Of a stretch of DNA of 57,303 nucleotides, positions 1 through 57,303 are shown piece by piece; positions within the stretch are counted from its first letter, which is position 1, and each line of letters begins with the position of its first letter. The translations under genes and the position numbers were made by a program. The stretch is taken from the NCBI GenBank assembly GCA_018056245.1, contig JAGPFZ010000009.1, positions 1 to 57,303 on the forward strand, in the 5' to 3' direction. This stretch comes from Bacteroidales bacterium. GTDB lineage: Bacteria; Bacteroidota; Bacteroidia; Bacteroidales; VadinHA17. Below the pieces are notes generated by a model, which was not told the origin of the DNA, searched no databases, and saw nothing but the letters and a program-made list of their open reading frames with translations.

Positions 1-155
1 TCTATCTCCTCCCTGGCCAATTGCTCCAGCTTTTCAATTTCGTGCTGAGTGGTGGCGCAACCGATAGTTTTGACAACTTTGTAGCTACCTCGAAACTTTT
101 GTATTACTTGTACAGATTGACTTCCAGACCGATTTTTTACTTTTCTGATAAACAT
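1..155 (-). CDS. IS1634-type transposase, N-terminus (runs off the left edge)
   Basis: The minus strand reads from an ATG at 153-155 through 51 uninterrupted codons to the window edge. It begins MFIRKVKNRSGSQSVQVIQ and continues with a segment containing YKVVKTIG and an HEIEKLEQLA helix. That pattern (MFxRxKKxRSG, then a VxVIxK strand, a KTIG turn and an EIExL helix) is the N-terminus of IS1634-family (IS4-like DDE) transposases as I recognise them. Only the DNA-binding N-terminal part is inside the window, so I cannot tell whether the element is intact. It lies back to back with the broken IS1182-type gene that starts at 218. The family name is by pattern recall, not a search. Confidence 0.7.
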   Translation of the reverse strand, partial: MFIRKVKNRSGSQSVQVIQKFRGSYKVVKTIGCATTQHEIEKLEQLAREEI

Positions 156-163
156 GATAAAAA

Positions 164-228
164 TTTTGCAACACCCAAAATTACAAAATTAATATTGATA
201 ATCAAATACTTATAAGGATGTTGCAAAA
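164..228. repeat. Perfect 10-bp inverted repeat near the IS start
   Basis: TTTTGCAACA at 164-173 and its exact complement TGTTGCAAAA at 219-228 flank 45 bases of AT-rich DNA. The right arm overlaps the first codons of the transposase gene. It may be the outer end of the IS1182-type element or an operator for its transposase. I found no matching end to the right of the gene, so this stays tentative. Confidence 0.35.
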
Positions 229-1916
229 AAGTGCGGAAAATAGGCGCGAAGCGCTGGAGGGTTCTAAGGAAAAATGGTTTTATCATCTGGTATTAAGGAA
301 CTTCAACGAGGATGATTTCAGTGAATTGTATTCAGATAAAGCAAGCCGTCCAAACACGCCGATAAACATTTTGGTATCCTCGTTGATTTTAAAAGAACTC
401 AAAGGGTTAAGTTACGATGAGCTGATGGAAAGCGCGATGTTCGATTTGCGTTTTAAAACAGCATTGGGACTTGTAAGCATTGGTGAAGTACCGTTTTCCA
501 GGGCAACACTTTTCAATTTTCAAAACAGGGCGCTGGAGTATGAACTGGAAACAGGGATAAATTTGATCGAAGGGGTCTTTGACAGTCTTTCAGCCCGGCA
601 AATCAAAGAATTGCCGATGAAGGCTGATATTCAAAGGAGCGATTCCACGCTGGTTACCTCCAATATCAAAAGATATTCCAGGCTCCAATTTTGATCGAAA
701 TCCTGGTACAACTGGAGAGGATACTGGGAGAAGAAGACAAAAAATTTATAGGAAACAGATAGAGCCCTATTTGAAAAAAGGGGCGGACAAATACATTTAC
801 GGGTTAAAAGCGAAACAGTTACCCTGTAAACTGGAAAGACTTGGCAAGGTTTATTTTACTGTTTATGAATGGATCAGTAGAAAGGAACACTATCGGGGGA
901 AAAAAGAATTTATCAATTTTCACAGAGCATACAGGGAACATTTTGTTGTTGTGGAGCGGGAGGTAATTCCAATGCCGGCAGAAGAACTAACCAGTAGTAT
1001 GTTACAATCGCCCGATGACCCGGATGCCACATACCGGCAAAAACACGGGCAACACTATAAAGGATTTACAATAAATGCCACTGAAACAGCAAATCCGGAA
1101 AACCCGCTGCAGCTTATCACCGATATTTCGGTAAATCCCAATAACATTGATGACAGCCAGATACTGAATGAGAGAGTGGATAAAATAATTGAGAAGACTC
1201 CGGAACTGAATGAAATACATACAGATGGCGGTTATGGCAGTGAGGACAGTGACAAGAAATTTGAAAAACTGGAAATAAACCATGTAACAACGGCAGTCAG
1301 GGGGAGGGAAAGTGAGATAGGGAAAAAAATTGAACAGACCTCTCAATCCCCTGATACATATATTGTAGAATGTCCCTTCCAAAAAGTGGAATCCACACCT
1401 ACTAAAAAACGCTATAAAGTCCGCTTTGATATGACTATCTGCAGACAGTGTCCGTTGAGAGATAAGTGTCAAATATTCAAGAATAAGGGACGATATTATT
1501 TTACCCATGAAGATTACCTGCAAAACAAGCGTAATGGGAATATCCTGAACATCCCGGAAGAACGTCGCAAGATCAGACCCAATGTTGAGGCATTGATGAA
1601 TGAATTCAAAATCAGGACGCCAGGCGGAAAATTAAAAGTCAGGGGATTATTTAAAGCAACCCTGTTCGCGTTTAATACCGGAATTGCCATTAATTTTGGA
1701 AGGGTATACAGGTTCATTTCCCGAGATGGGCTTATAGATAGGTTTAATCAGGCAACAGAGCCTGTTTTACAAAATGTTATGATGATTTTTTCACGTTTTA
1801 GGCTTAAAATTGAAATTTTCATGGGTAATTTTTGTTCTCGCTGGATTTTTGGTAAATATTTATCCCCGGGAAATATCTTACTGGTAAATAGGTCAGCTAT
1901 GCAAATTTATAAATAA
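218..1916 (+). pseudogene. IS1182-type DDE transposase, broken by two frameshifts
   Basis: The first part (218-694, 158 aa) has the IS1182 N-terminal pattern RPNTPINILVSSLILKEL and a YDELMESAMFDLRFKTALGL helix pair. The last part (from about 758 to 1916) carries the catalytic region: a PDATYRQKHGQHYKGF strand, an HTDGGYGSED motif with the second acidic residue, a C-rich block (CRQCPLRDKC), and the final E region near VEALMNEFK. The two ends are in frames 2 and 3. The stretch between (about 694-757) continues the protein in frame 1, reading IEILVQLERILGEEDKKFIG, so there are two separate shifts within about 70 bases. Simple programmed -1 shifting would need only one. The copy is therefore probably dead unless both shifts are sequencing errors. 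Confidence 0.85.
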
Positions 1917-1998
1917 TTGTGATTTTAAACTGGACTCATATATTTGAATTTCATATCTCAATATTTTTAATTATAATTACCCCTAAGAATTCTATCGA

Positions 1999-3175
1999 TT
2001 AAAATCCAACATTGATGCCAAATGTCCATGTTCTAGGAACAGGGTATGCGGAGTAATCGTCACCCAATTGCAGCACATTTGAGGTATTACTTACTTCCGG
2101 ATTATTTCCTGTATATCTGGTGAATGTATATAATTGTTGAACAGAAGCATATATCCTGAGCCTGCTTAGGAAACTGACACGGCTGACATTCAAATTATAA
2201 CCAAGTGTAACATTTTTAATTGTCAAAAAACTTCCGTCCTGTATAAAACCAGAATGGAACTAGTCGCGTTGCATTGCGGTTCGTTGTGTAGTAGTTCCAT
2301 ATATGCCTTTCCCTGGATTTTCTTCCGACCTCCATCTGTATTTAACTTCTTTCAGCACATTAAAGCAGCCATCAAGATTAATGACACCTTGATAGTAACG
2401 GTTAGCGATATCATTGCCAACTGAACCTGACATTACAATGTTAAGGTCAAAATTCTTGTAATTAAAGGTATTGGTTAATCCAAAAAGGAATTTTGGTGTA
2501 GGATCTCCTATTACAGTATGGTCACCGTCAACATCCTGGTTTCGAATAACTTTATCACCGTTCACATCTACAAATTTAATTGTACCAACACGGGATTGTG
2601 CCGCCTTTGGAGAATTTTCGTACTCCTCCTGTGTTTCATAAATGCCATCCTGTATCAGTCCCCAGAATAATCCAATTCGATCGCCAACCCTTGTAATATG
2701 ACCTCCTCCGTATATGGCTTCCACATTTGGCGCCAGTGACATAACCTTATTATCAGCAAATGTAATATTAGCATTGGTAGTCCATTTGAATTCACCAACA
2801 AAATTCTTTGATGTCAATGCAATCTCATGCCCCCAAAATTTCAACTCGCCTGAGTTGCCTTGAAAACTTGAGAAACCTGATGAAGGCGGAATATCAAAAC
2901 GATATAGCATATCATACGTATTTTTTAAGTAGAAATCATAATTGATGCTGATTCTGTTGTTTATTAAGCCAATATCAAGACCGATGTCAAGCTGCATTGA
3001 TTTTTCCCAGCTAAGAGTCGGATTGGCCAGATTAGATACATAAGATCCGCTGGCGACTTTGTTTCCGAAGATATAATTCGCACCAAGATTTACCGAAGCA
3101 TATTGTGTGTAATTCCCAATGTTATTGTTGCCTGTAAGGCCATAGCTTGCACGAAGCTTAAAAAAATTTAAAATA
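1999..3175 (-). pseudogene. SusC/RagA-type TonB-dependent receptor, C-terminal remnant
   Basis: Minus-strand codons from about 3175 give FKLRASYGLTGNNNIGNYTQ, a hallmark of the last third of SusC outer-membrane receptors. They continue through DIGLINNRISINYDFY and a DPTPKFLFGLTNTFNYKNFD strand to the end, which reads YPVPRTWTFGINVGF with the terminal Phe typical of Bacteroidota barrels. The plug and the first two thirds of the barrel are missing, because the frame closes at a stop near 3220. An in-frame TAG at 2260-2262 separates the last 87 codons (IQDGSFLTIKNVTLGYN onward) from the rest. A full SusC is about 1000 residues; fewer than 400 remain. No SusD partner is present. It is a remnant of a lost polysaccharide utilisation locus. 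Confidence 0.88.
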
Positions 3176-3179
3176 TTAT

Positions 3180-3765
3180 ATATTCCTGCCTGGATTTTTA
3201 CATGGTTAATGAAATCTTACCGCGTTTTTTGCGATAGTTATAAACCCGCCAGAATTATGTTTTCTATATTATTTGGATTTGTGCAATCATATAATATTGA
3301 ACCGGAATTTCACTCCACATAAAGCCAGGAAAAGCAGTTTTCTTTTTTATAATCATCAGATCAACAAATTTAAAGAGATAAAAATATTTAATAATGATTC
3401 ACCACTGAGGGCACCATATAACACGGATTTATTCTTCACGAAATATCCGTGCAAACCCGTGTAATCCGTGGTGAAAAGGTTTTTACTCCATTTTTTACGC
3501 TGGTTCAGAGATTAAAAAATTCCATTGTGTTAAATCAATCAATAAAAAAACAGGAAAACAATTACTTCTTTTATAGTCAAAGGTTAAATAAATTCTACAT
3601 TCGAATCTGGCATTTAATTTGATACCTTTTAAAGGAAAATTTGTCAGAGTGCCAATTTGACAAGGTTTAATTTTCAAGTTTTTTCAGTTAGATTATTGTG
3701 CCATAAAATATTTAAAATGTATAAAATACTTAAAAGAATATTATTGAATTAATTTAGGAGTTATA
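3180..3765. other. Long intergenic stretch, no gene seen
   Basis: No convincing coding sequence was found in this 586-base AT-rich gap; the short frames here have no recognisable pattern. It contains one structured repeat (3398-3475, listed separately). I saw no TAnnTTTG promoter element immediately before the gene at 3766. Confidence 0.6.
3398..3475. repeat. Degenerate dispersed-type repeat with 'atccgtg' periodicity
   Basis: TTCACCAC at 3398-3405 is complementary to GTGGTGAA at 3468-3475. Inside them ACACGGATTT (3421-3430) is complementary, with one mismatch, to AAACCCGTGT (3453-3462). The right half is a run of related units (atccgtg, cccgtg, atccgtgg). Intergenic sequences of this kind recur in many environmental Bacteroidota genomes; their function is unknown to me. 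Confidence 0.55.
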
Positions 3766-6700
3766 ATGGAATCAGGAAGAAATTTAAAAAAGTTATTATT
3801 AAGGGTTTGTTTTCTGGTTGGATTATGGGGCTTGATAATAATGAATATAAATGCTCAGTATTTTGGTCAGAATAAGCCCTCTTATAAAGTTTTCAACTAT
3901 GAAGTGTATCAGACACCAAATTTTGAAATTTATCATTATCTCAAAAACGATTCAGTGTTGAATATGCTGGCCGGTCGGGCTGATGCATGGTATCGTCATC
4001 ACCAGGCTCTGTTTCTCGATACAATCAAAGAACACAATCCGCTCTTTATTTACGAGAACCATGCAGAGTTCCAACAGACCACTGTAGTTTCAGGGATGAT
4101 CAGTGAGAGCACGGGAGGTGTGACAGAAGCCTTAAAGAGAAGAATTGTGATGCCAATTTTTCCGTCATTTCCTCAAACCGACCATGTATTAGGACACGAA
4201 CTGGTTCATGCTTTTCAATTTAACATGCTTACAACAGCCGATTCTCTGAAACTTTCGAATATCAGCAATTTACCATTATGGCTCGTGGAAGGAATGGCAG
4301 AATATTTCTCGCTTGGAAGCATTGACCCTCATACCGCTATGTGGATGAGAGATGCTGTTCTTTCGAATGATATTCCGACAATAAAGGATCTGACAAAAGG
4401 AACCAAATATTTTCCATACAGATACGGCCAGGCAGTTATGGCAATGATTGGGAAAACATGGGGTGATTCATCAATTGTGAAGCTTTTCAGACAAACAGCT
4501 ATCCATGGATATGAAAAGGCCTTCCTTGATGTGCTTGGTGTTGATGACAAGTCGTTTTCAACACTCTGGAGAATAGCCCTTATAAACAATTATAAATCAG
4601 TATTAACTGATACAATTGATCCGATTACAGGTAAGAAATTAATATTCAGCAAAAATGCCGGAGATATGAATGTCTCGCCATCTATAAGTCCGGACGGCAA
4701 ATATGTTGTATTTCTATCCGAACGTGATGTTTATGATTATGAGCTTTTCCTTGCAGATGCAGCCACAGGGAAAATAATCAAAAAACTATCCAACCGTATA
4801 AACAAGGATGAGATTGATGCTCTCTGTTATCTCGAATCTTCAGGTACATGGTCGCCCGACTGCTCTGATTTTGCCTTTGTCGTGTTTTCAGAAGGTAAGA
4901 ATAAACTGATAATATTCAACATGGAAAAATTAAAAGTCATAAAAGAAATTGAATTGCCAGGCCTGCCATCAATTACAAATCCTTCATGGTCGCCCGACGG
5001 AAAATATATTGCCTTAACCGGCATGAAAGACGGAGTGTCAGATATTTACCTTTATGAGACAGAATCTGAAAGAGTTATAAGACTTACAACTGACAGTTAT
5101 TCCAATATGCAGCCTTCATGGTCGCCCGATGGCAAATACATAGCCTATGTAACAGACAAACCTCTACCCGGACAAATATCTAAATTCCAGCATGATTTTT
5201 ATAACATAGGAATTGTAAATATTGAAAACCCATCTGATGACAGACTTCTGGAAATGTTTACCGGAGCAAGGAATATGAATCCTGTGTTTTCTTCCGACGG
5301 AAAGAGTCTCTACTTTCTTTCCGACAGAGATGGTTTCAGAAACCTTTACAGATACATCTTTGAAACTGACAATATAATGCAGATGACAAATTATATGCGA
5401 GGCATAACAGGAATTACAGTCAATGCACCTGCAATTTCAGTTGCATTATCCACAGGTGATATTGTATATTCATATTATGCCAATCAATGTTACACTATAT
5501 ACAGTGCTCAACCTCAAGATTTTAAAGAGGTTCCTGTTAAAAAAACTGAAATTGATTATACTGCCGGCACTATTCCTCCAATGATTTATGCGGCACAGAA
5601 TCTTGTGGACAGCCATCTTTTTTCTCCTTATGATTATTTTTCCGATATTAAGAAAGAAGAATATAAAGCGATACCGTATCGTCCGAAATTCAAACTCGAT
5701 TATATCACAAATGGTTCTATAGGAGTATCAACAGGAGGGCCTATCGGGACAGGTATGGAAGGAAGTATAAGTGCAATTTTTAGTGATATGGCGGGAGACA
5801 ATCAGCTGTTTACTTCGGTTTCACTTAACGGCGAAATATATGATTTTGGAGGAGAAGTAGCTTATATGAACATGAAAAAAAAGCTTAAATGGGGAGCATC
5901 ACTTTCACATATTCCAAACTATTATGGCTATCTCACTTCAGGAATTGATACTCTGATAACAAAGGGAGGTGAACCTTATCTTGTAAATACTATAGATCTT
6001 AATTATCTGAGGATGTTCGAGGATAAATTAGGTCTTTATGGATATTATCCTTTATCACAGACAAGAAGATTCGAAGCTTCAGCAGAATTATCGAGATACT
6101 ATTACAGGTTTGATCAGTACAAAACATATTATGACATGTTCGGTGTTCCTATAGGTTCGGGACGTGAGAAGCTGGATGCGCCCGAAGGTTTTGGCCTTCA
6201 GACTGCAAGTGTGGCATTTGTAACTGACAACAGTCTTATGGGAGTTAACGGACCTATAAGAGGAACACGATACAGAGTTGAAGGAGGAAAATACTTCGGA
6301 ACACTCGATTTTTATAATGTACTGCTCGATTACAGAAAGTATTTCTTTATCAGACCATTGACCATAGCTTTCCGGTCGTTAAATACCGGAAGACTTGGTT
6401 CGGGCTCAGAAAGCGAAATGATTACGCCGCTTTATATAGGATATCCCTGGCTGGTCAGAGGATATGAGAGAACCGACCAATACTGGAGCGATACCCAACT
6501 CAGCGGAAAAGGTATAAGTCTTGAGAATTTTTTCGGAAGTAAAATGTTTATAGCCAATGTTGAACTAAGACTACCGGTGAGCGGGCCTAAGAACATATCT
6601 CTCATAAAATCCGGAATGTTTTTCACTGACTTAAGCCTTTTTATTGACGGCGGACTGGCTATGAGCAAAGACTCCAGGATAGGAAGTGATTGGTATAATC

Positions 6701-6861
6701 CGGGACCCGGCGAACGAGTTCCGATAATTAGCTATGGTGCATCATTAAGGTTTAATCTTTCGGGTTATCTGGTTATTGAACCATATTATGCTGTTCCTGT
6801 CAATAAAAGAGCAGGGCTTTTCGATGGAAGTTTCGGAATTAATTTCACTCCGGCATGGTAA
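3766..6861 (+). CDS. Surface protein: HExxH peptidase, TolB-like propeller and outer-membrane barrel
   Basis: This is a 1031-aa exported protein with a signal peptide (about residues 1-30, ending ININAQ). Residues 30-260 form a gluzincin-like domain: HELVH at 144-148 and the downstream WLVEGMAEYF with E175 as likely third zinc ligand. Residues about 300-580 hold repeated PDGKY(V/I)xFxSxRD-type units (SPDGKYVVFLSERD, WSPDGKYIALTG, WSPDGKYIAYVTD, SSDGKSLYFLSDRDG), the signature of a TolB-like six-bladed propeller. Residues about 640-1031 are rich in aromatic-glycine beta strands and end in a FGINFTPAW strand, matching an Omp85/D15-type barrel. It probably sits in the outer membrane. The substrate is unknown. 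The gene stands alone between a long gap and convergent genes. Confidence 0.85.
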   Translation: MESGRNLKKLLLRVCFLVGLWGLIIMNINAQYFGQNKPSYKVFNYEVYQTPNFEIYHYLKNDSVLNMLAGRADAWYRHHQALFLDTIKEHNPLFIYENHAEFQQTTVVSGMISESTGGVTEALKRRIVMPIFPSFPQTDHVLGHELVHAFQFNMLTTADSLKLSNISNLPLWLVEGMAEYFSLGSIDPHTAMWMRDAVLSNDIPTIKDLTKGTKYFPYRYGQAVMAMIGKTWGDSSIVKLFRQTAIHGYEKAFLDVLGVDDKSFSTLWRIALINNYKSVLTDTIDPITGKKLIFSKNAGDMNVSPSISPDGKYVVFLSERDVYDYELFLADAATGKIIKKLSNRINKDEIDALCYLESSGTWSPDCSDFAFVVFSEGKNKLIIFNMEKLKVIKEIELPGLPSITNPSWSPDGKYIALTGMKDGVSDIYLYETESERVIRLTTDSYSNMQPSWSPDGKYIAYVTDKPLPGQISKFQHDFYNIGIVNIENPSDDRLLEMFTGARNMNPVFSSDGKSLYFLSDRDGFRNLYRYIFETDNIMQMTNYMRGITGITVNAPAISVALSTGDIVYSYYANQCYTIYSAQPQDFKEVPVKKTEIDYTAGTIPPMIYAAQNLVDSHLFSPYDYFSDIKKEEYKAIPYRPKFKLDYITNGSIGVSTGGPIGTGMEGSISAIFSDMAGDNQLFTSVSLNGEIYDFGGEVAYMNMKKKLKWGASLSHIPNYYGYLTSGIDTLITKGGEPYLVNTIDLNYLRMFEDKLGLYGYYPLSQTRRFEASAELSRYYYRFDQYKTYYDMFGVPIGSGREKLDAPEGFGLQTASVAFVTDNSLMGVNGPIRGTRYRVEGGKYFGTLDFYNVLLDYRKYFFIRPLTIAFRSLNTGRLGSGSESEMITPLYIGYPWLVRGYERTDQYWSDTQLSGKGISLENFFGSKMFIANVELRLPVSGPKNISLIKSGMFFTDLSLFIDGGLAMSKDSRIGSDWYNPGPGERVPIISYGASLRFNLSGYLVIEPYYAVPVNKRAGLFDGSFGINFTPAW

Positions 6862-6965
6862 TAGAAATTCCCCCGATATTCTTTAATCTTTATCCTACAT
6901 GTAAATACATTAACATATACACATATATTTATATATGTTAATATATTTATATTATAACAAATGAC

Positions 6966-7856
6966 TTATCTCTTCTTTGAATTTGCTATCATCTGTTCAA
7001 AGAGAGCCTTCTGTTCTTTCATGTCTGCAATACGGTCAGGCGGCTCGGTACGCGCTTCGAGCAGTAACCATCCATTATAATTAATTCCTGTTAACAGATC
7101 AAATAATTGCTGATAAGGGTAACTTTCATCATTTAGTTCTCTGATATGAACAGTATCGCCTAACCATTTTTTTACAGAATTAAAATTAGCTTCAAGACCT
7201 GGAGGCAATAAGTCCTGATCGTTGCAGTTCCAGCACATCACCACATTCTTTTCGGTAACTTGTTCGAAAATAGACTTCATGTTTGGTATTTCCTGAGTGT
7301 AGGTGCCATGAACTTCAACTCTTACAAGCTGATCATAATCCTGTGCAAATTTCCCGCATTCGTTCAGTGAAGCCGCAATCTGGGCAATTGTTTTTTCTTT
7401 AGGTACTTCAGGCGGCAGGTAATTAGGTTTCACTTTAATGCCTGTGGCACCAATATCGTAACAGAGTTTAATATATTCTTTTGTCTGTTCTATATTATAG
7501 CGAAGCTGCTTTGGGTCGGGACTATGGTATTCGAAATTCGAGCCATAACCCAAACATTTTACGCGGCTGTCGGCGAATCGTTTTTTCACTTCTGCGCGTT
7601 GGGTCGGTGTAAGGTTAGCCTCGACCTTATGGGCATGCTGTGTACGAAGTTCTACACCGTAATAGCCTGTTTTTTCAAGATTTGCTATAAGTGTAGGCAG
7701 GTCCCAGTCGCGGCCCCACTGGTAAGTTACAAACCCAAGCTTCATTCCAGTGTCTGCCGCTAAAGTCCATTCCGGCAAGTTCCGGAGAAATGCAAAAGAA
7801 ATGCCTGCTCCGAAGCTTCTCAGAATAAACTGCCGTCGTGAAAGTTCGTTTTTCAT
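6966..7856 (-). CDS. Tat-exported TIM-barrel protein (sugar phosphate isomerase/epimerase family)
   Basis: This 296-aa protein starts with a twin-arginine signal (SRRQFILRSFGAG, ending near TLAAD). The mature part is an AP-endonuclease-2-type TIM barrel: LGFVTYQWGRDWDL at the first strand, TGYYGVELR at the second, and metal-ligand candidates in VRVEVHGTY, WNCNDQD, VHIREL and LLLEART. Despite the family name, exported members act on free sugars or oxidised glycosides, not sugar phosphates, so no precise substrate can be named. It starts 8 bases after the stop of the Gfo/Idh/MocA gene at 7865, so the two are co-transcribed. It is the last gene of a minus-strand run. Confidence 0.8.
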   Translation of the reverse strand: MKNELSRRQFILRSFGAGISFAFLRNLPEWTLAADTGMKLGFVTYQWGRDWDLPTLIANLEKTGYYGVELRTQHAHKVEANLTPTQRAEVKKRFADSRVKCLGYGSNFEYHSPDPKQLRYNIEQTKEYIKLCYDIGATGIKVKPNYLPPEVPKEKTIAQIAASLNECGKFAQDYDQLVRVEVHGTYTQEIPNMKSIFEQVTEKNVVMCWNCNDQDLLPPGLEANFNSVKKWLGDTVHIRELNDESYPYQQLFDLLTGINYNGWLLLEARTEPPDRIADMKEQKALFEQMIANSKKR

Positions 7857-7864
7857 ATTAAAAG

Positions 7865-9226
7865 TTAAACCTCTTTGGTAACAACGTAAGGTTCACGATA
7901 GTTTCTGGTAAGCATCTGATCGGCTTCCTTATCTTTCACGAATTTCTCTTTTACTCCGTCGAAAATAAGATCGCGTCCGAGCCGGTAGGAGATATTTGCA
8001 AGTGCCGGAAGCACTGATGACATATAGCCTTCATATATATCACAATGGAGAACTTCGTTTCTACCTTCTCTTATTGCATCAATAAAATTACCATAGTGGC
8101 CTCCGCCTCCCGGAGGAGCCATGAAGTCGGTAGGTCTTTCACCTATATCTGAACCTGCAAAAGGTTTTGTTTCGCGTCGTCTGAAAGCTTTCCACTCACT
8201 TCCGTTTATTTCGAGATATCCTTCTGTTCCGTAAAAAATATTACCTATTCTTATATCCAATTCTCCTTCTGCATTTGTATATCTGCCTCTTGTTTCAAAT
8301 TCGAGCACTTTTCCGTCTTTGTATTTGAATAAAGAAGACTGGGTATTCGGAGTTTCCTGTGAACACTCTTTAGGGTCTATGCCAAAAAGGCCTCCGGTTG
8401 AATAGATATACACTGGATGTTCATTTTTGTTAAGTCCCCAGCGGGCGATATCGAACTGATGAGGACCTTGATTGGCTGTGTCGCCACCGCCGGTTGCCCA
8501 GTGCCAATGCCAGTTATAGTGTACTTTCTTTTCATTATATGGCTGCCACTGGCATGGCCCAAGCCACATATCATAATGCAGTGATGTGGGCGGTTCGCTG
8601 TCGTTAGCAATTCCGAACGAATCGCGAGGTTTATAGCAAAGGCCTTTTGCCATAAAAACGTCACCTATTCCGCCGTCGTGCAGAAACTTGATAGCCTGCA
8701 TCACGTTGGGGATAGAACGGTTCTGAAATCCGGTTTGTACTCTAACATTGTATTTGCGTGCTGCTTCTACCATTTTCCTGCCTTCCCATACGCAATGGGT
8801 TGCAGGCTTTTCAACATACACGTGCTTACCTGCCTGGCAAGCCCATATAGTCCCAAGTGCATGCCAGAAATTAGGAGTGGCAAATGAAACCGCATCAATC
8901 TCTTTATCATCGAATACTCTCCGCATATCCCATTCAGTCTTTGGATTTTCACCTGTCCTTGAGACTATTGTTTTGATGCGCTGCTCCCACGTTGTCTCAT
9001 CAACGTCGCAGATAGTTTTTAATCTTATATTTTTACTATCTTTCATTCCCAGAAAACTATTTATATGGGTTCCTCCCTGTCCGCGAATACCAATTACAGC
9101 AACAGTAATACGATCATTGGCTCCGACAATAGAATTATAGGAACTACGGCTGAAACCTAATCCTCCTATGGCTATGCCGGCTGTTCCCAGTACACTCTTT
9201 TTAATAAAATCTCTCCGTTTTGTCAT
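7865..9226 (-). CDS. Tat-exported Gfo/Idh/MocA family oxidoreductase
   Basis: This is a 453-aa NAD(P)-dependent oxidoreductase with a Tat signal (KRRDFIKKSVLG, hydrophobic to about residue 30). A Rossmann fold follows (VAVIGIRGQGGTHINSFLG), then the family motif VEKPATH and an AEGRY-like dimerisation sheet. GGDTANQGPHQFDIARWGL contains the conserved His/Asp catalytic region. The mature domain is longer than cytoplasmic members (about 340 aa), as is usual for the exported Bacteroidota type. Exported members are thought to hold the nicotinamide cofactor tightly and to oxidise or reduce sugar hydroxyls reversibly. Its TIM-barrel partner lies 8 bases downstream. Confidence 0.87.
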   Translation of the reverse strand: MTKRRDFIKKSVLGTAGIAIGGLGFSRSSYNSIVGANDRITVAVIGIRGQGGTHINSFLGMKDSKNIRLKTICDVDETTWEQRIKTIVSRTGENPKTEWDMRRVFDDKEIDAVSFATPNFWHALGTIWACQAGKHVYVEKPATHCVWEGRKMVEAARKYNVRVQTGFQNRSIPNVMQAIKFLHDGGIGDVFMAKGLCYKPRDSFGIANDSEPPTSLHYDMWLGPCQWQPYNEKKVHYNWHWHWATGGGDTANQGPHQFDIARWGLNKNEHPVYIYSTGGLFGIDPKECSQETPNTQSSLFKYKDGKVLEFETRGRYTNAEGELDIRIGNIFYGTEGYLEINGSEWKAFRRRETKPFAGSDIGERPTDFMAPPGGGGHYGNFIDAIREGRNEVLHCDIYEGYMSSVLPALANISYRLGRDLIFDGVKEKFVKDKEADQMLTRNYREPYVVTKEV

Positions 9227-9303
9227 TTTGAAATTATTTTTGGTTAGTATTATAGTTTGGAATATTTGAAAGATAATTTACATATAATTTTTCAGAAAAA
9301 ATA

Positions 9304-10059
9304 CTATTGAATGAATTCCAACCATGTTTTTGCCATTAGCTGAGCACCGGCTATTGAAGGATGAACTCCGTCGCCTGTCCAATACGAACCTGGTGCCCGT
9401 TTCTGAGCTTCATCGTATGTCTTTTGGAAAGGCACAAAAACAGCATTGTATTTATAAGCTATCTCTTTTGCTGTTCTCTGGTAATCGTAAAACTCAGGAT
9501 ACCATTTTTCATTGACAGCTTTTACACCTGGAACGGCGAATGGCTCGCATATTATCAGCTTAACATCAGGCAGAGCATTTTTAGTTCTTTGGAGAAGCTC
9601 ATCGTAGTCGTTTCTATATTTTTCAACGGTTCCGTTATAGTTTCCGTTAAGTGTATGCCAGATGTCATTCACTCCTATAAGAATACTCAAAACAGATGGT
9701 TTTATCTCGAGACAGTCTTTGTCCCATCTTTCAGCAAGTTGAAAAACTTTATTACCCGAAATTCCACGGTTATAGATTTTTAAGTCAAGTGTAGCATATC
9801 TTTCGAGCAAATCAGCTCCTGCCAGAAAGACATAACCTGAACCAAGTGATGAAGGATTATTGAAACCTTCATTTTGCTTGTTTCTTCCTGCATCGGTTAT
9901 TGAATCTCCCTGAAAAAGTATAACATCACCTTTTTTTAACTGTACTTTTTTAGGCCTGATTTCTGCCATAGTGGCAGATAAAATTTCCGGAATACAGGTT
10001 GCCATAAAGCTTCCTGCTACTGCTTTTTTTATAAAATTGCGCCTGCTGTTCGTGTTCAT
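9304..10059 (-). CDS. Tat-exported SGNH/GDSL hydrolase
   Basis: A 251-aa protein with a Tat signal (SRRNFIKKAVAG) is followed by the SGNH blocks: FQGDSITDAGR with nucleophile Ser53 (block I), a Gly in ISGNKVF (block II), IGVNDIW (block III, Asn) and GDGVHPS with D230 and H233 (block V). All four catalytic positions are present. Such enzymes remove acetyl or other acyl esters from carbohydrates. It lies 23 bases after the transporter gene and 77 bases before the Gfo/Idh/MocA gene on the same strand, so it probably deacylates the same glycan. It ends in TAG. Confidence 0.87.
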   Translation of the reverse strand: MNTNSRRNFIKKAVAGSFMATCIPEILSATMAEIRPKKVQLKKGDVILFQGDSITDAGRNKQNEGFNNPSSLGSGYVFLAGADLLERYATLDLKIYNRGISGNKVFQLAERWDKDCLEIKPSVLSILIGVNDIWHTLNGNYNGTVEKYRNDYDELLQRTKNALPDVKLIICEPFAVPGVKAVNEKWYPEFYDYQRTAKEIAYKYNAVFVPFQKTYDEAQKRAPGSYWTGDGVHPSIAGAQLMAKTWLEFIQ

Positions 10060-10082
10060 AAATTATTACACTTTTTCTATTA

Positions 10083-11534
10083 TTAAACTTTATCTTTTAA
10101 TATACCGTCCGATTTTTTCAAACCATTACAATAAAACAGGAATAATACAAGAGCTGCGAGTGAAGTCAGACAGCCGACAGGGTAAGCCACAGAACCTGGA
10201 AGTGAAAAACCTTCAGGTGCAAAGAGTATATATGTTACTGAAACGGCTGTCATAAATACTGCAGGTATAAGAGTGATCCAGTAAAGTTTATTCTCCCTGA
10301 CAAGATATATTGTCTCAGCCCAAAGAACTATCATTGCAAGGGTCTGGTTTGACCATGCAAAATATCGCCATATAACGCCGAAATCAAATCTTGTAATAAG
10401 AAAACCGACAGCGAATAACGGTAAGCTTATTAGAAGCCGGTTTTTAATCGGGCTTTGCCTGATTTTAAGGAAATCGGCTACAATGAGTCGGGCACTTCTG
10501 AAAGCTGTATCACCTGAAGTAATAGGCGCAGCCACAACACCTAAAAGAGCGATAATACCACCGAATTTTCCAAGAAGAGAATGTGAAACCTGGTTTACCA
10601 GTACAGCCGCATTGCCTTTATTTGCGGTCATCACATCATTTAGTACGTTAACTCCTCCCCAGAAGCTCATTCCGATAGTTGCCCATATCATTGCAACAAC
10701 AGCTTCTATGATCATTGCACCGTAAAAGACTCTTCTTCCGAGTTTTTCATTTGTAATGCACCGGGCCATCAACGGCGACTGTGTTGAGTGAAACCCTGAG
10801 ATGGCGCCACATGCAATAGTTATGAACATCATCGGAAATATCGGAAATTTTTCAGGGTTCACATGAAAATTGCGCAGATTTGCAGGAGTAAGTTCAGGGA
10901 TATGATAACCATTTACGAAAAGTGCTGTAATCAATCCCACTGCCATAAAAACGAGGACAAATCCGAAAAATGGATAAATCTTTCCGATTATTTTATCAAT
11001 TGGAAGTAGAGTTGCAAGTACATAGTAAGCGAACACAACACAGACCCAGAAAGTCATAGAGAAAAATTCGGGCGTCATTCCGGCAAGTATTTCCGCAGGG
11101 CCCATGATAAAGACTGCACCAACGAGAACCATCAGTATTACCGTAAAAACGCGCATGAACTGTTTAACGCTGTTACCAAGATATATTCCTACAATCTCAG
11201 TGATACTAAGTCCGTTATGATATATTGAAAGCATTCCTGATAGATAATCGTGAACGGCGCCGGCGAAAACTGAACCAAAAATAATCCATAAATATGCAAC
11301 CGGCCCCCACATTGCACCGGTAATAGCTCCAAATATGGGACCAAGTCCGGCAATATTCAGAAATTGTATGAGAAGAGCTTTCCACCACGGCATAGGAATG
11401 TAATCTACGCTATCGTTCATCTTATATGCAGGTGTCGTCCGCGATGAATCTGCTCCGAAAATCTTTTCAATAAACTTTGAATAACAAAAATATCCTAAAA
11501 GAAGAATTGTAATACCACAAATAAATGTAATCAT
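10083..11534 (-). CDS. CstA-family (carbon starvation protein A) transporter, short form
   Basis: This 483-aa, strongly hydrophobic protein has about 13-14 membrane segments. It matches CstA in the N-terminal block (IPMPWWKALLIQFLNIAGLG, GPIFGAITGAMWGP, GSVFAGAVHDYLSGM) and in the central GAISGFHSTQSP and APITSGDTAFRSAR motifs. E. coli CstA is about 700 residues; this is the shorter form. Characterised relatives import peptides or pyruvate. A location upstream of the secreted sugar enzymes suggests it may take up a small product of their action, but that is inference. Confidence 0.88.
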   Translation of the reverse strand: MITFICGITILLLGYFCYSKFIEKIFGADSSRTTPAYKMNDSVDYIPMPWWKALLIQFLNIAGLGPIFGAITGAMWGPVAYLWIIFGSVFAGAVHDYLSGMLSIYHNGLSITEIVGIYLGNSVKQFMRVFTVILMVLVGAVFIMGPAEILAGMTPEFFSMTFWVCVVFAYYVLATLLPIDKIIGKIYPFFGFVLVFMAVGLITALFVNGYHIPELTPANLRNFHVNPEKFPIFPMMFITIACGAISGFHSTQSPLMARCITNEKLGRRVFYGAMIIEAVVAMIWATIGMSFWGGVNVLNDVMTANKGNAAVLVNQVSHSLLGKFGGIIALLGVVAAPITSGDTAFRSARLIVADFLKIRQSPIKNRLLISLPLFAVGFLITRFDFGVIWRYFAWSNQTLAMIVLWAETIYLVRENKLYWITLIPAVFMTAVSVTYILFAPEGFSLPGSVAYPVGCLTSLAALVLFLFYCNGLKKSDGILKDKV

Positions 11535-11595
11535 TTAATAAGTAAATATATTTTCTAATTGTTTATTAATTTATCTAAATATTTAATTATTTACA

Positions 11596-11674
11596 CCTTT
11601 TGTTTGCTCACTAAATCCATGCCTTTTGTTTGCCCCCTAAGTCTCTGCCTGTTTATTTGCCCCCTAAATCCCTG
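11596..11674. repeat. 26-bp tandem repeat, three imperfect copies
   Basis: Three consecutive units begin at 11596, 11622 and 11648 (26, 26 and 27 bases). Each has the core TTTG-C(C/T)C(C/A)CTAA followed by a TC-rich tail ending in TG. Units 2 and 3 share TTTGCCCCCTAA exactly. They lie in the 338-base gap between the CstA-type gene and the amidohydrolase gene and run into the hairpin cluster that follows. Confidence 0.75.
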
Positions 11675-11790
11675 CCTCCGCTAGTGCTTCGGCCTTGCTC
11701 CGCCAAGGCTTCACGAAGGTAATGCAGGCAGGCCCCAAATGGGGGACTTGTCACAGCAGGACTTAATATCTCCTCCCCACTTTGGGGAGG
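11671..11790. repeat. Cluster of GC-rich nested hairpins
   Basis: This patch is much richer in G and C than its surroundings. CCTGCCT (11671-11677) pairs with AGGCAGG (11726-11732), enclosing GCCTTG (11692-11697) with CAAGGC (11704-11709). Next come CCCC-AAAT-GGGG (11733-11744) and CCTCCCC (11772-11778) with GGGGAGG (11784-11790). No gene is seen here. It resembles dispersed intergenic elements of other Bacteroidota and could also stall transcription between the two gene groups. Confidence 0.7.
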
Positions 11791-11872
11791 TCGGGAGGGG
11801 CAATTTTAGGAGGTTTGGAGTTATAGTTTAAAATTATTTTCATTCTTTTTTGTGTTTTTAATCATAGGTTTT

Positions 11873-12949
11873 TTATAAATTAAATTTATACCATTTAATG
11901 GCATTTTGATAATATATTTTGTCAACAACTTTACGTGGGAGTTTAAGCCCTGCAAATTTGCCTCTGAATTTATCTGATGTCATTTCGAAGCTTGTAGTAA
12001 AATACCTCCAATCGTCGGTCCATGTTTTATGTATTCTCTCTTTAAAAGCCCCGGGATCGCTGCTTCCATTGTAACCGATATCGGTTCCATATAAAAGCCT
12101 GTCCTGATATTTTATACAGAAGTCACGGACTTTCTTTCTATCGTTAAGGGATTGATATTGCAAATGACATATTCGTGCCGACATATCAACCGCCATATTA
12201 GGATATTTATCGAGCCGTTTTGCAAGTGAGTCAACATTCCATTCAAGGCTCCCGAGATGGCATCCGATAAATGTCAGATCAGGATTTTTCTCGAGGAAAT
12301 GATCGCGTGCGTTAATCTGGTCTTCATACGACGGGTAATCGGGATGAAGGTACATGTGATATTGAGGATTCCGGGCAAAGTAGCTGCTGTCGCTCGAAAC
12401 TGTCATCTTGTCGAGTGGTAGCCAGCAGTTTCTTGGTTCACCTAAATGGCCTGTGATTGGAAGATTTTTTGATTTAATAAAATTCACAACCGGGTCGAGA
12501 CCAGGATCATCAATCATTATAAATCTTCCGGTTCTGTCGCGAAGAGTCATCCCTATATTTTTCCATATTTTAACTGTTACGGCTCCTTCAGAGATATCCC
12601 TGTCGAGTTGTTTAATAATTTTCCTGCTCCATTCCCCTGTTCCCCATCCGGCAGTGTCGAAGAAAAATGAAACGCCGAAGAAGACTTTCCCTGGGTGATT
12701 TTTGAAACTGTTCACAGCATAATTTAATTGTTTCCTGAGGTCTGCAGAATCGGAATGGTCAACATTCAATGTCAAAAGAATGAAATTGTCTGCTTCGGCT
12801 TGTTCCTCAAAAACCCCATCATCAGAGTTAATATGGACATGAGCATCAACCTTCGGAATGCTGTTGAAATCGTCTTCGAAATAAAAATTTGTCTTACACC
12901 CTGCTATAATAAACGCTGCAAATAAAATTATAAAGAATAATTTTTTCAT
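11873..12949 (-). CDS. Amidohydrolase-family lipoprotein (Amidohydro_2 TIM barrel)
   Basis: I start at the ATG at 12947-12949 (MKKLFF), because it opens a lipoprotein signal with lipobox FIIAGC (Cys18); an upstream in-frame start would bury it. The mature 358-aa protein body is a metal-dependent hydrolase: HxH in VDAHVHI (H37, H39), VKIWK for a possible carboxylated Lys, His in ITGHLGEP and IGCHLGS, and the metal Asp in YGTDIGY. The family contains lactonases, decarboxylases and hydrolases. A sugar lactone or an oxidised sugar product would suit the neighbours, but the substrate cannot be read from sequence. It is probably anchored in a periplasm-facing membrane. Confidence 0.82.
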   Translation of the reverse strand: MKKLFFIILFAAFIIAGCKTNFYFEDDFNSIPKVDAHVHINSDDGVFEEQAEADNFILLTLNVDHSDSADLRKQLNYAVNSFKNHPGKVFFGVSFFFDTAGWGTGEWSRKIIKQLDRDISEGAVTVKIWKNIGMTLRDRTGRFIMIDDPGLDPVVNFIKSKNLPITGHLGEPRNCWLPLDKMTVSSDSSYFARNPQYHMYLHPDYPSYEDQINARDHFLEKNPDLTFIGCHLGSLEWNVDSLAKRLDKYPNMAVDMSARICHLQYQSLNDRKKVRDFCIKYQDRLLYGTDIGYNGSSDPGAFKERIHKTWTDDWRYFTTSFEMTSDKFRGKFAGLKLPRKVVDKIYYQNAIKWYKFNL

Positions 12950-13058
12950 GACTAGAAATCTTATTCGGGTAATAAAAATAATAATTTGCATTAAAAAAAT
13001 AGAATATTTCTTAATTTGACAATAATTACATGTAATTCGTAAATTGTTTACATATCAT

Positions 13059-14198
13059 TTATTTATCAAACCCTTGTGTTAGCCTGCCATCGAAATCTTT
13101 TCTGTTTTCCGGCAATATAGGCCACTTTACAGGTTTATTATCTCTTGTTGAACGGTAGATGGCTGTAAAAATTTCGACCGTCACCCTTCCTTCTTCACCG
13201 GTAACAAGTGGTTTTTTATTGTTAAATATTGCACGCAGAAAATCCTCCATCTGGCGCTCATGATAGTATTCCATTGGGTTTGACAGGGAAAGAAAAAATT
13301 CACTGTCTTCCTTAACCATTTCTCCGAGCATATTTTCTTCGCCAGGAATAGTCCAGAGGTCTATCACGGGCGGTTCGAGAATATTGGACATTCCGGCTAT
13401 AAACATTGCACCGCCGTCGGTCTGAACGCCTGCAGAAGCACCGTTTTTACCGTGAACATGCACTTTCCCGTATATCCCGGGTTTTTGTGAATTGGAGACA
13501 ACGATATTACCCAGAGCACCGTTTTTGAATCTTATTATTGCAAGAGCAGTATCTTCAACTTCGATGTATGGGTGATTTAAATTTGACCAGATGCCATACA
13601 GTTCCACAGGCTGACCCATAAACCATTGGAGAAGGTCGAGTTGATGAGGAGCCTGATTAACGAGCACTCCTCCTCCCTCGCCTAGCCATGAACCTCTCCA
13701 TGAATCGCTTTTGTAATAATTTTCATCCCTCCATCCAAGCATCATTACTGTACCCAGAACAGGTTTATCCAATTTGCCACAATCAATTGCATTTTTAACT
13801 CTTTGGACCGGAAGGTACCATCGGCGTTGTGAAACCACACCTATTTGTTTATTGCATTTTTTTGCTGTTGCAAGCATTGCATCACAATCATCAACAGATG
13901 AAGCCATAGGTTTTTCAATCAGGACATGTGCGCCTGCTTCCATTGCTTCTATAGCAGGCTTTTTATGAAAAGGATGAGGAGTGCATATCACAGCCACGTC
14001 TATTTTCTCCTTAATAACCATTTCACTTACATCTGTATATCCCTTTGCGCCATACCGTGCAGCGAAATCATCAGCTTTTTCCTTTTTGGAACTGCTAACG
14101 GCCGTGAAATGTGATTCTGGCAGTCTCGATAGTGCAGTAGCATGTAACGTAGTAACCTTGCCCACACCTATAACTGCTGTTTTAAGTTTTTCTTTCAT
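13059..14198 (-). CDS. Cytoplasmic Gfo/Idh/MocA oxidoreductase
   Basis: A 379-aa protein without signal peptide. The Rossmann motif is AVIGVGKVTTLHATAL, the family motif is LIEKPMASS and the catalytic region is NQAPHQLDLLQWF. Normal family length. It overlaps no gene but sits 16 bases downstream of the medium-chain dehydrogenase at 14215. The two dehydrogenases are therefore translated together and probably act in sequence on one sugar or cyclitol inside the cell. Specific substrate not assignable. Confidence 0.87.
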   Translation of the reverse strand: MKEKLKTAVIGVGKVTTLHATALSRLPESHFTAVSSSKKEKADDFAARYGAKGYTDVSEMVIKEKIDVAVICTPHPFHKKPAIEAMEAGAHVLIEKPMASSVDDCDAMLATAKKCNKQIGVVSQRRWYLPVQRVKNAIDCGKLDKPVLGTVMMLGWRDENYYKSDSWRGSWLGEGGGVLVNQAPHQLDLLQWFMGQPVELYGIWSNLNHPYIEVEDTALAIIRFKNGALGNIVVSNSQKPGIYGKVHVHGKNGASAGVQTDGGAMFIAGMSNILEPPVIDLWTIPGEENMLGEMVKEDSEFFLSLSNPMEYYHERQMEDFLRAIFNNKKPLVTGEEGRVTVEIFTAIYRSTRDNKPVKWPILPENRKDFDGRLTQGFDK

Positions 14199-14214
14199 AT
14201 CAACCGGCTTTTGT

Positions 14215-15252
14215 TTATGGTTTCAAAATAACTTTCAATAATTGTGATTCCCTGTTATATAACTTTTTGAACCATTCGGCACCTTCTGAAAGAGGAGCTT
14301 CGGCTGAAACAAGTGATTCAACATTTACTTCTCCTCTTGCCATCATGTCGAGCACTGACGAATATTCGCCGCATAGCGCACAGCTTCCCTGAATCTTGAC
14401 CTGGCGGGTAACTACTGACTGTAAAGGAATTTGCACAACCGGAGAAATATTTCCAACAAGAACAACAGTCCCACCTTTCCTGACCGAATCAATTGATATA
14501 CTTACTGTTTCCTGAAGACCTGCTGCCTCAAATACAATGTCAGCACCTCTTCCTGATGTTAGCTCCATTATCCTTTCAGGGGCGTTTTCGGAAAGAGAAT
14601 TGATTACAAAATCGGTCCCAAAATTTTTAGCTTTTTCAAGTTTGAAATCATCAATATCTATTGCGAAAATATTTCCGCATCCGCGCGACCTTGCTATCTG
14701 TATAATAAAAAGACCTATTATTCCAGTTCCTGCAACAACAACGCTATCGTTCCAGTTGATGCAAGACAGGTTAACAGCATGTGCTGCCACAGCAGCAGGT
14801 TCAACCATAGCTGCCTGAGTGAAAGATACATTATTAGGTATTCTGTAAAGAATATGCTGAGGGATGTTTACAAATTCTGCAAAAGTTCCATGCCGTCTGT
14901 ATTCGTTCGTAGCAACACCCAGAACCATTCTGTTATCGCTCAGGTTGTACAAACCTTTGAGAGTGTACCAGTCGTCGAGCGGATAAATCGTCGAATCGAA
15001 AGTTACTCTGTCGCCCTCTTTCCACTTTGTTACTGTCGAACCTTTTCCAACAATTACGCCTGCAGCCTCGTGTCCCATTATCAACGGTGGAATTCTTCGA
15101 CCTGTACTACCGTCTATTCCGTGTACATCACTCCCACATATACCGGTAGCATGAACTTTAACAAGTACCTCGTCGGGTCCGGTTTCAGGATCAGGCCAGT
15201 CGCGATATACTAGTTTATTATATTCCTCAAGAACAAGTGCCTTCATTTCCAA
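14215..15252 (-). CDS. Medium-chain zinc dehydrogenase (sorbitol/threonine dehydrogenase-like)
   Basis: A 345-aa MDR enzyme. The catalytic zinc ligands are visible: Cys39 in GICGSDVHG, and His61/Glu62 in MGHEAAG. The NAD-binding motif is GTGIIGLFIIQIA, followed by an acidic strand end (AIDIDD) that favours NAD over NADP. The region between residues about 90 and 115, where relatives carry four cysteines for a structural zinc, reads PLDDWYTLKGLYNLSDN and has none, so the structural zinc is lost. An alternative start two codons later (MKALV) is equally possible. The next gene is the Gfo/Idh/MocA dehydrogenase. Confidence 0.87.
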   Translation of the reverse strand: MEMKALVLEEYNKLVYRDWPDPETGPDEVLVKVHATGICGSDVHGIDGSTGRRIPPLIMGHEAAGVIVGKGSTVTKWKEGDRVTFDSTIYPLDDWYTLKGLYNLSDNRMVLGVATNEYRRHGTFAEFVNIPQHILYRIPNNVSFTQAAMVEPAAVAAHAVNLSCINWNDSVVVAGTGIIGLFIIQIARSRGCGNIFAIDIDDFKLEKAKNFGTDFVINSLSENAPERIMELTSGRGADIVFEAAGLQETVSISIDSVRKGGTVVLVGNISPVVQIPLQSVVTRQVKIQGSCALCGEYSSVLDMMARGEVNVESLVSAEAPLSEGAEWFKKLYNRESQLLKVILKP

Positions 15253-15470
15253 TTAATATCATTTTATCACCGAAAAATACTGATTTTAAAGTTTCTTATT
15301 TTGATTTTATAATAAATTTTCTAAGTGAAAACATAAAAAATATTATTGAGACATTTAATGGAACGCTGATTAGGAGAATTGCAAGTGCTGATTTTATCGG
15401 ACAAATCGACGTTAATCCGCAGTAATCAAGATGCGGCAATATGTGTGCTATAAAAATATTGTTTTTATTA

Positions 15471-15509
15471 AATAAAGTGGCCCGGCAAAAAAGACCGGAC
15501 CACTTTATT
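15471..15509 (-). terminator. Strong hairpin downstream of the TIM-barrel lipoprotein gene
   Basis: AATAAAGTGG (15471-15480) pairs perfectly with CCACTTTATT (15500-15509), and CCGG (15482-15485) pairs with CCGG (15495-15498) inside. It lies 26 bases beyond the stop of the gene at 15536. The U-tract on the minus strand is weak, so it may slow or end transcription and also protect the 3' end. Confidence 0.7.
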
Positions 15510-15535
15510 TATTCCATATCTATTTACTTAATAAC

Positions 15536-16417
15536 CTATTGAGGCATTACCACATATTCGGCATTATTAAGAAAGTCGAGGCTTTTCTGGCAACTTGTAA
15601 ACTGATCGTAATTATATCTTTCAACCTCCACTATACCATATTTCATACCTGAAATGGCAGAGGCGGCCCATATTTTAGCAAAATCCATTTTGCCGCTTGC
15701 TCCAACCTCTGCTTCATCTTTGATATGCCATAACTCAAACCGGCCGGGATATTTATTGAAATATTCTACAGGATCGGCGCCTCCTTCAACACACCAGTAA
15801 AGGTCAATCTCGAATAAGACTTTTGATGGGTCAGTATTCTGCAACATATAGTCATACAGGACGATTGTGCTGTCGAATACCGTTTTGAATTCTCCGCTAT
15901 GGTTGTGATATCCAAACTTTAAACCGGCTTGGTTACATTTTTCACCCACCGCATTAAAATAATCACAATACCTTTTTAATCCTTCAAGACTTTCATAAGC
16001 TTCGCGGCCCATTGAGGGCTGAACAATGTAACTGGCTCCAACAGCCACATGAGCGGCAATGCAGGTATCCCACCATGCCATAGTACTCTCCATATTCGCT
16101 GAATCAGGTGCTGGCCGGCCTGTATGAGAACTCAGAACATAAATTCCATTTTTTTCACAGATAGACTTAAACTCTTCAGGAGACAAACCATAAAATTTTC
16201 CGTTCGCATAACCTGCAGGTTCGACAAATTTATATCCCATCTCTGCTACTTTTTTAATAGCACCGGGCACGTCCCTTATAATCGAATCACGTATCGAGTA
16301 TAACTGTAATCCAATATTTTTACCTTTAGGCTTTTTAGTACATGAATTAAATAACAATGTTGCAGTTAATAATAAAACTGGCAACATTAGTAAAGCAATG
16401 GCATTTTTTGTTTTCAT
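15536..16417 (-). CDS. TIM-barrel lipoprotein (sugar isomerase/epimerase family)
   Basis: A 293-aa protein with a lipoprotein signal (hydrophobic stretch ending LFNSC, Cys at about residue 26). The mature part is an AP-endonuclease-2-type TIM barrel beginning IGLQLYSIRDSI and continuing GYKFVEPAGYANGKFYG. Metal-ligand candidates are FGYHNHSGEF (the H-x-H typical of exported members), FEIDLYW, WHIKDEA and GIVEVERYN. It lies 109 bases after the GH2 gene on the same strand, so the two likely work on the same glycoside. Exported members of this type have been implicated in cleaving or hydrating keto-glycosides rather than isomerising phosphates; this assignment is by analogy. Confidence 0.83.
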   Translation of the reverse strand: MKTKNAIALLMLPVLLLTATLLFNSCTKKPKGKNIGLQLYSIRDSIIRDVPGAIKKVAEMGYKFVEPAGYANGKFYGLSPEEFKSICEKNGIYVLSSHTGRPAPDSANMESTMAWWDTCIAAHVAVGASYIVQPSMGREAYESLEGLKRYCDYFNAVGEKCNQAGLKFGYHNHSGEFKTVFDSTIVLYDYMLQNTDPSKVLFEIDLYWCVEGGADPVEYFNKYPGRFELWHIKDEAEVGASGKMDFAKIWAASAISGMKYGIVEVERYNYDQFTSCQKSLDFLNNAEYVVMPQ

Positions 16418-16526
16418 ATTAACAGGTTTAATGATTAATTAGCAATTGTATGAAATTCAATTAAAAATATATAAATAATAAAATTGATGCAAAAATAAAA
16501 GTTTATGAAAAAGAAATTATTAATTT

Positions 16527-18968
16527 TTATTTCACGATCTCAATTGTAAATGTCAGGCTGTTAAGACCTTCACCTGAAATTTTTACATTTGCTTTTCCCT
16601 GAATATCTGAAGATTGAAGATAAATGAGTAGTTTGCCATGAAAAGCATTTTGAATATTATCCTTATAATCTTCAGTGTTTCGAGGGTTTGCATCCTCCAT
16701 ACCGAGGAGTTTAAGAGGCCCTGTAATTTCACATGTTATCTTGTTTGAAGCATCATAAACAGGATTTCCTTTATCATCGGTTATAGTTATATATATTCTC
16801 GAAATATCAGTTCTGTTTGCTTTAATAGTCATAGCATCGCACAAAGCCTTTATCATTTCCGGTTTTCCGTATGTATAAAGAGTAAAGGTTGAAGTAATTA
16901 ACCCTTTATTTTTTGCTACTGCTTTAAGTTCTCCAGGTTCGAAAGCTACATCCCATGAGATGGTGCGGTTTACAAAATCTGCCAGCTTTTTTACGCCGAG
17001 CGATTTATCATTCAGATAAAGTTCCACTTCCTCGCAGTTTGTAAATGCATTCACGCTAATTATCTGACCTTCTTTATAATTCCATACTGGTTCTACTCTT
17101 TTATGTGCCCACAGGTTGTCCGATTCAGTGGTAGTATTCCTGTCTGTTGTCCCCAACCATACCATCGGTTGTTTATTCCATAGGCTTTGCCTGAAAAAGA
17201 ACTCAGGTTTTTTATTACCGGCAAGGTCAATCAGTCCTGAAGTACTATGCCGTGAAGGGTACTGCCCTGCTTCTCCTAGGTATTCAATCCCTGTCCACAA
17301 AAATTGACCGGCAACATAATCATTCTGTTCAACGGCATTCCATGCCTCGAGACTCATTCCATTTTCACTGCCGTAAAGTGGTCTGGCTGGATATTTCTTA
17401 TGATCGCTTTCATATCTGAATTCCTGATAGTTATAGCCTACCACGTCAAGGGCATCGGCATAACCTACTTCATTCGACATCAGTGCAGATGCAAGCCCTG
17501 CTGTGACAGGCCGGGTTTTATCAAATTTCTTAATTGTTGCCACAAGTTCCGTCGCTATTTCGCCAAGACGTTCCGCACGAGGTAGTCTTTCATCAAACTT
17601 TGCCCACGTTTGAGGATTTGCCTCGGTATTAAGTATCGGATGAGTATATGGGTCGTTCGGATAATCAATTTCGTTTCCAATGCTCCACATAATAACAGAA
17701 GGATGGTTGCAGTCGCGCAAAACAAAATCGGTAAGGTCTTTTATAGCCCATGCTTTAAAGTATTCTGCATAACCATCTTTACCTGGAACCCCTCTGTTCC
17801 AGCCTTCTATCCATTTCTTTTTTGGTAGTTCCCATTCATCGAACGCTTCATTTATCACAAGAAAACCAATACTATCACAAAGATCCAAAAAATCAGGAGA
17901 ATAAGGATTATGACTTGTTCTTATAGCATTAGAACCCATTTCCTTAAGCAGAAGCAAGCGTCGTTCGATCTCGCTTTTCGGGACGGCTGAACCCAGCGCT
18001 CCAGCGTCGTGATGCAGGCAGACACCTTTTAGTTTCATATTTATACCATTGAGACTGAATCCTTTATCGGGATCAAAATTAAAATATCTTATTCCTGTCT
18101 TAGTAACAATCTTATCACTAAATCTCCTGCCTTTAACCGTTGTGACAAGTGTATAAAGATGAGGATTGTCAACGCTCCAAAGTATTGGCTCGGGCACAAC
18201 AAGCTTCTGCTCTACCAGTGTTTCGCCGGCCGTCTGGAGAGTCAGAGGCGATGAAACCTGGTCAATAATTTCATTTCCGTCATATAAAACAGAGATCAAC
18301 TCAACATTCGCCTTATTGTTTTTTTCATTCACCACTTTTACCTTAATGTCCATCTCTGCTCTATTATTATCAATTACTCTGGTTGTGTAGTTTATACCCC
18401 ACAATCCTATATGTATCTCCGGAGTAAAAATGAGTTTAACATTCCGATAAATTCCCGAGCCTGTATACCAACGCGAATCGGCATATTTACTGTGGTCTAT
18501 CTTCACAGACATTATATTCGTTTTGCCGTATTTAAGGAAAGGAGTTATATCATTTTGAAATGATATATATCCATTTGGCCTTTTCCCAAGATAGTTGCCA
18601 TTAATCCAAATTTCACTGTTATTATAAATTCCTTCAAACATTACAAATACCTTTCCTTTTTTCCACGAGCGTGGTACATCAAACGTCTTTCTGTACCATC
18701 CAATGCCCCCGGGAAGATATCCCGTGCAACTTGCCCATTTTGGGCTGAATGGGCCTTCAATGCTCCAGTCGTGAGGAATATCGAGGGTTCTCCAACCCGA
18801 ATCATCAAATTCAGGAGTTCGGGCATCCGGAAAATCACCCTTCATAAACTTCCAGCCGAAATTGAAATTAACTACTTCACGATCTATATTCTGTGCATTA
18901 AGTGAAATAGTCGTTAAAGCAAGGACGACAACCATGCTGAAACTAATACTTAAATAAAATTTTTTCAT
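16527..18968 (-). CDS. Secreted glycoside hydrolase family 2 (beta-galactosidase-like)
   Basis: An 813-aa protein with a signal peptide (residues 1-26, ending LNAQN). In order: GH2 sugar-binding jelly roll (about 30-190), Ig-like domain (190-300), TIM barrel (300-600), a DUF4982-like domain (about 640-710) and a C-terminal Ig-like domain. Catalytic residues fit the family: acid/base E433 in WSIGNEID and nucleophile E535 in GSENG. The conserved RTSHNPYSP and GYNYQEFRY motifs are present. GH2 members with this architecture act as beta-galactosidases, beta-glucuronidases or related exo-enzymes, and the sequence alone does not separate these. It is the first gene of the minus-strand run and is divergent from the gene at 19222. 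Confidence 0.92.
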   Translation of the reverse strand: MKKFYLSISFSMVVVLALTTISLNAQNIDREVVNFNFGWKFMKGDFPDARTPEFDDSGWRTLDIPHDWSIEGPFSPKWASCTGYLPGGIGWYRKTFDVPRSWKKGKVFVMFEGIYNNSEIWINGNYLGKRPNGYISFQNDITPFLKYGKTNIMSVKIDHSKYADSRWYTGSGIYRNVKLIFTPEIHIGLWGINYTTRVIDNNRAEMDIKVKVVNEKNNKANVELISVLYDGNEIIDQVSSPLTLQTAGETLVEQKLVVPEPILWSVDNPHLYTLVTTVKGRRFSDKIVTKTGIRYFNFDPDKGFSLNGINMKLKGVCLHHDAGALGSAVPKSEIERRLLLLKEMGSNAIRTSHNPYSPDFLDLCDSIGFLVINEAFDEWELPKKKWIEGWNRGVPGKDGYAEYFKAWAIKDLTDFVLRDCNHPSVIMWSIGNEIDYPNDPYTHPILNTEANPQTWAKFDERLPRAERLGEIATELVATIKKFDKTRPVTAGLASALMSNEVGYADALDVVGYNYQEFRYESDHKKYPARPLYGSENGMSLEAWNAVEQNDYVAGQFLWTGIEYLGEAGQYPSRHSTSGLIDLAGNKKPEFFFRQSLWNKQPMVWLGTTDRNTTTESDNLWAHKRVEPVWNYKEGQIISVNAFTNCEEVELYLNDKSLGVKKLADFVNRTISWDVAFEPGELKAVAKNKGLITSTFTLYTYGKPEMIKALCDAMTIKANRTDISRIYITITDDKGNPVYDASNKITCEITGPLKLLGMEDANPRNTEDYKDNIQNAFHGKLLIYLQSSDIQGKANVKISGEGLNSLTFTIEIVK

Positions 18969-19139
18969 TCTTACTTCAGATATTATGTGATTAAACGATT
19001 AAAATTAAATATTACCTGTGAATGTGAATAAGTATACTTTAAATTGTAATTCTTTATTTTTATTAATCAATGATATTGTTAAAGAATATTAAGTAGTTAA
19101 AAGAAAAGAGAAACAGTTACAGGAAATAATTTTAAAAAT

Positions 19140-19147
19140 TATCTTTG
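19140..19147 (+). promoter_or_regulatory. Bacteroidota -7 element
   Basis: TATCTTTG matches the Bacteroidota -7 consensus TAnnTTTG exactly, 75 bases before the start codon at 19222. No clear -33 TTTG was seen. It would place the heptamer repeats at 19174-19200 in the 5' leader. Confidence 0.5.
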
Positions 19148-19173
19148 AAAGAAAATTAATCATTTAGCATTAA

Positions 19174-19200
19174 AACGATAAACGATAAACGATAAACGAA
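19174..19200. repeat. Heptamer tandem repeat AACGATA, about 3.9 copies
   Basis: Three perfect AACGATA units (19174-19194) are followed by AACGAA. The run ends 21 bases before the ATG of the gene at 19222, in the divergent gap between it and the GH2 gene. Short tandem units in a leader can vary in copy number. Confidence 0.85.
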
Positions 19201-19221
19201 ATAACCTAAAATAACTTTTAT

Positions 19222-20217
19222 ATGAGCAGACCAGTTACACTTTTTACCGGACAATGGGCCGATATTAAACTCGAAGAACTTTGCAAGAAAGCGAAGGCCT
19301 TCGGATACGAAGGCCTGGAACTTGCATGCTGGGGCGACCATTTCGAAGTCAACAAAGCCGATGCTGCATACTGTAAAGCAAAGAAAGATTTGCTTGCAAA
19401 ATATGGATTAAAAGTATATGCCATATCAAACCATCTGGTAGGGCAGGCAGTATGTGACAGGATTGACCAGAGGCATAAAAGTATTTTACCCGATTATATC
19501 TGGAGCGACGGCTATCCTGAAAGAATTAATCAGAGAGCTGCACAGGAGATAATGAAAACTGCTGAGGCTGCTGCCCGACTGGGTGTGGAAGTTGTAAACG
19601 GCTTTACAGGGAGTCCAATATGGCATCTGTTATACTCATTTCCGGCAGTTTCACCCTCGATGATTGATGAAGGTTATAATGAATTTGCCTCAAAATGGAT
19701 ACCTATTCTTGACAGATTCAAACAGCTCGGAATAAAATTTGCCCTTGAAGCTCACCCTACGGAAGTTGCTTTTGATATAGCATCAGCCCAGCGAACACTT
19801 AAGGCAGTAAATAATCATCCGGCTTTCGGTTTCAACTACGATCCTTCACATTTCGGATATCAGGGGGTTGATTATGTAAAATTTATCTATACGTTTGCCG
19901 ACAGGATTTTCCATGTACACATGAAAGATGTTTACTGGTCGGATGTACCGACTGATGCCGGAGTATTTGGAGGACACACTGAATTTGGAGCCAAAGGAAG
20001 ATACTGGGATTTTCGCAGCCTTGGAAGAGGTAAAATAAAATTCGAAGAAATTATAAGAGCTCTTAACAGAATAGGCTACAACGGACCATTATCTGTTGAA
20101 TGGGAAGATAGCGGTATGGATCGTGAGTTTGGTGCAAAAGAGGCAGCCGCTTTCGTAAAGAAAATAGATTTTCCGCCCTCTGCGGTGGCATTCGATGCTG
20201 CATTTGAAAAAAGATAA
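19222..20217 (+). CDS. Cytoplasmic TIM-barrel sugar isomerase/epimerase
   Basis: A 331-aa protein without signal peptide. The AP-endonuclease-2/IolE-type barrel starts [16 protein letters not shown], then [16 protein letters not shown]. The four metal ligands of this family are visible: Glu in ALEAHPTE, Asp/His in NYDPSHFGY, His in [10 protein letters not shown] and Glu in [10 protein letters not shown]. Unlike its neighbours it acts in the cytoplasm. The next gene, 233 bases on, is a cytoplasmic Gfo/Idh/MocA dehydrogenase, and the dehydrogenase plus isomerase pairing is typical of sugar or cyclitol catabolism (as in iol clusters). The substrate is unknown. Confidence 0.87.
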
Positions 20218-20450
20218 TTTCTCAAAATATCCCGAAATGACTATGCTTTTGGTTTTTCCTGGTTTAGGGTACTTTACTATAAAACTTATTGTATTGATGA
20301 ATTAATGTTATTATGAAAATATTTAGAGCGGAATTTTTTTAATTATTTTTTCAACATAAAAAATTCATTGATATAATTTTATAGAATAATTAATTACAAT
20401 TGTTCGGAAAGTAAAAGTTATTCAATAAATTAAACTAAAAAGCATTTGAA

Positions 20451-21587
20451 ATGAAGAAAATAAAACTTGGGATGATAGGAGGCGGTATAGGAGCCTTTAT
20501 TGGAGATGCCCATCGTCGTGCTGCCCGTCTATCCAACGATTTCGAACTTATTGGAGGAGTTTTTGATGCCAACTATGAGAGGGGCAAAGAGTTTGCAGCA
20601 AAAGAAGGCATATCCCTCGATAGATGTTACGAAAACGTTGATACTATGATCAAGAGCGAAAAGGCAAGGCCTGAGGGGGAAAGGATAGAAGCTGTTTCGA
20701 TAGTAACACCAAACTACCTGCATTATCCCTTTGCAAGTTTGCTTCTGAAAAATGGATTCCATGTAATGTGTGAAAAACCAATGACGATGACTGTTGAGGA
20801 AGCAATAGAACTGGATAGGCTTGTGAAAGAAACCGGACTTACCTTTGCACTTACTCATACATACACCGGCTACCCTATGGTAAGGCAGATGCGTGAAATG
20901 ATTAAATCAGGTGCTCTGGGCGATATCCAGAGAATTGATGCCCAGTATTATCAGGGATGGGTTAATTCTATTATTCACGGTTCGGAAAGCCGTATTACCG
21001 GCGTATGGAGATTTGACCCCGAACAGTCGGGTGTAAGCAGTTGCATGGGCGATATTGGCGTTCATGCATTCAACCTTATCGAATATACTACAGGGCTCGA
21101 GATAAAACAAGTACTTTCCGACTTAAATCCTGTTAAGGAAGGCTTTAAACTCGACCTTGACGGAACCGTACTTCTGCGGTTCGAAAATCCAAAACTTAAA
21201 GGTGTAATAAGATCATGCCAGGTAGCAACAGGAGAAGAAAACAACCTGACCATTGCTGTTTATGGTTCAAAAGCAAGTCTTAAATGGGGACAGGAGAATC
21301 CTAACTACTTATTTCTTCTAAGCGACACAGAGCCTGTGAAAGTGTTTAAACCGGCTCATGGATATAACAGCGAATTTGCCGAAAAAAGCCATACAATGCC
21401 CTGTGGACATCCAGAAGGAATTTATGAAGCAATAGCCAATATTTACAAAGGCATGGCAAAATCAATAAGAGGAGAAAAATTTATCCAGGGAGAGTTTCCA
21501 ACTGTTTACGATGGTGTTAGGGGAATGCGATTTATTCATGCAGTGGTAAACTCAAATAAAAAGGGTAATACATGGACAGTTATTTAG
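20451..21587 (+). CDS. Cytoplasmic Gfo/Idh/MocA oxidoreductase
   Basis: A 378-aa protein: Rossmann motif GMIGGGIGAFIGDAH, family motif MCEKPMTMT, and catalytic-region GDIGVHAFNLIEYTTG. No export signal. The GGGxGAFIG opening is typical of a subfamily often found with TIM-barrel isomerases. Its partner is probably the gene at 19222 and perhaps the Tat TIM-barrel gene at 21635. It ends in TAG, which matters when judging the internal TAG of the next gene. Confidence 0.88.
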   Translation: MKKIKLGMIGGGIGAFIGDAHRRAARLSNDFELIGGVFDANYERGKEFAAKEGISLDRCYENVDTMIKSEKARPEGERIEAVSIVTPNYLHYPFASLLLKNGFHVMCEKPMTMTVEEAIELDRLVKETGLTFALTHTYTGYPMVRQMREMIKSGALGDIQRIDAQYYQGWVNSIIHGSESRITGVWRFDPEQSGVSSCMGDIGVHAFNLIEYTTGLEIKQVLSDLNPVKEGFKLDLDGTVLLRFENPKLKGVIRSCQVATGEENNLTIAVYGSKASLKWGQENPNYLFLLSDTEPVKVFKPAHGYNSEFAEKSHTMPCGHPEGIYEAIANIYKGMAKSIRGEKFIQGEFPTVYDGVRGMRFIHAVVNSNKKGNTWTVI

Positions 21588-21634
21588 ATAATTTAATTTT
21601 TAAATAGCTTCACATGTAATCTAAATTGAATAAA

Positions 21635-22720
21635 ATGACGACAAACAGTAAAAATGGAAAAAGTTTATCCAGACGTAAGTTTCTGGGGACTACAGCTGTT
21701 GCAGCATCATCTGTCTTTTTTGTTCCATCATTATTCGGGCGTGAAGGATATACTGCACAGCAGAAAGTTTTAAAACCAAATTCAAAATTCGGAGGCGTTC
21801 AGATAGGTGCTATAACCTATAGCTGGCGTGATATGCCTGGCGGTGTTGAGAATATAATCAAATATTGTCAGGAAGCCGGTGTAAGTTCAGTTGAGTTAAT
21901 GAGCAATGACCTTGAGATGTATCTCGGTGCACCTCAGAACCCTATGATGAGACAACCCATGCAGCGGCCTGCTGCTACTCCAAACCCTCCTGCTCCACCG
22001 GCAAATGTGCCTGCAGGCGCTCCATAGGCAGGAGGACAAAGACCTCAACGTACACCTGAACAGGAAGCCGCTATCGCAAAATATAATCAGGAGCTTAAGG
22101 CATGGAGAACATCTTTACCAATGTCTAAAGTTGAACAGGCCAAAAAATTATTCAACGATGCAGGTATTAGCGTACATATAGTCAAGTTCTCTCCGTCACG
22201 CTGGTCGGACGAGGAGATTGATTATGCATTCAGAGTTGCAAAAGCCATGGGTGCAAAAGGCGTTACCGAAGAAATCGGTGAAAAAGCAGTGAAAAGATTG
22301 GCTCCATTCGCCGAAAAAAACAAATCGTATGCAATCTTCCACAATCACATGCAGTTTGCAACACCCGGCTTTAGTTACGACCCCTTCCTTAAAGTATCAC
22401 CTGCCGTAATGATGAATTTTGATGCCGGACACTTCTTCGGTTCAACAGGAATACATCCGAACGAAATTATAAAAAAATACCACGACCGCATTGCAAGTAT
22501 TCACATTAAGGATAAGACAGGACCAAAAAGCAATCCACCAAACACAAATACCGAATGGGGAAAAGGCGAAACACCTATTGCCGATGTGCTTCTCCTTCTT
22601 AAAAAGGAAAAATGGCCTATTAATGTTGATATTGAACTTGAATATCGAATACCTCAGGGTTCAGACTCAGTAAAAGAAGTAAAAAAATGTATTGAATTCT
22701 GCAGAAATATTCTGGCTTAA
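21635..22720 (+). pseudogene. Tat-exported TIM-barrel protein interrupted by an in-frame TAG
   Basis: I start at ATG 21635. A Tat signal (SRRKFLGTTAVAA) leads to IGAITYSWRDMPGGVENI and VSSVELMSNDLEMYLG, then a Pro/Ala/Gln-rich linker. A TAG at 22025-22027 falls inside this linker. Reading straight through it in the same frame gives AGGQRPQRTPEQEAAIAKY and the rest of the barrel: AIFHNHMQF, MNFDAGHFFG, IHIKDKTG and DIELEYRI as metal-ligand regions. The linker followed by a TPEQ helix is usual in this Bacteroidota subfamily, so this is one gene of about 361 codons with one stop, most simply a CAG to TAG change. The C-terminal half could restart at ATG 22121, but it would lack export. Confidence 0.85.
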
Positions 22721-22755
22721 AAGCAGAGAATATACCTTATTTAAAAATAATATCC

Positions 22756-22798
22756 CTATGCCGGAAAATTAAGATAGCTAACCGGCATAGATTTTTTT
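22756..22798 (+). terminator. Rho-independent terminator
   Basis: CTATGCCGG (22756-22764) pairs perfectly with CCGGCATAG (22782-22790) and is followed by ATTTTTTT. It lies 36 bases after the TIM-barrel gene and ends the plus-strand run before the convergent minus-strand genes. Confidence 0.85.
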
Positions 22799-22825
22799 AG
22801 CTAATGCGAATATGAAAGGTTATTG

Positions 22826-23092
22826 CTATTTCTTCTTTGTAAGTGAAATTACAATACCGCCTACAATAATTAATGCAGCAACTATAACAATAATCGTGCT
22901 TGCAGATACTCCTTTACTACCTTTACTTCCGGCTGTTTCGTCTTCAACCGCATAATAATAAGTCGGCTTTATTATCGTATCCATGTTAACAGAATCTTTT
23001 TTGGGCTGTGGTTCTTGTTGTGCTTTCAAAAAAGATGCACTGCCAAATATAAGAATAGAGACAAGTGCTAATTTCAATAATGTTTTTTTCAT
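22826..23092 (-). CDS. Small exported membrane-anchored protein, function unknown
   Basis: An 88-aa protein with a cleavable signal (ends FLKAQ), a short polar region (residues about 27-62, rich in Lys, Asp, Tyr and Gly/Ser), one transmembrane helix (TIIVIVAALIIVGGIVISL) and a KKK tail. This is a type I topology with about 35 residues outside. It lies 47 bases downstream of the GT-C gene and is likely in the same transcript. I recognise no family. Confidence 0.65.
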   Translation of the reverse strand: MKKTLLKLALVSILIFGSASFLKAQQEPQPKKDSVNMDTIIKPTYYYAVEDETAGSKGSKGVSASTIIVIVAALIIVGGIVISLTKKK

Positions 23093-23139
23093 AACAATTT
23101 CCTTCTTTTTCCAATTTGTTAAATTAGTTATACCTATTA

Positions 23140-25209
23140 TTATTTAATTCTGATTACAATTTCATCATATTTTCGCGCCATATCAGGATTTGAGATTCGG
23201 TAAGAATCAGCCAGTGCCATAAGTGCCGGTTTATATGCAGGATTAATTTCCAGACATTGTCTTAATATTTTTCTTGCCTGCTCTACATCCTTTCTGCCCG
23301 TTACTTCAGCCAGTTTCACGTAAGCCTCAAAGTATTTCCGGTTAAAATTAATTAGCTTTTCGAAATATCCCTCAGCTTTATCGAATTCACCTTTTGAAAC
23401 TGAAATAATTCCTGCATACATCAATGCCGGTTCAAAGAACGGATTAATTTCCAAACATTTATTAAGCACTGAATCTGCCTTAACCGAATCTCTCAATCTG
23501 TTAAGCGCAACTGCAAAATTATAAAAAATCATTTCATCACAACTGTCTTCTAATAGAGCTTTAGAGAAAAGTTTTACTGCATCTCCGGGTCTGTTTTCCT
23601 GTAAAGCCCTAAATGCCTTATAATCAGCTTTCGATTTTCTTTTAATTACCGTGCATATCGGTGCCTCACCGGCATAAACTACTTTAAGAGCACCGGCAGG
23701 AGGCCATAATCCTTCCTTTAACCTGAAAGGCAATATATATCTATTTGTTGAAATATAATAATCCCAGTCGTAAGTACTCCTTTCTTCATTTCTGATATAA
23801 ATATTTTTAATAAACGGTTGATTACGGAAATACCATTCAGCTGAAAAATTTGAAGCGACTATTATGCTGTCTTGAATTCCTTTGTCTTCGAGATATTCAG
23901 TCAACCATTCCGAAGCTTCACGTTGCCCTATAAAATAATAATCCATTTCATAATTCCCATTTGCCCCTTTAACACCGCCAACAAGCTGATTAAAATATAA
24001 ATATGCATACCTGTAATTGACAGCCAGAAATTTAACTACATGAAATGATGAGGCAAAGAGTAAAAGTATACAAAACCATTTAACGTATTTTTTTGTTTGT
24101 AATTTAAATATAACTGAAATACCTACAGCCGAAAGTATTACTATTCCCGGATATAAAAACATGAATTGTCTCCACCCGCTATAAATATTCGGTCGGGATA
24201 ATATGGTGTAGAATAAAGGAAAAAATATGCTGAAAATAAGGAAGAAATATGGCAGACACTTTCCGTTACGAAAAATCTTTGGCGAAAAGAATATAAACAG
24301 AAGCAAACCGGCAGTAACCGTAACAGGTATTGTAATCAACATATATTTGGGCAGATAGTGCCACGGCATATAATCGGTCCATTCCACTCTGCCTTCAAAT
24401 ATTTCTCTGAAAGTGAGTGGAAATCTGCTCATGAAAAGATGGGCTTTAACCGGATTGATTACAGGGTTCTGTAATCCATAAGGCCATAAAACAACACTCA
24501 GAAACCATCCTGCTGCCGAAATTATTGCAATCAGAAAAAATTTTCCAGCTAACGCATTGATATTACTCCCTTTCCCATTAATATATTTTATAAGTTCATC
24601 TATAAAAAAGAAAAAGAAAAGATAACAAATCAGAATCATACCACTTGATCTTATACTCATACAGAAAGCTATGCTAAGTGCAAGCAAAACACCGTGTACA
24701 ACTGGAATTTTCTTTTCAGATGATAAAAACCTTATGATAAAAAATACGCCTGAGATATAGCCTAGTGCAAAGGGGATATCCTTAAGATTATTCTGAGAAT
24801 GGCCAAGAAATGTGGAAGATATTGCAAACAGCAGAATTACTATTATCCCCGCTTCATACCCTGAAAGCTTAACCGCAAAAAATACAGTTATAATAATTGT
24901 GAGCCATCCGGCCAGAGTGGCCATAATATGACGGAAACCATAAATATCTTCAACGCCGAACAGCTTGATAAGAAAGGTTGTGATATTGTCGTATGACTGT
25001 CCGTAATATTTAAGGTGAGTGCCGGGAGTATAGAGACATGATCTGTCCTGACCATGTGTTACAAAATAGTTATAAACCGATACTGACTGGTTATAATGAA
25101 GCACTTCGTCACAGCTAACGCCTGCCTTCTTGCTTCCATAGAGCATAGCGACAAGAAGGGCAAAAGAAAGAACCGGGAGAACAAACTTATACCGTATTGT
25201 GCTCATCAT
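23140..25209 (-). CDS. GT-C membrane glycosyltransferase with C-terminal TPR repeats
   Basis: A 689-aa protein. The N-terminal 500 residues have about 11-12 membrane segments with a periplasmic acidic motif (GVSCDEVLHYNQS) after the first segment, as in GT39/GT83-type enzymes that use polyprenyl-phosphate sugars. FLGHSQNNLKDIPFALGY is the second conserved region. From about residue 540 to the end there are TPR-type helices (FNPFFEPAL..., EGYFEKLINFNRKYFEAYV..., INPAYKPALMALADSY). Its start overlaps the stop of the GT2 gene by ATGA, a translational coupling. It probably transfers the sugar that the GT2 enzyme loads onto the lipid carrier; the acceptor is unknown. Confidence 0.85.
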   Translation of the reverse strand: MMSTIRYKFVLPVLSFALLVAMLYGSKKAGVSCDEVLHYNQSVSVYNYFVTHGQDRSCLYTPGTHLKYYGQSYDNITTFLIKLFGVEDIYGFRHIMATLAGWLTIIITVFFAVKLSGYEAGIIVILLFAISSTFLGHSQNNLKDIPFALGYISGVFFIIRFLSSEKKIPVVHGVLLALSIAFCMSIRSSGMILICYLFFFFFIDELIKYINGKGSNINALAGKFFLIAIISAAGWFLSVVLWPYGLQNPVINPVKAHLFMSRFPLTFREIFEGRVEWTDYMPWHYLPKYMLITIPVTVTAGLLLFIFFSPKIFRNGKCLPYFFLIFSIFFPLFYTILSRPNIYSGWRQFMFLYPGIVILSAVGISVIFKLQTKKYVKWFCILLLFASSFHVVKFLAVNYRYAYLYFNQLVGGVKGANGNYEMDYYFIGQREASEWLTEYLEDKGIQDSIIVASNFSAEWYFRNQPFIKNIYIRNEERSTYDWDYYISTNRYILPFRLKEGLWPPAGALKVVYAGEAPICTVIKRKSKADYKAFRALQENRPGDAVKLFSKALLEDSCDEMIFYNFAVALNRLRDSVKADSVLNKCLEINPFFEPALMYAGIISVSKGEFDKAEGYFEKLINFNRKYFEAYVKLAEVTGRKDVEQARKILRQCLEINPAYKPALMALADSYRISNPDMARKYDEIVIRIK

Positions 25210-26135
25210 GCATCGAATGTACCTCCATAAAAATTCTTTACGAAATACACCGGTCTATTTTGCGATTCCTTATAACCCCGGTAAACATATTCTCCAATTA
25301 TTCCCAGGAAAATAAGTTGAACCGAACCGAGAAAATATATACTGAGAAGTGTTGATGACCAACCCGGCATAGCCAGATGTGCAGCTTGTCCCACAAGTAC
25401 AATTATTCCAGCAACCATGAAAACTATTACTCCGATAATTCCAAGAAAATAGCATACCTGCAATGGAAATTTCGAGAATGAGAAAATTGCATCACATGCC
25501 AGTCTTAATAGTTTCTTTATAGTCATTTTAGACTTACCGGTAAATCGTTCATCCCTAATGTAATCAACATATCCCTGTTTGAAACCAATATAAGAGCGTA
25601 TTCCCGGTAAATAACGCATATTTTCTCCGAATGAAATTATAGCATTTACTGCGCATCGCTTCATCATTGAAAAATTACCTGCATTCTCAACATTTTTTAA
25701 TCCGGTAATTTTCTTAAAAAGAAAATGAAATATGGACATACAAACCTTCCTCTGCAGCTTTTCTTTTCTGGCTTTTTTCCGGCCATTAACTACATCATAT
25801 CCTTCAGTACAGATTCTTTTGTACATCTCGGGCAGGATTTCGGGGGGGTCTTGAAGATCTCCGTCCATCATTGCCACAATATCCCCGGATGCATGTTCGA
25901 GACCAGCAGTATAGGCTATCTGATGGCCGAAATTTCTCGATAAAGAGAGGATTTTAATTCGCGGGTTTTTATTCCGGAATGAGAGAAGTGTATCCAGACT
26001 TTTGTCGGTACTCCCGTCGTCAACAAATATTATTTCATAATTATCTATAAATGATTCTATTGCAGGGACAGTTCTTTTAATAAGCTCTTCCAGAACCTCT
26101 TCTTCATTATATATTGGAATAACAACAGATAACAT
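25206..26135 (-). CDS. GT2 polyprenyl-phosphate glycosyltransferase (GtrB/DPM1-like)
   Basis: A 309-aa protein: GT-A fold start LSVVIPIYNEEEVLEEL, the FVDDGSTDKS motif, the metal-binding MDGDLQDPPE and the RDERFTGKSKM motif of dolichyl/undecaprenyl-phosphate sugar synthases. Two C-terminal membrane helices (about 230-290) follow. It transfers a sugar from a nucleotide donor to undecaprenyl phosphate on the cytoplasmic side. Direct coupling (4-base overlap) to the GT-C gene supports a two-step lipid-linked sugar pathway. Confidence 0.9.
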   Translation of the reverse strand: MLSVVIPIYNEEEVLEELIKRTVPAIESFIDNYEIIFVDDGSTDKSLDTLLSFRNKNPRIKILSLSRNFGHQIAYTAGLEHASGDIVAMMDGDLQDPPEILPEMYKRICTEGYDVVNGRKKARKEKLQRKVCMSIFHFLFKKITGLKNVENAGNFSMMKRCAVNAIISFGENMRYLPGIRSYIGFKQGYVDYIRDERFTGKSKMTIKKLLRLACDAIFSFSKFPLQVCYFLGIIGVIVFMVAGIIVLVGQAAHLAMPGWSSTLLSIYFLGSVQLIFLGIIGEYVYRGYKESQNRPVYFVKNFYGGTFDA

Positions 26136-26162
26136 AAAGCAAAATAAAATTAGTTTCTGTGC

Positions 26163-26223
26163 ACTTTGTGTCTTTTCTATTATGTTTTTGATATTTAATC
26201 AGTTAAGCTGAGCGACACAAAGT
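26163..26223. repeat. Inverted repeat in a dispersed-type element
   Basis: ACTTTGTGTC (26163-26172) and its exact complement GACACAAAGT (26214-26223) flank 41 bases in the gap between the ThuA-type and GT2 genes. The right side continues into TAGTTACATAGAGAAG, a phrase that recurs in degenerate form near 32935-32948. The arms could also end transcription of the ThuA operon weakly. Confidence 0.65.
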
Positions 26224-26252
26224 TGACACGTAGTTACATAGAGAAGTGATAA

Positions 26253-27461
26253 TTATTTAATTCCCAGTCGCTCAAGCGCAAAACTAACTTCATCTTTTAA
26301 TTCAGGCACCGATTGCAGATTTCTGATAGCAGGAATACAATAATCGGTTCCCATCCAGCTCAGCTCACGCAAAACAAGTTTCTTTGCCTCAAATGTAGCC
26401 GAACTGTTATTAAGAACACCGGTCATCAATTTCTCTATTTCAAGGAGTTTTTCCTTATCGCCTGCCGCCCGCCTAATATATTCCTGAAGGCCAGTATAGT
26501 ATTTTGTACTTTTCCCTATATCATAATTCACAAGGCCAGCAATATCCTCCTCAAGAGAAAGATATTTATAATCTTTTCTAATAGAAACACCTGCAGCGCT
26601 TGGGAAATCGGGAGGGATGCTCTGTGTCACATTCCCTGATGCAGCCCATTCAGTACCTCGTTGAAAAGTAGTAATAAAACCTGCGCATTTCAAGGAGGGG
26701 CTTTCTTCTCCTTCCGGATACCCGAGTGTTGTATGAAACACTCTTCCCTTCCCGTAATTAATAGTCATCATAACAGGTTCGTGTCTTCCTGTGCCATTTC
26801 CGGTAGTGTCGCAGAAAGCTGTGGCCAGTACCTCGAGATTCTTTGCCGGCCCCCTCATTTTTGCATAAAGAAGATCGCTACCATGCATCCATCTTACTGG
26901 TAAGCCTTTCATTACAGGATGTTCCATATTACGCGTTCTTACTTCAAATTCCCTGACTTTGCCATACCATCCAGCCTTGACCGGGGTAGTGTCGGTAACC
27001 ATCCGGCCATCCTTGAAATAAACGTATGGTCTGTTCAATTCTGATCTCCCTCCCCAGCCGGTTAAACCGCATATTTCTTCATATTCTTTCCAGCCAGGAA
27101 ATGCTGATGAGGCTGAATGATAAACAACTACTCCACCTCCGTCAGATACGTAATTAACAAAAGCCTTTTTTGTATCCTCTGACCATGAATCACCGGAGTA
27201 ATTAAGTACTACTACATTGTATTTGCTAAAAGAAGGCTTAAAACCCTTCATATCACCTCCTTTTTCCGGTGATATTGCTATGTCAACTCTGAAAAGGCCG
27301 GTTTGTTCCAGTATCTGTCTAAGGACCGGTGTGCTAACTTTCCAATTGGTCGTATTTTGTCCGGTTACAATTAAAGCTCTATATGGCATACTTTTCTGGC
27401 ATGCTATCAATATTAACATTACTATGCATGCTATTATTGCGAAAAATTTCGTTTTTTTCAT
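26253..27461 (-). CDS. ThuA-like domain lipoprotein
   Basis: I start at the ATG at 27459-27461 (MKKTKFF), 11 bases after the upstream gene, because it opens a lipoprotein signal (lipobox LIAC). An upstream in-frame start would overlap the Gfo gene. The domain is ThuA-like (class I glutamine amidotransferase fold): ALIVTGQNTTNW, NYSGDSWSEDTKKAF, DGGGVVVYHSASSAFPGW, then RNMEHPVMKGLP and GKGRVFHTTLGYPEG. A helical C-terminal extension (about 300-400) resembles repeat-type scaffolds. ThuA proteins partner Gfo/Idh/MocA (ThuB-type) dehydrogenases in 3-keto-sugar metabolism, as in the thuAB genes of rhizobia, and this one follows two such genes. Confidence 0.82.
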   Translation of the reverse strand: MKKTKFFAIIACIVMLILIACQKSMPYRALIVTGQNTTNWKVSTPVLRQILEQTGLFRVDIAISPEKGGDMKGFKPSFSKYNVVVLNYSGDSWSEDTKKAFVNYVSDGGGVVVYHSASSAFPGWKEYEEICGLTGWGGRSELNRPYVYFKDGRMVTDTTPVKAGWYGKVREFEVRTRNMEHPVMKGLPVRWMHGSDLLYAKMRGPAKNLEVLATAFCDTTGNGTGRHEPVMMTINYGKGRVFHTTLGYPEGEESPSLKCAGFITTFQRGTEWAASGNVTQSIPPDFPSAAGVSIRKDYKYLSLEEDIAGLVNYDIGKSTKYYTGLQEYIRRAAGDKEKLLEIEKLMTGVLNNSSATFEAKKLVLRELSWMGTDYCIPAIRNLQSVPELKDEVSFALERLGIK

Positions 27462-27472
27462 TGATTTGTGGT

Positions 27473-28786
27473 TTAAACTATTGGTAATGTCCATGGTTTT
27501 CTGAGTGGGCGGCCCATTAAACGACTTGCTTCCTGATTGTCAATTATTTCTTCCTTTTCGGGGTCCCATTTTATTTTTTGGCCGGTTGTCATTGCAATTT
27601 CTCCTAGCAAAGCTACAGATATTGCCCGGTAAGCAGGTTCAATCGGGCAAATAGTCTCTTTGCGTGAGCGTATGCAATCTATGAAATTATGGTAATGATT
27701 ATTACTTTTATAAAGATGTATCTCATCACCTTTTATCTTTTCCTCAAGTATTTTCGGGTTGGAAGCACTAATTTTGTTTCTGCGGTCTACATGTATCCAT
27801 CCAAGGTCGCCATACCAGCATGTCCCCATGCCCTTTGGAAGCCGTGAAGCATTGGCTACTCTCATTTCCATTCCATCAGCATATTTGCACAATATATCAT
27901 ATTCAACAGGAGCATTATAAATTCCTTCAACAGGGTAAACTCCGTTCCCCTCTATTTCAATCGGGCCAGTGTGCTCCAGACCTGCTCCCCAGTTTGCAAT
28001 ATCAATATGATGTCCGGCCCAGTCGGTGAGTTGTCCGCCCGAATAATCGAGTATCCATCTCCAATTCCAGTGACATACTCCGCGATATGGTACCCAAAGA
28101 GCAGGGCCGAGCCACATGTCCCAGTTTAGTTCTTTCGGAACTTCCTGTAACGGTGGAGTTCCTATCCCTCTTTCACCGTCGGGAAGCCCTACTTCAATAT
28201 ATTTTATCTTTCCTATTCTTCCATTTGCAACCAGTTCGGCCCCATGATGGAAATTCTCCTGCGACCGCTGCCAGCTTCCAGTCTGCCAAATAATTCCATT
28301 CTTCTTAACTGCACTGACAATAACCTTTCCTTCATTGATTGTACGGCATATTGGTTTTTCGCCATATACATCCCATTTTTTCATTGCTGCTTCTGTATAG
28401 ATAATACCATGCCAATGATCGGGAAGAGCTATAAGCACTGCATCAAGATTTTCTTTGTCTATAAACTCCCTGAAGTCGGCATAAATCCTGCAGTCCCTGC
28501 TTCTATTGACCTTATCTACCGTTTCCTTTGCTGCTGCAAGCCTTGAAGCATCAACATCACATAGCGCTACGAAACGGGTCTGATCTTTTAGCCTCATAAA
28601 GTCTCTCATATCGCTCATGCCCTGTGAACCTGTTCCTATAACACCCATAACTATACGATCGGAAGGAGGTATTTCACCTCCACGTCCCAAAGATGAAGCC
28701 GGTACAATATAAGGAACGACAAAAGTTCCGGCTATTGCAGAAGCAGATTTTTTTAAGAAATCCCTTCTTGATGTTTTCGTTTCCAT
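27473..28786 (-). CDS. Tat-exported Gfo/Idh/MocA oxidoreductase
   Basis: A 437-aa protein with a Tat signal (SRRDFLKKSASAIAG). Rossmann motif MGVIGTGSQGMSDM, family motif YGEKPICRT preceded by ALPDHWHG, and catalytic-region DWAGHHIDIANWG. The DHWH and GEKP pair is typical of the exported Bacteroidota/Planctomycetota subfamily. It lies 34 bases after another Tat-exported member and 11 bases before the ThuA-like gene, so all are made together. Confidence 0.87.
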   Translation of the reverse strand: METKTSRRDFLKKSASAIAGTFVVPYIVPASSLGRGGEIPPSDRIVMGVIGTGSQGMSDMRDFMRLKDQTRFVALCDVDASRLAAAKETVDKVNRSRDCRIYADFREFIDKENLDAVLIALPDHWHGIIYTEAAMKKWDVYGEKPICRTINEGKVIVSAVKKNGIIWQTGSWQRSQENFHHGAELVANGRIGKIKYIEVGLPDGERGIGTPPLQEVPKELNWDMWLGPALWVPYRGVCHWNWRWILDYSGGQLTDWAGHHIDIANWGAGLEHTGPIEIEGNGVYPVEGIYNAPVEYDILCKYADGMEMRVANASRLPKGMGTCWYGDLGWIHVDRRNKISASNPKILEEKIKGDEIHLYKSNNHYHNFIDCIRSRKETICPIEPAYRAISVALLGEIAMTTGQKIKWDPEKEEIIDNQEASRLMGRPLRKPWTLPIV

Positions 28787-28820
28787 TTTTATACTTTTTT
28801 AATTATCAGTAAATCAAATT

Positions 28821-30158
28821 TCATATTTGAACAGGCAGGCCGGGCACAGGGACCTCAAATTTCATATCAACCGGCCCGAATTCTATTTTTGACGGGCCGA
28901 GGTTCATGTCAGATTTAAGTATTTCGTCCCATGTTATCATCCTGCCAGTATATGCAGCAGTTCTTCCCATTATTGCGGTCAGTGTAGAAATTGCGGTTTG
29001 TTCCGCTTCATTAACGTAATTACCGGTTCGGATAGCCCATACCAGATGCATGTGTTCCTGCACATAGGCAGGAATTTTCAAGGAATTTGTGGGATTATTG
29101 TTCTCATCTTTTGGGTATTCGAATTTCCATTTAATATTTCCGTCGAGGTCCCAGATAATATTCTGGCAGTTAGTATATCCTTCGGTTCCAACCACTATTT
29201 CGCCTGTGCCGTTTGCACATCCGTCTATCTGCCTGCACATGCTGTGACTACTAAGGCCGTTGCCATAACTAAAATCAATACTGAAAAAATCATACTGGTC
29301 GCCTGTAACACGTCGGTGTCTTCCTCCGTAACCTATTGCACTTTCAGGATGTTTTCCCGTGAACCAGTTTATTACATCAATATTATGTACATGGGTATCA
29401 AGAATATGGTCGCCTGAAAGCCAGCAGAAATTATTCCAGTTACGTATCATATATTCCATGTCGTTCCATCCGGGCTCTCTTAGCCGGAACCAGACATGTT
29501 CCTGGTTCCAGTAAGCTTTTGCAGATGTAATACGTCCGATAGCACCTGCTGTTACCTGCTTGTATGTTTCGATATAATCTTCCTGATGGCGTCTTTGTGT
29601 GCCGGTAACCACATTGAGGCCTATTGCTTCGGCTTTCTTTGCTGTAGTAAGTATTGACCTTATTCCTGTAGAATCCACTGCAACAGGTTTTTCCATGAAG
29701 ACGTGTTTGTTTCTGGTCACTGCTTCAAGGAAATGTTCAGGTCGGAATTTCGGAGGTGTTGCTAGTAGTACAACATCAATATCCTCGATAGCCATGAGTT
29801 TTTTATAAGCATCGAATCCTACGAAACAGTTTTCTGCTGGAATAGGTAATCCGAAGGAAGCAAAGCGTTCTCTGCATGCATCAATTTTATCCTGGAAAAC
29901 ATCGGCCAGTGCAATAATCTCAAGGTCTGGACCTGCGCTGATAAAATTTATTGCAGCACCTGTTCCGCGGCCTCCAGCTCCTACCAGGCCAGCTCTGAGT
30001 TTTTTGCCCGGAGGTGCTCCGTTAAGAATAGGAGGCAGTACAGTAGGTTCTGCTATCCTCTTTCGTCCGCATCCGGTCATTATTGCACCTGCACCAGCCA
30101 GACCAATACTTGCTGCAGCAGCTTTTTTGATGAATTTTCTTCTATCGAAATTTTCCAT
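28821..30158 (-). CDS. Tat-exported, probably lipid-anchored Gfo/Idh/MocA oxidoreductase
   Basis: A 445-aa protein whose Tat signal (DRRKFIKKAAAA) ends in a lipobox-like IMTGC, so it is probably a Tat lipoprotein. Rossmann motif GLVGAGGRGTGAAINFI; family motif FMEKPVAVD; later HILDTHVHNIDVINW as catalytic region. Only 7 bases separate it from the cytochrome-SUMF1 gene upstream, so those two are the most tightly coupled pair in the operon. Sequence does not reveal the substrate. Confidence 0.87.
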   Translation of the reverse strand: MENFDRRKFIKKAAAASIGLAGAGAIMTGCGRKRIAEPTVLPPILNGAPPGKKLRAGLVGAGGRGTGAAINFISAGPDLEIIALADVFQDKIDACRERFASFGLPIPAENCFVGFDAYKKLMAIEDIDVVLLATPPKFRPEHFLEAVTRNKHVFMEKPVAVDSTGIRSILTTAKKAEAIGLNVVTGTQRRHQEDYIETYKQVTAGAIGRITSAKAYWNQEHVWFRLREPGWNDMEYMIRNWNNFCWLSGDHILDTHVHNIDVINWFTGKHPESAIGYGGRHRRVTGDQYDFFSIDFSYGNGLSSHSMCRQIDGCANGTGEIVVGTEGYTNCQNIIWDLDGNIKWKFEYPKDENNNPTNSLKIPAYVQEHMHLVWAIRTGNYVNEAEQTAISTLTAIMGRTAAYTGRMITWDEILKSDMNLGPSKIEFGPVDMKFEVPVPGLPVQI

Positions 30159-30165
30159 TATGATT

Positions 30166-31701
30166 TTATTTCTTAGATATTATTAAACTGTCAGGCTGAC
30201 ATACTACTCTAAATCCCACATCAATACAATCGGAGTACCACCAGATACTTTTAGGCATTTGCGGGTCAGTTATTAACCATATATCGGTTTTTGTAAAATC
30301 ACGTGCAGCACTTCTCACATCTTTTGCGTCACTCTTGAATGAACCTCCTCTAATAACTCTTTCCTTTCCTTCTGCAGGCCCTCGTGGGTTTATATAAACA
30401 GTATCATTTTTATAAGCATCAGCAGAATAATAGTCAGAGCAGAACTCTGCAACGTTTCCTGACATATTTTTTATTCCAAACGGATTGGCTTTGACTGCCG
30501 AAGGCTCAGCCGTTCTGTAATTGCTATTTTCCTTATATATAACATAAGAAGCAATAACGGTAGTATCCGGCTTTAAAATTTTCTTCATAAATCCTTCTGA
30601 AGAAAACTTTTCTGGATTGCCCTCAAAGAAATATGGAGTGGAAGTACCGCCTCTGCATGCATATTCCCATTCTGCTTCTGTTGGCAGGCGGTAATATTTA
30701 CCTGTTTTTTGCGAAAGCCATTTGCAGTAAACATTCGCAGCATTCCATGTCATTGTTATTGCCGGACGTGAGCCTTTACCCCAGCCCTGGTCGGGAGCTC
30801 CCCATGGAGGAGTCGGACCTGTAATGGCATCAACGTTTTTTGTTGTAACTACCTGTCCTTCCGTCCTCCCCTGAGAAGAAGTAGCCTGGAAAAAAGCAAG
30901 ATATTCATCCCATGTAACCTCTACTTCGCCTATCCAGAAAGGAGATACCGTAACTTCCCTTACAGGGCCTTCATCATCCTCGCGCAGAGGTTCATCGTCA
31001 GGACTGCCCATATCAAATTTTCCGCCCGGAACCGCTATCATATTAAATGTAACTCCTGTGCCGGGAATACGCTCGATAAAATTTTCAAATTTTTCAACTT
31101 TTGCAGGCTCGGTGTAAACAATCGCAGTTTCAGTTTTAATAACTCCAAAAGTTGTGTCTTTCGCATGTTTAATATTTTTATCAAAATGGCCTACTTCAAT
31201 ATGACAGTTAATACATTGCAAAGATTCTTTGTTTAAGGTATAAAACAGATGGGCATTCCCTCCGTCTTCGGATAATGTTACAGGAAACAGGTTAGTATGA
31301 CATTCAAGGCATGATTCCTCATAAACAATTTTTTTTGCATTTTCAGGAAGTCTTTTTGCCTCCCAGTTAAAATCAGAACTATCCTTAAACCAGTATCCAT
31401 AAATATCCTTTATTCCATGCTTCACTTTGGTTAAAAGATATCCTTTGCCTTTTGGAGCGAGATGACATTCAATACAATGTGTTTTTACGCCCGAATTATT
31501 GTTATAATGAGTTGATAGTTTCCACGTCTGTTCAGCGTGTGGATGAATATGGCATGACATACAATATTCATCGGTCGAAGTATAAGAGATTGCCTTATCT
31601 CCAACTATTATAAATATTATACAAACAATAGCTCCTGCAAAAAAAATCCAGACAGATGATTTATTTTTTTTTGATTGTCTGGTTATTTTGATTTTATTCA
31701 T
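30166..31701 (-). CDS. Tetraheme NapC/NrfH-type cytochrome c fused to a SUMF1-like domain
   Basis: A 511-aa protein. One membrane anchor (residues about 18-35) is followed by four c-type heme sites: CMSCH (47-51), CIECH (76-80), CLECH (131-135) and CINCH (163-167). Anchor plus four hemes matches the NapC/NirT/NrfH quinol dehydrogenases. From about residue 215 to the end is a SUMF1/formylglycine-generating-enzyme-type domain (GGKFDMGSPDDEP, GEVEVTWDEYLAFF, YRLPTEAEWEYACRGG, GNVAEFCSDYY, RVIRGGSF). The two catalytic cysteines of true FGE, expected just after GGS, are absent (KSDAKDV), so it is not a sulfatase-maturing FGE. The whole soluble part is periplasmic. It heads the coupled Gfo-Gfo-ThuA genes. 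Role unknown. Confidence 0.88.
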   Translation of the reverse strand: MNKIKITRQSKKNKSSVWIFFAGAIVCIIFIIVGDKAISYTSTDEYCMSCHIHPHAEQTWKLSTHYNNNSGVKTHCIECHLAPKGKGYLLTKVKHGIKDIYGYWFKDSSDFNWEAKRLPENAKKIVYEESCLECHTNLFPVTLSEDGGNAHLFYTLNKESLQCINCHIEVGHFDKNIKHAKDTTFGVIKTETAIVYTEPAKVEKFENFIERIPGTGVTFNMIAVPGGKFDMGSPDDEPLREDDEGPVREVTVSPFWIGEVEVTWDEYLAFFQATSSQGRTEGQVVTTKNVDAITGPTPPWGAPDQGWGKGSRPAITMTWNAANVYCKWLSQKTGKYYRLPTEAEWEYACRGGTSTPYFFEGNPEKFSSEGFMKKILKPDTTVIASYVIYKENSNYRTAEPSAVKANPFGIKNMSGNVAEFCSDYYSADAYKNDTVYINPRGPAEGKERVIRGGSFKSDAKDVRSAARDFTKTDIWLITDPQMPKSIWWYSDCIDVGFRVVCQPDSLIISKK

Positions 31702-31753
31702 TATATTTTATTCCGGTTGTTTTTCAAATATAGCTAATTTTTATCTGGTATTT

Positions 31754-32695
31754 TTAATGAATTATTTCTTTTTTAAAATAATCTATAGTCATTTTTAGCC
31801 CTTCCTGCAGATTAACTTCGGGGCTCCAGTTAAGGACAAATTTTGCAAGTGAGATGTCGGGTTGTCGTTGTCTGGGATCGTCTTCCGGAAGAGGACAGAA
31901 TTTTATCTTTGACCTTGAACCTGTCATTTTTATAATTGTCTGTGCCAGGTCAATTATTTTTATTTCAGCAGGGTTACCTATATTTACCGGTCCTGTAAAA
32001 GAATCGGGCGATTCCATAGTTAAAAGAAATCCTTTTATCAGATCATCAATATATTGAAAACTTCTAGTCTGGGAACCGTCACCAAAAATTGTAATTTCAT
32101 TTCCTTTCAAGGCCTGGACAATAAAGTTAGATATCACTCTACCGTCGTCAGCTCTCATCTTTGGCCCATAAGTATTGAATATTCTGACAATTTTGATATT
32201 GACTTTCTCCTGTCGGTGGTAGTTCATAAAAATTGTTTCGGCACATCTTTTACCCTCGTTGTAGCATGATCGGGCTCCAAGCATGTTTACATAACCCCTG
32301 TATCCTTCGTGCTGTGGGTGAATCTGAGGGTCACCATAGATTTCACTTGTTGAAGCCTGTAGAATCTTTGCACCTGTTTTTATCGCAAGTTCAAGAGTAT
32401 TTATTGCACCAAGTACTATTGTTTTTATAGTTTTTATACCATCTTTTTGATAAAATACAGGAGATGCAGGACATGCAAGGTTATATATCTCATCGCAACT
32501 GATATGTATTTTATCAATAATATCCTGTTCAATTACTCTGAAATATCTGTTATTCCTTAGATGTCGGATATTTTTTTCTCTTCCGCTAAAAAAATTATCG
32601 AGACATATAACGTAGTGCCCCGATTCAAGAAGTTTTTCACAAAGGTGCGACCCAATAAAACCCGCCCCGCCTGTGACCAATATTTTTTTCATCAA
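31754..32695 (-). CDS. NAD-dependent UDP-glucuronate decarboxylase-like epimerase (UDP-xylose synthase type)
   Basis: A 313-aa extended SDR: NAD motif [12 protein letters not shown], then [11 protein letters not shown] and [13 protein letters not shown] (typical of UDP-xylose synthase), STSEIYGDP, the catalytic Y-x3-K in [10 protein letters not shown] and the IFNTYGPKM motif. It is cytoplasmic and would convert UDP-glucuronate to UDP-xylose. The start could be either of two adjacent ATG codons. It lies 52 bases upstream of the cytochrome-SUMF1 gene and may be the first gene of that transcript, though its function fits the glycosyltransferases further down better. Confidence 0.85.
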
Positions 32696-32719
32696 ATAAA
32701 CTTGTTAAAAGAATTCCTA

Positions 32720-32727
32720 CAAATATA
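32720..32727 (-). promoter_or_regulatory. Candidate -7 element of the 32.7-26.2 kb operon
   Basis: On the minus strand TATATTTG matches TAnnTTTG exactly, 25 bases before the start codon of the UDP-xylose-synthase-type gene. The upstream -33 region shows no clear TTTG. A short leader would follow. Confidence 0.45.
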
Positions 32728-33007
32728 ATTTTTTATAAATATCATTCTATTAGTATAGTTCAAGTTCATAAATTTCATCTTTAATGTAATGATTATTTGA
32801 TGTTAATAGTTGTGTGCCAAATAAACGTTTACCATAAATGGTAGACAAAGATGGCAAAAATTAATAATGATTTATCTTGTATTTTTGATATTAATTGTGA
32901 AGAAAAAAAGATTTTTTAACCACATTTTCGACATTTACAGAGAAGATAATTCGTAAGTCTTTTTGTTTATTATTTTAGCTCCACATTCATTAATAAAAAA
33001 ATCCAAA
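32728..33007. other. Intergenic, no gene seen; degenerate repeat fragment
   Basis: No coding signal was found in this divergent gap. Around 32919-32950 a stretch reading ttaaccacat, then gacatttacagagaag, resembles the dispersed repeat at 26163-26240. No clear promoter was found for the rightward gene at 33008. Confidence 0.45.
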
Positions 33008-34252
33008 ATGAAAACAAAATTTATAACATTTCTTTTTTGCTTTTTATCCATTTTCATAATGCCGATAAAAGGTCAGGAAATTTCTGTTCAAAGTAAAAAC
33101 ATAAAGTTTTACCTCGATTGTAATGAATGTGATTTCACGTATGTACGTCAAAATCTTGATTTTATTTCTTTTGTACGCGATCCTAATCTTGCCGATGTAC
33201 ATATTTTAGTAACCAGCAGCAATACAGGAGGCGGCGGTCATAAATATTTTATAAATTTTATTGGAAGGGAAGCTTTTGAAAGTATTAATTTTAACTACGA
33301 AACAACGACAAATCAATCATATACCGATGATGATACCAGAAAAGCCCTTCTGACCGTAATTCAAACAGGTATTCTTCAATATTATTCAAAGGCAGACCTT
33401 TTGAACAATCTGAGTATCAGAATAACTGAAACAAGTAATAGAAAGGCCGATGAGATGATATTCGACCCATGGAAAAACTGGGTCTTCAGTATTGAAGCCG
33501 GCGCCGAATTACAGAAAGAAGAAAGTCAGAACGAATATTCAATTGCCGGAGAAATTGATATACGAAAAGTAACTGAAAAATGGAAGACAAATATTGAGGG
33601 CGGATATGAAATTAACCGTGAAAATTATTTCGATAAAGACAAACGAATAACTGATGAACAAGATACACGGGAGGTATCTGCTGAATTAATTATAAGCCTT
33701 GATAAGAAATGGTCGGCTGGTTTTTTCACAGATTATCTATCGCGTAATTATTTGAACATCAATCATAGATTTAGCGCCTCAACGGGAATCGAGTATAACT
33801 TCTTTCCATGGAGTGAAAGTAACAGGCATATTTTTGCTGTAAGATATATTGCAGATATAAATTATTTCGATTATATCCAGGAAACAATTTATGAAAAAAT
33901 GAAAGAGACACTCTTTGGAGAGCAGCTTGAAGTTATTATGAACTTTGTTCAACCATGGGGTGAAATTATGCTCGAACTTCAGGGAAGACATTATTTTAAC
34001 GACTTTTCAAAAAACAGCATTACCCTTGAATCTGATTTTTCAATACGACTTTCAAGCAATTTTTCAGTCTTTTTCAACCTTGAAACCAATATGATTCACG
34101 ACCAGGTTTATCTTCCCAAGGGAGATGCCTCTCTTGAAGATATTCTGCTCAGAAGAAGAAAACTTGCTTCCACCTATGAAATAAACGGACAGTTAGGATT
34201 GAGATTTACGTTTGGTTCTATTTATAATAATATTGTAAATGAAAGGTTTTAG
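33008..34252 (+). CDS. Exported protein with probable outer-membrane barrel, function unknown
   Basis: I start at ATG 33008 (MKTKFITFLF), which opens a signal peptide (to about residue 24, ending IKGQE); an in-frame start 15 codons upstream would bury it. The 414-aa protein has an N-terminal alpha/beta region (about 25-150) with FYLDCNECDFTYVRQN and ADVHILVTSSNTGGGGHKY. The C-terminal two thirds alternate short beta strands with aromatic and charged residues (SAGFFTDYLSRNYLN, EIMLELQGRHYF, SNFSVFFNLETN), and it ends GSIYNNIVNERF. This fits a barrel of about 10-12 strands. I recognise no named family. It is a single gene between divergent and convergent neighbours. Confidence 0.7.
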   Translation: MKTKFITFLFCFLSIFIMPIKGQEISVQSKNIKFYLDCNECDFTYVRQNLDFISFVRDPNLADVHILVTSSNTGGGGHKYFINFIGREAFESINFNYETTTNQSYTDDDTRKALLTVIQTGILQYYSKADLLNNLSIRITETSNRKADEMIFDPWKNWVFSIEAGAELQKEESQNEYSIAGEIDIRKVTEKWKTNIEGGYEINRENYFDKDKRITDEQDTREVSAELIISLDKKWSAGFFTDYLSRNYLNINHRFSASTGIEYNFFPWSESNRHIFAVRYIADINYFDYIQETIYEKMKETLFGEQLEVIMNFVQPWGEIMLELQGRHYFNDFSKNSITLESDFSIRLSSNFSVFFNLETNMIHDQVYLPKGDASLEDILLRRRKLASTYEINGQLGLRFTFGSIYNNIVNERF

Positions 34253-34274
34253 AATCTGCTATTGTAATGATAAT

Positions 34275-34943
34275 CTATTGTAATGATAATATTGTATTCC
34301 AGACATCTTCCGGATTTTTCAAAGCATTCTCAGCCATCTTCCCGTTCTTTCCGAAGACCAGAAGTTTATCATATTTTTCTATAGTAACCTTCGACTCATC
34401 AACTTTACCGCTTTTATCCATCACCGCATTGATGTTAAGGCCGAGATGTCTGGCCATAAAATCGTACATTGCAATACGTTTCGAATAACCATAATCGTGC
34501 TTTTCATTTGCAAGGTGCACATTCTCGACATTATCCTGTTTTCCATATAAGGAATATATTTTTTTAAGATATGGAAACTCTATTTCTGGCACATGTTTCG
34601 TCCAGTCGTCGCCGTCGGAAATAACCAGCATAGGACGTGGTGATGCCATAGCAGCAATTTCAGCATTATAGGTTAAAAATTCAGTGCATGATTGCAGGGG
34701 CATTCCGCTTTCACACGGACAACCACCGTAATAATATGAAGAAACCATAACAACCGGTACACTTACTTTTATTCTGTCGTCGAGTGCGGTGGCAAGCATT
34801 GCCTGTGTAGCTCCTCCCGAGGCACCTGTAATCGCAATTCTTGTGCTGTCCACAAAAGGCAAAGTAGTAAGATAATCTATCGCCCGTATAGAATTGAGTG
34901 TCTGCATTGTATGCGCCAGTCCCGTTTTGTGCAGTTCACTGAA
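34275..34943 (-). pseudogene. Acetyl-xylan-esterase-type alpha/beta hydrolase, C-terminal remnant
   Basis: In-frame codons start at about 34943 with FSELHKTGLAHT and run into the 210-aa segment beginning MQTLNSIRAIDYL. The hydrolase fold is visible: nucleophile Ser in TGASGGAT, acid in VISDGDDW and His in NEKHDYGY. Members of this family are about 300-400 residues, and the N-terminal part (first strands and cap) is missing because the frame closes at a stop about 6-8 codons upstream. It ends in TAG. The breakpoint lies just before the regulatory region of the ilv operon. The gene is probably dead, although the catalytic triad survives. Confidence 0.75.
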
Positions 34944-35044
34944 AATATATTATATATTAAAAGGTATGATTCAATATATTTTCTTAAGTTTATTACAACA
35001 TTTTTTTCATTAAATAATATTTTATAAAAATTTTTATTATATTC

Positions 35045-35074
35045 TTTGATTTTAAAAAATTATAATTATCTTTG
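35045..35074 (+). promoter_or_regulatory. Bacteroidota promoter of the ilv-leu operon
   Basis: A -33 TTTG at 35045-35048 and a perfect -7 TATCTTTG (TAnnTTTG) at 35067-35074 are 18 bases apart. This is the best promoter in the window. Transcription should start near 35081, about 13 bases before the leader peptide ATG. Confidence 0.85.
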
Positions 35075-35093
35075 CTTTTCAATTGTGATAAAA

Positions 35094-35156
35094 ATGAATA
35101 ATTATTTATTACCTGTTATTTCCATTATTATCCTTCTTCTTAACGGCCGAAGATGA
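35094..35156 (+). CDS. Leader peptide of the branched-chain amino acid attenuator
   Basis: The 20-codon frame reads MNNYLLPVISIIILLLNGRR and ends at TGA 35154-35156. Ten of 20 codons are Ile, Leu or Val (4 Ile, 5 Leu, 1 Val), with three Ile then three Leu in a row. It lies between a strong promoter and an intrinsic terminator, just before ilvD. Ribosome stalling on these codons during shortage of Ile or Leu would signal to the RNA downstream. The coding region is too short to be found by general gene finders. Confidence 0.85.
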   Translation: MNNYLLPVISIIILLLNGRR

Positions 35157-35226
35157 CCCGGAAATAATTTGTAATAAATTTTGATATACAGAACTTTCCG
35201 GGTCTAATCCGGAAAGTTCTTTTTTT
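35157..35226 (+). terminator. Attenuator: antiterminator segment and intrinsic terminator before ilvD
   Basis: GAACTTTCCGG (35191-35201) pairs perfectly with CCGGAAAGTTC (35209-35219) over a 7-base loop and is followed by a run of 7 T, a strong intrinsic terminator. CCCGGAAA at 35157-35164, directly after the leader stop codon, is exactly complementary to TTTCCGGG (35195-35202). It can therefore pair with the left arm of the terminator and prevent it. A ribosome that finishes the leader would cover 35157-35164 and let the terminator form; a ribosome stalled at the Ile/Leu codons leaves it free. The ilvD ATG follows 13 bases after the T run. Confidence 0.88.
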
Positions 35227-35238
35227 ATAAAAACGATT

Positions 35239-37065
35239 ATGAAAATAAAACTTAGAAGTTCTATCTCGACACAGGGAAGGATTATGGCCGGAGCAAGAAG
35301 CCTCTGGCGGGCAAATGGAATGAAGGAAGAGCAATTTGGAAAACCCATATTTGCCGTTGTTAATTCTTTCTCTCAATTAGCTCCAGGTCATGTGCATCTG
35401 CAGAAAGCCGGCGAAATAATAAGAAATCATATCAGAAATCAGGGTTTTTTTGCTGCGGAATTCAATACCATTGCAATTGATGACGGCATTGCAATGGGGC
35501 ATAATGGAATGCTCTACTCTCTCCCGTCTCGTGAACTAATCGCCGACAGTATTGAATATATGATAAATGCTCACATGGTCGATGCCATGATATGTATCAC
35601 TAACTGCGATAAAATCACACCCGGTATGCTGATGGCTGCAATGAGGCTAAATATCCCTACTGTTATTGTATCGGGAGGCCCGATGGAAGCAGGCTTACAT
35701 AACAACACATATATAGATCTTATAGATGCAATGGTTGCCGCTGCCGATAATAATGTAAGCGAAATGGAACTTCTTCAGATTGAAAAATCTGCGTGTCCTA
35801 CTTGCGGCTCATGTTCAGGGATGTTTACAGCAAACTCCATGAACTGCCTCTCCGAAGCAATTGGTCTTGCTCTCCCTGGTAACGGAACGGTGCTCGCTAC
35901 TCATAAAAACAGACACTTGCTTTTTGAAAAAGCTGCTGATACAATCATAAAAAATACAATAAAATATTATTACGATGGAGACGAATCTGTATTACCACGT
36001 TCAATAGCAACAAAAGAAGCGTTTATGAATGCTATGGCACTTGATATTGCTATGGGCGGGTCAACAAACACTGTATTACATCTTCTCGCAATAGCCCGTG
36101 AAGCAGAAGTTGATTTTACCATGAATGACATTGACGGTCTCTCGCGCAAAATACCCAATATCTGTAAAGTGGCACCAAGTTCAAGTTACCATGTACAGGA
36201 TGTAAACCGCGCAGGTGGGATACTTTCTATAATGGGAGAACTTGAAAGAAACAACCTTATAAACTCTACCGTAAAAAGAGTTGATTACCCTTCTCTGCAT
36301 GATGCAATATCTGAATGGGATATCTTGAGTGAAAAAGTGATTCCGCTGGCAATTCAGTTTTATAAAAGTGCCCCTTCGACAGAAAAAAGTTCGGAAGGTG
36401 GTTTCAGTAATTCAATCTATAAAGAATTGGATACAAATCGTCATTCCGGTTGTATCAGAGACATAAATCATGCATACACAAGCGATGGAGGCCTTGCTGT
36501 TTTGTACGGAAATATTGCATCAAAAGGCTGTATTGTAAAAACAGCCGGAGTGGATCAGTCACTTTTTACATTCAGAGGTCAGGCAATAATTTTTGATTCG
36601 CAGGAAGAAGCTGTATCAGGAATACTTGAAGGAAAAGTCAAACCTGGCGATGTTGTGGTGATAAGGTTCGAAGGACCTAAAGGAGGACCAGGAATGCAGG
36701 AAATGCTCTATCCTACTTCTTACCTCAAATCGAAAGGACTTGGTACAAAATGTGCACTGATAACCGACGGACGTTTCTCAGGCGGAACAGCAGGATTATC
36801 AATAGGTCATATTTCTCCTGAAGCCGCCTCAGGCGGCGAAATCGCTCTTCTGCATCAGGGAGATATTATCGACATCAATATCCCTGAAAGAACAATAAAT
36901 GTTTTACTCGATAATGCCGAAATCGAAAGACGCCGGAAACAAGAAGAAGAGAAAGGGCCCGAGGCATGGAAACCGATTTCGAGGGAAAGAAAAATACCTG
37001 CTTCGCTCAGGGCTTATGCAGCACATGTATCCTCAGCCGATATGGGAGCGGTAAGAATAATATAA
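35239..37065 (+). CDS. ilvD: Dihydroxy-acid dehydratase
   Basis: A 608-aa protein dehydrating 2,3-dihydroxy acids to 2-oxo acids in Ile/Val synthesis. Visible: the cluster-binding region [33 protein letters not shown] (Fe-S cysteines) and [13 protein letters not shown]; then VDPSLFTF-type [12 protein letters not shown] and [12 protein letters not shown] with GHISPEAA near the end. Length matches Bacteroidota IlvD. It is the first structural gene after the attenuator, in the order D-B-N-C-leuA. Confidence 0.95.
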
Positions 37066-37088
37066 GACAAAAGATATAAGACAAAAGA
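37061..37088. repeat. 14-bp perfect tandem duplication between ilvD and ilvB
   Basis: TATAAGACAAAAGA occurs twice in a row (37061-37074, 37075-37088), then TAAAAGATAAAC. It starts within the last codons of ilvD and fills most of the 40-base gap to ilvB. It resembles the other A-rich tandem units at 19174 and 53031. Confidence 0.85.
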
Positions 37089-37105
37089 TAAAAGATAAAC
37101 ATTTT

Positions 37106-38836
37106 ATGTCTGATAAAGAGAAAAAATATTTCGATGGGAATGGTTCTGACCAGATCGCAGGAGCAGAAGCGGTTCTCAGGAGCCTGATAGCTGAAGGTGT
37201 AGATACCATTTTCGGCTATCCGGGCGGTGCAATAATACCAATTTACGACTACCTGTTGAATTTTCAGGATAAAATAAGACATATACTTGCACGCCACGAG
37301 CAGGGAGCAGCACATGCTGCGCAGGCTTACGCAATGGTAACAGGAAAGCCGGGTGTTTGCTTTACAACTTCAGGACCAGGCGCGACAAACCTTATAACAG
37401 GAATTGCCAATGCATATCTCGATTCTGTACCGGTTATTTTCATAACAGCACAGGTCGTTTCCAACCTTATCGGTACCGATGCATTCCAGGAAACAGATAT
37501 AATTGGTATTTCAATGCCAATAACCAAATGGAATTGCCAGGTAAAAAGAGCCGATGATATTCCTTCAGCAATTGCCAGGGCATTTTATATTGCAACTACA
37601 GGCAGGCCAGGTCCTGTTTTGCTCGATATTACAAAAGATGCCCAGACTGAGAAATTGAATTTCAATTACAAAAAATGTACTTACATCAGAAGTTACCATC
37701 CACACAAGCCTTTGAAAACAAAAGAAATTGAATCGGCTGCAATACTTATAAATCATGCTGAAAGACCATTGATTATGGCAGGCCACGGAGTACTAATCTC
37801 TAAAGCTGAAAAAGAGCTCAGAGAGTTTGCTGAAAAAGCAAATATTCCTGTTGCCGTAACACTTCTCGGCCTTTCATGCTTCCCTACTAATCACAAACTT
37901 TATGTCGGGCTGCTCGGGATGCATGGAAATGTAGGCCCAAATAAGCTCACTAACGAGGCAGATTTGATAATAGCTATAGGCATGCGATTCGACGACCGTG
38001 TTACCGGCGATTTAATGAGATATGCACCACAGGCAAAAATTATCCACATAGAAATTGACGAAGCTGAAATAAACAAAAACGTTAATGTAGATATCGAAAT
38101 AAACAATGATGCCGCTGAAGTTCTGAGATATCTTATCCCTCTCGTAAATCAGAATTCACACGAACGATGGATAAGAGAATTCAGGGTGTGCGACAAAATA
38201 GAATATGACACGGTAATAAAGCCGGAAATTAAACCCACATCGGGACCTATTAAAATGGGAGAAGTAGTAAATGCTATATCAGAACTTACACAGGGAAATT
38301 CAATAATTGTGACAGATGTGGGACAAAACCAGATGTCGGTAGCTCGTTATTACAAATTCACAGAACCAAACACCTTTGTCACATCAGGAGGCATGGGAAC
38401 AATGGGTTTCGGACTGCCCGCTTCAATAGGAGCAAAAATAGGAAAACCCGATAAACAGGTGATTGCCTTTCTTGGCGATGGCGGTTTCCAGATGACAATA
38501 CAGGAACTTGGTACTATATTACATTATAAGATACCGGTCAAATTAATAATTCTCAACAACTTTTTCCTCGGCATGGTAAGGCAATGGCAGGATATGTTCT
38601 TCAACAAAAGATATGCATCAACCGAACTTGTAAACCCTGATTTCATTAAAGTCGCCGAAGGATACAACATTTCAGGGAAACGAGTATCAACAAGAGAAGA
38701 ACTTATACCGGCAATAAATACGATGCTCAATTGCGAAGGTGCCTATCTGCTCGAAGTAATGGTAGAAAAGGAAGGCACTGTTCTGCCGATGGTGGAACCT
38801 GGAGATTCAGTATCGGAAGTAAAAATTACAAAATAA
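37106..38836 (+). CDS. ilvB: Acetolactate synthase large subunit (biosynthetic)
   Basis: A 576-aa ThDP enzyme. FGYPGGAIIPIYDYL and HEQGAAHAAQAYA (with the cofactor-activating Glu), the GPGATNLITGIANAYLDSVP motif, and the ThDP-binding GDGGFQMTIQEL...NNFFLGMVRQWQD. It makes acetolactate or acetohydroxybutyrate from pyruvate. It overlaps the start of ilvN by one base (TAATG), as expected for a two-subunit enzyme. Confidence 0.95.
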   Translation: MSDKEKKYFDGNGSDQIAGAEAVLRSLIAEGVDTIFGYPGGAIIPIYDYLLNFQDKIRHILARHEQGAAHAAQAYAMVTGKPGVCFTTSGPGATNLITGIANAYLDSVPVIFITAQVVSNLIGTDAFQETDIIGISMPITKWNCQVKRADDIPSAIARAFYIATTGRPGPVLLDITKDAQTEKLNFNYKKCTYIRSYHPHKPLKTKEIESAAILINHAERPLIMAGHGVLISKAEKELREFAEKANIPVAVTLLGLSCFPTNHKLYVGLLGMHGNVGPNKLTNEADLIIAIGMRFDDRVTGDLMRYAPQAKIIHIEIDEAEINKNVNVDIEINNDAAEVLRYLIPLVNQNSHERWIREFRVCDKIEYDTVIKPEIKPTSGPIKMGEVVNAISELTQGNSIIVTDVGQNQMSVARYYKFTEPNTFVTSGGMGTMGFGLPASIGAKIGKPDKQVIAFLGDGGFQMTIQELGTILHYKIPVKLIILNNFFLGMVRQWQDMFFNKRYASTELVNPDFIKVAEGYNISGKRVSTREELIPAINTMLNCEGAYLLEVMVEKEGTVLPMVEPGDSVSEVKITK

Positions 38837-39402
38837 TGAAAAAAGAATTCACGCTTTCAATTTTTTCAGAGAATCGAATTGGAATTCTCAATCAGATAAC
38901 GATCATTCTGACACGCAGGCAGATTAACATCGAGAGTGTCACCTCTTCAGAATCTGCAGTAAAAGGAATCCAGCTTATAACCCTTGTCGTCAGAACAACA
39001 GACGATATGATAAGAAAAGTCGCACGACAAATAGAAAAAATAATAGATGTAATAAAAGTCTTCGTTCATAACCCTGAAGAAATAGTCTATCAAGAAATTG
39101 CACTATTCAAGGTATCAACAAAATCTCTTCTTACGGGAGACATAATTGACCACCTTGTCAGATCGCATAATATTAGATTTCTTGATATTACTTCCGAATA
39201 CATGGTCATTGAAAAAACCGGACATAAAAATGAAATAATTCGACTTCTTAACGAACTCGAACCTTTCGGCATTCTGCAATATGCCCGATCGGGCAGGGTG
39301 GCAATCACAAAACAGGTAAAAGAGCTGAATGCTTATCTTAAAGAAATAGATGAAATCATTAACAATGAAAATGAAAAAGAAGAATTTGAAATGATTAAAT
39401 AA
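38836..39402 (+). CDS. ilvN: Acetolactate synthase small (regulatory) subunit
   Basis: I start at ATG 38836, which overlaps the ilvB stop by one base (TAATG). This gives the usual ACT-domain N-terminus (MKKEFTLSIFSENRIGILNQ). A longer in-frame start exists inside ilvB but would add a non-homologous tail. The 188-aa protein has an N-terminal ACT domain (1-75, including RQINIESVT) and a C-terminal valine-responsive domain (80-160, ELALFKV-like EIALFKVS and FGILQYARSGRVAI). Confidence 0.92.
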   Translation: MKKEFTLSIFSENRIGILNQITIILTRRQINIESVTSSESAVKGIQLITLVVRTTDDMIRKVARQIEKIIDVIKVFVHNPEEIVYQEIALFKVSTKSLLTGDIIDHLVRSHNIRFLDITSEYMVIEKTGHKNEIIRLLNELEPFGILQYARSGRVAITKQVKELNAYLKEIDEIINNENEKEEFEMIK

Positions 39403-39509
39403 CTAACAAATAATTCCCGGTGTTCAATTTCCCATATTAAAACAGGCTTTTTGACCTGTCGGGAGGTTGAATCAGACCGAGTAATGTAAAACCAATAAAA
39501 CTAATAAAT

Positions 39510-40559
39510 ATGGCAAAAATTGATTTTGGTGGTGTTATCGAAGATGTAGTTACAAGAGAAGAGTTTCCTCTCTCGAAAGCACGCGAAGTGCTTAAAAATG
39601 AACTTATTGCAGTAATAGGCTATGGAGTTCAGGGTCCTGCGCAAGCCCTTAATATGAAAGATAATGGCTTGAATGTTATTGTAGGTCAAGCACCTGAGTT
39701 CAAAAATGACTGGGACAGAGCAGTCTCTGATGGATTTGTTCCTGGAAAAACTCTTTTTCCTATTAACGAAGCTGCTTCCAAAGGAACAATTATCATGTAC
39801 CTCGTTTCCGATGCGGCACAGAGAATACTCTGGCCCGAACTGAAAAAATGCCTCAAAAAGGGTGATGCTCTATATTTCTCACACGGCTTTTCAATAACTT
39901 ACAAGGAGCAAACCGGAGTTATACCTCCTCCGGATATTGATGTTATTCTTGTCGCTCCTAAAGGCTCAGGAACAAGCGTGCGTCGCAATTTCCTTGCCGG
40001 AACAGGTATAAACTCGAGTTATTCTGTTTACCAGGATTATACGGGGAAAGCCACTGAAAGAGTGCTGGCACTCGGTATTGCCATAGGCTCGGGTTATCTT
40101 TTCCCAACAACTTTCGAAAAAGAAGTCTATAGTGACCTTACCGGAGAACGCGGCGTACTTATGGGCGCACTTGCAGGAATTATGGATGCACAATATCAAG
40201 TACTTAGAGAGAACGGACACTCACCTTCAGAAGCTTTCAATGAAACAGTGGAAGAGCTTACACAAAGTCTAATCCGACTTGTTGATGAAAAAGGTATGGA
40301 TTATATGTATGCAAACTGTAGTGCAACTGCTCAGCGGGGTGCTCTCGACTGGAGGCCAAGATTCAGGGACGCTGTCCTGCCTGTGTTCAAAGAGCTGTAT
40401 GAAAAGGTGAAAACAGGAAAAGAAACGGAAAGAGTTATACAGGCACTGAGTAATTCGAATTATAAAGATATTCTCGATGCCGAACTGAAAGAACTACGGG
40501 ATTCCGAAATGTGGAAAGCAGGAGCTGCCGTAAGGAAATTAAGACCCGGTAATAAATAA
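39510..40559 (+). CDS. ilvC: Ketol-acid reductoisomerase
   Basis: A 349-aa protein with the Rossmann motif AVIGYGVQGPAQALNMKDNG, LVAPKGSGTSVRR, and the metal-binding DLTGERGVLMGALAGI and VEELTQSLIRLVDEKGMDYM. It converts acetohydroxy acids to dihydroxy acids. It is the class I length (about 330-350). It sits 107 bases after ilvN with no clear promoter, so it is read from the operon. Confidence 0.95.
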   Translation: MAKIDFGGVIEDVVTREEFPLSKAREVLKNELIAVIGYGVQGPAQALNMKDNGLNVIVGQAPEFKNDWDRAVSDGFVPGKTLFPINEAASKGTIIMYLVSDAAQRILWPELKKCLKKGDALYFSHGFSITYKEQTGVIPPPDIDVILVAPKGSGTSVRRNFLAGTGINSSYSVYQDYTGKATERVLALGIAIGSGYLFPTTFEKEVYSDLTGERGVLMGALAGIMDAQYQVLRENGHSPSEAFNETVEELTQSLIRLVDEKGMDYMYANCSATAQRGALDWRPRFRDAVLPVFKELYEKVKTGKETERVIQALSNSNYKDILDAELKELRDSEMWKAGAAVRKLRPGNK

Positions 40560-40571
40560 ATATAAAAGATA

Positions 40572-42065
40572 ATGGAAGAGAAAATAATTATTTTCGATAC
40601 CACACTGCGCGATGGTGAGCAAGTTCCTGGTTGCCAGCTCAATACTATAGAAAAAATTCAGGTGGCAAAAGCTCTTGAAGAACTTGGCGTTGATGTTATC
40701 GAAGCCGGCTTTCCTGTTTCCAGCCCGGGTGATTTTAACTCAGTGGTCGAAATATCCAAGTCAATATCAGAACCAATTATCTGTGCACTTACCCGAGCAG
40801 TGAAAAAAGACATTGAGGTGGCTGCTGAATCCCTTCAGTATGCAAAACGCAAAAGAATTCATACCGGAATCGGAGTCTCTCCTTATCATATCGAATACAA
40901 ACTTAAAACAACACCCGATGAAATAATCAAAAGAGCATCAGATGCTGTCAGATATGCAAGGAAATTCGTTGATGATGTCGAATTCTATGCTGAAGATGCA
41001 GGAAGGACTGATAACGAATATCTTGCGAAAGTGATCGAAACAGTAATAGATGCAGGTGCCACTGTAGTAAATATACCGGATACAACGGGATATTGCCTCC
41101 CTGTTGAATACAGCGAAAAAATCAAATATCTAAAGGACAATGTCCCAAACATAGATAAGGCCGTCATTTCCACCCACTGTCATAACGACCTCGGAATGGC
41201 AACTGCAAATACAATCATGGGAATCCTGAACGGAGCACGTCAAGTTGAAGTTACAATAAACGGCGTGGGCGAAAGAGCAGGCAATACATCCCTCGAAGAG
41301 GTTGTAATGACGTTGAAAAGCCACAAAAATCTAAACTTTGTGACCGGCATCAACACCCAGCTTATCTACAAAACCAGCCGTCTTATCTCAACCCTGATGA
41401 ATATGCCCATCCAGGCAAACAAGGCAATTGTCGGACGTAATGCATTCGCACACTCTTCGGGAATTCACCAGGACGGCGTACTGAAGAAAAGAGAAAATTA
41501 CGAAATTATCAATCCTGTTGAGGTCGGTGTGAGAGAATCGTCTATCATCCTTTCGGCACGCAGCGGACGGGCAGCTCTTAACCACAGACTCGAACTTCTC
41601 GGATACAAATTCAACAAGGAAGAGCTTGATAATATATATTACCGTTTCCTTAAACTGGCCGACAGGAAGAAAATAGTAAATGACGATGATATTAGAATAC
41701 TTGTCGGTGAGGTGGCCCAGGGTGAAAAACCTCTCCGACTCGAACATCTTCAAGTATCATGTGGTAAATCATTAATCCCTGTTGCTGTCGTTGGCCTCTG
41801 GATAAATGGAGAAATTCACACTGCAACTGCAACTGGAAATGGTCCCATAGATTCTGCATTTACTGCGGTACGACAGCTTATTAATAAAACGATACATCTC
41901 GAAGAATTTCTTATTCAGGCAATTACAAGAGGTAGCGACGATATCGGAAAAGTACATATACAAATTGAACATCAAGGGAAAATATATTACGGATTCTCTG
42001 CTAACACCGATATCATTACAGCCTCGGTTGAAGCTTTAATTGATGCAATAGCTAAAATTAAGTAA
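40572..42065 (+). CDS. leuA: 2-isopropylmalate synthase
   Basis: A 497-aa enzyme: [19 protein letters not shown] at the N-terminus, [12 protein letters not shown] (metal His), [17 protein letters not shown], and [16 protein letters not shown], followed by the leucine-regulatory domain (about 395-497). It joins acetyl-CoA and 2-oxoisovalerate, the first leucine step. It starts 12 bases after ilvC. Confidence 0.95.
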
Positions 42066-42078
42066 AATATTTTCATTT

Positions 42079-43476
42079 ATGAGTTCAAGAACTCTTTTTG
42101 ACAAAATATGGGATAATCACATCGTCTATTCAATCGAAGGTGGACCCGATGTCCTCTATATCGATACGCATTACATTCACGAAGTGACCAGCCCACAGGC
42201 TTTTAACGGACTGAGAAATAGAGGTATAAAAGTGTTTCGACCTGAAAGAACTATCGCAACTGTCGATCATAATATTCCTACAAAAGATCAGCACCTGCCA
42301 ATACGAGATGAAATTTCAAGAAACCAGGTCGAAACTCTCGAGAAAAACTGCAGGGAGTTCGGGATAACGTTTTTCGGAATGCAACATCCCAATAATGGAA
42401 TCGTCCATGTTATTGGTCCAGAACTTGGTTTTACTCGACCAGGTATGACGATAGTATGCGGCGACAGCCACACATCAACCCATGGCGCTTTCGGTTCAAT
42501 TGCTTTCGGAATCGGCACTTCAGAAGTGGAAATGGTGCTTGCTTCCCAATGCATCCTCCAAAACCGACCTCGTGTGATGAGAATAAGTGTAAATGGTACA
42601 CTTCCACATGGAGTCACTGCTAAAGACATAATAATGTTTATCATCTCCCGCCTTTCCTCCGGCGGAGCCACAGGCTATTTTATAGAATATGCCGGGTCGG
42701 CTATAGAAAGCCTCAGTATGGAAGGCAGAATGACTGTGTGTAATATGAGTATCGAAATGGGAGCACGTGGAGGTCTTATCGCACCCGATAAAAAAACGAT
42801 CGAATACATTAAAAAAAGTTCAAAAATATCAGGTATTGAAACCACAGAAAATGAAATCAGAAATTGGGAAAATCTTAAATCAGACCATGAAGCCAATTTT
42901 GATAGGGAAGTGGAATTTGACGCAGGCGAAATAAAACCTATGATTACATTTGGAACAAACCCAGGAATGGCAATATCAGTTGATGCTATTATCCCTGAAC
43001 CTCCCGAAAATGAAAAAGAAGCAATATCATTCATGAAAGCTCTTGAATATATGGGCTTTAAACCAGGCATGAAACTCGAAGGTCATAAGATAGATTATGT
43101 TTTCCTCGGTAGTTGTACCAATGGACGTATTGAGGATTTCAGAGCATTTGCCTCGATTATCAAAGGAAGAAAAAAATCTCCCGATGTAACTGCATTGATA
43201 GTCCCGGGTTCAAAAAGAGTTGAAGCTCAAATTTTCGAAGAAGGCCTTGATAAAATATACAGAGAAGCCGGTTTTGAAATACGCCAACCCGGATGTTCAT
43301 CATGCCTTGCGATGAACGATGATAAAATACCTGCAGGAAAATATTCTGTTTCAACTTCAAACAGAAATTTTGAGGGCAGGCAGGGCCCGGGCGCCAGAAC
43401 AATACTTGCAAGCCCTCTTACTGCAGCCGCATGCGCCATAACCGGTGAAATAACCGATCCACGAAATTTCTTATAA
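42079..43476 (+). CDS. leuC: 3-isopropylmalate dehydratase large subunit
   Basis: A 465-aa aconitase-superfamily protein. [38 protein letters not shown], and the iron-sulfur cysteines in [12 protein letters not shown] and [10 protein letters not shown]. It pairs with LeuD, which starts 19 bases downstream. It can also hydrate citramalate, which matters given the second LeuA-type gene. Confidence 0.95.
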
Positions 43477-43495
43477 CAATTTTAATCAGAAAACA

Positions 43496-44095
43496 ATGCC
43501 AGGAGTAAAATTTACAACACTCGAATCAACATGCGTGCCTCTTCCGGTTGAAAACATTGATACAGACCAGATAATTCCAGCAAGATATCTGAGCGCCACT
43601 TCCAGAGAAGGTTTCGGTGAAAAACTATTCTACGACTGGCGCTACGACAGAGATGGAAAACCTGTAATGAGCTTCGTCCTTAATAACCCTCTTTATTCAG
43701 GTTCCATTCTTGTGGCAGGAAGGAATTTCGGATGCGGTTCAAGTCGTGAACATGCCGTATGGGCATTATACGATTACGGCTTCAGAACAGTAATATCGAG
43801 TTTTTTTGCCGATATCTTCAAAAACAATGCCCTTAACAACGGACTCCTTCCAATTGTCATTCCAAATGAAGATCTCGAAAATCTCTTTATGCTCATTCAA
43901 AAAGACCCGGGTATGAAAGTGAAAATAAGTCTAGATCATCAACTACTCGAGATACCGAAAATTGGAAAGGCAATCAGATTCGACATAAATCCTTATAAGA
44001 AAGAGTGCCTGCTAAAAGGCCTCGACGATATTGACTACCTGCTCAGATTAAAAGATAAGATTGAAGAATTTGAAAGAAATCGGCTACGAAAATGA
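43496..44095 (+). CDS. leuD: 3-isopropylmalate dehydratase small subunit
   Basis: A 199-aa protein with the small-subunit swivel pattern NIDTDQIIPARYL, GRNFGCGSSREHAVWAL and the FKNNALNNGLLPI region. Its stop overlaps the ATG of the next gene (ATGA at 44092-44095), so the two are translated together. Confidence 0.95.
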   Translation: MPGVKFTTLESTCVPLPVENIDTDQIIPARYLSATSREGFGEKLFYDWRYDRDGKPVMSFVLNNPLYSGSILVAGRNFGCGSSREHAVWALYDYGFRTVISSFFADIFKNNALNNGLLPIVIPNEDLENLFMLIQKDPGMKVKISLDHQLLEIPKIGKAIRFDINPYKKECLLKGLDDIDYLLRLKDKIEEFERNRLRK

Positions 44096-45648
44096 AAATA
44101 GAAATCATGGATACTACCCTGCGCGATGGGGAGCAAATGCAGGGTGTATCTTATACGCCGTTTGAAAAGCTACATATTGCCTCTCTCCTTCTGAAGGACT
44201 TGCAAGTCGATCGCATTGAAATTGCATCGGCACGGGTCTCAAAGGGCGAATTCGAAGCTGCCTGTAAAATTGCAGAATGGGCAGCACAAAACGACATGTT
44301 ACAGAAAGTGGAAGTGCTCGGCTTTGTTGACGGTGATATTTCTCTCAAATGGATAAAAAAAGCCGGCTTAAAAGTGGTAAACCTCCTCTCCAAAGGTTCA
44401 TTGAGACATCTCAAAGAGCAACTCCGCAAAACACCTGAGCAGCATGTCGAAGATATCAGACAGGTTATTAAAATAGCCGGGGAAATGGGTATCTCGGTTA
44501 ATATTTATTTTGAAGACTGGTCAAACGGAATGATTCATTCACCCGACTACGTCCATTTTATAATGCAATCGCTCAAAAATGAAAATGTGCTCAGATTCAT
44601 GCTTCCCGACACCCTGGGAATACTGAATCCTGACCAGACTTACGAGTTTTGTTCAATAATGATAAAAAAGTATCCAGGCCTCCATTTTGATTTCCACCCG
44701 CACAACGACTACGACCTTGCAGTTGCAAATGTCTTTGCTGCCCTTAAGGCCGGCATAAAAGGAATACATACCACTGTGAACGGACTTGGAGAACGCGCCG
44801 GTAATGCACCTCTTTCAAGCATCGTTGCAATTATTAAAGACCAGCTTGGACTCGAAACAAATATTAACGAATCAGCTATCACAAAAGTGAGCCAGGTAGT
44901 CGAATCATATAGCGGAATAAGAATCCCTGAGAATAAACCCGTGATCGGTGAAAACGTATTCACGCAAACTTCCGGCATTCATGCCGACGGCGATAGCAAG
45001 GCAAATCTCTATTATAATAACATTCTGCCAGAACGCTTCGGAAGAAAAAGAAAATACGCTCTCGGAAAGCTCTCAGGAAAAGCAACTATAAGAAAGAACC
45101 TCGAAGAACTCGGATTTAACCTTCCACCTGAATCAATCGAACGCGTAACACGACGAGTTATAGAACTTGGCGACAAAAAGGAAAGCGTAACAATAGAAGA
45201 CCTTCCTTTTATCATTTCTGATGCACTCGGTGATGATAAAATAAATAATTACAAAGTAAGGATAATAAACTATTCACTTGCAACTTCCCATGGCATCAGG
45301 CCTGCAGCAGGAGTTTTGATAGAAATTGAGGGACAGCCTTATGAAGAAACATCTTTCGGCGATGGCCAGTACGATGCCTTCATGAAAGCCTTGAGGAAAA
45401 TATATGAACGGATAGGAAAAGAGCTGCCAATACTTACTGATTATAAAGTTTCAATACCTCCCGGCGGCAGAACCGACGCTCTGGTTGAAACAATTATTTC
45501 ATGGAATTACAGAGGAATGGGATTCAGAACAAAAGGCCTCGATGCCGATCAGGTTGCATCTGCAATAAAGGCTACGGAAAAAATGCTTAACATTATCGAA
45601 AATCCCGAATCAAACAAAAAATTCATGATTCCTTTTTTCGATAAATAA
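44092..45648 (+). CDS. cimA: LeuA-family synthase, probable (R)-citramalate synthase
   Basis: A 518-aa HMGL-like enzyme: [76 protein letters not shown], and a C-terminal regulatory domain (about 395-500). It is clearly distinct from the leuA of the same operon. Reasons to call it citramalate synthase: it is a second synthase with only one leuCDB set, ilvA is absent here, and the IHADGDSKANLY loop differs from the [12 protein letters not shown] of LeuA. It would condense pyruvate with acetyl-CoA and feed isoleucine through LeuCD and LeuB. A second isopropylmalate synthase is the alternative. Confidence 0.75.
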   Translation: MKIEIMDTTLRDGEQMQGVSYTPFEKLHIASLLLKDLQVDRIEIASARVSKGEFEAACKIAEWAAQNDMLQKVEVLGFVDGDISLKWIKKAGLKVVNLLSKGSLRHLKEQLRKTPEQHVEDIRQVIKIAGEMGISVNIYFEDWSNGMIHSPDYVHFIMQSLKNENVLRFMLPDTLGILNPDQTYEFCSIMIKKYPGLHFDFHPHNDYDLAVANVFAALKAGIKGIHTTVNGLGERAGNAPLSSIVAIIKDQLGLETNINESAITKVSQVVESYSGIRIPENKPVIGENVFTQTSGIHADGDSKANLYYNNILPERFGRKRKYALGKLSGKATIRKNLEELGFNLPPESIERVTRRVIELGDKKESVTIEDLPFIISDALGDDKINNYKVRIINYSLATSHGIRPAAGVLIEIEGQPYEETSFGDGQYDAFMKALRKIYERIGKELPILTDYKVSIPPGGRTDALVETIISWNYRGMGFRTKGLDADQVASAIKATEKMLNIIENPESNKKFMIPFFDK

Positions 45649-45702
45649 TAATAAGGGAAAAATCATTTCTTTTAAACAATAAAATCAAATAATAATAAAT
45701 TC

Positions 45703-46764
45703 ATGAATAAATCATATAATATCGCTTTAATACCTGGCGATGGCACAGGCCCTGAAGTTGTGAGAGAAGGGAAAAAAGTGATTGATGCTGCTGCTTTAAA
45801 ATTTAATTTTCGTCTTAATTATCATGAATATGATTTCGGAGGCAATCGCTACCTTAGGACAGGAGAATTATTGCCTGATTCGGCAATAGAGGAACTAAAA
45901 ACATACGACGCAATCCTTCTCGGTGCAATTGGCCATCCCGACGTTAAACCAGGTATTCTCGAAAAAGGAATATTACTCAGGCTTAGATTCGAACTTGACC
46001 AGTACATCAATCTTCGTCCAGTAAAACTCTATCCCGGTGTTAATACACCCTTGAAAGACAAAGGCCCCGAACATATTGATTACGTTGTTATAAGAGAAAA
46101 TACAGGCGACGTATATACCGGCGCAGGCGGTATAATGATGAAAGGCACTTCTGCTGAAGTTGCAGTACAAAATATGATTTACACCAGAATGCAGGTGGAC
46201 CGTTGCCTCAAATATGCATTTGAATATACCAGAAAAAGAAATAGAAAGAAAACTCTTGCTCTTTGCGGTAAAACTAATGTCCTTACTTATGTTTTCGACC
46301 TGTGGGAAAGAGCTTTTCATGAAATGGGAAATGCAAAATATCCCGATATAAAACGGGAATACTATCATGTTGATGCAACATGTATGTGGATGATAAAAAA
46401 TCCTGAATGGTTCGATGTCATAGTAACCAGTAATATGTTCGGAGATATAATAACCGACCTCGGGGCTATAACACAGGGAGGCATGGGTATTGCAGCCGGA
46501 GGTAACATTAATCCCGAAAGTGTATCAATGTTTGAACCAATAGGCGGCTCAGCTCCAAAATATACAGGGAAAAATGTGATAAACCCTCTGGCTGCCATAG
46601 CAAGTGGCGCCATGATGCTCGAACATCTCGGAGAGGAAGAAGCAGCAACTGCAATCGAAAATGCAATAATGTACGTGACAGCAAACAAAATAAAAGATCT
46701 GAGCGCAGGCAAAATGGGCTATTCTACAACCGAAGTCGGAGATATGGTGGCTGAAAGAGTATAA
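45703..46764 (+). CDS. leuB: 3-isopropylmalate dehydrogenase
   Basis: A 353-aa beta-decarboxylating dehydrogenase: ALIPGDGTGPEVVREG, LLGAIGHPDVKPG, LRLRFELDQYINLRPVKL (substrate Arg residues), VIRENTGDVYTGAGG, MFGDIITDLGA (metal Asp) and GSAPKYTGKNVINP. The IRENTGDVYTG block is more like actinobacterial LeuB, tartrate and isocitrate dehydrogenases than E. coli LeuB. Context in the operon makes isopropylmalate, and citramalate-derived erythro-3-methylmalate, the likely substrates. Confidence 0.9.
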   Translation: MNKSYNIALIPGDGTGPEVVREGKKVIDAAALKFNFRLNYHEYDFGGNRYLRTGELLPDSAIEELKTYDAILLGAIGHPDVKPGILEKGILLRLRFELDQYINLRPVKLYPGVNTPLKDKGPEHIDYVVIRENTGDVYTGAGGIMMKGTSAEVAVQNMIYTRMQVDRCLKYAFEYTRKRNRKKTLALCGKTNVLTYVFDLWERAFHEMGNAKYPDIKREYYHVDATCMWMIKNPEWFDVIVTSNMFGDIITDLGAITQGGMGIAAGGNINPESVSMFEPIGGSAPKYTGKNVINPLAAIASGAMMLEHLGEEEAATAIENAIMYVTANKIKDLSAGKMGYSTTEVGDMVAERV

Positions 46765-46800
46765 TTAGAGTATAATTGGAATAATGATTTATGACAGAAA

Positions 46801-47619
46801 ATGGTTTTACGCTATATTATAAAATTTCTTTATTTAATTATCCTTACACCTGCAGTTATATTTTCCTTATCCGGACAGGAAATCTCCAAACAAACCAGAG
46901 AACTCGCAAGATTTACAGTGCCTGAAGCGAAACAGGCGGTGGCAGTTGATAAAAATTATTTCTATGTTATTAATAATAGTACAATTACAAAACACGAAAA
47001 AAAGAATGGCGTTCTGACGACTGAATGGAACGGAGCCGAAGAAGGAATTTCCCATCTTAACAGCGGCGTGGTGATAAGAGGAAGATTGTACTGCGCTTCT
47101 TCAAATTATCCTGCTTCACCTATGGCAAGCTCAATAGAAATATTCGATGCAAAAACTCTCAAACATTTAGCTAACCATAGCTTTGGCATCTATGCAGGAT
47201 CTGCAACTTGGATAGACAAGCACGACGGCTGCTGGTATGTCGGTTTTGCGCACTATACTGGCACCGGCTCAAGTGAGGGCAAAGATACGCGCTGGACATC
47301 GGTCATTAAATTCAATAAAAAATGGCAGCAAATAGAAGCATGGATTTTTCCTGATAATATAATTGAACTCTTTAAACCCAAAAGCAATTCAGGCGCTGCA
47401 TGGGGATACGACGACAGATTATACTGCACAGGACACGACCGGCCAGAAATATATGTTATGGAAACCCCGGTCACAGGATTTACACTTAAACATGTAGAAA
47501 CTCTTATCGTACCAGTTCACGGACAAGGAATAGCTTTCGATCACTCGGTGAAAGATAAAATGATTATTTACGGCATAGACAGAAATAATAATCAGGTGAT
47601 TTCATTCGAAATTAAGTGA
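46801..47619 (+). CDS. Secreted propeller-like protein, function unknown
   Basis: A 272-aa protein with a signal peptide (to about residue 25, ending LSGQE). The mature part has repeated short beta units: AVDKNYFYVINNSTITKHE, GVVIRGRLYCASSNYP, TWIDKHDGCWYVGFAHY, AAWGYDDRLYCTGHDRPEIYVM and GIAFDHSVKDKMIIYGIDR. These suggest a five- or six-bladed propeller. It starts 36 bases after leuB on the same strand, and I see no terminator or promoter between them. Whether it belongs to the operon functionally is unclear; I know no link to branched-chain metabolism. Confidence 0.75.
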   Translation: MVLRYIIKFLYLIILTPAVIFSLSGQEISKQTRELARFTVPEAKQAVAVDKNYFYVINNSTITKHEKKNGVLTTEWNGAEEGISHLNSGVVIRGRLYCASSNYPASPMASSIEIFDAKTLKHLANHSFGIYAGSATWIDKHDGCWYVGFAHYTGTGSSEGKDTRWTSVIKFNKKWQQIEAWIFPDNIIELFKPKSNSGAAWGYDDRLYCTGHDRPEIYVMETPVTGFTLKHVETLIVPVHGQGIAFDHSVKDKMIIYGIDRNNNQVISFEIK

Positions 47620-47746
47620 GGTTTTTTAAATCTAATAAGTTTTAAATAAGTTTTATTCCACATTTTTTTCAGCGGATAAAGGCCCCACCTTTTCTAATCC
47701 ATTTCAAAAACGAAGCAACTATTTTTATATATTTTTTAAGAATTTA

Positions 47747-47754
47747 TATATTTG
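47747..47754 (+). promoter_or_regulatory. Candidate -7 element before the radical SAM gene
   Basis: TATATTTG matches TAnnTTTG exactly, 129 bases before the start codon. The -33 position is T-rich without a clear TTTG. The leader it would give (about 47761-47883) is AT-rich; I saw no obvious riboswitch in it. Confidence 0.45.
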
Positions 47755-47883
47755 TATCATGGCTTAATTTTTTGCTTAAAAGTATTTTATTTTTTAATCG
47801 TAACATTTTTAACAAGCGTTCTTAAAACGAATTTAAGGTTTATAGTAAACATACGGTTGAATAAGGAGATTAAAAATACAATT

Positions 47884-49278
47884 ATGGAAACTACTATTAG
47901 CAAAAAAAATTTGAAGAGGATCCTGATGTTAGCTTCAAAATTCTCTGACAAAAATTTAGTTCGAATCGTTAATCTTGCAGAAAAAACTATTTCTGACGAT
48001 AATCTGATAAGAGCCCAAATTGAAGCAATTAAGAAACTTATACAGGAAAAACACCCTTCTGTTGAATTAATGAGAAAAATTCATAAAGAACTTTCTAAAA
48101 ACAGTAAAAATAAATTGATAGAAAACTTTTTTTTCAATGCTGAAATATATGGCAGGCAAAGTCAAAAAGAATTAAAAAGCAAACTTGGATTCAGGCCTCC
48201 CTGGTTTATGGTTATCAGCCCTACCGCAAGATGCAACCTGAATTGCAGCGGCTGTTATGCAGGTAATTATGTAAAAGATGAAGGCCTGTCTTTTGAAATT
48301 GTAGACAGAGTATTAACCGAAGCAAAAGAACTTAGCATTTATTTTGTTACCATTTCAGGCGGAGAACCATACATGTGGCCTCATTTATTGAAAATATTCG
48401 AAAAACATAACGACATGTATTTTCAAACTTATACAAATGGCACTTTACTGAATAAGGAAATGGTGAAAAAAATAGCAAAATTAGGAAATGTTGCACCAGC
48501 TATCTCAATTGAAGGCCTTGAAAAAGAAACAGACGAAAGAAGAGGGAAAGGAACATTCAATAAGGTGATGCAGGCGATGGATAATCTGAAAAATGCCGGA
48601 GTTCTGTTCGGCTTTTCTGCCACTCCTACAAAATTCAATATTGATATTTTAATGTCAGATGAATTTATTGACTTAATGATAGAAAAAGGATGTTATTTTG
48701 GCTGGTATTTCCAATATGTACCAATAGGCAGAAAACCGGATATAAATTTGATGTCAACTCCAGAGCAGAGAAATAAGCTCAGAGAAAGAATCCATGAGAT
48801 AAGACGAACCAAACCTATCTTTATCGGCGATTTCTGGAACGACGGACCATTTGTGGGTGGTTGTATTTCTGGTGCAAGGCCTGGAGGATATTTCCATATT
48901 AATTGCAATGGAGATGTCGAACCTTGCGTATTCCTGCAATTTTCAACGGACAATATTAAAGACAAAAAATTAATTGATGTCATCCAGTCACCATTCTTTA
49001 AAGCTTTACAAGAAGCACAACCTTATTGCAAAAATAAAAACCTCCTTGCACCATGTGCCTTAATTGACCATCCTGAGGTTCTAAGAGATATCGTTAAGAA
49101 ATATAACGCTAAACCGTCATACAACGGAAGCGACGATGTTATTAATAATCCGGAAATATGCGAATTCCTCAACAAATATTCCAAAGCATTCATAAATTTA
49201 ACCGATCCTGTCTGGGAAAAGGAATACGATCCTTCAAAACATAAACACTGGAAGGAATTTGATTCGAACTTTGTGTAA
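47884..49278 (+). CDS. Radical SAM/SPASM protein, substrate unknown
   Basis: I start at ATG 47884 (METTISKKN); upstream in-frame codons to 47752 include the promoter element and a hydrophobic non-homologous run. The 464-aa protein has a helical N-terminal region (1-105). The radical SAM cluster motif C117-N-L-N-C121-S-G-C124 follows, then SGGEPYMWP (SAM binding) and a C-terminal SPASM-like cysteine set (GGCISGARPGG, HINCNGDVEPCVF, PYCKNKNLLAPCAL). This layout occurs in a widespread group of anaerobe proteins of unknown role. No precursor peptide or partner gene is seen nearby. It is monocistronic. Confidence 0.85.
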   Translation: METTISKKNLKRILMLASKFSDKNLVRIVNLAEKTISDDNLIRAQIEAIKKLIQEKHPSVELMRKIHKELSKNSKNKLIENFFFNAEIYGRQSQKELKSKLGFRPPWFMVISPTARCNLNCSGCYAGNYVKDEGLSFEIVDRVLTEAKELSIYFVTISGGEPYMWPHLLKIFEKHNDMYFQTYTNGTLLNKEMVKKIAKLGNVAPAISIEGLEKETDERRGKGTFNKVMQAMDNLKNAGVLFGFSATPTKFNIDILMSDEFIDLMIEKGCYFGWYFQYVPIGRKPDINLMSTPEQRNKLRERIHEIRRTKPIFIGDFWNDGPFVGGCISGARPGGYFHINCNGDVEPCVFLQFSTDNIKDKKLIDVIQSPFFKALQEAQPYCKNKNLLAPCALIDHPEVLRDIVKKYNAKPSYNGSDDVINNPEICEFLNKYSKAFINLTDPVWEKEYDPSKHKHWKEFDSNFV

Positions 49279-49394
49279 TTTTTAAATAATCGAACATAAT
49301 TGACTAACTTTAAGATATAGAGCTACAGAATGGAAATGCATATAACACCCGGGTTCTTTGACCTTAAGACCGGAATAGCCGGAGAAATCCTGCT

Positions 49395-50441
49395 TCAGCT
49401 TCTAAAAAATAATTTCTTGAACCAGAAAGCTACATTGACTAAACCAATCATAACGGGAACTTCAACCAGTGGACCGATAACGGCTGCAAAGGCTTCGCCT
49501 GAATTAATTCCGAAAACTGCTATTGCTACAGCAATCGCAAGTTCGAAATTATTGCTTGCAGCGGTAAACGATAGGGTTGTAGATTGTTCATAAGTTGCAC
49601 CAACTTTCTTGCTCATTACAAACGATACTACAAACATGATTACAAAATAGATAATCAACGGAATTGCTATACGAATCACATCCAGCGGGATTTTAACAAT
49701 ATATTCACCTTTTAGTGAGAACATCACGATGATTGTAAACAACAAGGCGATTAATGTTAACGGACTGATTTTAGGTACAAATCTTAAGTGATACCATTCC
49801 TTGCTTTTTACACGGATTAAAACATAGCGAGTCAAAAACCCTGCAATAAATGGTATTCCAAGGTAAATAAATACGCTTTCTGCAATCTGTCCTATTGTTA
49901 TCTGCGACACCACATCATTGACAGGCAACCCAAACCATCCGGGAAGGATAGCAATAAAAACATAAGCGTACACCGAGAAAAACAACAACTGAAAGACTGA
50001 GTTAAACGCAACCAACCCCGCAGCATACTGTGTATCTCCTTTAGCAAGCTCGTTCCACACGATAACCATTGCAATGCAACGGGCAAGACCAATTAAGATC
50101 AGCCCATACATGTATTCAATATTGAAACGGACAAATATAATTGCCAGGATAAACATAAATATTGGCCCGATAATCCAGTTTTGCACCAGCGACAGAACTA
50201 AAATCTTGGTATTTCGAAATACATCACTTAATTCTTCATATTTCACCTTTGCCAGTGGAGGGTACATCATAACAATCAGCCCGATTGCAATAGGTATATT
50301 GGTTGTTCCCGATGACATACTACTCCAGAATTTGGCAACATCCGGACTAAACCAACCTAATAAGATACCTATGGACATTGCAAGAAATATCCACAGAGTT
50401 AAATAACGGTCTAAGAATTTCAAACGTTTTTGCGACGGCAT
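49395..50441 (-). CDS. acr3: Arsenite efflux permease, Acr3 type
   Basis: A 348-aa membrane protein of about 10 segments with the Acr3 motifs [24 protein letters not shown]-like [19 protein letters not shown] (essential Cys), VAFNSVFQ and [13 protein letters not shown](V)A. It exports arsenite. It is the last gene of the minus-strand arsenic operon, 11 bases after arsM. Named acr3 (also called arsB in some genomes, but not the ArsB family). Confidence 0.93.
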
Positions 50442-50452
50442 AATTCTTTGCC

Positions 50453-51262
50453 TTATAGTTGCTTGTATCCTGACACGGTAATGCTAAAAATTCCAATTTC
50501 ACTATTTTTAAAGCTTTGTATTTCATCGCTCGTCAAATAGTTTAGTAAAACTTCGTCAGGTATTACAATTTCTTTCTGCTTGTGGATAGTGATGTTTTTA
50601 AACCCTTGTTTCTCAATGATACTGAGATACTCATTAATATCGATTGCCCCGGCAACACAACCAGCATACATTTCAGCATCTTTCTGTAACTTCTCGGGCA
50701 AACTGCCTTTAATTACTACATCCGAAACGCAGAAATGTCCTCCGGACTTTAAGACCCGTATTATTTCAGAAAAGGCTTTGTTTTTGTCGGGAACAAGGTT
50801 TAAAACACAATTCGAAACTACAACGTCAAACGTATTATCAGGTAAAGGCATTTCTTCGATATCTCCTTTTATAAATTCAACATTGGTGAATCCCAGTTTT
50901 TTGTTATTCTCAATAGCCTTTACAAGCATGGCATCAGTAAAGTCTATCCCGGTAACCTTTCCGTTTTCACCAACAATGGCACGAACAACAAAACAATCAT
51001 TCCCGGCACCGCTACCGAGATCAAGAACATGGTCACCTTTATTGATTCCAGCAAATAAGGTTGGTATTCCACAGCCTAAACCTAAGTCAGCATCGGGATT
51101 ATAACCTTTAAGTTTTTCGTAATTTTCGCTAAATACGGTGTAATCGACAGACGAACAGCAACCTGTAGCGCCACAGCATGAAGTTTCGTTCTGCTTTTTC
51201 GATTGATTTGCTATTGTTCCGTATTTTTCTTTTACCACAAGTTTTAAATCATTCGCATTCAT
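50453..51262 (-). CDS. arsM: Arsenite S-adenosylmethionine methyltransferase
   Basis: A 269-aa class I methyltransferase. The N-terminal Cys-rich stretch ([10 protein letters not shown]) and the SAM motif [20 protein letters not shown], with the arsenic-binding Cys in GSGAGNDCF, in [12 protein letters not shown] and in YAGCVAGAI, fit ArsM. It methylates As(III). It lies 2 bases after the truncated arsC and 11 bases before acr3. Confidence 0.9.
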
Positions 51263-51264
51263 AA

Positions 51265-51561
51265 TTAAGGTTTTATTTGTTCAACATAAATATTATAGAA
51301 GTTATCTTTTATTTCATCTCTGACTCTTCGAAACTCGCTCCAGATGAACCCCTTGGTTCCGGTAACATTCGATAGGTCATCGAAACCAATATGCAAACGG
51401 CATTTCACTTTTCCAAAGAAAGCAGTACAAGTTTCTTTTGTATTGTCGTATACTGTTATAACATAATCCCGCTCCTCTTTCAGATATTGATCCAACAATT
51501 TCTGGTTATAATGGCTTATATCAACACCGATTTCTTTCATAGCTTTTATAATTGCTTTCAT
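51265..51561 (-). pseudogene. arsC: arsC (LMW-phosphatase-type arsenate reductase), N-terminus missing
   Basis: The 98-aa frame matches the C-terminal two thirds of thioredoxin-linked ArsC: AMKEIGVDISHYNQKLLDQY, YVITVYDN...TCTAFFGK and the HIGFDDLSNVTGT block that carries the Asp general acid. Full proteins are about 135-140 aa and begin with a CxxNxCRS P-loop holding the catalytic Cys. Those first 40 or so residues are absent, and the 33 bases before the ATG, up to the arsR stop, hold only a palindrome. Without the P-loop it cannot reduce arsenate. It lies between arsR and arsM, and its start is immediately next to the palindrome at 51561. Confidence 0.82.
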
Positions 51562-51578
51562 TTCGGAAAAAACCGAAA
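51561..51578. promoter_or_regulatory. Palindrome TTTCGG-N6-CCGAAA before arsC remnant (ArsR-site copy)
   Basis: TTTCGG (51561-51566) and CCGAAA (51573-51578), 6 bases apart, match the palindrome at 51915-51932. The match extends to TTCA on the left and CA on the right in both. No TAnnTTTG lies upstream here. It may be a duplicated ArsR operator left when the arsC 5' end was lost. Confidence 0.65.
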
Positions 51579-51594
51579 CATCTGCTTAAAATTT

Positions 51595-51915
51595 TTACCT
51601 GTTAAAAAAGTTAGTAAACATAACTTTGGCTTCTTCCCAGTTTTCGGGATTAATGCAGTATCGGATATATGGCGGATTGATTTCGCCATGTATTAAGCCG
51701 GCTTTTTTAAGTTCAGCCAGATGTTCCGATAAGGTAGAGCGGGCAATGGGCAATTCTTCAGCCATATCGCCGCTGTAGCAGCATTTGTGCAAATTATTTA
51801 CCAGATAGTCCAGAATAAATACACGAATAGGGTTCGATAAAGCCTTACCATACCGAGCAAGTTTTTCCTGATTCTCAGTAATTTTGTTTTCTTTATTCGT
51901 CATATTAAAATTCAT
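51595..51915 (-). CDS. arsR: ArsR-family arsenic-responsive repressor
   Basis: A 106-aa winged-helix protein. The As(III) site is the CC pair in LHKCCYSGDMAEEL, next to the recognition helix PIARSTLSEHLAELKKAGL and a GEINPPYIRYCI wing. The start is one of two in-frame ATG codons (51915 or 51903). It opens the operon arsR-arsC'-arsM-acr3 and is likely autorepressing through the palindrome at its own start. Confidence 0.9.
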   Translation of the reverse strand: MNFNMTNKENKITENQEKLARYGKALSNPIRVFILDYLVNNLHKCCYSGDMAEELPIARSTLSEHLAELKKAGLIHGEINPPYIRYCINPENWEEAKVMFTNFFNR

Positions 51916-51940
51916 TTCGGATTTTCCCGAAACAAAATTA
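51915..51940 (-). promoter_or_regulatory. arsR promoter and overlapping palindromic operator
   Basis: On the minus strand TAATTTTG (51940-51933) is a perfect TAnnTTTG. The palindrome TTTCGG-N6-CCGAAA (51915-51932) follows immediately and covers the expected transcription start and the arsR ATG. A bound repressor there would block RNA polymerase. No -33 match was seen. Confidence 0.7.
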
Positions 51941-51980
51941 TATCATTTTTGGATTGAAAAGATATGATTTAACATTTTTT

Positions 51981-52355
51981 TTAGTAAAATAAACCTGTGC
52001 ACAAGTTCAAACATATCCCGCTTTCACACAAAGACCTCCCCTCGGGGCTAAAAAGCATTAAGAGCTTATACTTTTGCCTCACCCTTGACATTCTCACTAT
52101 TTGAGGCCTGTTGTGCTCATATAATTCAATAAGATTAGAAAATGCATCCTTTCTGCCCGGTGTCTCCATCATGGAACCTCTTTCCAGTACTCTGGCAATT
52201 TTCCGGCTGTCAACAGGATCACGTTTCTGTAGTTTGTCCTTCTGGTTAGTGGGTATATCAGCAGCGTTTATCACCATGTTTTCGATGCCCAATGACTTTA
52301 ATCTGCGATGAATGCCATAACTGCAGAAACCTGCTATGTGACAGGTAATGCCACG
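51981..52355 (-). pseudogene. IS110-family transposase fragment
   Basis: Minus-strand codons from about 52355 give HIAGFCSYGIHRRLKSLGIE and then the IS110 motif VINAADIPTNQKDKLQKRD plus DPVDSRKIARVLERG (acidic catalytic residue). The frame loses similarity near LLMLFSPEGRSLCESG, around 52040. The start and the whole C-terminal transposase_20 domain are gone. It lies between the arsenic operon and a broken toxin-antitoxin pair. Confidence 0.8.
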
Positions 52356-52406
52356 CTATACAAGGAAAAAGAATTCTTAAGAAATTTTCATTTTCTTTAA
52401 GAAAAT

Positions 52407-52667
52407 TTGTCTAATACGACTAAAATTTCCGATTTAAAACTCAGGATTTTCCGCCAGATAGATTCGCTTGACAAAAGAAAGATTGAAGAGTTTTACGGAC
52501 TTCTATTGAATTATATAAATGGACAGAAAGATATTTCGGATTGGGACAGGTTATCGGTAAATCAAAAGAAAGGGATTTTCGATGCAATGGACCAAATTGA
52601 ATCTCGTAAAGAAATTCCAAATAAAACTGTCATAGACAAATTCCGTAAGAAATACAGCAATGAATAA
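52407..52667 (+). CDS. Antitoxin-like small protein of a type II toxin-antitoxin pair
   Basis: An 86-aa frame from TTG 52407 (no ATG is available before the conserved part). It has a helical N-terminus (KISDLKLRIFRQIDSLDKRKIEEFY) and a charged C-terminal tail (KTVIDKFRKKYSNE). Proteins of this kind, with KGIFDAMDQIESRKEIPN, sit before RelE/ParE-type toxins in Bacteroidota. The toxin frame overlaps it by 8 bases. An inverted repeat (AAATTTTC and GAAAATTT) precedes the start at about 52383-52408 and may be an operator. Confidence 0.65.
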   Translation: MSNTTKISDLKLRIFRQIDSLDKRKIEEFYGLLLNYINGQKDISDWDRLSVNQKKGIFDAMDQIESRKEIPNKTVIDKFRKKYSNE

Positions 52668-52958
52668 GCCAATTATCTGATCTCCTTTATCAGAAAGTGA
52701 CTTTGCAAACATCCTTGACTACCTCGAAAGAAAATGGAACCCAGTTGTTGCATTAAATTTCATCGAACTTACAGAACATACATTAAATCAGACTTCTATT
52801 AATCCAAAACAATTCTCTATTTCTATAAAAGAAAAAAGATAAGAAAATGTGTCCTGACAAAACACAATTTTCTTTTCTACAGAGAAAAGAAAACCAGTAT
52901 CGAGATTTTAAGAATTTATGACACGAGACAAGATTCTGATACCTTGTCATTCAAATAA
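52660..52958 (+). pseudogene. RelE/ParE-type toxin, broken by a TGA and a frameshift
   Basis: ATG 52660 overlaps the antitoxin by 8 bases. The frame reads MNKPII, TGA (52678-52680), then SPLSESDFANILDYLERKWN and LNFIELTEHTLNQT. The TGA replaces the Trp expected in the ParE start (I-W-S-P). Near 52826 an extra or missing A in the run gaaaaaagataag shifts the frame. The last part continues in the next frame as KIRKCVLTKHNFLFYREKK and EILRIYDTRQD, ending at 52958. Both lesions are inactivating, so the toxin is dead while the antitoxin frame is open. Confidence 0.82.
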
Positions 52959-53030
52959 TACTATTACCCTACACGGATAGTCCTATAAAAACCTGTCCGA
53001 TACAACGCAAGCATGCAAAGAAGCAAGAAA

Positions 53031-53060
53031 AGGAAAAAGGAAAAAGGAAAAAGAAAAAGT
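53031..53060. repeat. Heptamer GGAAAAA tandem run
   Basis: Three GGAAAAA units, then GAAAAAG, form a 7-base period run just upstream of the ArsR-feo operon. The surrounding gap (52959-53150) holds no gene that I can see. Confidence 0.7.
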
Positions 53061-53151
53061 CGAATCCATCAGTAAGCGGTAGAGATCCAGACCATAAGCG
53101 TCGTAGAAAAATAAAAATAATCCAATATACTATTCACCAAAAAATATTTCT

Positions 53152-53187
53152 TAACTTTGCTGCATAATTGAGCAATTGTTCAATTAT
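53152..53187 (+). promoter_or_regulatory. feo operon promoter (-7) and near-perfect palindromic operator
   Basis: TAACTTTG (53152-53159) is a perfect TAnnTTTG. Right after it, 53164-53187 is a 24-base palindrome with only one mismatched pair; its core is ATTGAGCAATTGTTCAAT, centred on CAATTG. It covers the expected transcription start. ArsR/SmtB regulators bind AT-rich imperfect 12-2-12 palindromes of this kind, so it is likely autoregulatory. The regulator ATG follows 10 bases after it. Confidence 0.82.
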
Positions 53188-53196
53188 GAATATAAA

Positions 53197-53562
53197 ATGA
53201 AAACAAAAAAAACACTTTCCACCGGGAATTCCTTTGTGGAAAAAGAAAAGGTCAATAAGGTGAAGGAAATGATGAAATCTGAAAAATTCTTTCACTACCT
53301 GGCTGAAACATTCAAGGCAATGAGCGACCCCACAAGAACAAAAATCATCTATGCCTTATGTCAGGAAAATGAACTGTGCGTACGCGATATTGCTGCTATC
53401 ATCGGAACTACAAATTCCGCCGTCTCTCATCAACTGAGAACATTGCGCAATATGAAACTGGTAAAATATAACAGGGTCGGAAAAATAACCTACTACTCCC
53501 TCGACGATATTCATATTAATAACCTTTTCGCAGAAGGTCTACGACACGTGGAAGAAAAATAA
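53197..53562 (+). CDS. ArsR/SmtB-family metal-sensing repressor of feoAB
   Basis: I start at ATG 53197, since the longer TTG frame would overlap the operator. The 121-aa winged-helix protein has TFKAMSDPTRTKIIYAL, the metal-type helix ELCVRDIAAIIG (C61, D64) and the recognition helix TNSAVSHQLRTLRNMKL. The last helix carries D104-x-H106-x10-H117-x2-E120, exactly the alpha-5 zinc-site pattern of SmtB. It precedes feoA by 44 bases and probably represses the whole operon until metal binds. Which metal (zinc, iron or another) cannot be read from sequence. Confidence 0.85.
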   Translation: MKTKKTLSTGNSFVEKEKVNKVKEMMKSEKFFHYLAETFKAMSDPTRTKIIYALCQENELCVRDIAAIIGTTNSAVSHQLRTLRNMKLVKYNRVGKITYYSLDDIHINNLFAEGLRHVEEK

Positions 53563-53606
53563 TTTTTTTAATCAATCAATTGAATATATGTTCATATATC
53601 AATATA

Positions 53607-53858
53607 ATGAATAATAACGATACAAAAAAAGAAATAAGATTAACTGACATGAAAGAAGGTCAGACAGGAATAATTTTTGAAATAGCCGGCGGCCGAATGG
53701 CAACAAAAAGAGTCGCTGACATGGGATTGACACCGGGAACAGAGATAAAAGTCATTAGAAAAACATTGTTCTCAGGTCCGGTTCAAATCGAAGCTAATGG
53801 CTCAAAGTTGGTGCTGGGCAATGGATTGGCATCAAAAATAATGATAACACCAAAATGA
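53607..53858 (+). CDS. feoA: FeoA-type SH3-like protein
   Basis: I use ATG 53607 (MNNNDTKKEIRLTD); an in-frame start at 53580 adds 9 unlike residues. The 83-aa protein has the FeoA pattern RLTDMKEGQTGIIFEIAGG, TKRVADMGLTPGTEIKVI, then SGPVQIEANGSKLVLGNGLA. It is thought to activate FeoB. The stop overlaps the feoB ATG (ATGA). Confidence 0.9.
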   Translation: MNNNDTKKEIRLTDMKEGQTGIIFEIAGGRMATKRVADMGLTPGTEIKVIRKTLFSGPVQIEANGSKLVLGNGLASKIMITPK

Positions 53859-55786
53859 ACAAAGAAAAAAAGATCAACATAGTTCTTGCAGGACAGGGAA
53901 ACGTCGGAAAATCTACCATATTCAATTACCTTACAGGACTGCATCAACACATTGCAAACTGGCCCGGCACAACAATCGAAAAAAAAGAGGGGACACTGTT
54001 TTATAACGGTTATACAGTCGAGGTGCTCGACCTCCCGGGCATTTATTCACTCACTACATTTTCAGAAGAAGAAGCAATATCGCGTGAACATATTATTAAT
54101 CAGCACCCCGACTTTGTAGTTAATATCGTTGATTCTACAAATCTCGAAAGAAATCTTATTTTCACTCTTCAGCTTATGGAACTCGGATGTCCGGTTATTC
54201 TGGTTTTGAATATGATTGACCTTGCCAAAAAGAAAGGACTCATCATTGACGCTAAAAAACTTCAGAATATGTTGAATATCCCGGTAATACAGGCAATTGC
54301 ATCACAAGGCTCGGGATTGACCGATATTATTGATAAAGCAATTGAACTGAAAGGAACAAAACCGGATTACATGATTCCAGTTTACGGAAAGGAGATCGAG
54401 AATTGTATTAGTCAAATTTCAGAATCAATAAAGGATATTGACCTGCCTTACCCAAAAAGATGGGTGGCAATCAAACTTCTTGAAAAAGATAACGATATAA
54501 CAAAAATAATCAGCCAAAAGAAACCAGAAGTTTTGGAAAATGTGATGCAGCTTTGCAGGGAACTCGAAGAAATTCACGGACACGATTCTTCTATAGTTAT
54601 CGCAGATGAAAGATGGCATCTTGCAGCCCAAATAACCAGAGAAGTAATGAAAATCGGCTCAAAAAAACAGACCACTTCAAGCGACAGGCTCGACGCCGTT
54701 ACAACAAATAAATTCACTGGCTATCTTATAATGATAATTATTCTGGGCGGGATGTTCCTCACAGTATTCAAATTCGGAAACTGGCTTTCGGCACAACTCG
54801 ATATGCTTTTCAAAGACTGGCAGACTTCATGGTACGAATTTGCAGGAAATTCATCCCTCTCCTCTCTCCTATGGTCGGCAATAGAAAGCGTCCTCGCACT
54901 GTTTCAGATAGCACTGCCATATATATTTCCATTCTATATCTTGTTGTATATCCTGGAAGACTGGGGATATATAGCACGCATCTCTTTCCTGATGGACAGC
55001 TTGATGCATAAGATGGGTATTCATGGCAAAGCATGTATTCCGTTCATACTGGGATTCGGCTGCAATGTTCCCGGATGCCTTTCATGCCGTATCATGGAAT
55101 CGAAACGCGAAAGATTCATTACTGCCGTGCTGGTAACGCTTATACCATGTTCGGCCGTGTCTGTGATTATTTTCGGACTCGTTGGAAAATATGTCGGCAT
55201 CTCATGGGCATTCGGATTATATCTTCTGGCTTTGATCATTATATTTATTACAGGAAAAATATCTTCAAAACTTATGGTTGGAGAACCTGTTGAACTGATT
55301 ATGCAGATGCCTGATTATAAAACGCCCCATTTTAAAACAATAATTCTTCAGACCTGGTTCTCCCTTAAGGAATTTATTTTCATAGCGGCCCCGCTGGTAA
55401 TAATTTCCGGAGTTGTCATCCATGCAATCAATCTCGCAGGATGGATGCCGTATATTGCCTCTTTTCTAAGTCCGGTTACCGTTCAGTGGCTCGGGCTGCC
55501 TTCAATCACAGGTATCCTTCTTATTTTCGGAATTTTGAGAAAAGAATTGATACTTGTCATGCTTGCGGCTTTTATGGGAACAGCCAACTTCTCCGATATT
55601 TTGTCTGCCCAGCAAATGATTACGCTGGCTGTCGTGAGTATGTTTTATATTCCCTGTGTTGCAACAATATCCGTTCTGTGGAAAGAATTCGGGTGGAAAA
55701 AAGCATTGACTATCTGCATTCTCGAAATTTTATTTGCCATCCTTCTGGGAGGAATTATTAACCGGATACTGGATTATGTTTTTTAA
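53855..55786 (+). CDS. feoB: Ferrous iron transporter FeoB
   Basis: A 643-aa protein. The G domain (1-165) has GQGNVGKSTIFNYLTG (G1), DLPGIYSL (G3) and LNMIDLAKKKG (G4). It is followed by a helical switch domain (about 165-260) and the membrane part with two gate repeats (CIPFILGFGCNVPGCLSCRIM and a second region near GLPSITGILLIFGILRKELIL). It is at the short end of the family (about 640-780 aa). It overlaps feoA by 4 bases. It moves Fe(II), and some homologues also carry other divalent metals. Confidence 0.93.
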   Translation: MNKEKKINIVLAGQGNVGKSTIFNYLTGLHQHIANWPGTTIEKKEGTLFYNGYTVEVLDLPGIYSLTTFSEEEAISREHIINQHPDFVVNIVDSTNLERNLIFTLQLMELGCPVILVLNMIDLAKKKGLIIDAKKLQNMLNIPVIQAIASQGSGLTDIIDKAIELKGTKPDYMIPVYGKEIENCISQISESIKDIDLPYPKRWVAIKLLEKDNDITKIISQKKPEVLENVMQLCRELEEIHGHDSSIVIADERWHLAAQITREVMKIGSKKQTTSSDRLDAVTTNKFTGYLIMIIILGGMFLTVFKFGNWLSAQLDMLFKDWQTSWYEFAGNSSLSSLLWSAIESVLALFQIALPYIFPFYILLYILEDWGYIARISFLMDSLMHKMGIHGKACIPFILGFGCNVPGCLSCRIMESKRERFITAVLVTLIPCSAVSVIIFGLVGKYVGISWAFGLYLLALIIIFITGKISSKLMVGEPVELIMQMPDYKTPHFKTIILQTWFSLKEFIFIAAPLVIISGVVIHAINLAGWMPYIASFLSPVTVQWLGLPSITGILLIFGILRKELILVMLAAFMGTANFSDILSAQQMITLAVVSMFYIPCVATISVLWKEFGWKKALTICILEILFAILLGGIINRILDYVF

Positions 55787-55887
55787 CAATAGACATATAA
55801 CATTAAAAATCAATGATTTTTAAAGCTACTCTTTATTTTTATTCCAGCATCGGACGGTAATATAAAAAATAATGAACATATACTCTC

Positions 55888-55936
55888 TATTTTTGTATTA
55901 CATAAATGAACTAAGTTTCAGAAATTTTTAAATTTG
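55888..55936 (+). promoter_or_regulatory. Two candidate -7 elements before the Mrp gene
   Basis: TATTTTTG (55888-55895) and TAAATTTG (55929-55936) both fit TAnnTTTG. The second gives a leader of about 70 bases to ATG 56016. Neither has a clear -33 partner at the usual distance. Confidence 0.35.
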
Positions 55937-56015
55937 AAAATATGAAACATCCTATTTCATTGGATATGCTTCATATATAATAATTTATAAAATATCTTTT
56001 AAACAACGAACAGTT

Positions 56016-56837
56016 ATGAGTAATGTTTTTGAAAAAATCCCCATGGAAGGGGTAAAACACATTATCGTGGTTGCATCCGGGAAAGGCGGTGTCGGCAAAT
56101 CAACCGTTGCGGCAAACCTGGCAATCGCGCTCGCCGCAAAAGGGCTTAATACAGCACTTGTTGATGCCGATATTTTTGGACCTTCTATCCCAAGAATGTT
56201 TGGTATTGAAGATGCACTGCCCGAAGTGTCAGGAGTCGGAGATAAGCAGATCATCTTCCCTGTAAAAAAGTATGGAGTAAGTATTATTTCGATAGGTTTT
56301 TTCATTGACCGCAGTCAGTCGCTGATATGGAGAGGGCCAATGGCAGGAAAAGCTCTCACACAGCTTTTCGAGGATACTCAGTGGGGTGATATTGATTATA
56401 TGATTATTGATTTCCCTCCGGGAACAAGCGATATTCAGCTTACAACAGTTCAGAAACTCGATCTTACCGGCGCCATAATAGTGACTACGCCGCAGGAGAT
56501 ATCACTGAACGATGCCCGCAAAGCAGCCTCGATGTTTGCCAATCCCGACCTCAAAGTGCCCATTCTGGGGGTAATCGAGAATATGTCGTGGTTCACTCCT
56601 GAAAAACATCCCGATGAAGTTTATTATATCTTCGGCAAGGGAGGCGGGTTGAAACTCGCAAAAGAATTCAATACTATGTTGCTCGGACAGATACCGTTTG
56701 TACTCGAAGTTGGAGAAGCGGCAGAAAAAGGATTGAGTGTTTTCAGCCTGAATAACAAATCAGTAGCCGATGCTTTTGAGAAAACAGCCTCACTTATACT
56801 TCAGGAAACACAAAATATCAAACGGAAAGTCGAATAA
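56016..56837 (+). CDS. Mrp/NBP35-type P-loop ATPase (Fe-S cluster carrier)
   Basis: A 273-aa protein with the deviant Walker A GKGGVGKST (22-30), DADIFGPSIPRMFG, IIDFPPGTSDIQLT (Walker B) and ENMSWFTP. It corresponds to the ATPase core only: the N-terminal DUF59 domain of many ApbC/Mrp proteins is missing, and there is no C-x-x-C before the final third as in Fe-S scaffold members. It may still load or carry clusters, but the missing cysteines weaken this. It is a single gene between feoB and a tRNA. Confidence 0.88.
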   Translation: MSNVFEKIPMEGVKHIIVVASGKGGVGKSTVAANLAIALAAKGLNTALVDADIFGPSIPRMFGIEDALPEVSGVGDKQIIFPVKKYGVSIISIGFFIDRSQSLIWRGPMAGKALTQLFEDTQWGDIDYMIIDFPPGTSDIQLTTVQKLDLTGAIIVTTPQEISLNDARKAASMFANPDLKVPILGVIENMSWFTPEKHPDEVYYIFGKGGGLKLAKEFNTMLLGQIPFVLEVGEAAEKGLSVFSLNNKSVADAFEKTASLILQETQNIKRKVE

Positions 56838-56887
56838 AAACTGAGTTACCGCTTTCAGCGGAAACAAAAAGCCCGATTCAATATTAG

Positions 56888-56959
56888 TACTCCATGACGG
56901 AATCGAACCGTCGTTTACAGACTGAGAATCTGTCGTCCTAACCCCTAGACGAATGGAGC
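56888..56959 (-). tRNA. tRNA-Glu (anticodon CTC)
   Basis: On the minus strand the 7-bp acceptor stem GCTCCAT pairs with ATGGAGT (one G-U), and the D-arm is GTCTAGGGGTTAGGAC. The anticodon stem ACAGA/TCTGT encloses the loop TTCTCAG, with anticodon CTC reading GAG. The T-arm is GACGG-TTCGATT-CCGTC. Total 72 bases including an A discriminator; CCA is not encoded. The structure is complete. Confidence 0.93.
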
Positions 56960-57286
56960 AGTTTCAAGTCGCAAATGTAAATCTTTTTTATAAAATTACC
57001 CTATTACGTCAGATTTATAAAAACCGGAAAAGTAGAGAATTTATTATCTTGCATGCCAGATTTGCCCTGACATTTTCAAATCGTTAAGCTATTATCTCTA
57101 GCAGGCGTAAAATATAAAATAGTATTTATGGAAAACTCATTAAAAGAATGGATTGACAATATTATACCATGGCTACTTAGGGTTTGGTGAAAAAGTTATA
57201 AACAATTGATTGTTAATAAAAAACGGATATATTTTGATTAAATATTGCATATATTTTGTATCTTTCTTTCAGAAAACCATGCAATT

Positions 57287-57303
57287 ATGATCAGATATAT
57301 TTC
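57287..57303 (+). CDS. Possible start of a gene running off the right edge
   Basis: ATG 57287 opens a frame (MIRYI) that stays open to the window end. Five codons are too few to identify. The position after an AT-rich gap is plausible for a start. Confidence 0.25.

Follow-up and report, generated by a model that had tools for sequence, protein, structure and literature searches.

A tetraheme NapC/NrfH-like cytochrome fused to a SUMF1-like domain is paired with a secreted-type Gfo/Idh/MocA gene in Bacteroidota

Introduction

What is the role of a membrane-anchored tetraheme cytochrome whose C-terminal half is a SUMF1-like domain without the cysteines of FGE, and why is its gene followed so closely by one for an oxidoreductase of the Gfo/Idh/MocA type? 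Both questions are raised by 57,303 nt of contig sequence from a Bacteroidales bacterium, hereafter the window, meaning the whole stretch of DNA that was analysed. Exported Gfo/Idh/MocA (Gfo) enzymes are common in Bacteroidota and Planctomycetota. A full-text literature search on this architecture, covering mostly openly readable papers, gave no description of it among the matches listed.

Results and discussion

A tetraheme cytochrome joined to a SUMF1-like domain

The fusion gene (30166..31701, minus strand, as are all features of this locus given below) encodes 511 residues from ATG to stop, and no plus-strand frame of 80 or more residues overlaps it. A sequence-only reading of this DNA had described a membrane anchor, four CxxCH sites starting at residues 47, 76, 131 and 163, and a SUMF1-type domain, all of which were confirmed by Pfam, motif and hydropathy analyses. 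The protein has a single strong hydrophobic segment at about residues 13-34, within which a transmembrane segment is predicted at residues 16-34 (31600..31656; hydropathy maximum 2.7 at residue 16). PF03264 (NapC/NirT) matches residues 12-173 with an E-value of 3.7e-26 (92.4 bits against a cut-off of 24.1), and PF03781 (FGE-sulfatase) matches residues 220-468 with an E-value of 1.3e-44 (153.3 bits against 23.3). Since relatives align up to about residue 500, we delimit the SUMF1-like domain as residues 220-498 (30208..31044). The first heme site, residues 47-51 (31549..31563), is followed by H53, and the second, third and fourth, at residues 76-80 (31462..31476), 131-135 (31297..31311) and 163-167 (31201..31215), are each invariant in 19 aligned rows.

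The fusion recurs in Bacteroidota

The sequence-only reading had proposed searching other genomes for the same order of domains, cytochrome then SUMF1. In a scan of one genome per species (84,980 species), 18 fusions with four CxxCH sites were found among the best 80 of at least 586 stretches (L006-L022 and L066, with L022 cut by a contig end). Their identity with the window protein is 51-69% over the best segment, and by record title they come from 16 Bacteroidota metagenome-assembled genomes (MAGs), from Maribellus sp. YY47 and from one MAG labelled KSB1 (L019). The window's own genome holds a second copy, a paralogue 58% identical over residues 18-505, and 3/395 genomes of the phylum (the window's own included) carry fusions with E-values of 1.2e-225 or better. 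The order thus recurs in at least 22 fusions, window included, nearly all from Bacteroidota, and given the 21 further copies a chance fusion or an assembly error was rejected. As a separate observation, the L019 fusion, which is followed by the beginning of a Gfo gene, sits in a MAG labelled candidate division KSB1, which may reflect inter-phylum transfer or a binning error.

A tree of 106 SUMF1 domains, built by a quick method with SH-aLRT support only, placed 21 tetraheme rows on one side of a branch with a support of 99. Twelve relatives, mostly from Verrucomicrobiota by record title, carry one or two CxxCH sites of another type (L034, L035, L038, L039, L046, L049, L051, L053, L057 and L075-L077), which proved to be PSCyt1 in all six of the twelve scanned with Pfam. 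On the SUMF1 tree these 12 rows need at least four changes, of which the well-supported branches force only one. The PSCyt1-bearing relatives are a separate cytochrome fusion within the same SUMF1 subfamily.

The SUMF1 subfamily is paired with a secreted-type Gfo gene

In the window a gene for a Gfo protein with a Tat-type twin-arginine start (28821..30158; PF01408) lies 7 nt after the fusion gene. Pairing in other loci was assessed by tblastn with six Gfo queries, two from fusion loci and four from loci of relatives, counting a Gfo gene when it lay no more than 1.5 kb downstream and on the same strand, in loci offering at least 500 nt of room. By this measure 17 of 20 fusions with room are followed by a Gfo gene (16/19 without the window itself); the paralogue is the 18th of 20 (17/19 without the window) at a limit of 3.2 kb, which it needs because a transposase-like frame, recognised by eye, intervenes. 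Fusion and Gfo are separated by 7-150 nt in the 17 loci and by 1485 nt in the paralogue. The sequence-only reading had asked whether the fusion always sits beside secreted Gfo/Idh/MocA genes, which holds for most loci but not for L018 and L066, where a gene of 1040-1055 residues follows instead; we read it as SusC because a SusD-family gene stands behind it in L066. Two more fusions, L014 and L022, had no room for the test. The transposase-like frame of the paralogous locus (L091, 6465-6977; own genome, C27) lies on the opposite strand between fusion and Gfo, and the operon looks interrupted there.

The same arrangement was found for solo (unfused) relatives, with a Gfo gene downstream in 59/76 (50/67, plus 9/9 counted apart: L114, L115 and L119-L125). 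Among the 50, 48 Gfo genes lie within 500 nt of the SUMF1 match, and L028, one of the 17 solo misses, has a Gfo one gene further on. For the relatives with one to three CxxCH sites the count was 3/11 with room. None of the 19 controls with room had a Gfo downstream, these controls being SUMF1-family proteins with weaker matches to the same profile, a narrow set with 17/20 from one bacterial family. As a base rate, 22/409 other frames of at least 150 residues in related loci are followed by a same-strand Gfo match. Six query loci match themselves (W, L020, L023, L037, L039 and L055), and when they were excluded the counts became 16/18 for fusions (with the wider limit for L091), 2/10 for the relatives with other hemes and 47/64 for solos, plus the 9/9 counted apart. 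Left out of all counts were L001 and L002 (which duplicate the window and L091), L003-L005 (weak matches to the SUMF1 family from the window's own genome), and L086-L090, L092-L113 and L116-L118 (superfluous, or short copies of L126-L145 or of the window).

That this SUMF1 subfamily pairs with a secreted-type Gfo is a firm, well-supported result. Since the pair extends far beyond the heme fusion, the heme part characterises a single clade, and the tetraheme fusion is a clade-level variant of the wider SUMF1-Gfo pair, a breadth absent from the sequence-only reading. A separate same-strand cytochrome gene is not a regular neighbour of the solo loci; CxxCH proteins were seen by eye near a few of them, for example L054, L059 and L032.

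The Gfo partners are predicted to be exported

The window's partner matches PF01408 with 57.3 bits (cut-off 24). In the 68 partners compared (71 minus three cut or short ones), G60, G62, E156, K157 (the EKP lysine), H258 and D261 are kept in 68/68, and the motif RRx[FLIV] occurs within the first 45 residues in 66/68, which points to a twin-arginine signal and predicts export. Among solved structures, inositol dehydrogenases come nearest to the window's partner, followed by DgpA and aldose-aldose oxidoreductase (AAOR), all of them distant (best E-value 2.2e-12), and an NCBIfam equivalog cut-off was passed by 0 of 4 partners scanned. The partner thus shares its superfamily with DgpA, AAOR and GFOR, of which GFOR and AAOR are also stated, in the passages describing them, to carry a Tat signal. 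According to those passages, DgpA recycles its NADH with a 3-oxo sugar (PMC11239390), and GFOR and AAOR use two sugars; a membrane cytochrome partner is absent from them.

The Gfo partners of the fusions form one clade (SH-aLRT 100; 17 rows, the cut L019 partner being left out) in a tree that carried long-branch warnings. Distances between SUMF1 domains correlate with distances between partners (rho 0.55 over 67 pairs, the top of 500 permutations being 0.17), a comparison that ignores species kinship. A tree of the 68 partners with 31 non-partner Gfo proteins required five label changes and came with long-branch warnings, so we make no claim that all partners form one subfamily. We propose that the SUMF1-like domain may be a dedicated periplasmic partner of the Tat-exported Gfo sugar oxidoreductase encoded directly downstream.

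A SUMF1 subfamily with its own loop and without FGE cysteines

Residues 457 and 462, which by alignment to the human motif we take to be the FGE catalytic cysteine positions, are S and V in the window protein (30316..30333), and all 21 fusions that reach the site lack both cysteines, bearing out the earlier view that they had been lost. Among paired non-fused relatives the first cysteine is present in 0/52 and the second in 6/52, against 1/20 and 16/20 in the controls. The earlier statement that the window holds no sulfatase also stands, none being found among the 26 frames scanned with Pfam, with the other frames read as translations. These results bear on the idea that the protein is a formylglycine-generating-type maturase, acting on a sulfatase or on the Gfo partner itself. 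The window protein does share the SUMF1 fold and the Pfam family with FGE, and FGE structures are its best PDB matches; but it differs in the two missing cysteines, in an extra loop and in having an oxidoreductase rather than a sulfatase as its neighbour, and such a maturase is hardly credible here. We dropped FGE-type maturation on the missing catalytic cysteines.

The extra loop, W475..D479-P-Q-x-P-x-S-x-W487 (30238..30279), is absent from the control SUMF1 proteins. Each of its seven residues is conserved in at least 69 of the 70 paired domains; among the 20 controls, W475, P480, Q481, P483, S485 and W487 occur in none and D479 in three. The shorter pattern DPQxPxSx[WF] was found in 70/71 relatives with a Gfo downstream (the sole miss, L027, is a wrongly cut 57-residue frame), in 0/20 controls and also in 21/27 relatives without a Gfo, indicating that the loop marks the subfamily and not adjacency itself.

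A more serious rival is that the SUMF1-like domain itself oxidises the same sugar, before or after the Gfo step, with the hemes accepting the electrons, so that the two proteins would share a pathway and form no complex. The comparison that lends this weight is with PvdO, a proposed oxidising enzyme of SUMF1 fold and the nearest solved structure by sequence to the solo relative L023 (E-value 1.2e-29). PvdO (PDB 5hha) has in common with the window protein the fold and the absence of Cys from the aligned FGE-cysteine stretch; it is likewise periplasmic, is described as showing neither a detectable cofactor nor activity after purification, with a possible need for an electron transport system (PMC6206403). 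That cytochromes of two different Pfam families are fused to SUMF1 domains would also suit a redox domain. The resemblance is distant, however: PvdO is the second-best NCBIfam match of the window protein at 102 bits (137 bits for L023), far below its cut-off of 500, and the best PDB scores of the window protein are with FGE structures, not PvdO. PvdO also comes without a heme domain, and the alignment stops before the DPQxPxSxW loop with 19 of 286 chain residues left. No His is invariant in the SUMF1 domain across fusions, which leaves no hint of a metal site in this domain, and only three of the five cysteines counted (C326, C421 and C501) come close to invariance. We judge an oxidising SUMF1 domain to be unlikely, if well worth weighing, and favour its role as a dedicated partner of the Gfo protein. 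The pairing provides a handle on a large SUMF1 subfamily known here only by its fold, and on PvdO, for which a review (PMC6206403) describes the electron route as still to be clarified.

Conserved heme and quinone-site residues in the NrfH-like domain

Eight His residues, the four in CxxCH together with H53, H65, H151 and H172, are identical in 22/22 fusions, and the four extra ones would be enough to give all four hemes bis-His ligation. W60, D99, K106, W113 and N137 are likewise identical in 22/22, and K92 is kept in 21/22. A profile of 18 heme domains matches NrfH of D. vulgaris (PDB 2j7a) with an E-value of 1.6e-9, in an alignment that places K92 opposite NrfH K82, D99 opposite D89 and H53 opposite M49. 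In NrfH, through which interaction with the quinone pool is possible, Lys82 and Asp89 are described as conserved (PMC4683180). The fusion therefore has in common with the NrfH/NapC-NirT proteins an N-terminal anchor, four CxxCH sites and the K82/D89 equivalents, but differs in its CxxCHxH, in place of CxxCHxM, at heme 1 and in being joined to SUMF1. It is not NrfH proper, scoring 68.2 bits against the cut-off of 134.2 of the NrfH equivalog TIGR03153, and an NrfA above cut-off was not found in the window's genome (PF02335 reached only 18.2 bits). In the 395 genomes of the phylum, all four close matches to the heme domain (E-value 1.2e-68 or better) are fusions; the other 37 start at 2e-15, with 35 in frames of 164-226 residues and the two remaining ones in frames of 683 and 700 residues.

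This conservation has to be set against the reading in which the SUMF1-like domain is a mere scaffold or glycan-binding holder of the Gfo, with the NrfH-like part serving mainly as an anchor or for some other contact. The PDB matches include SUMF1-fold proteins whose roles lie in binding or structure, namely PorK/GldK and the Treponema variable protein, and the solo forms, which lack CxxCH, would suit a holder as well. Yet four CxxCH sites, four more His residues, D99 and K92 would be needless for a plain anchor, and we find this reading distinctly improbable beside that of an electron-carrying partner. Membership of the GldK/PorK family as such was rejected (112.2 bits against the TIGR03525 cut-off of 350).

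The window's genome (2.17 Mb, 83.8% complete) encodes a CcsB-type cytochrome maturation protein that just exceeds its cut-off (188.8 against 187.6 bits) and a UbiA-like prenyltransferase that passes the TIGR01475 cut-off and also has MqnP-type matches, these falling below their own cut-offs; menA, cytochrome bd and COX1 were not found in this 83.8%-complete genome. Two more complete fusion genomes have menA and one of these also has COX1, and quinone coupling in the host is possible, judging from these genes. The quinone-linked periplasmic redox role put forward by the sequence-only reading draws support, at the level of sequence, from the K82/D89 equivalents and from CcsB. COX1 was present in 20/20 solo genomes and in 1/3 fusion genomes (Fisher p 0.012, kinship ignored), and a split between aerobic and anaerobic hosts was dropped as the genomes were too few. 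The same organism encodes a second multiheme protein (L095, 964-2340; own genome, C13), of 458 residues and cytochrome c554-type by Pfam, adjoining a frame whose translation resembles an outer-membrane protein and has a CxxCH close to the start, possibly another electron route.

Neighbouring genes suggest glycoside C3 oxidation

Behind the partner follow a second Tat-type Gfo gene (27473..28786; best NCBIfam match BT_2158_fam, below cut-off) and a gene for a ThuA-domain protein (26253..27494; identified by Pfam in the window copy). The ThuA cluster follows in 7/20 clustered fusion loci, window included, always behind two Gfo genes. Further on, a GT2 glycosyltransferase (25206..26135) and a TPR-repeat protein that by eye resembles a membrane glycosyltransferase (23140..25209) are clustered in the same 5/20 fusion loci, with GT2 probably a neighbouring function. 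Elsewhere, L011 has a 3-keto-disaccharide hydrolase (PF06439) and, upstream, an alpha-L-rhamnosidase; the locus of the window genome's own paralogue also has a TIM barrel, a BNR protein and a lactonase; and PF01261 TIM barrels lie near the fusions of L012, L020 and L021 and, among the solo loci scanned, between or behind the SUMF1-Gfo pair in L063 and L073. Within the window there are five Gfo genes and four PF01261 frames.

A TIM-barrel beta-eliminase is described as acting on 3-keto-glycosides, with a Gfo oxidoreductase in the same operon (PMC10628242), and a periplasmic 3-ketolactose pathway has been proposed (PMC9007349). Taken with these descriptions, the keto-sugar genes and TIM barrels suggest glycoside C3 oxidation as the likeliest chemistry of the pair. 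The lactose 3-dehydrogenase of the LacABC type is comparable by its description, being likewise a membrane-bound system for periplasmic glycoside C3 oxidation (PMC9007349).

A candidate route from bound NADH to the quinone pool

Starting from what is seen directly, namely the fusion, the gene pairing, the subfamily loop and the conserved heme-site and quinone-site residues, we propose that in the window's clade the SUMF1-like partner of the Gfo is wired to the quinone pool through an NrfH-like tetraheme cytochrome with a quinone-type site, which would be anchored in the inner membrane. Once exported to the periplasm, the Gfo would use non-dissociating NAD to oxidise a sugar or glycoside there, in the manner of DgpA acting on its own substrates, and its bound NADH would be reoxidised without a second sugar, electrons leaving by contact with the fusion protein, through its covalently attached hemes, to (mena)quinone. 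We give this electron-transfer reading, with the SUMF1-like domain as a dedicated partner of the periplasmic Gfo, a probability of roughly 45%.

The precedent for bound cofactor is DgpA of Dorea, which is reported to contain nearly equimolar NAD(H) when purified and to regenerate NAD by reducing an added 3-oxo sugar, so that its bound NADH needs an added oxidant (PMC11239390). A periplasmic Gfo would presumably have no access to cytoplasmic NADH oxidation, which makes the neighbouring membrane tetraheme protein the obvious electron outlet. Several observations weigh against the mechanism. Gfo proteins of the same kind are also paired with solo relatives, which have no CxxCH, so the pair can work heme-free; no flavin or other two-to-one electron converter was seen; L018 and L066 have no Gfo and the other heme-fused relatives reach only 3/11; and menA and the two oxidases were not found in the incomplete host genome.

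Flow in the reverse direction, from quinol through the hemes to a reductive step on a keto-sugar or on bound NAD, would agree with the quinol-oxidising side on which NapC/NrfH proteins are described. Reduction of NAD by menaquinol is uphill, though, and the bound NADH of DgpA is filled by sugar oxidation (PMC11239390), which leaves reverse flow as a long shot.

If electrons do run from sugar to quinone, the pair could represent a new class of respiratory sugar dehydrogenase, in which a periplasmic NAD-holding Gfo has its cofactor recycled by the quinone pool through a SUMF1 docking domain and a tetraheme relay; we consider this broader claim possible though doubtful. Glycoside respiration by anaerobes could then take place outside the cytoplasm with no need for free NADH, flavin or PQQ, and the SUMF1 family would gain a task as an electron-transfer adaptor, acquired separately with NrfH-like and with PSCyt1 hemes. 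More generally, an exported Gfo has to dispose of the electrons of bound NAD when no second sugar serves, for which the heme partner offers a testable answer in one clade, and the SUMF1-Gfo pairing names the partner gene in many further clades.

Other features of the window

Two frames at 21626-22027 and 22121-22720 may be parts of a single secreted protein that is perhaps frameshifted or carries an odd insert, the first having a twin-arginine-like start and a Pro/Gln-rich tail and the second being a TIM-barrel fragment (PF01261). The segments 218-1916 and 2260-2997 hold a transposase (DUF772 match) broken into two frames and, beside it, a 245-residue frame that resembles, by eye, the end of a TonB/SusC-type receptor. 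An arsenic-type cluster was recognised by eye at 49395-53562, with an ACR3-like permease, an ArsM-like methyltransferase (a methyltransferase by Pfam), a small phosphatase-like frame and two ArsR-like regulators, and FeoB following it. Finally, an ilv/leu operon for branched-chain amino acids, with two genes for LeuA-type synthases, was likewise recognised by eye at 35239-46764.
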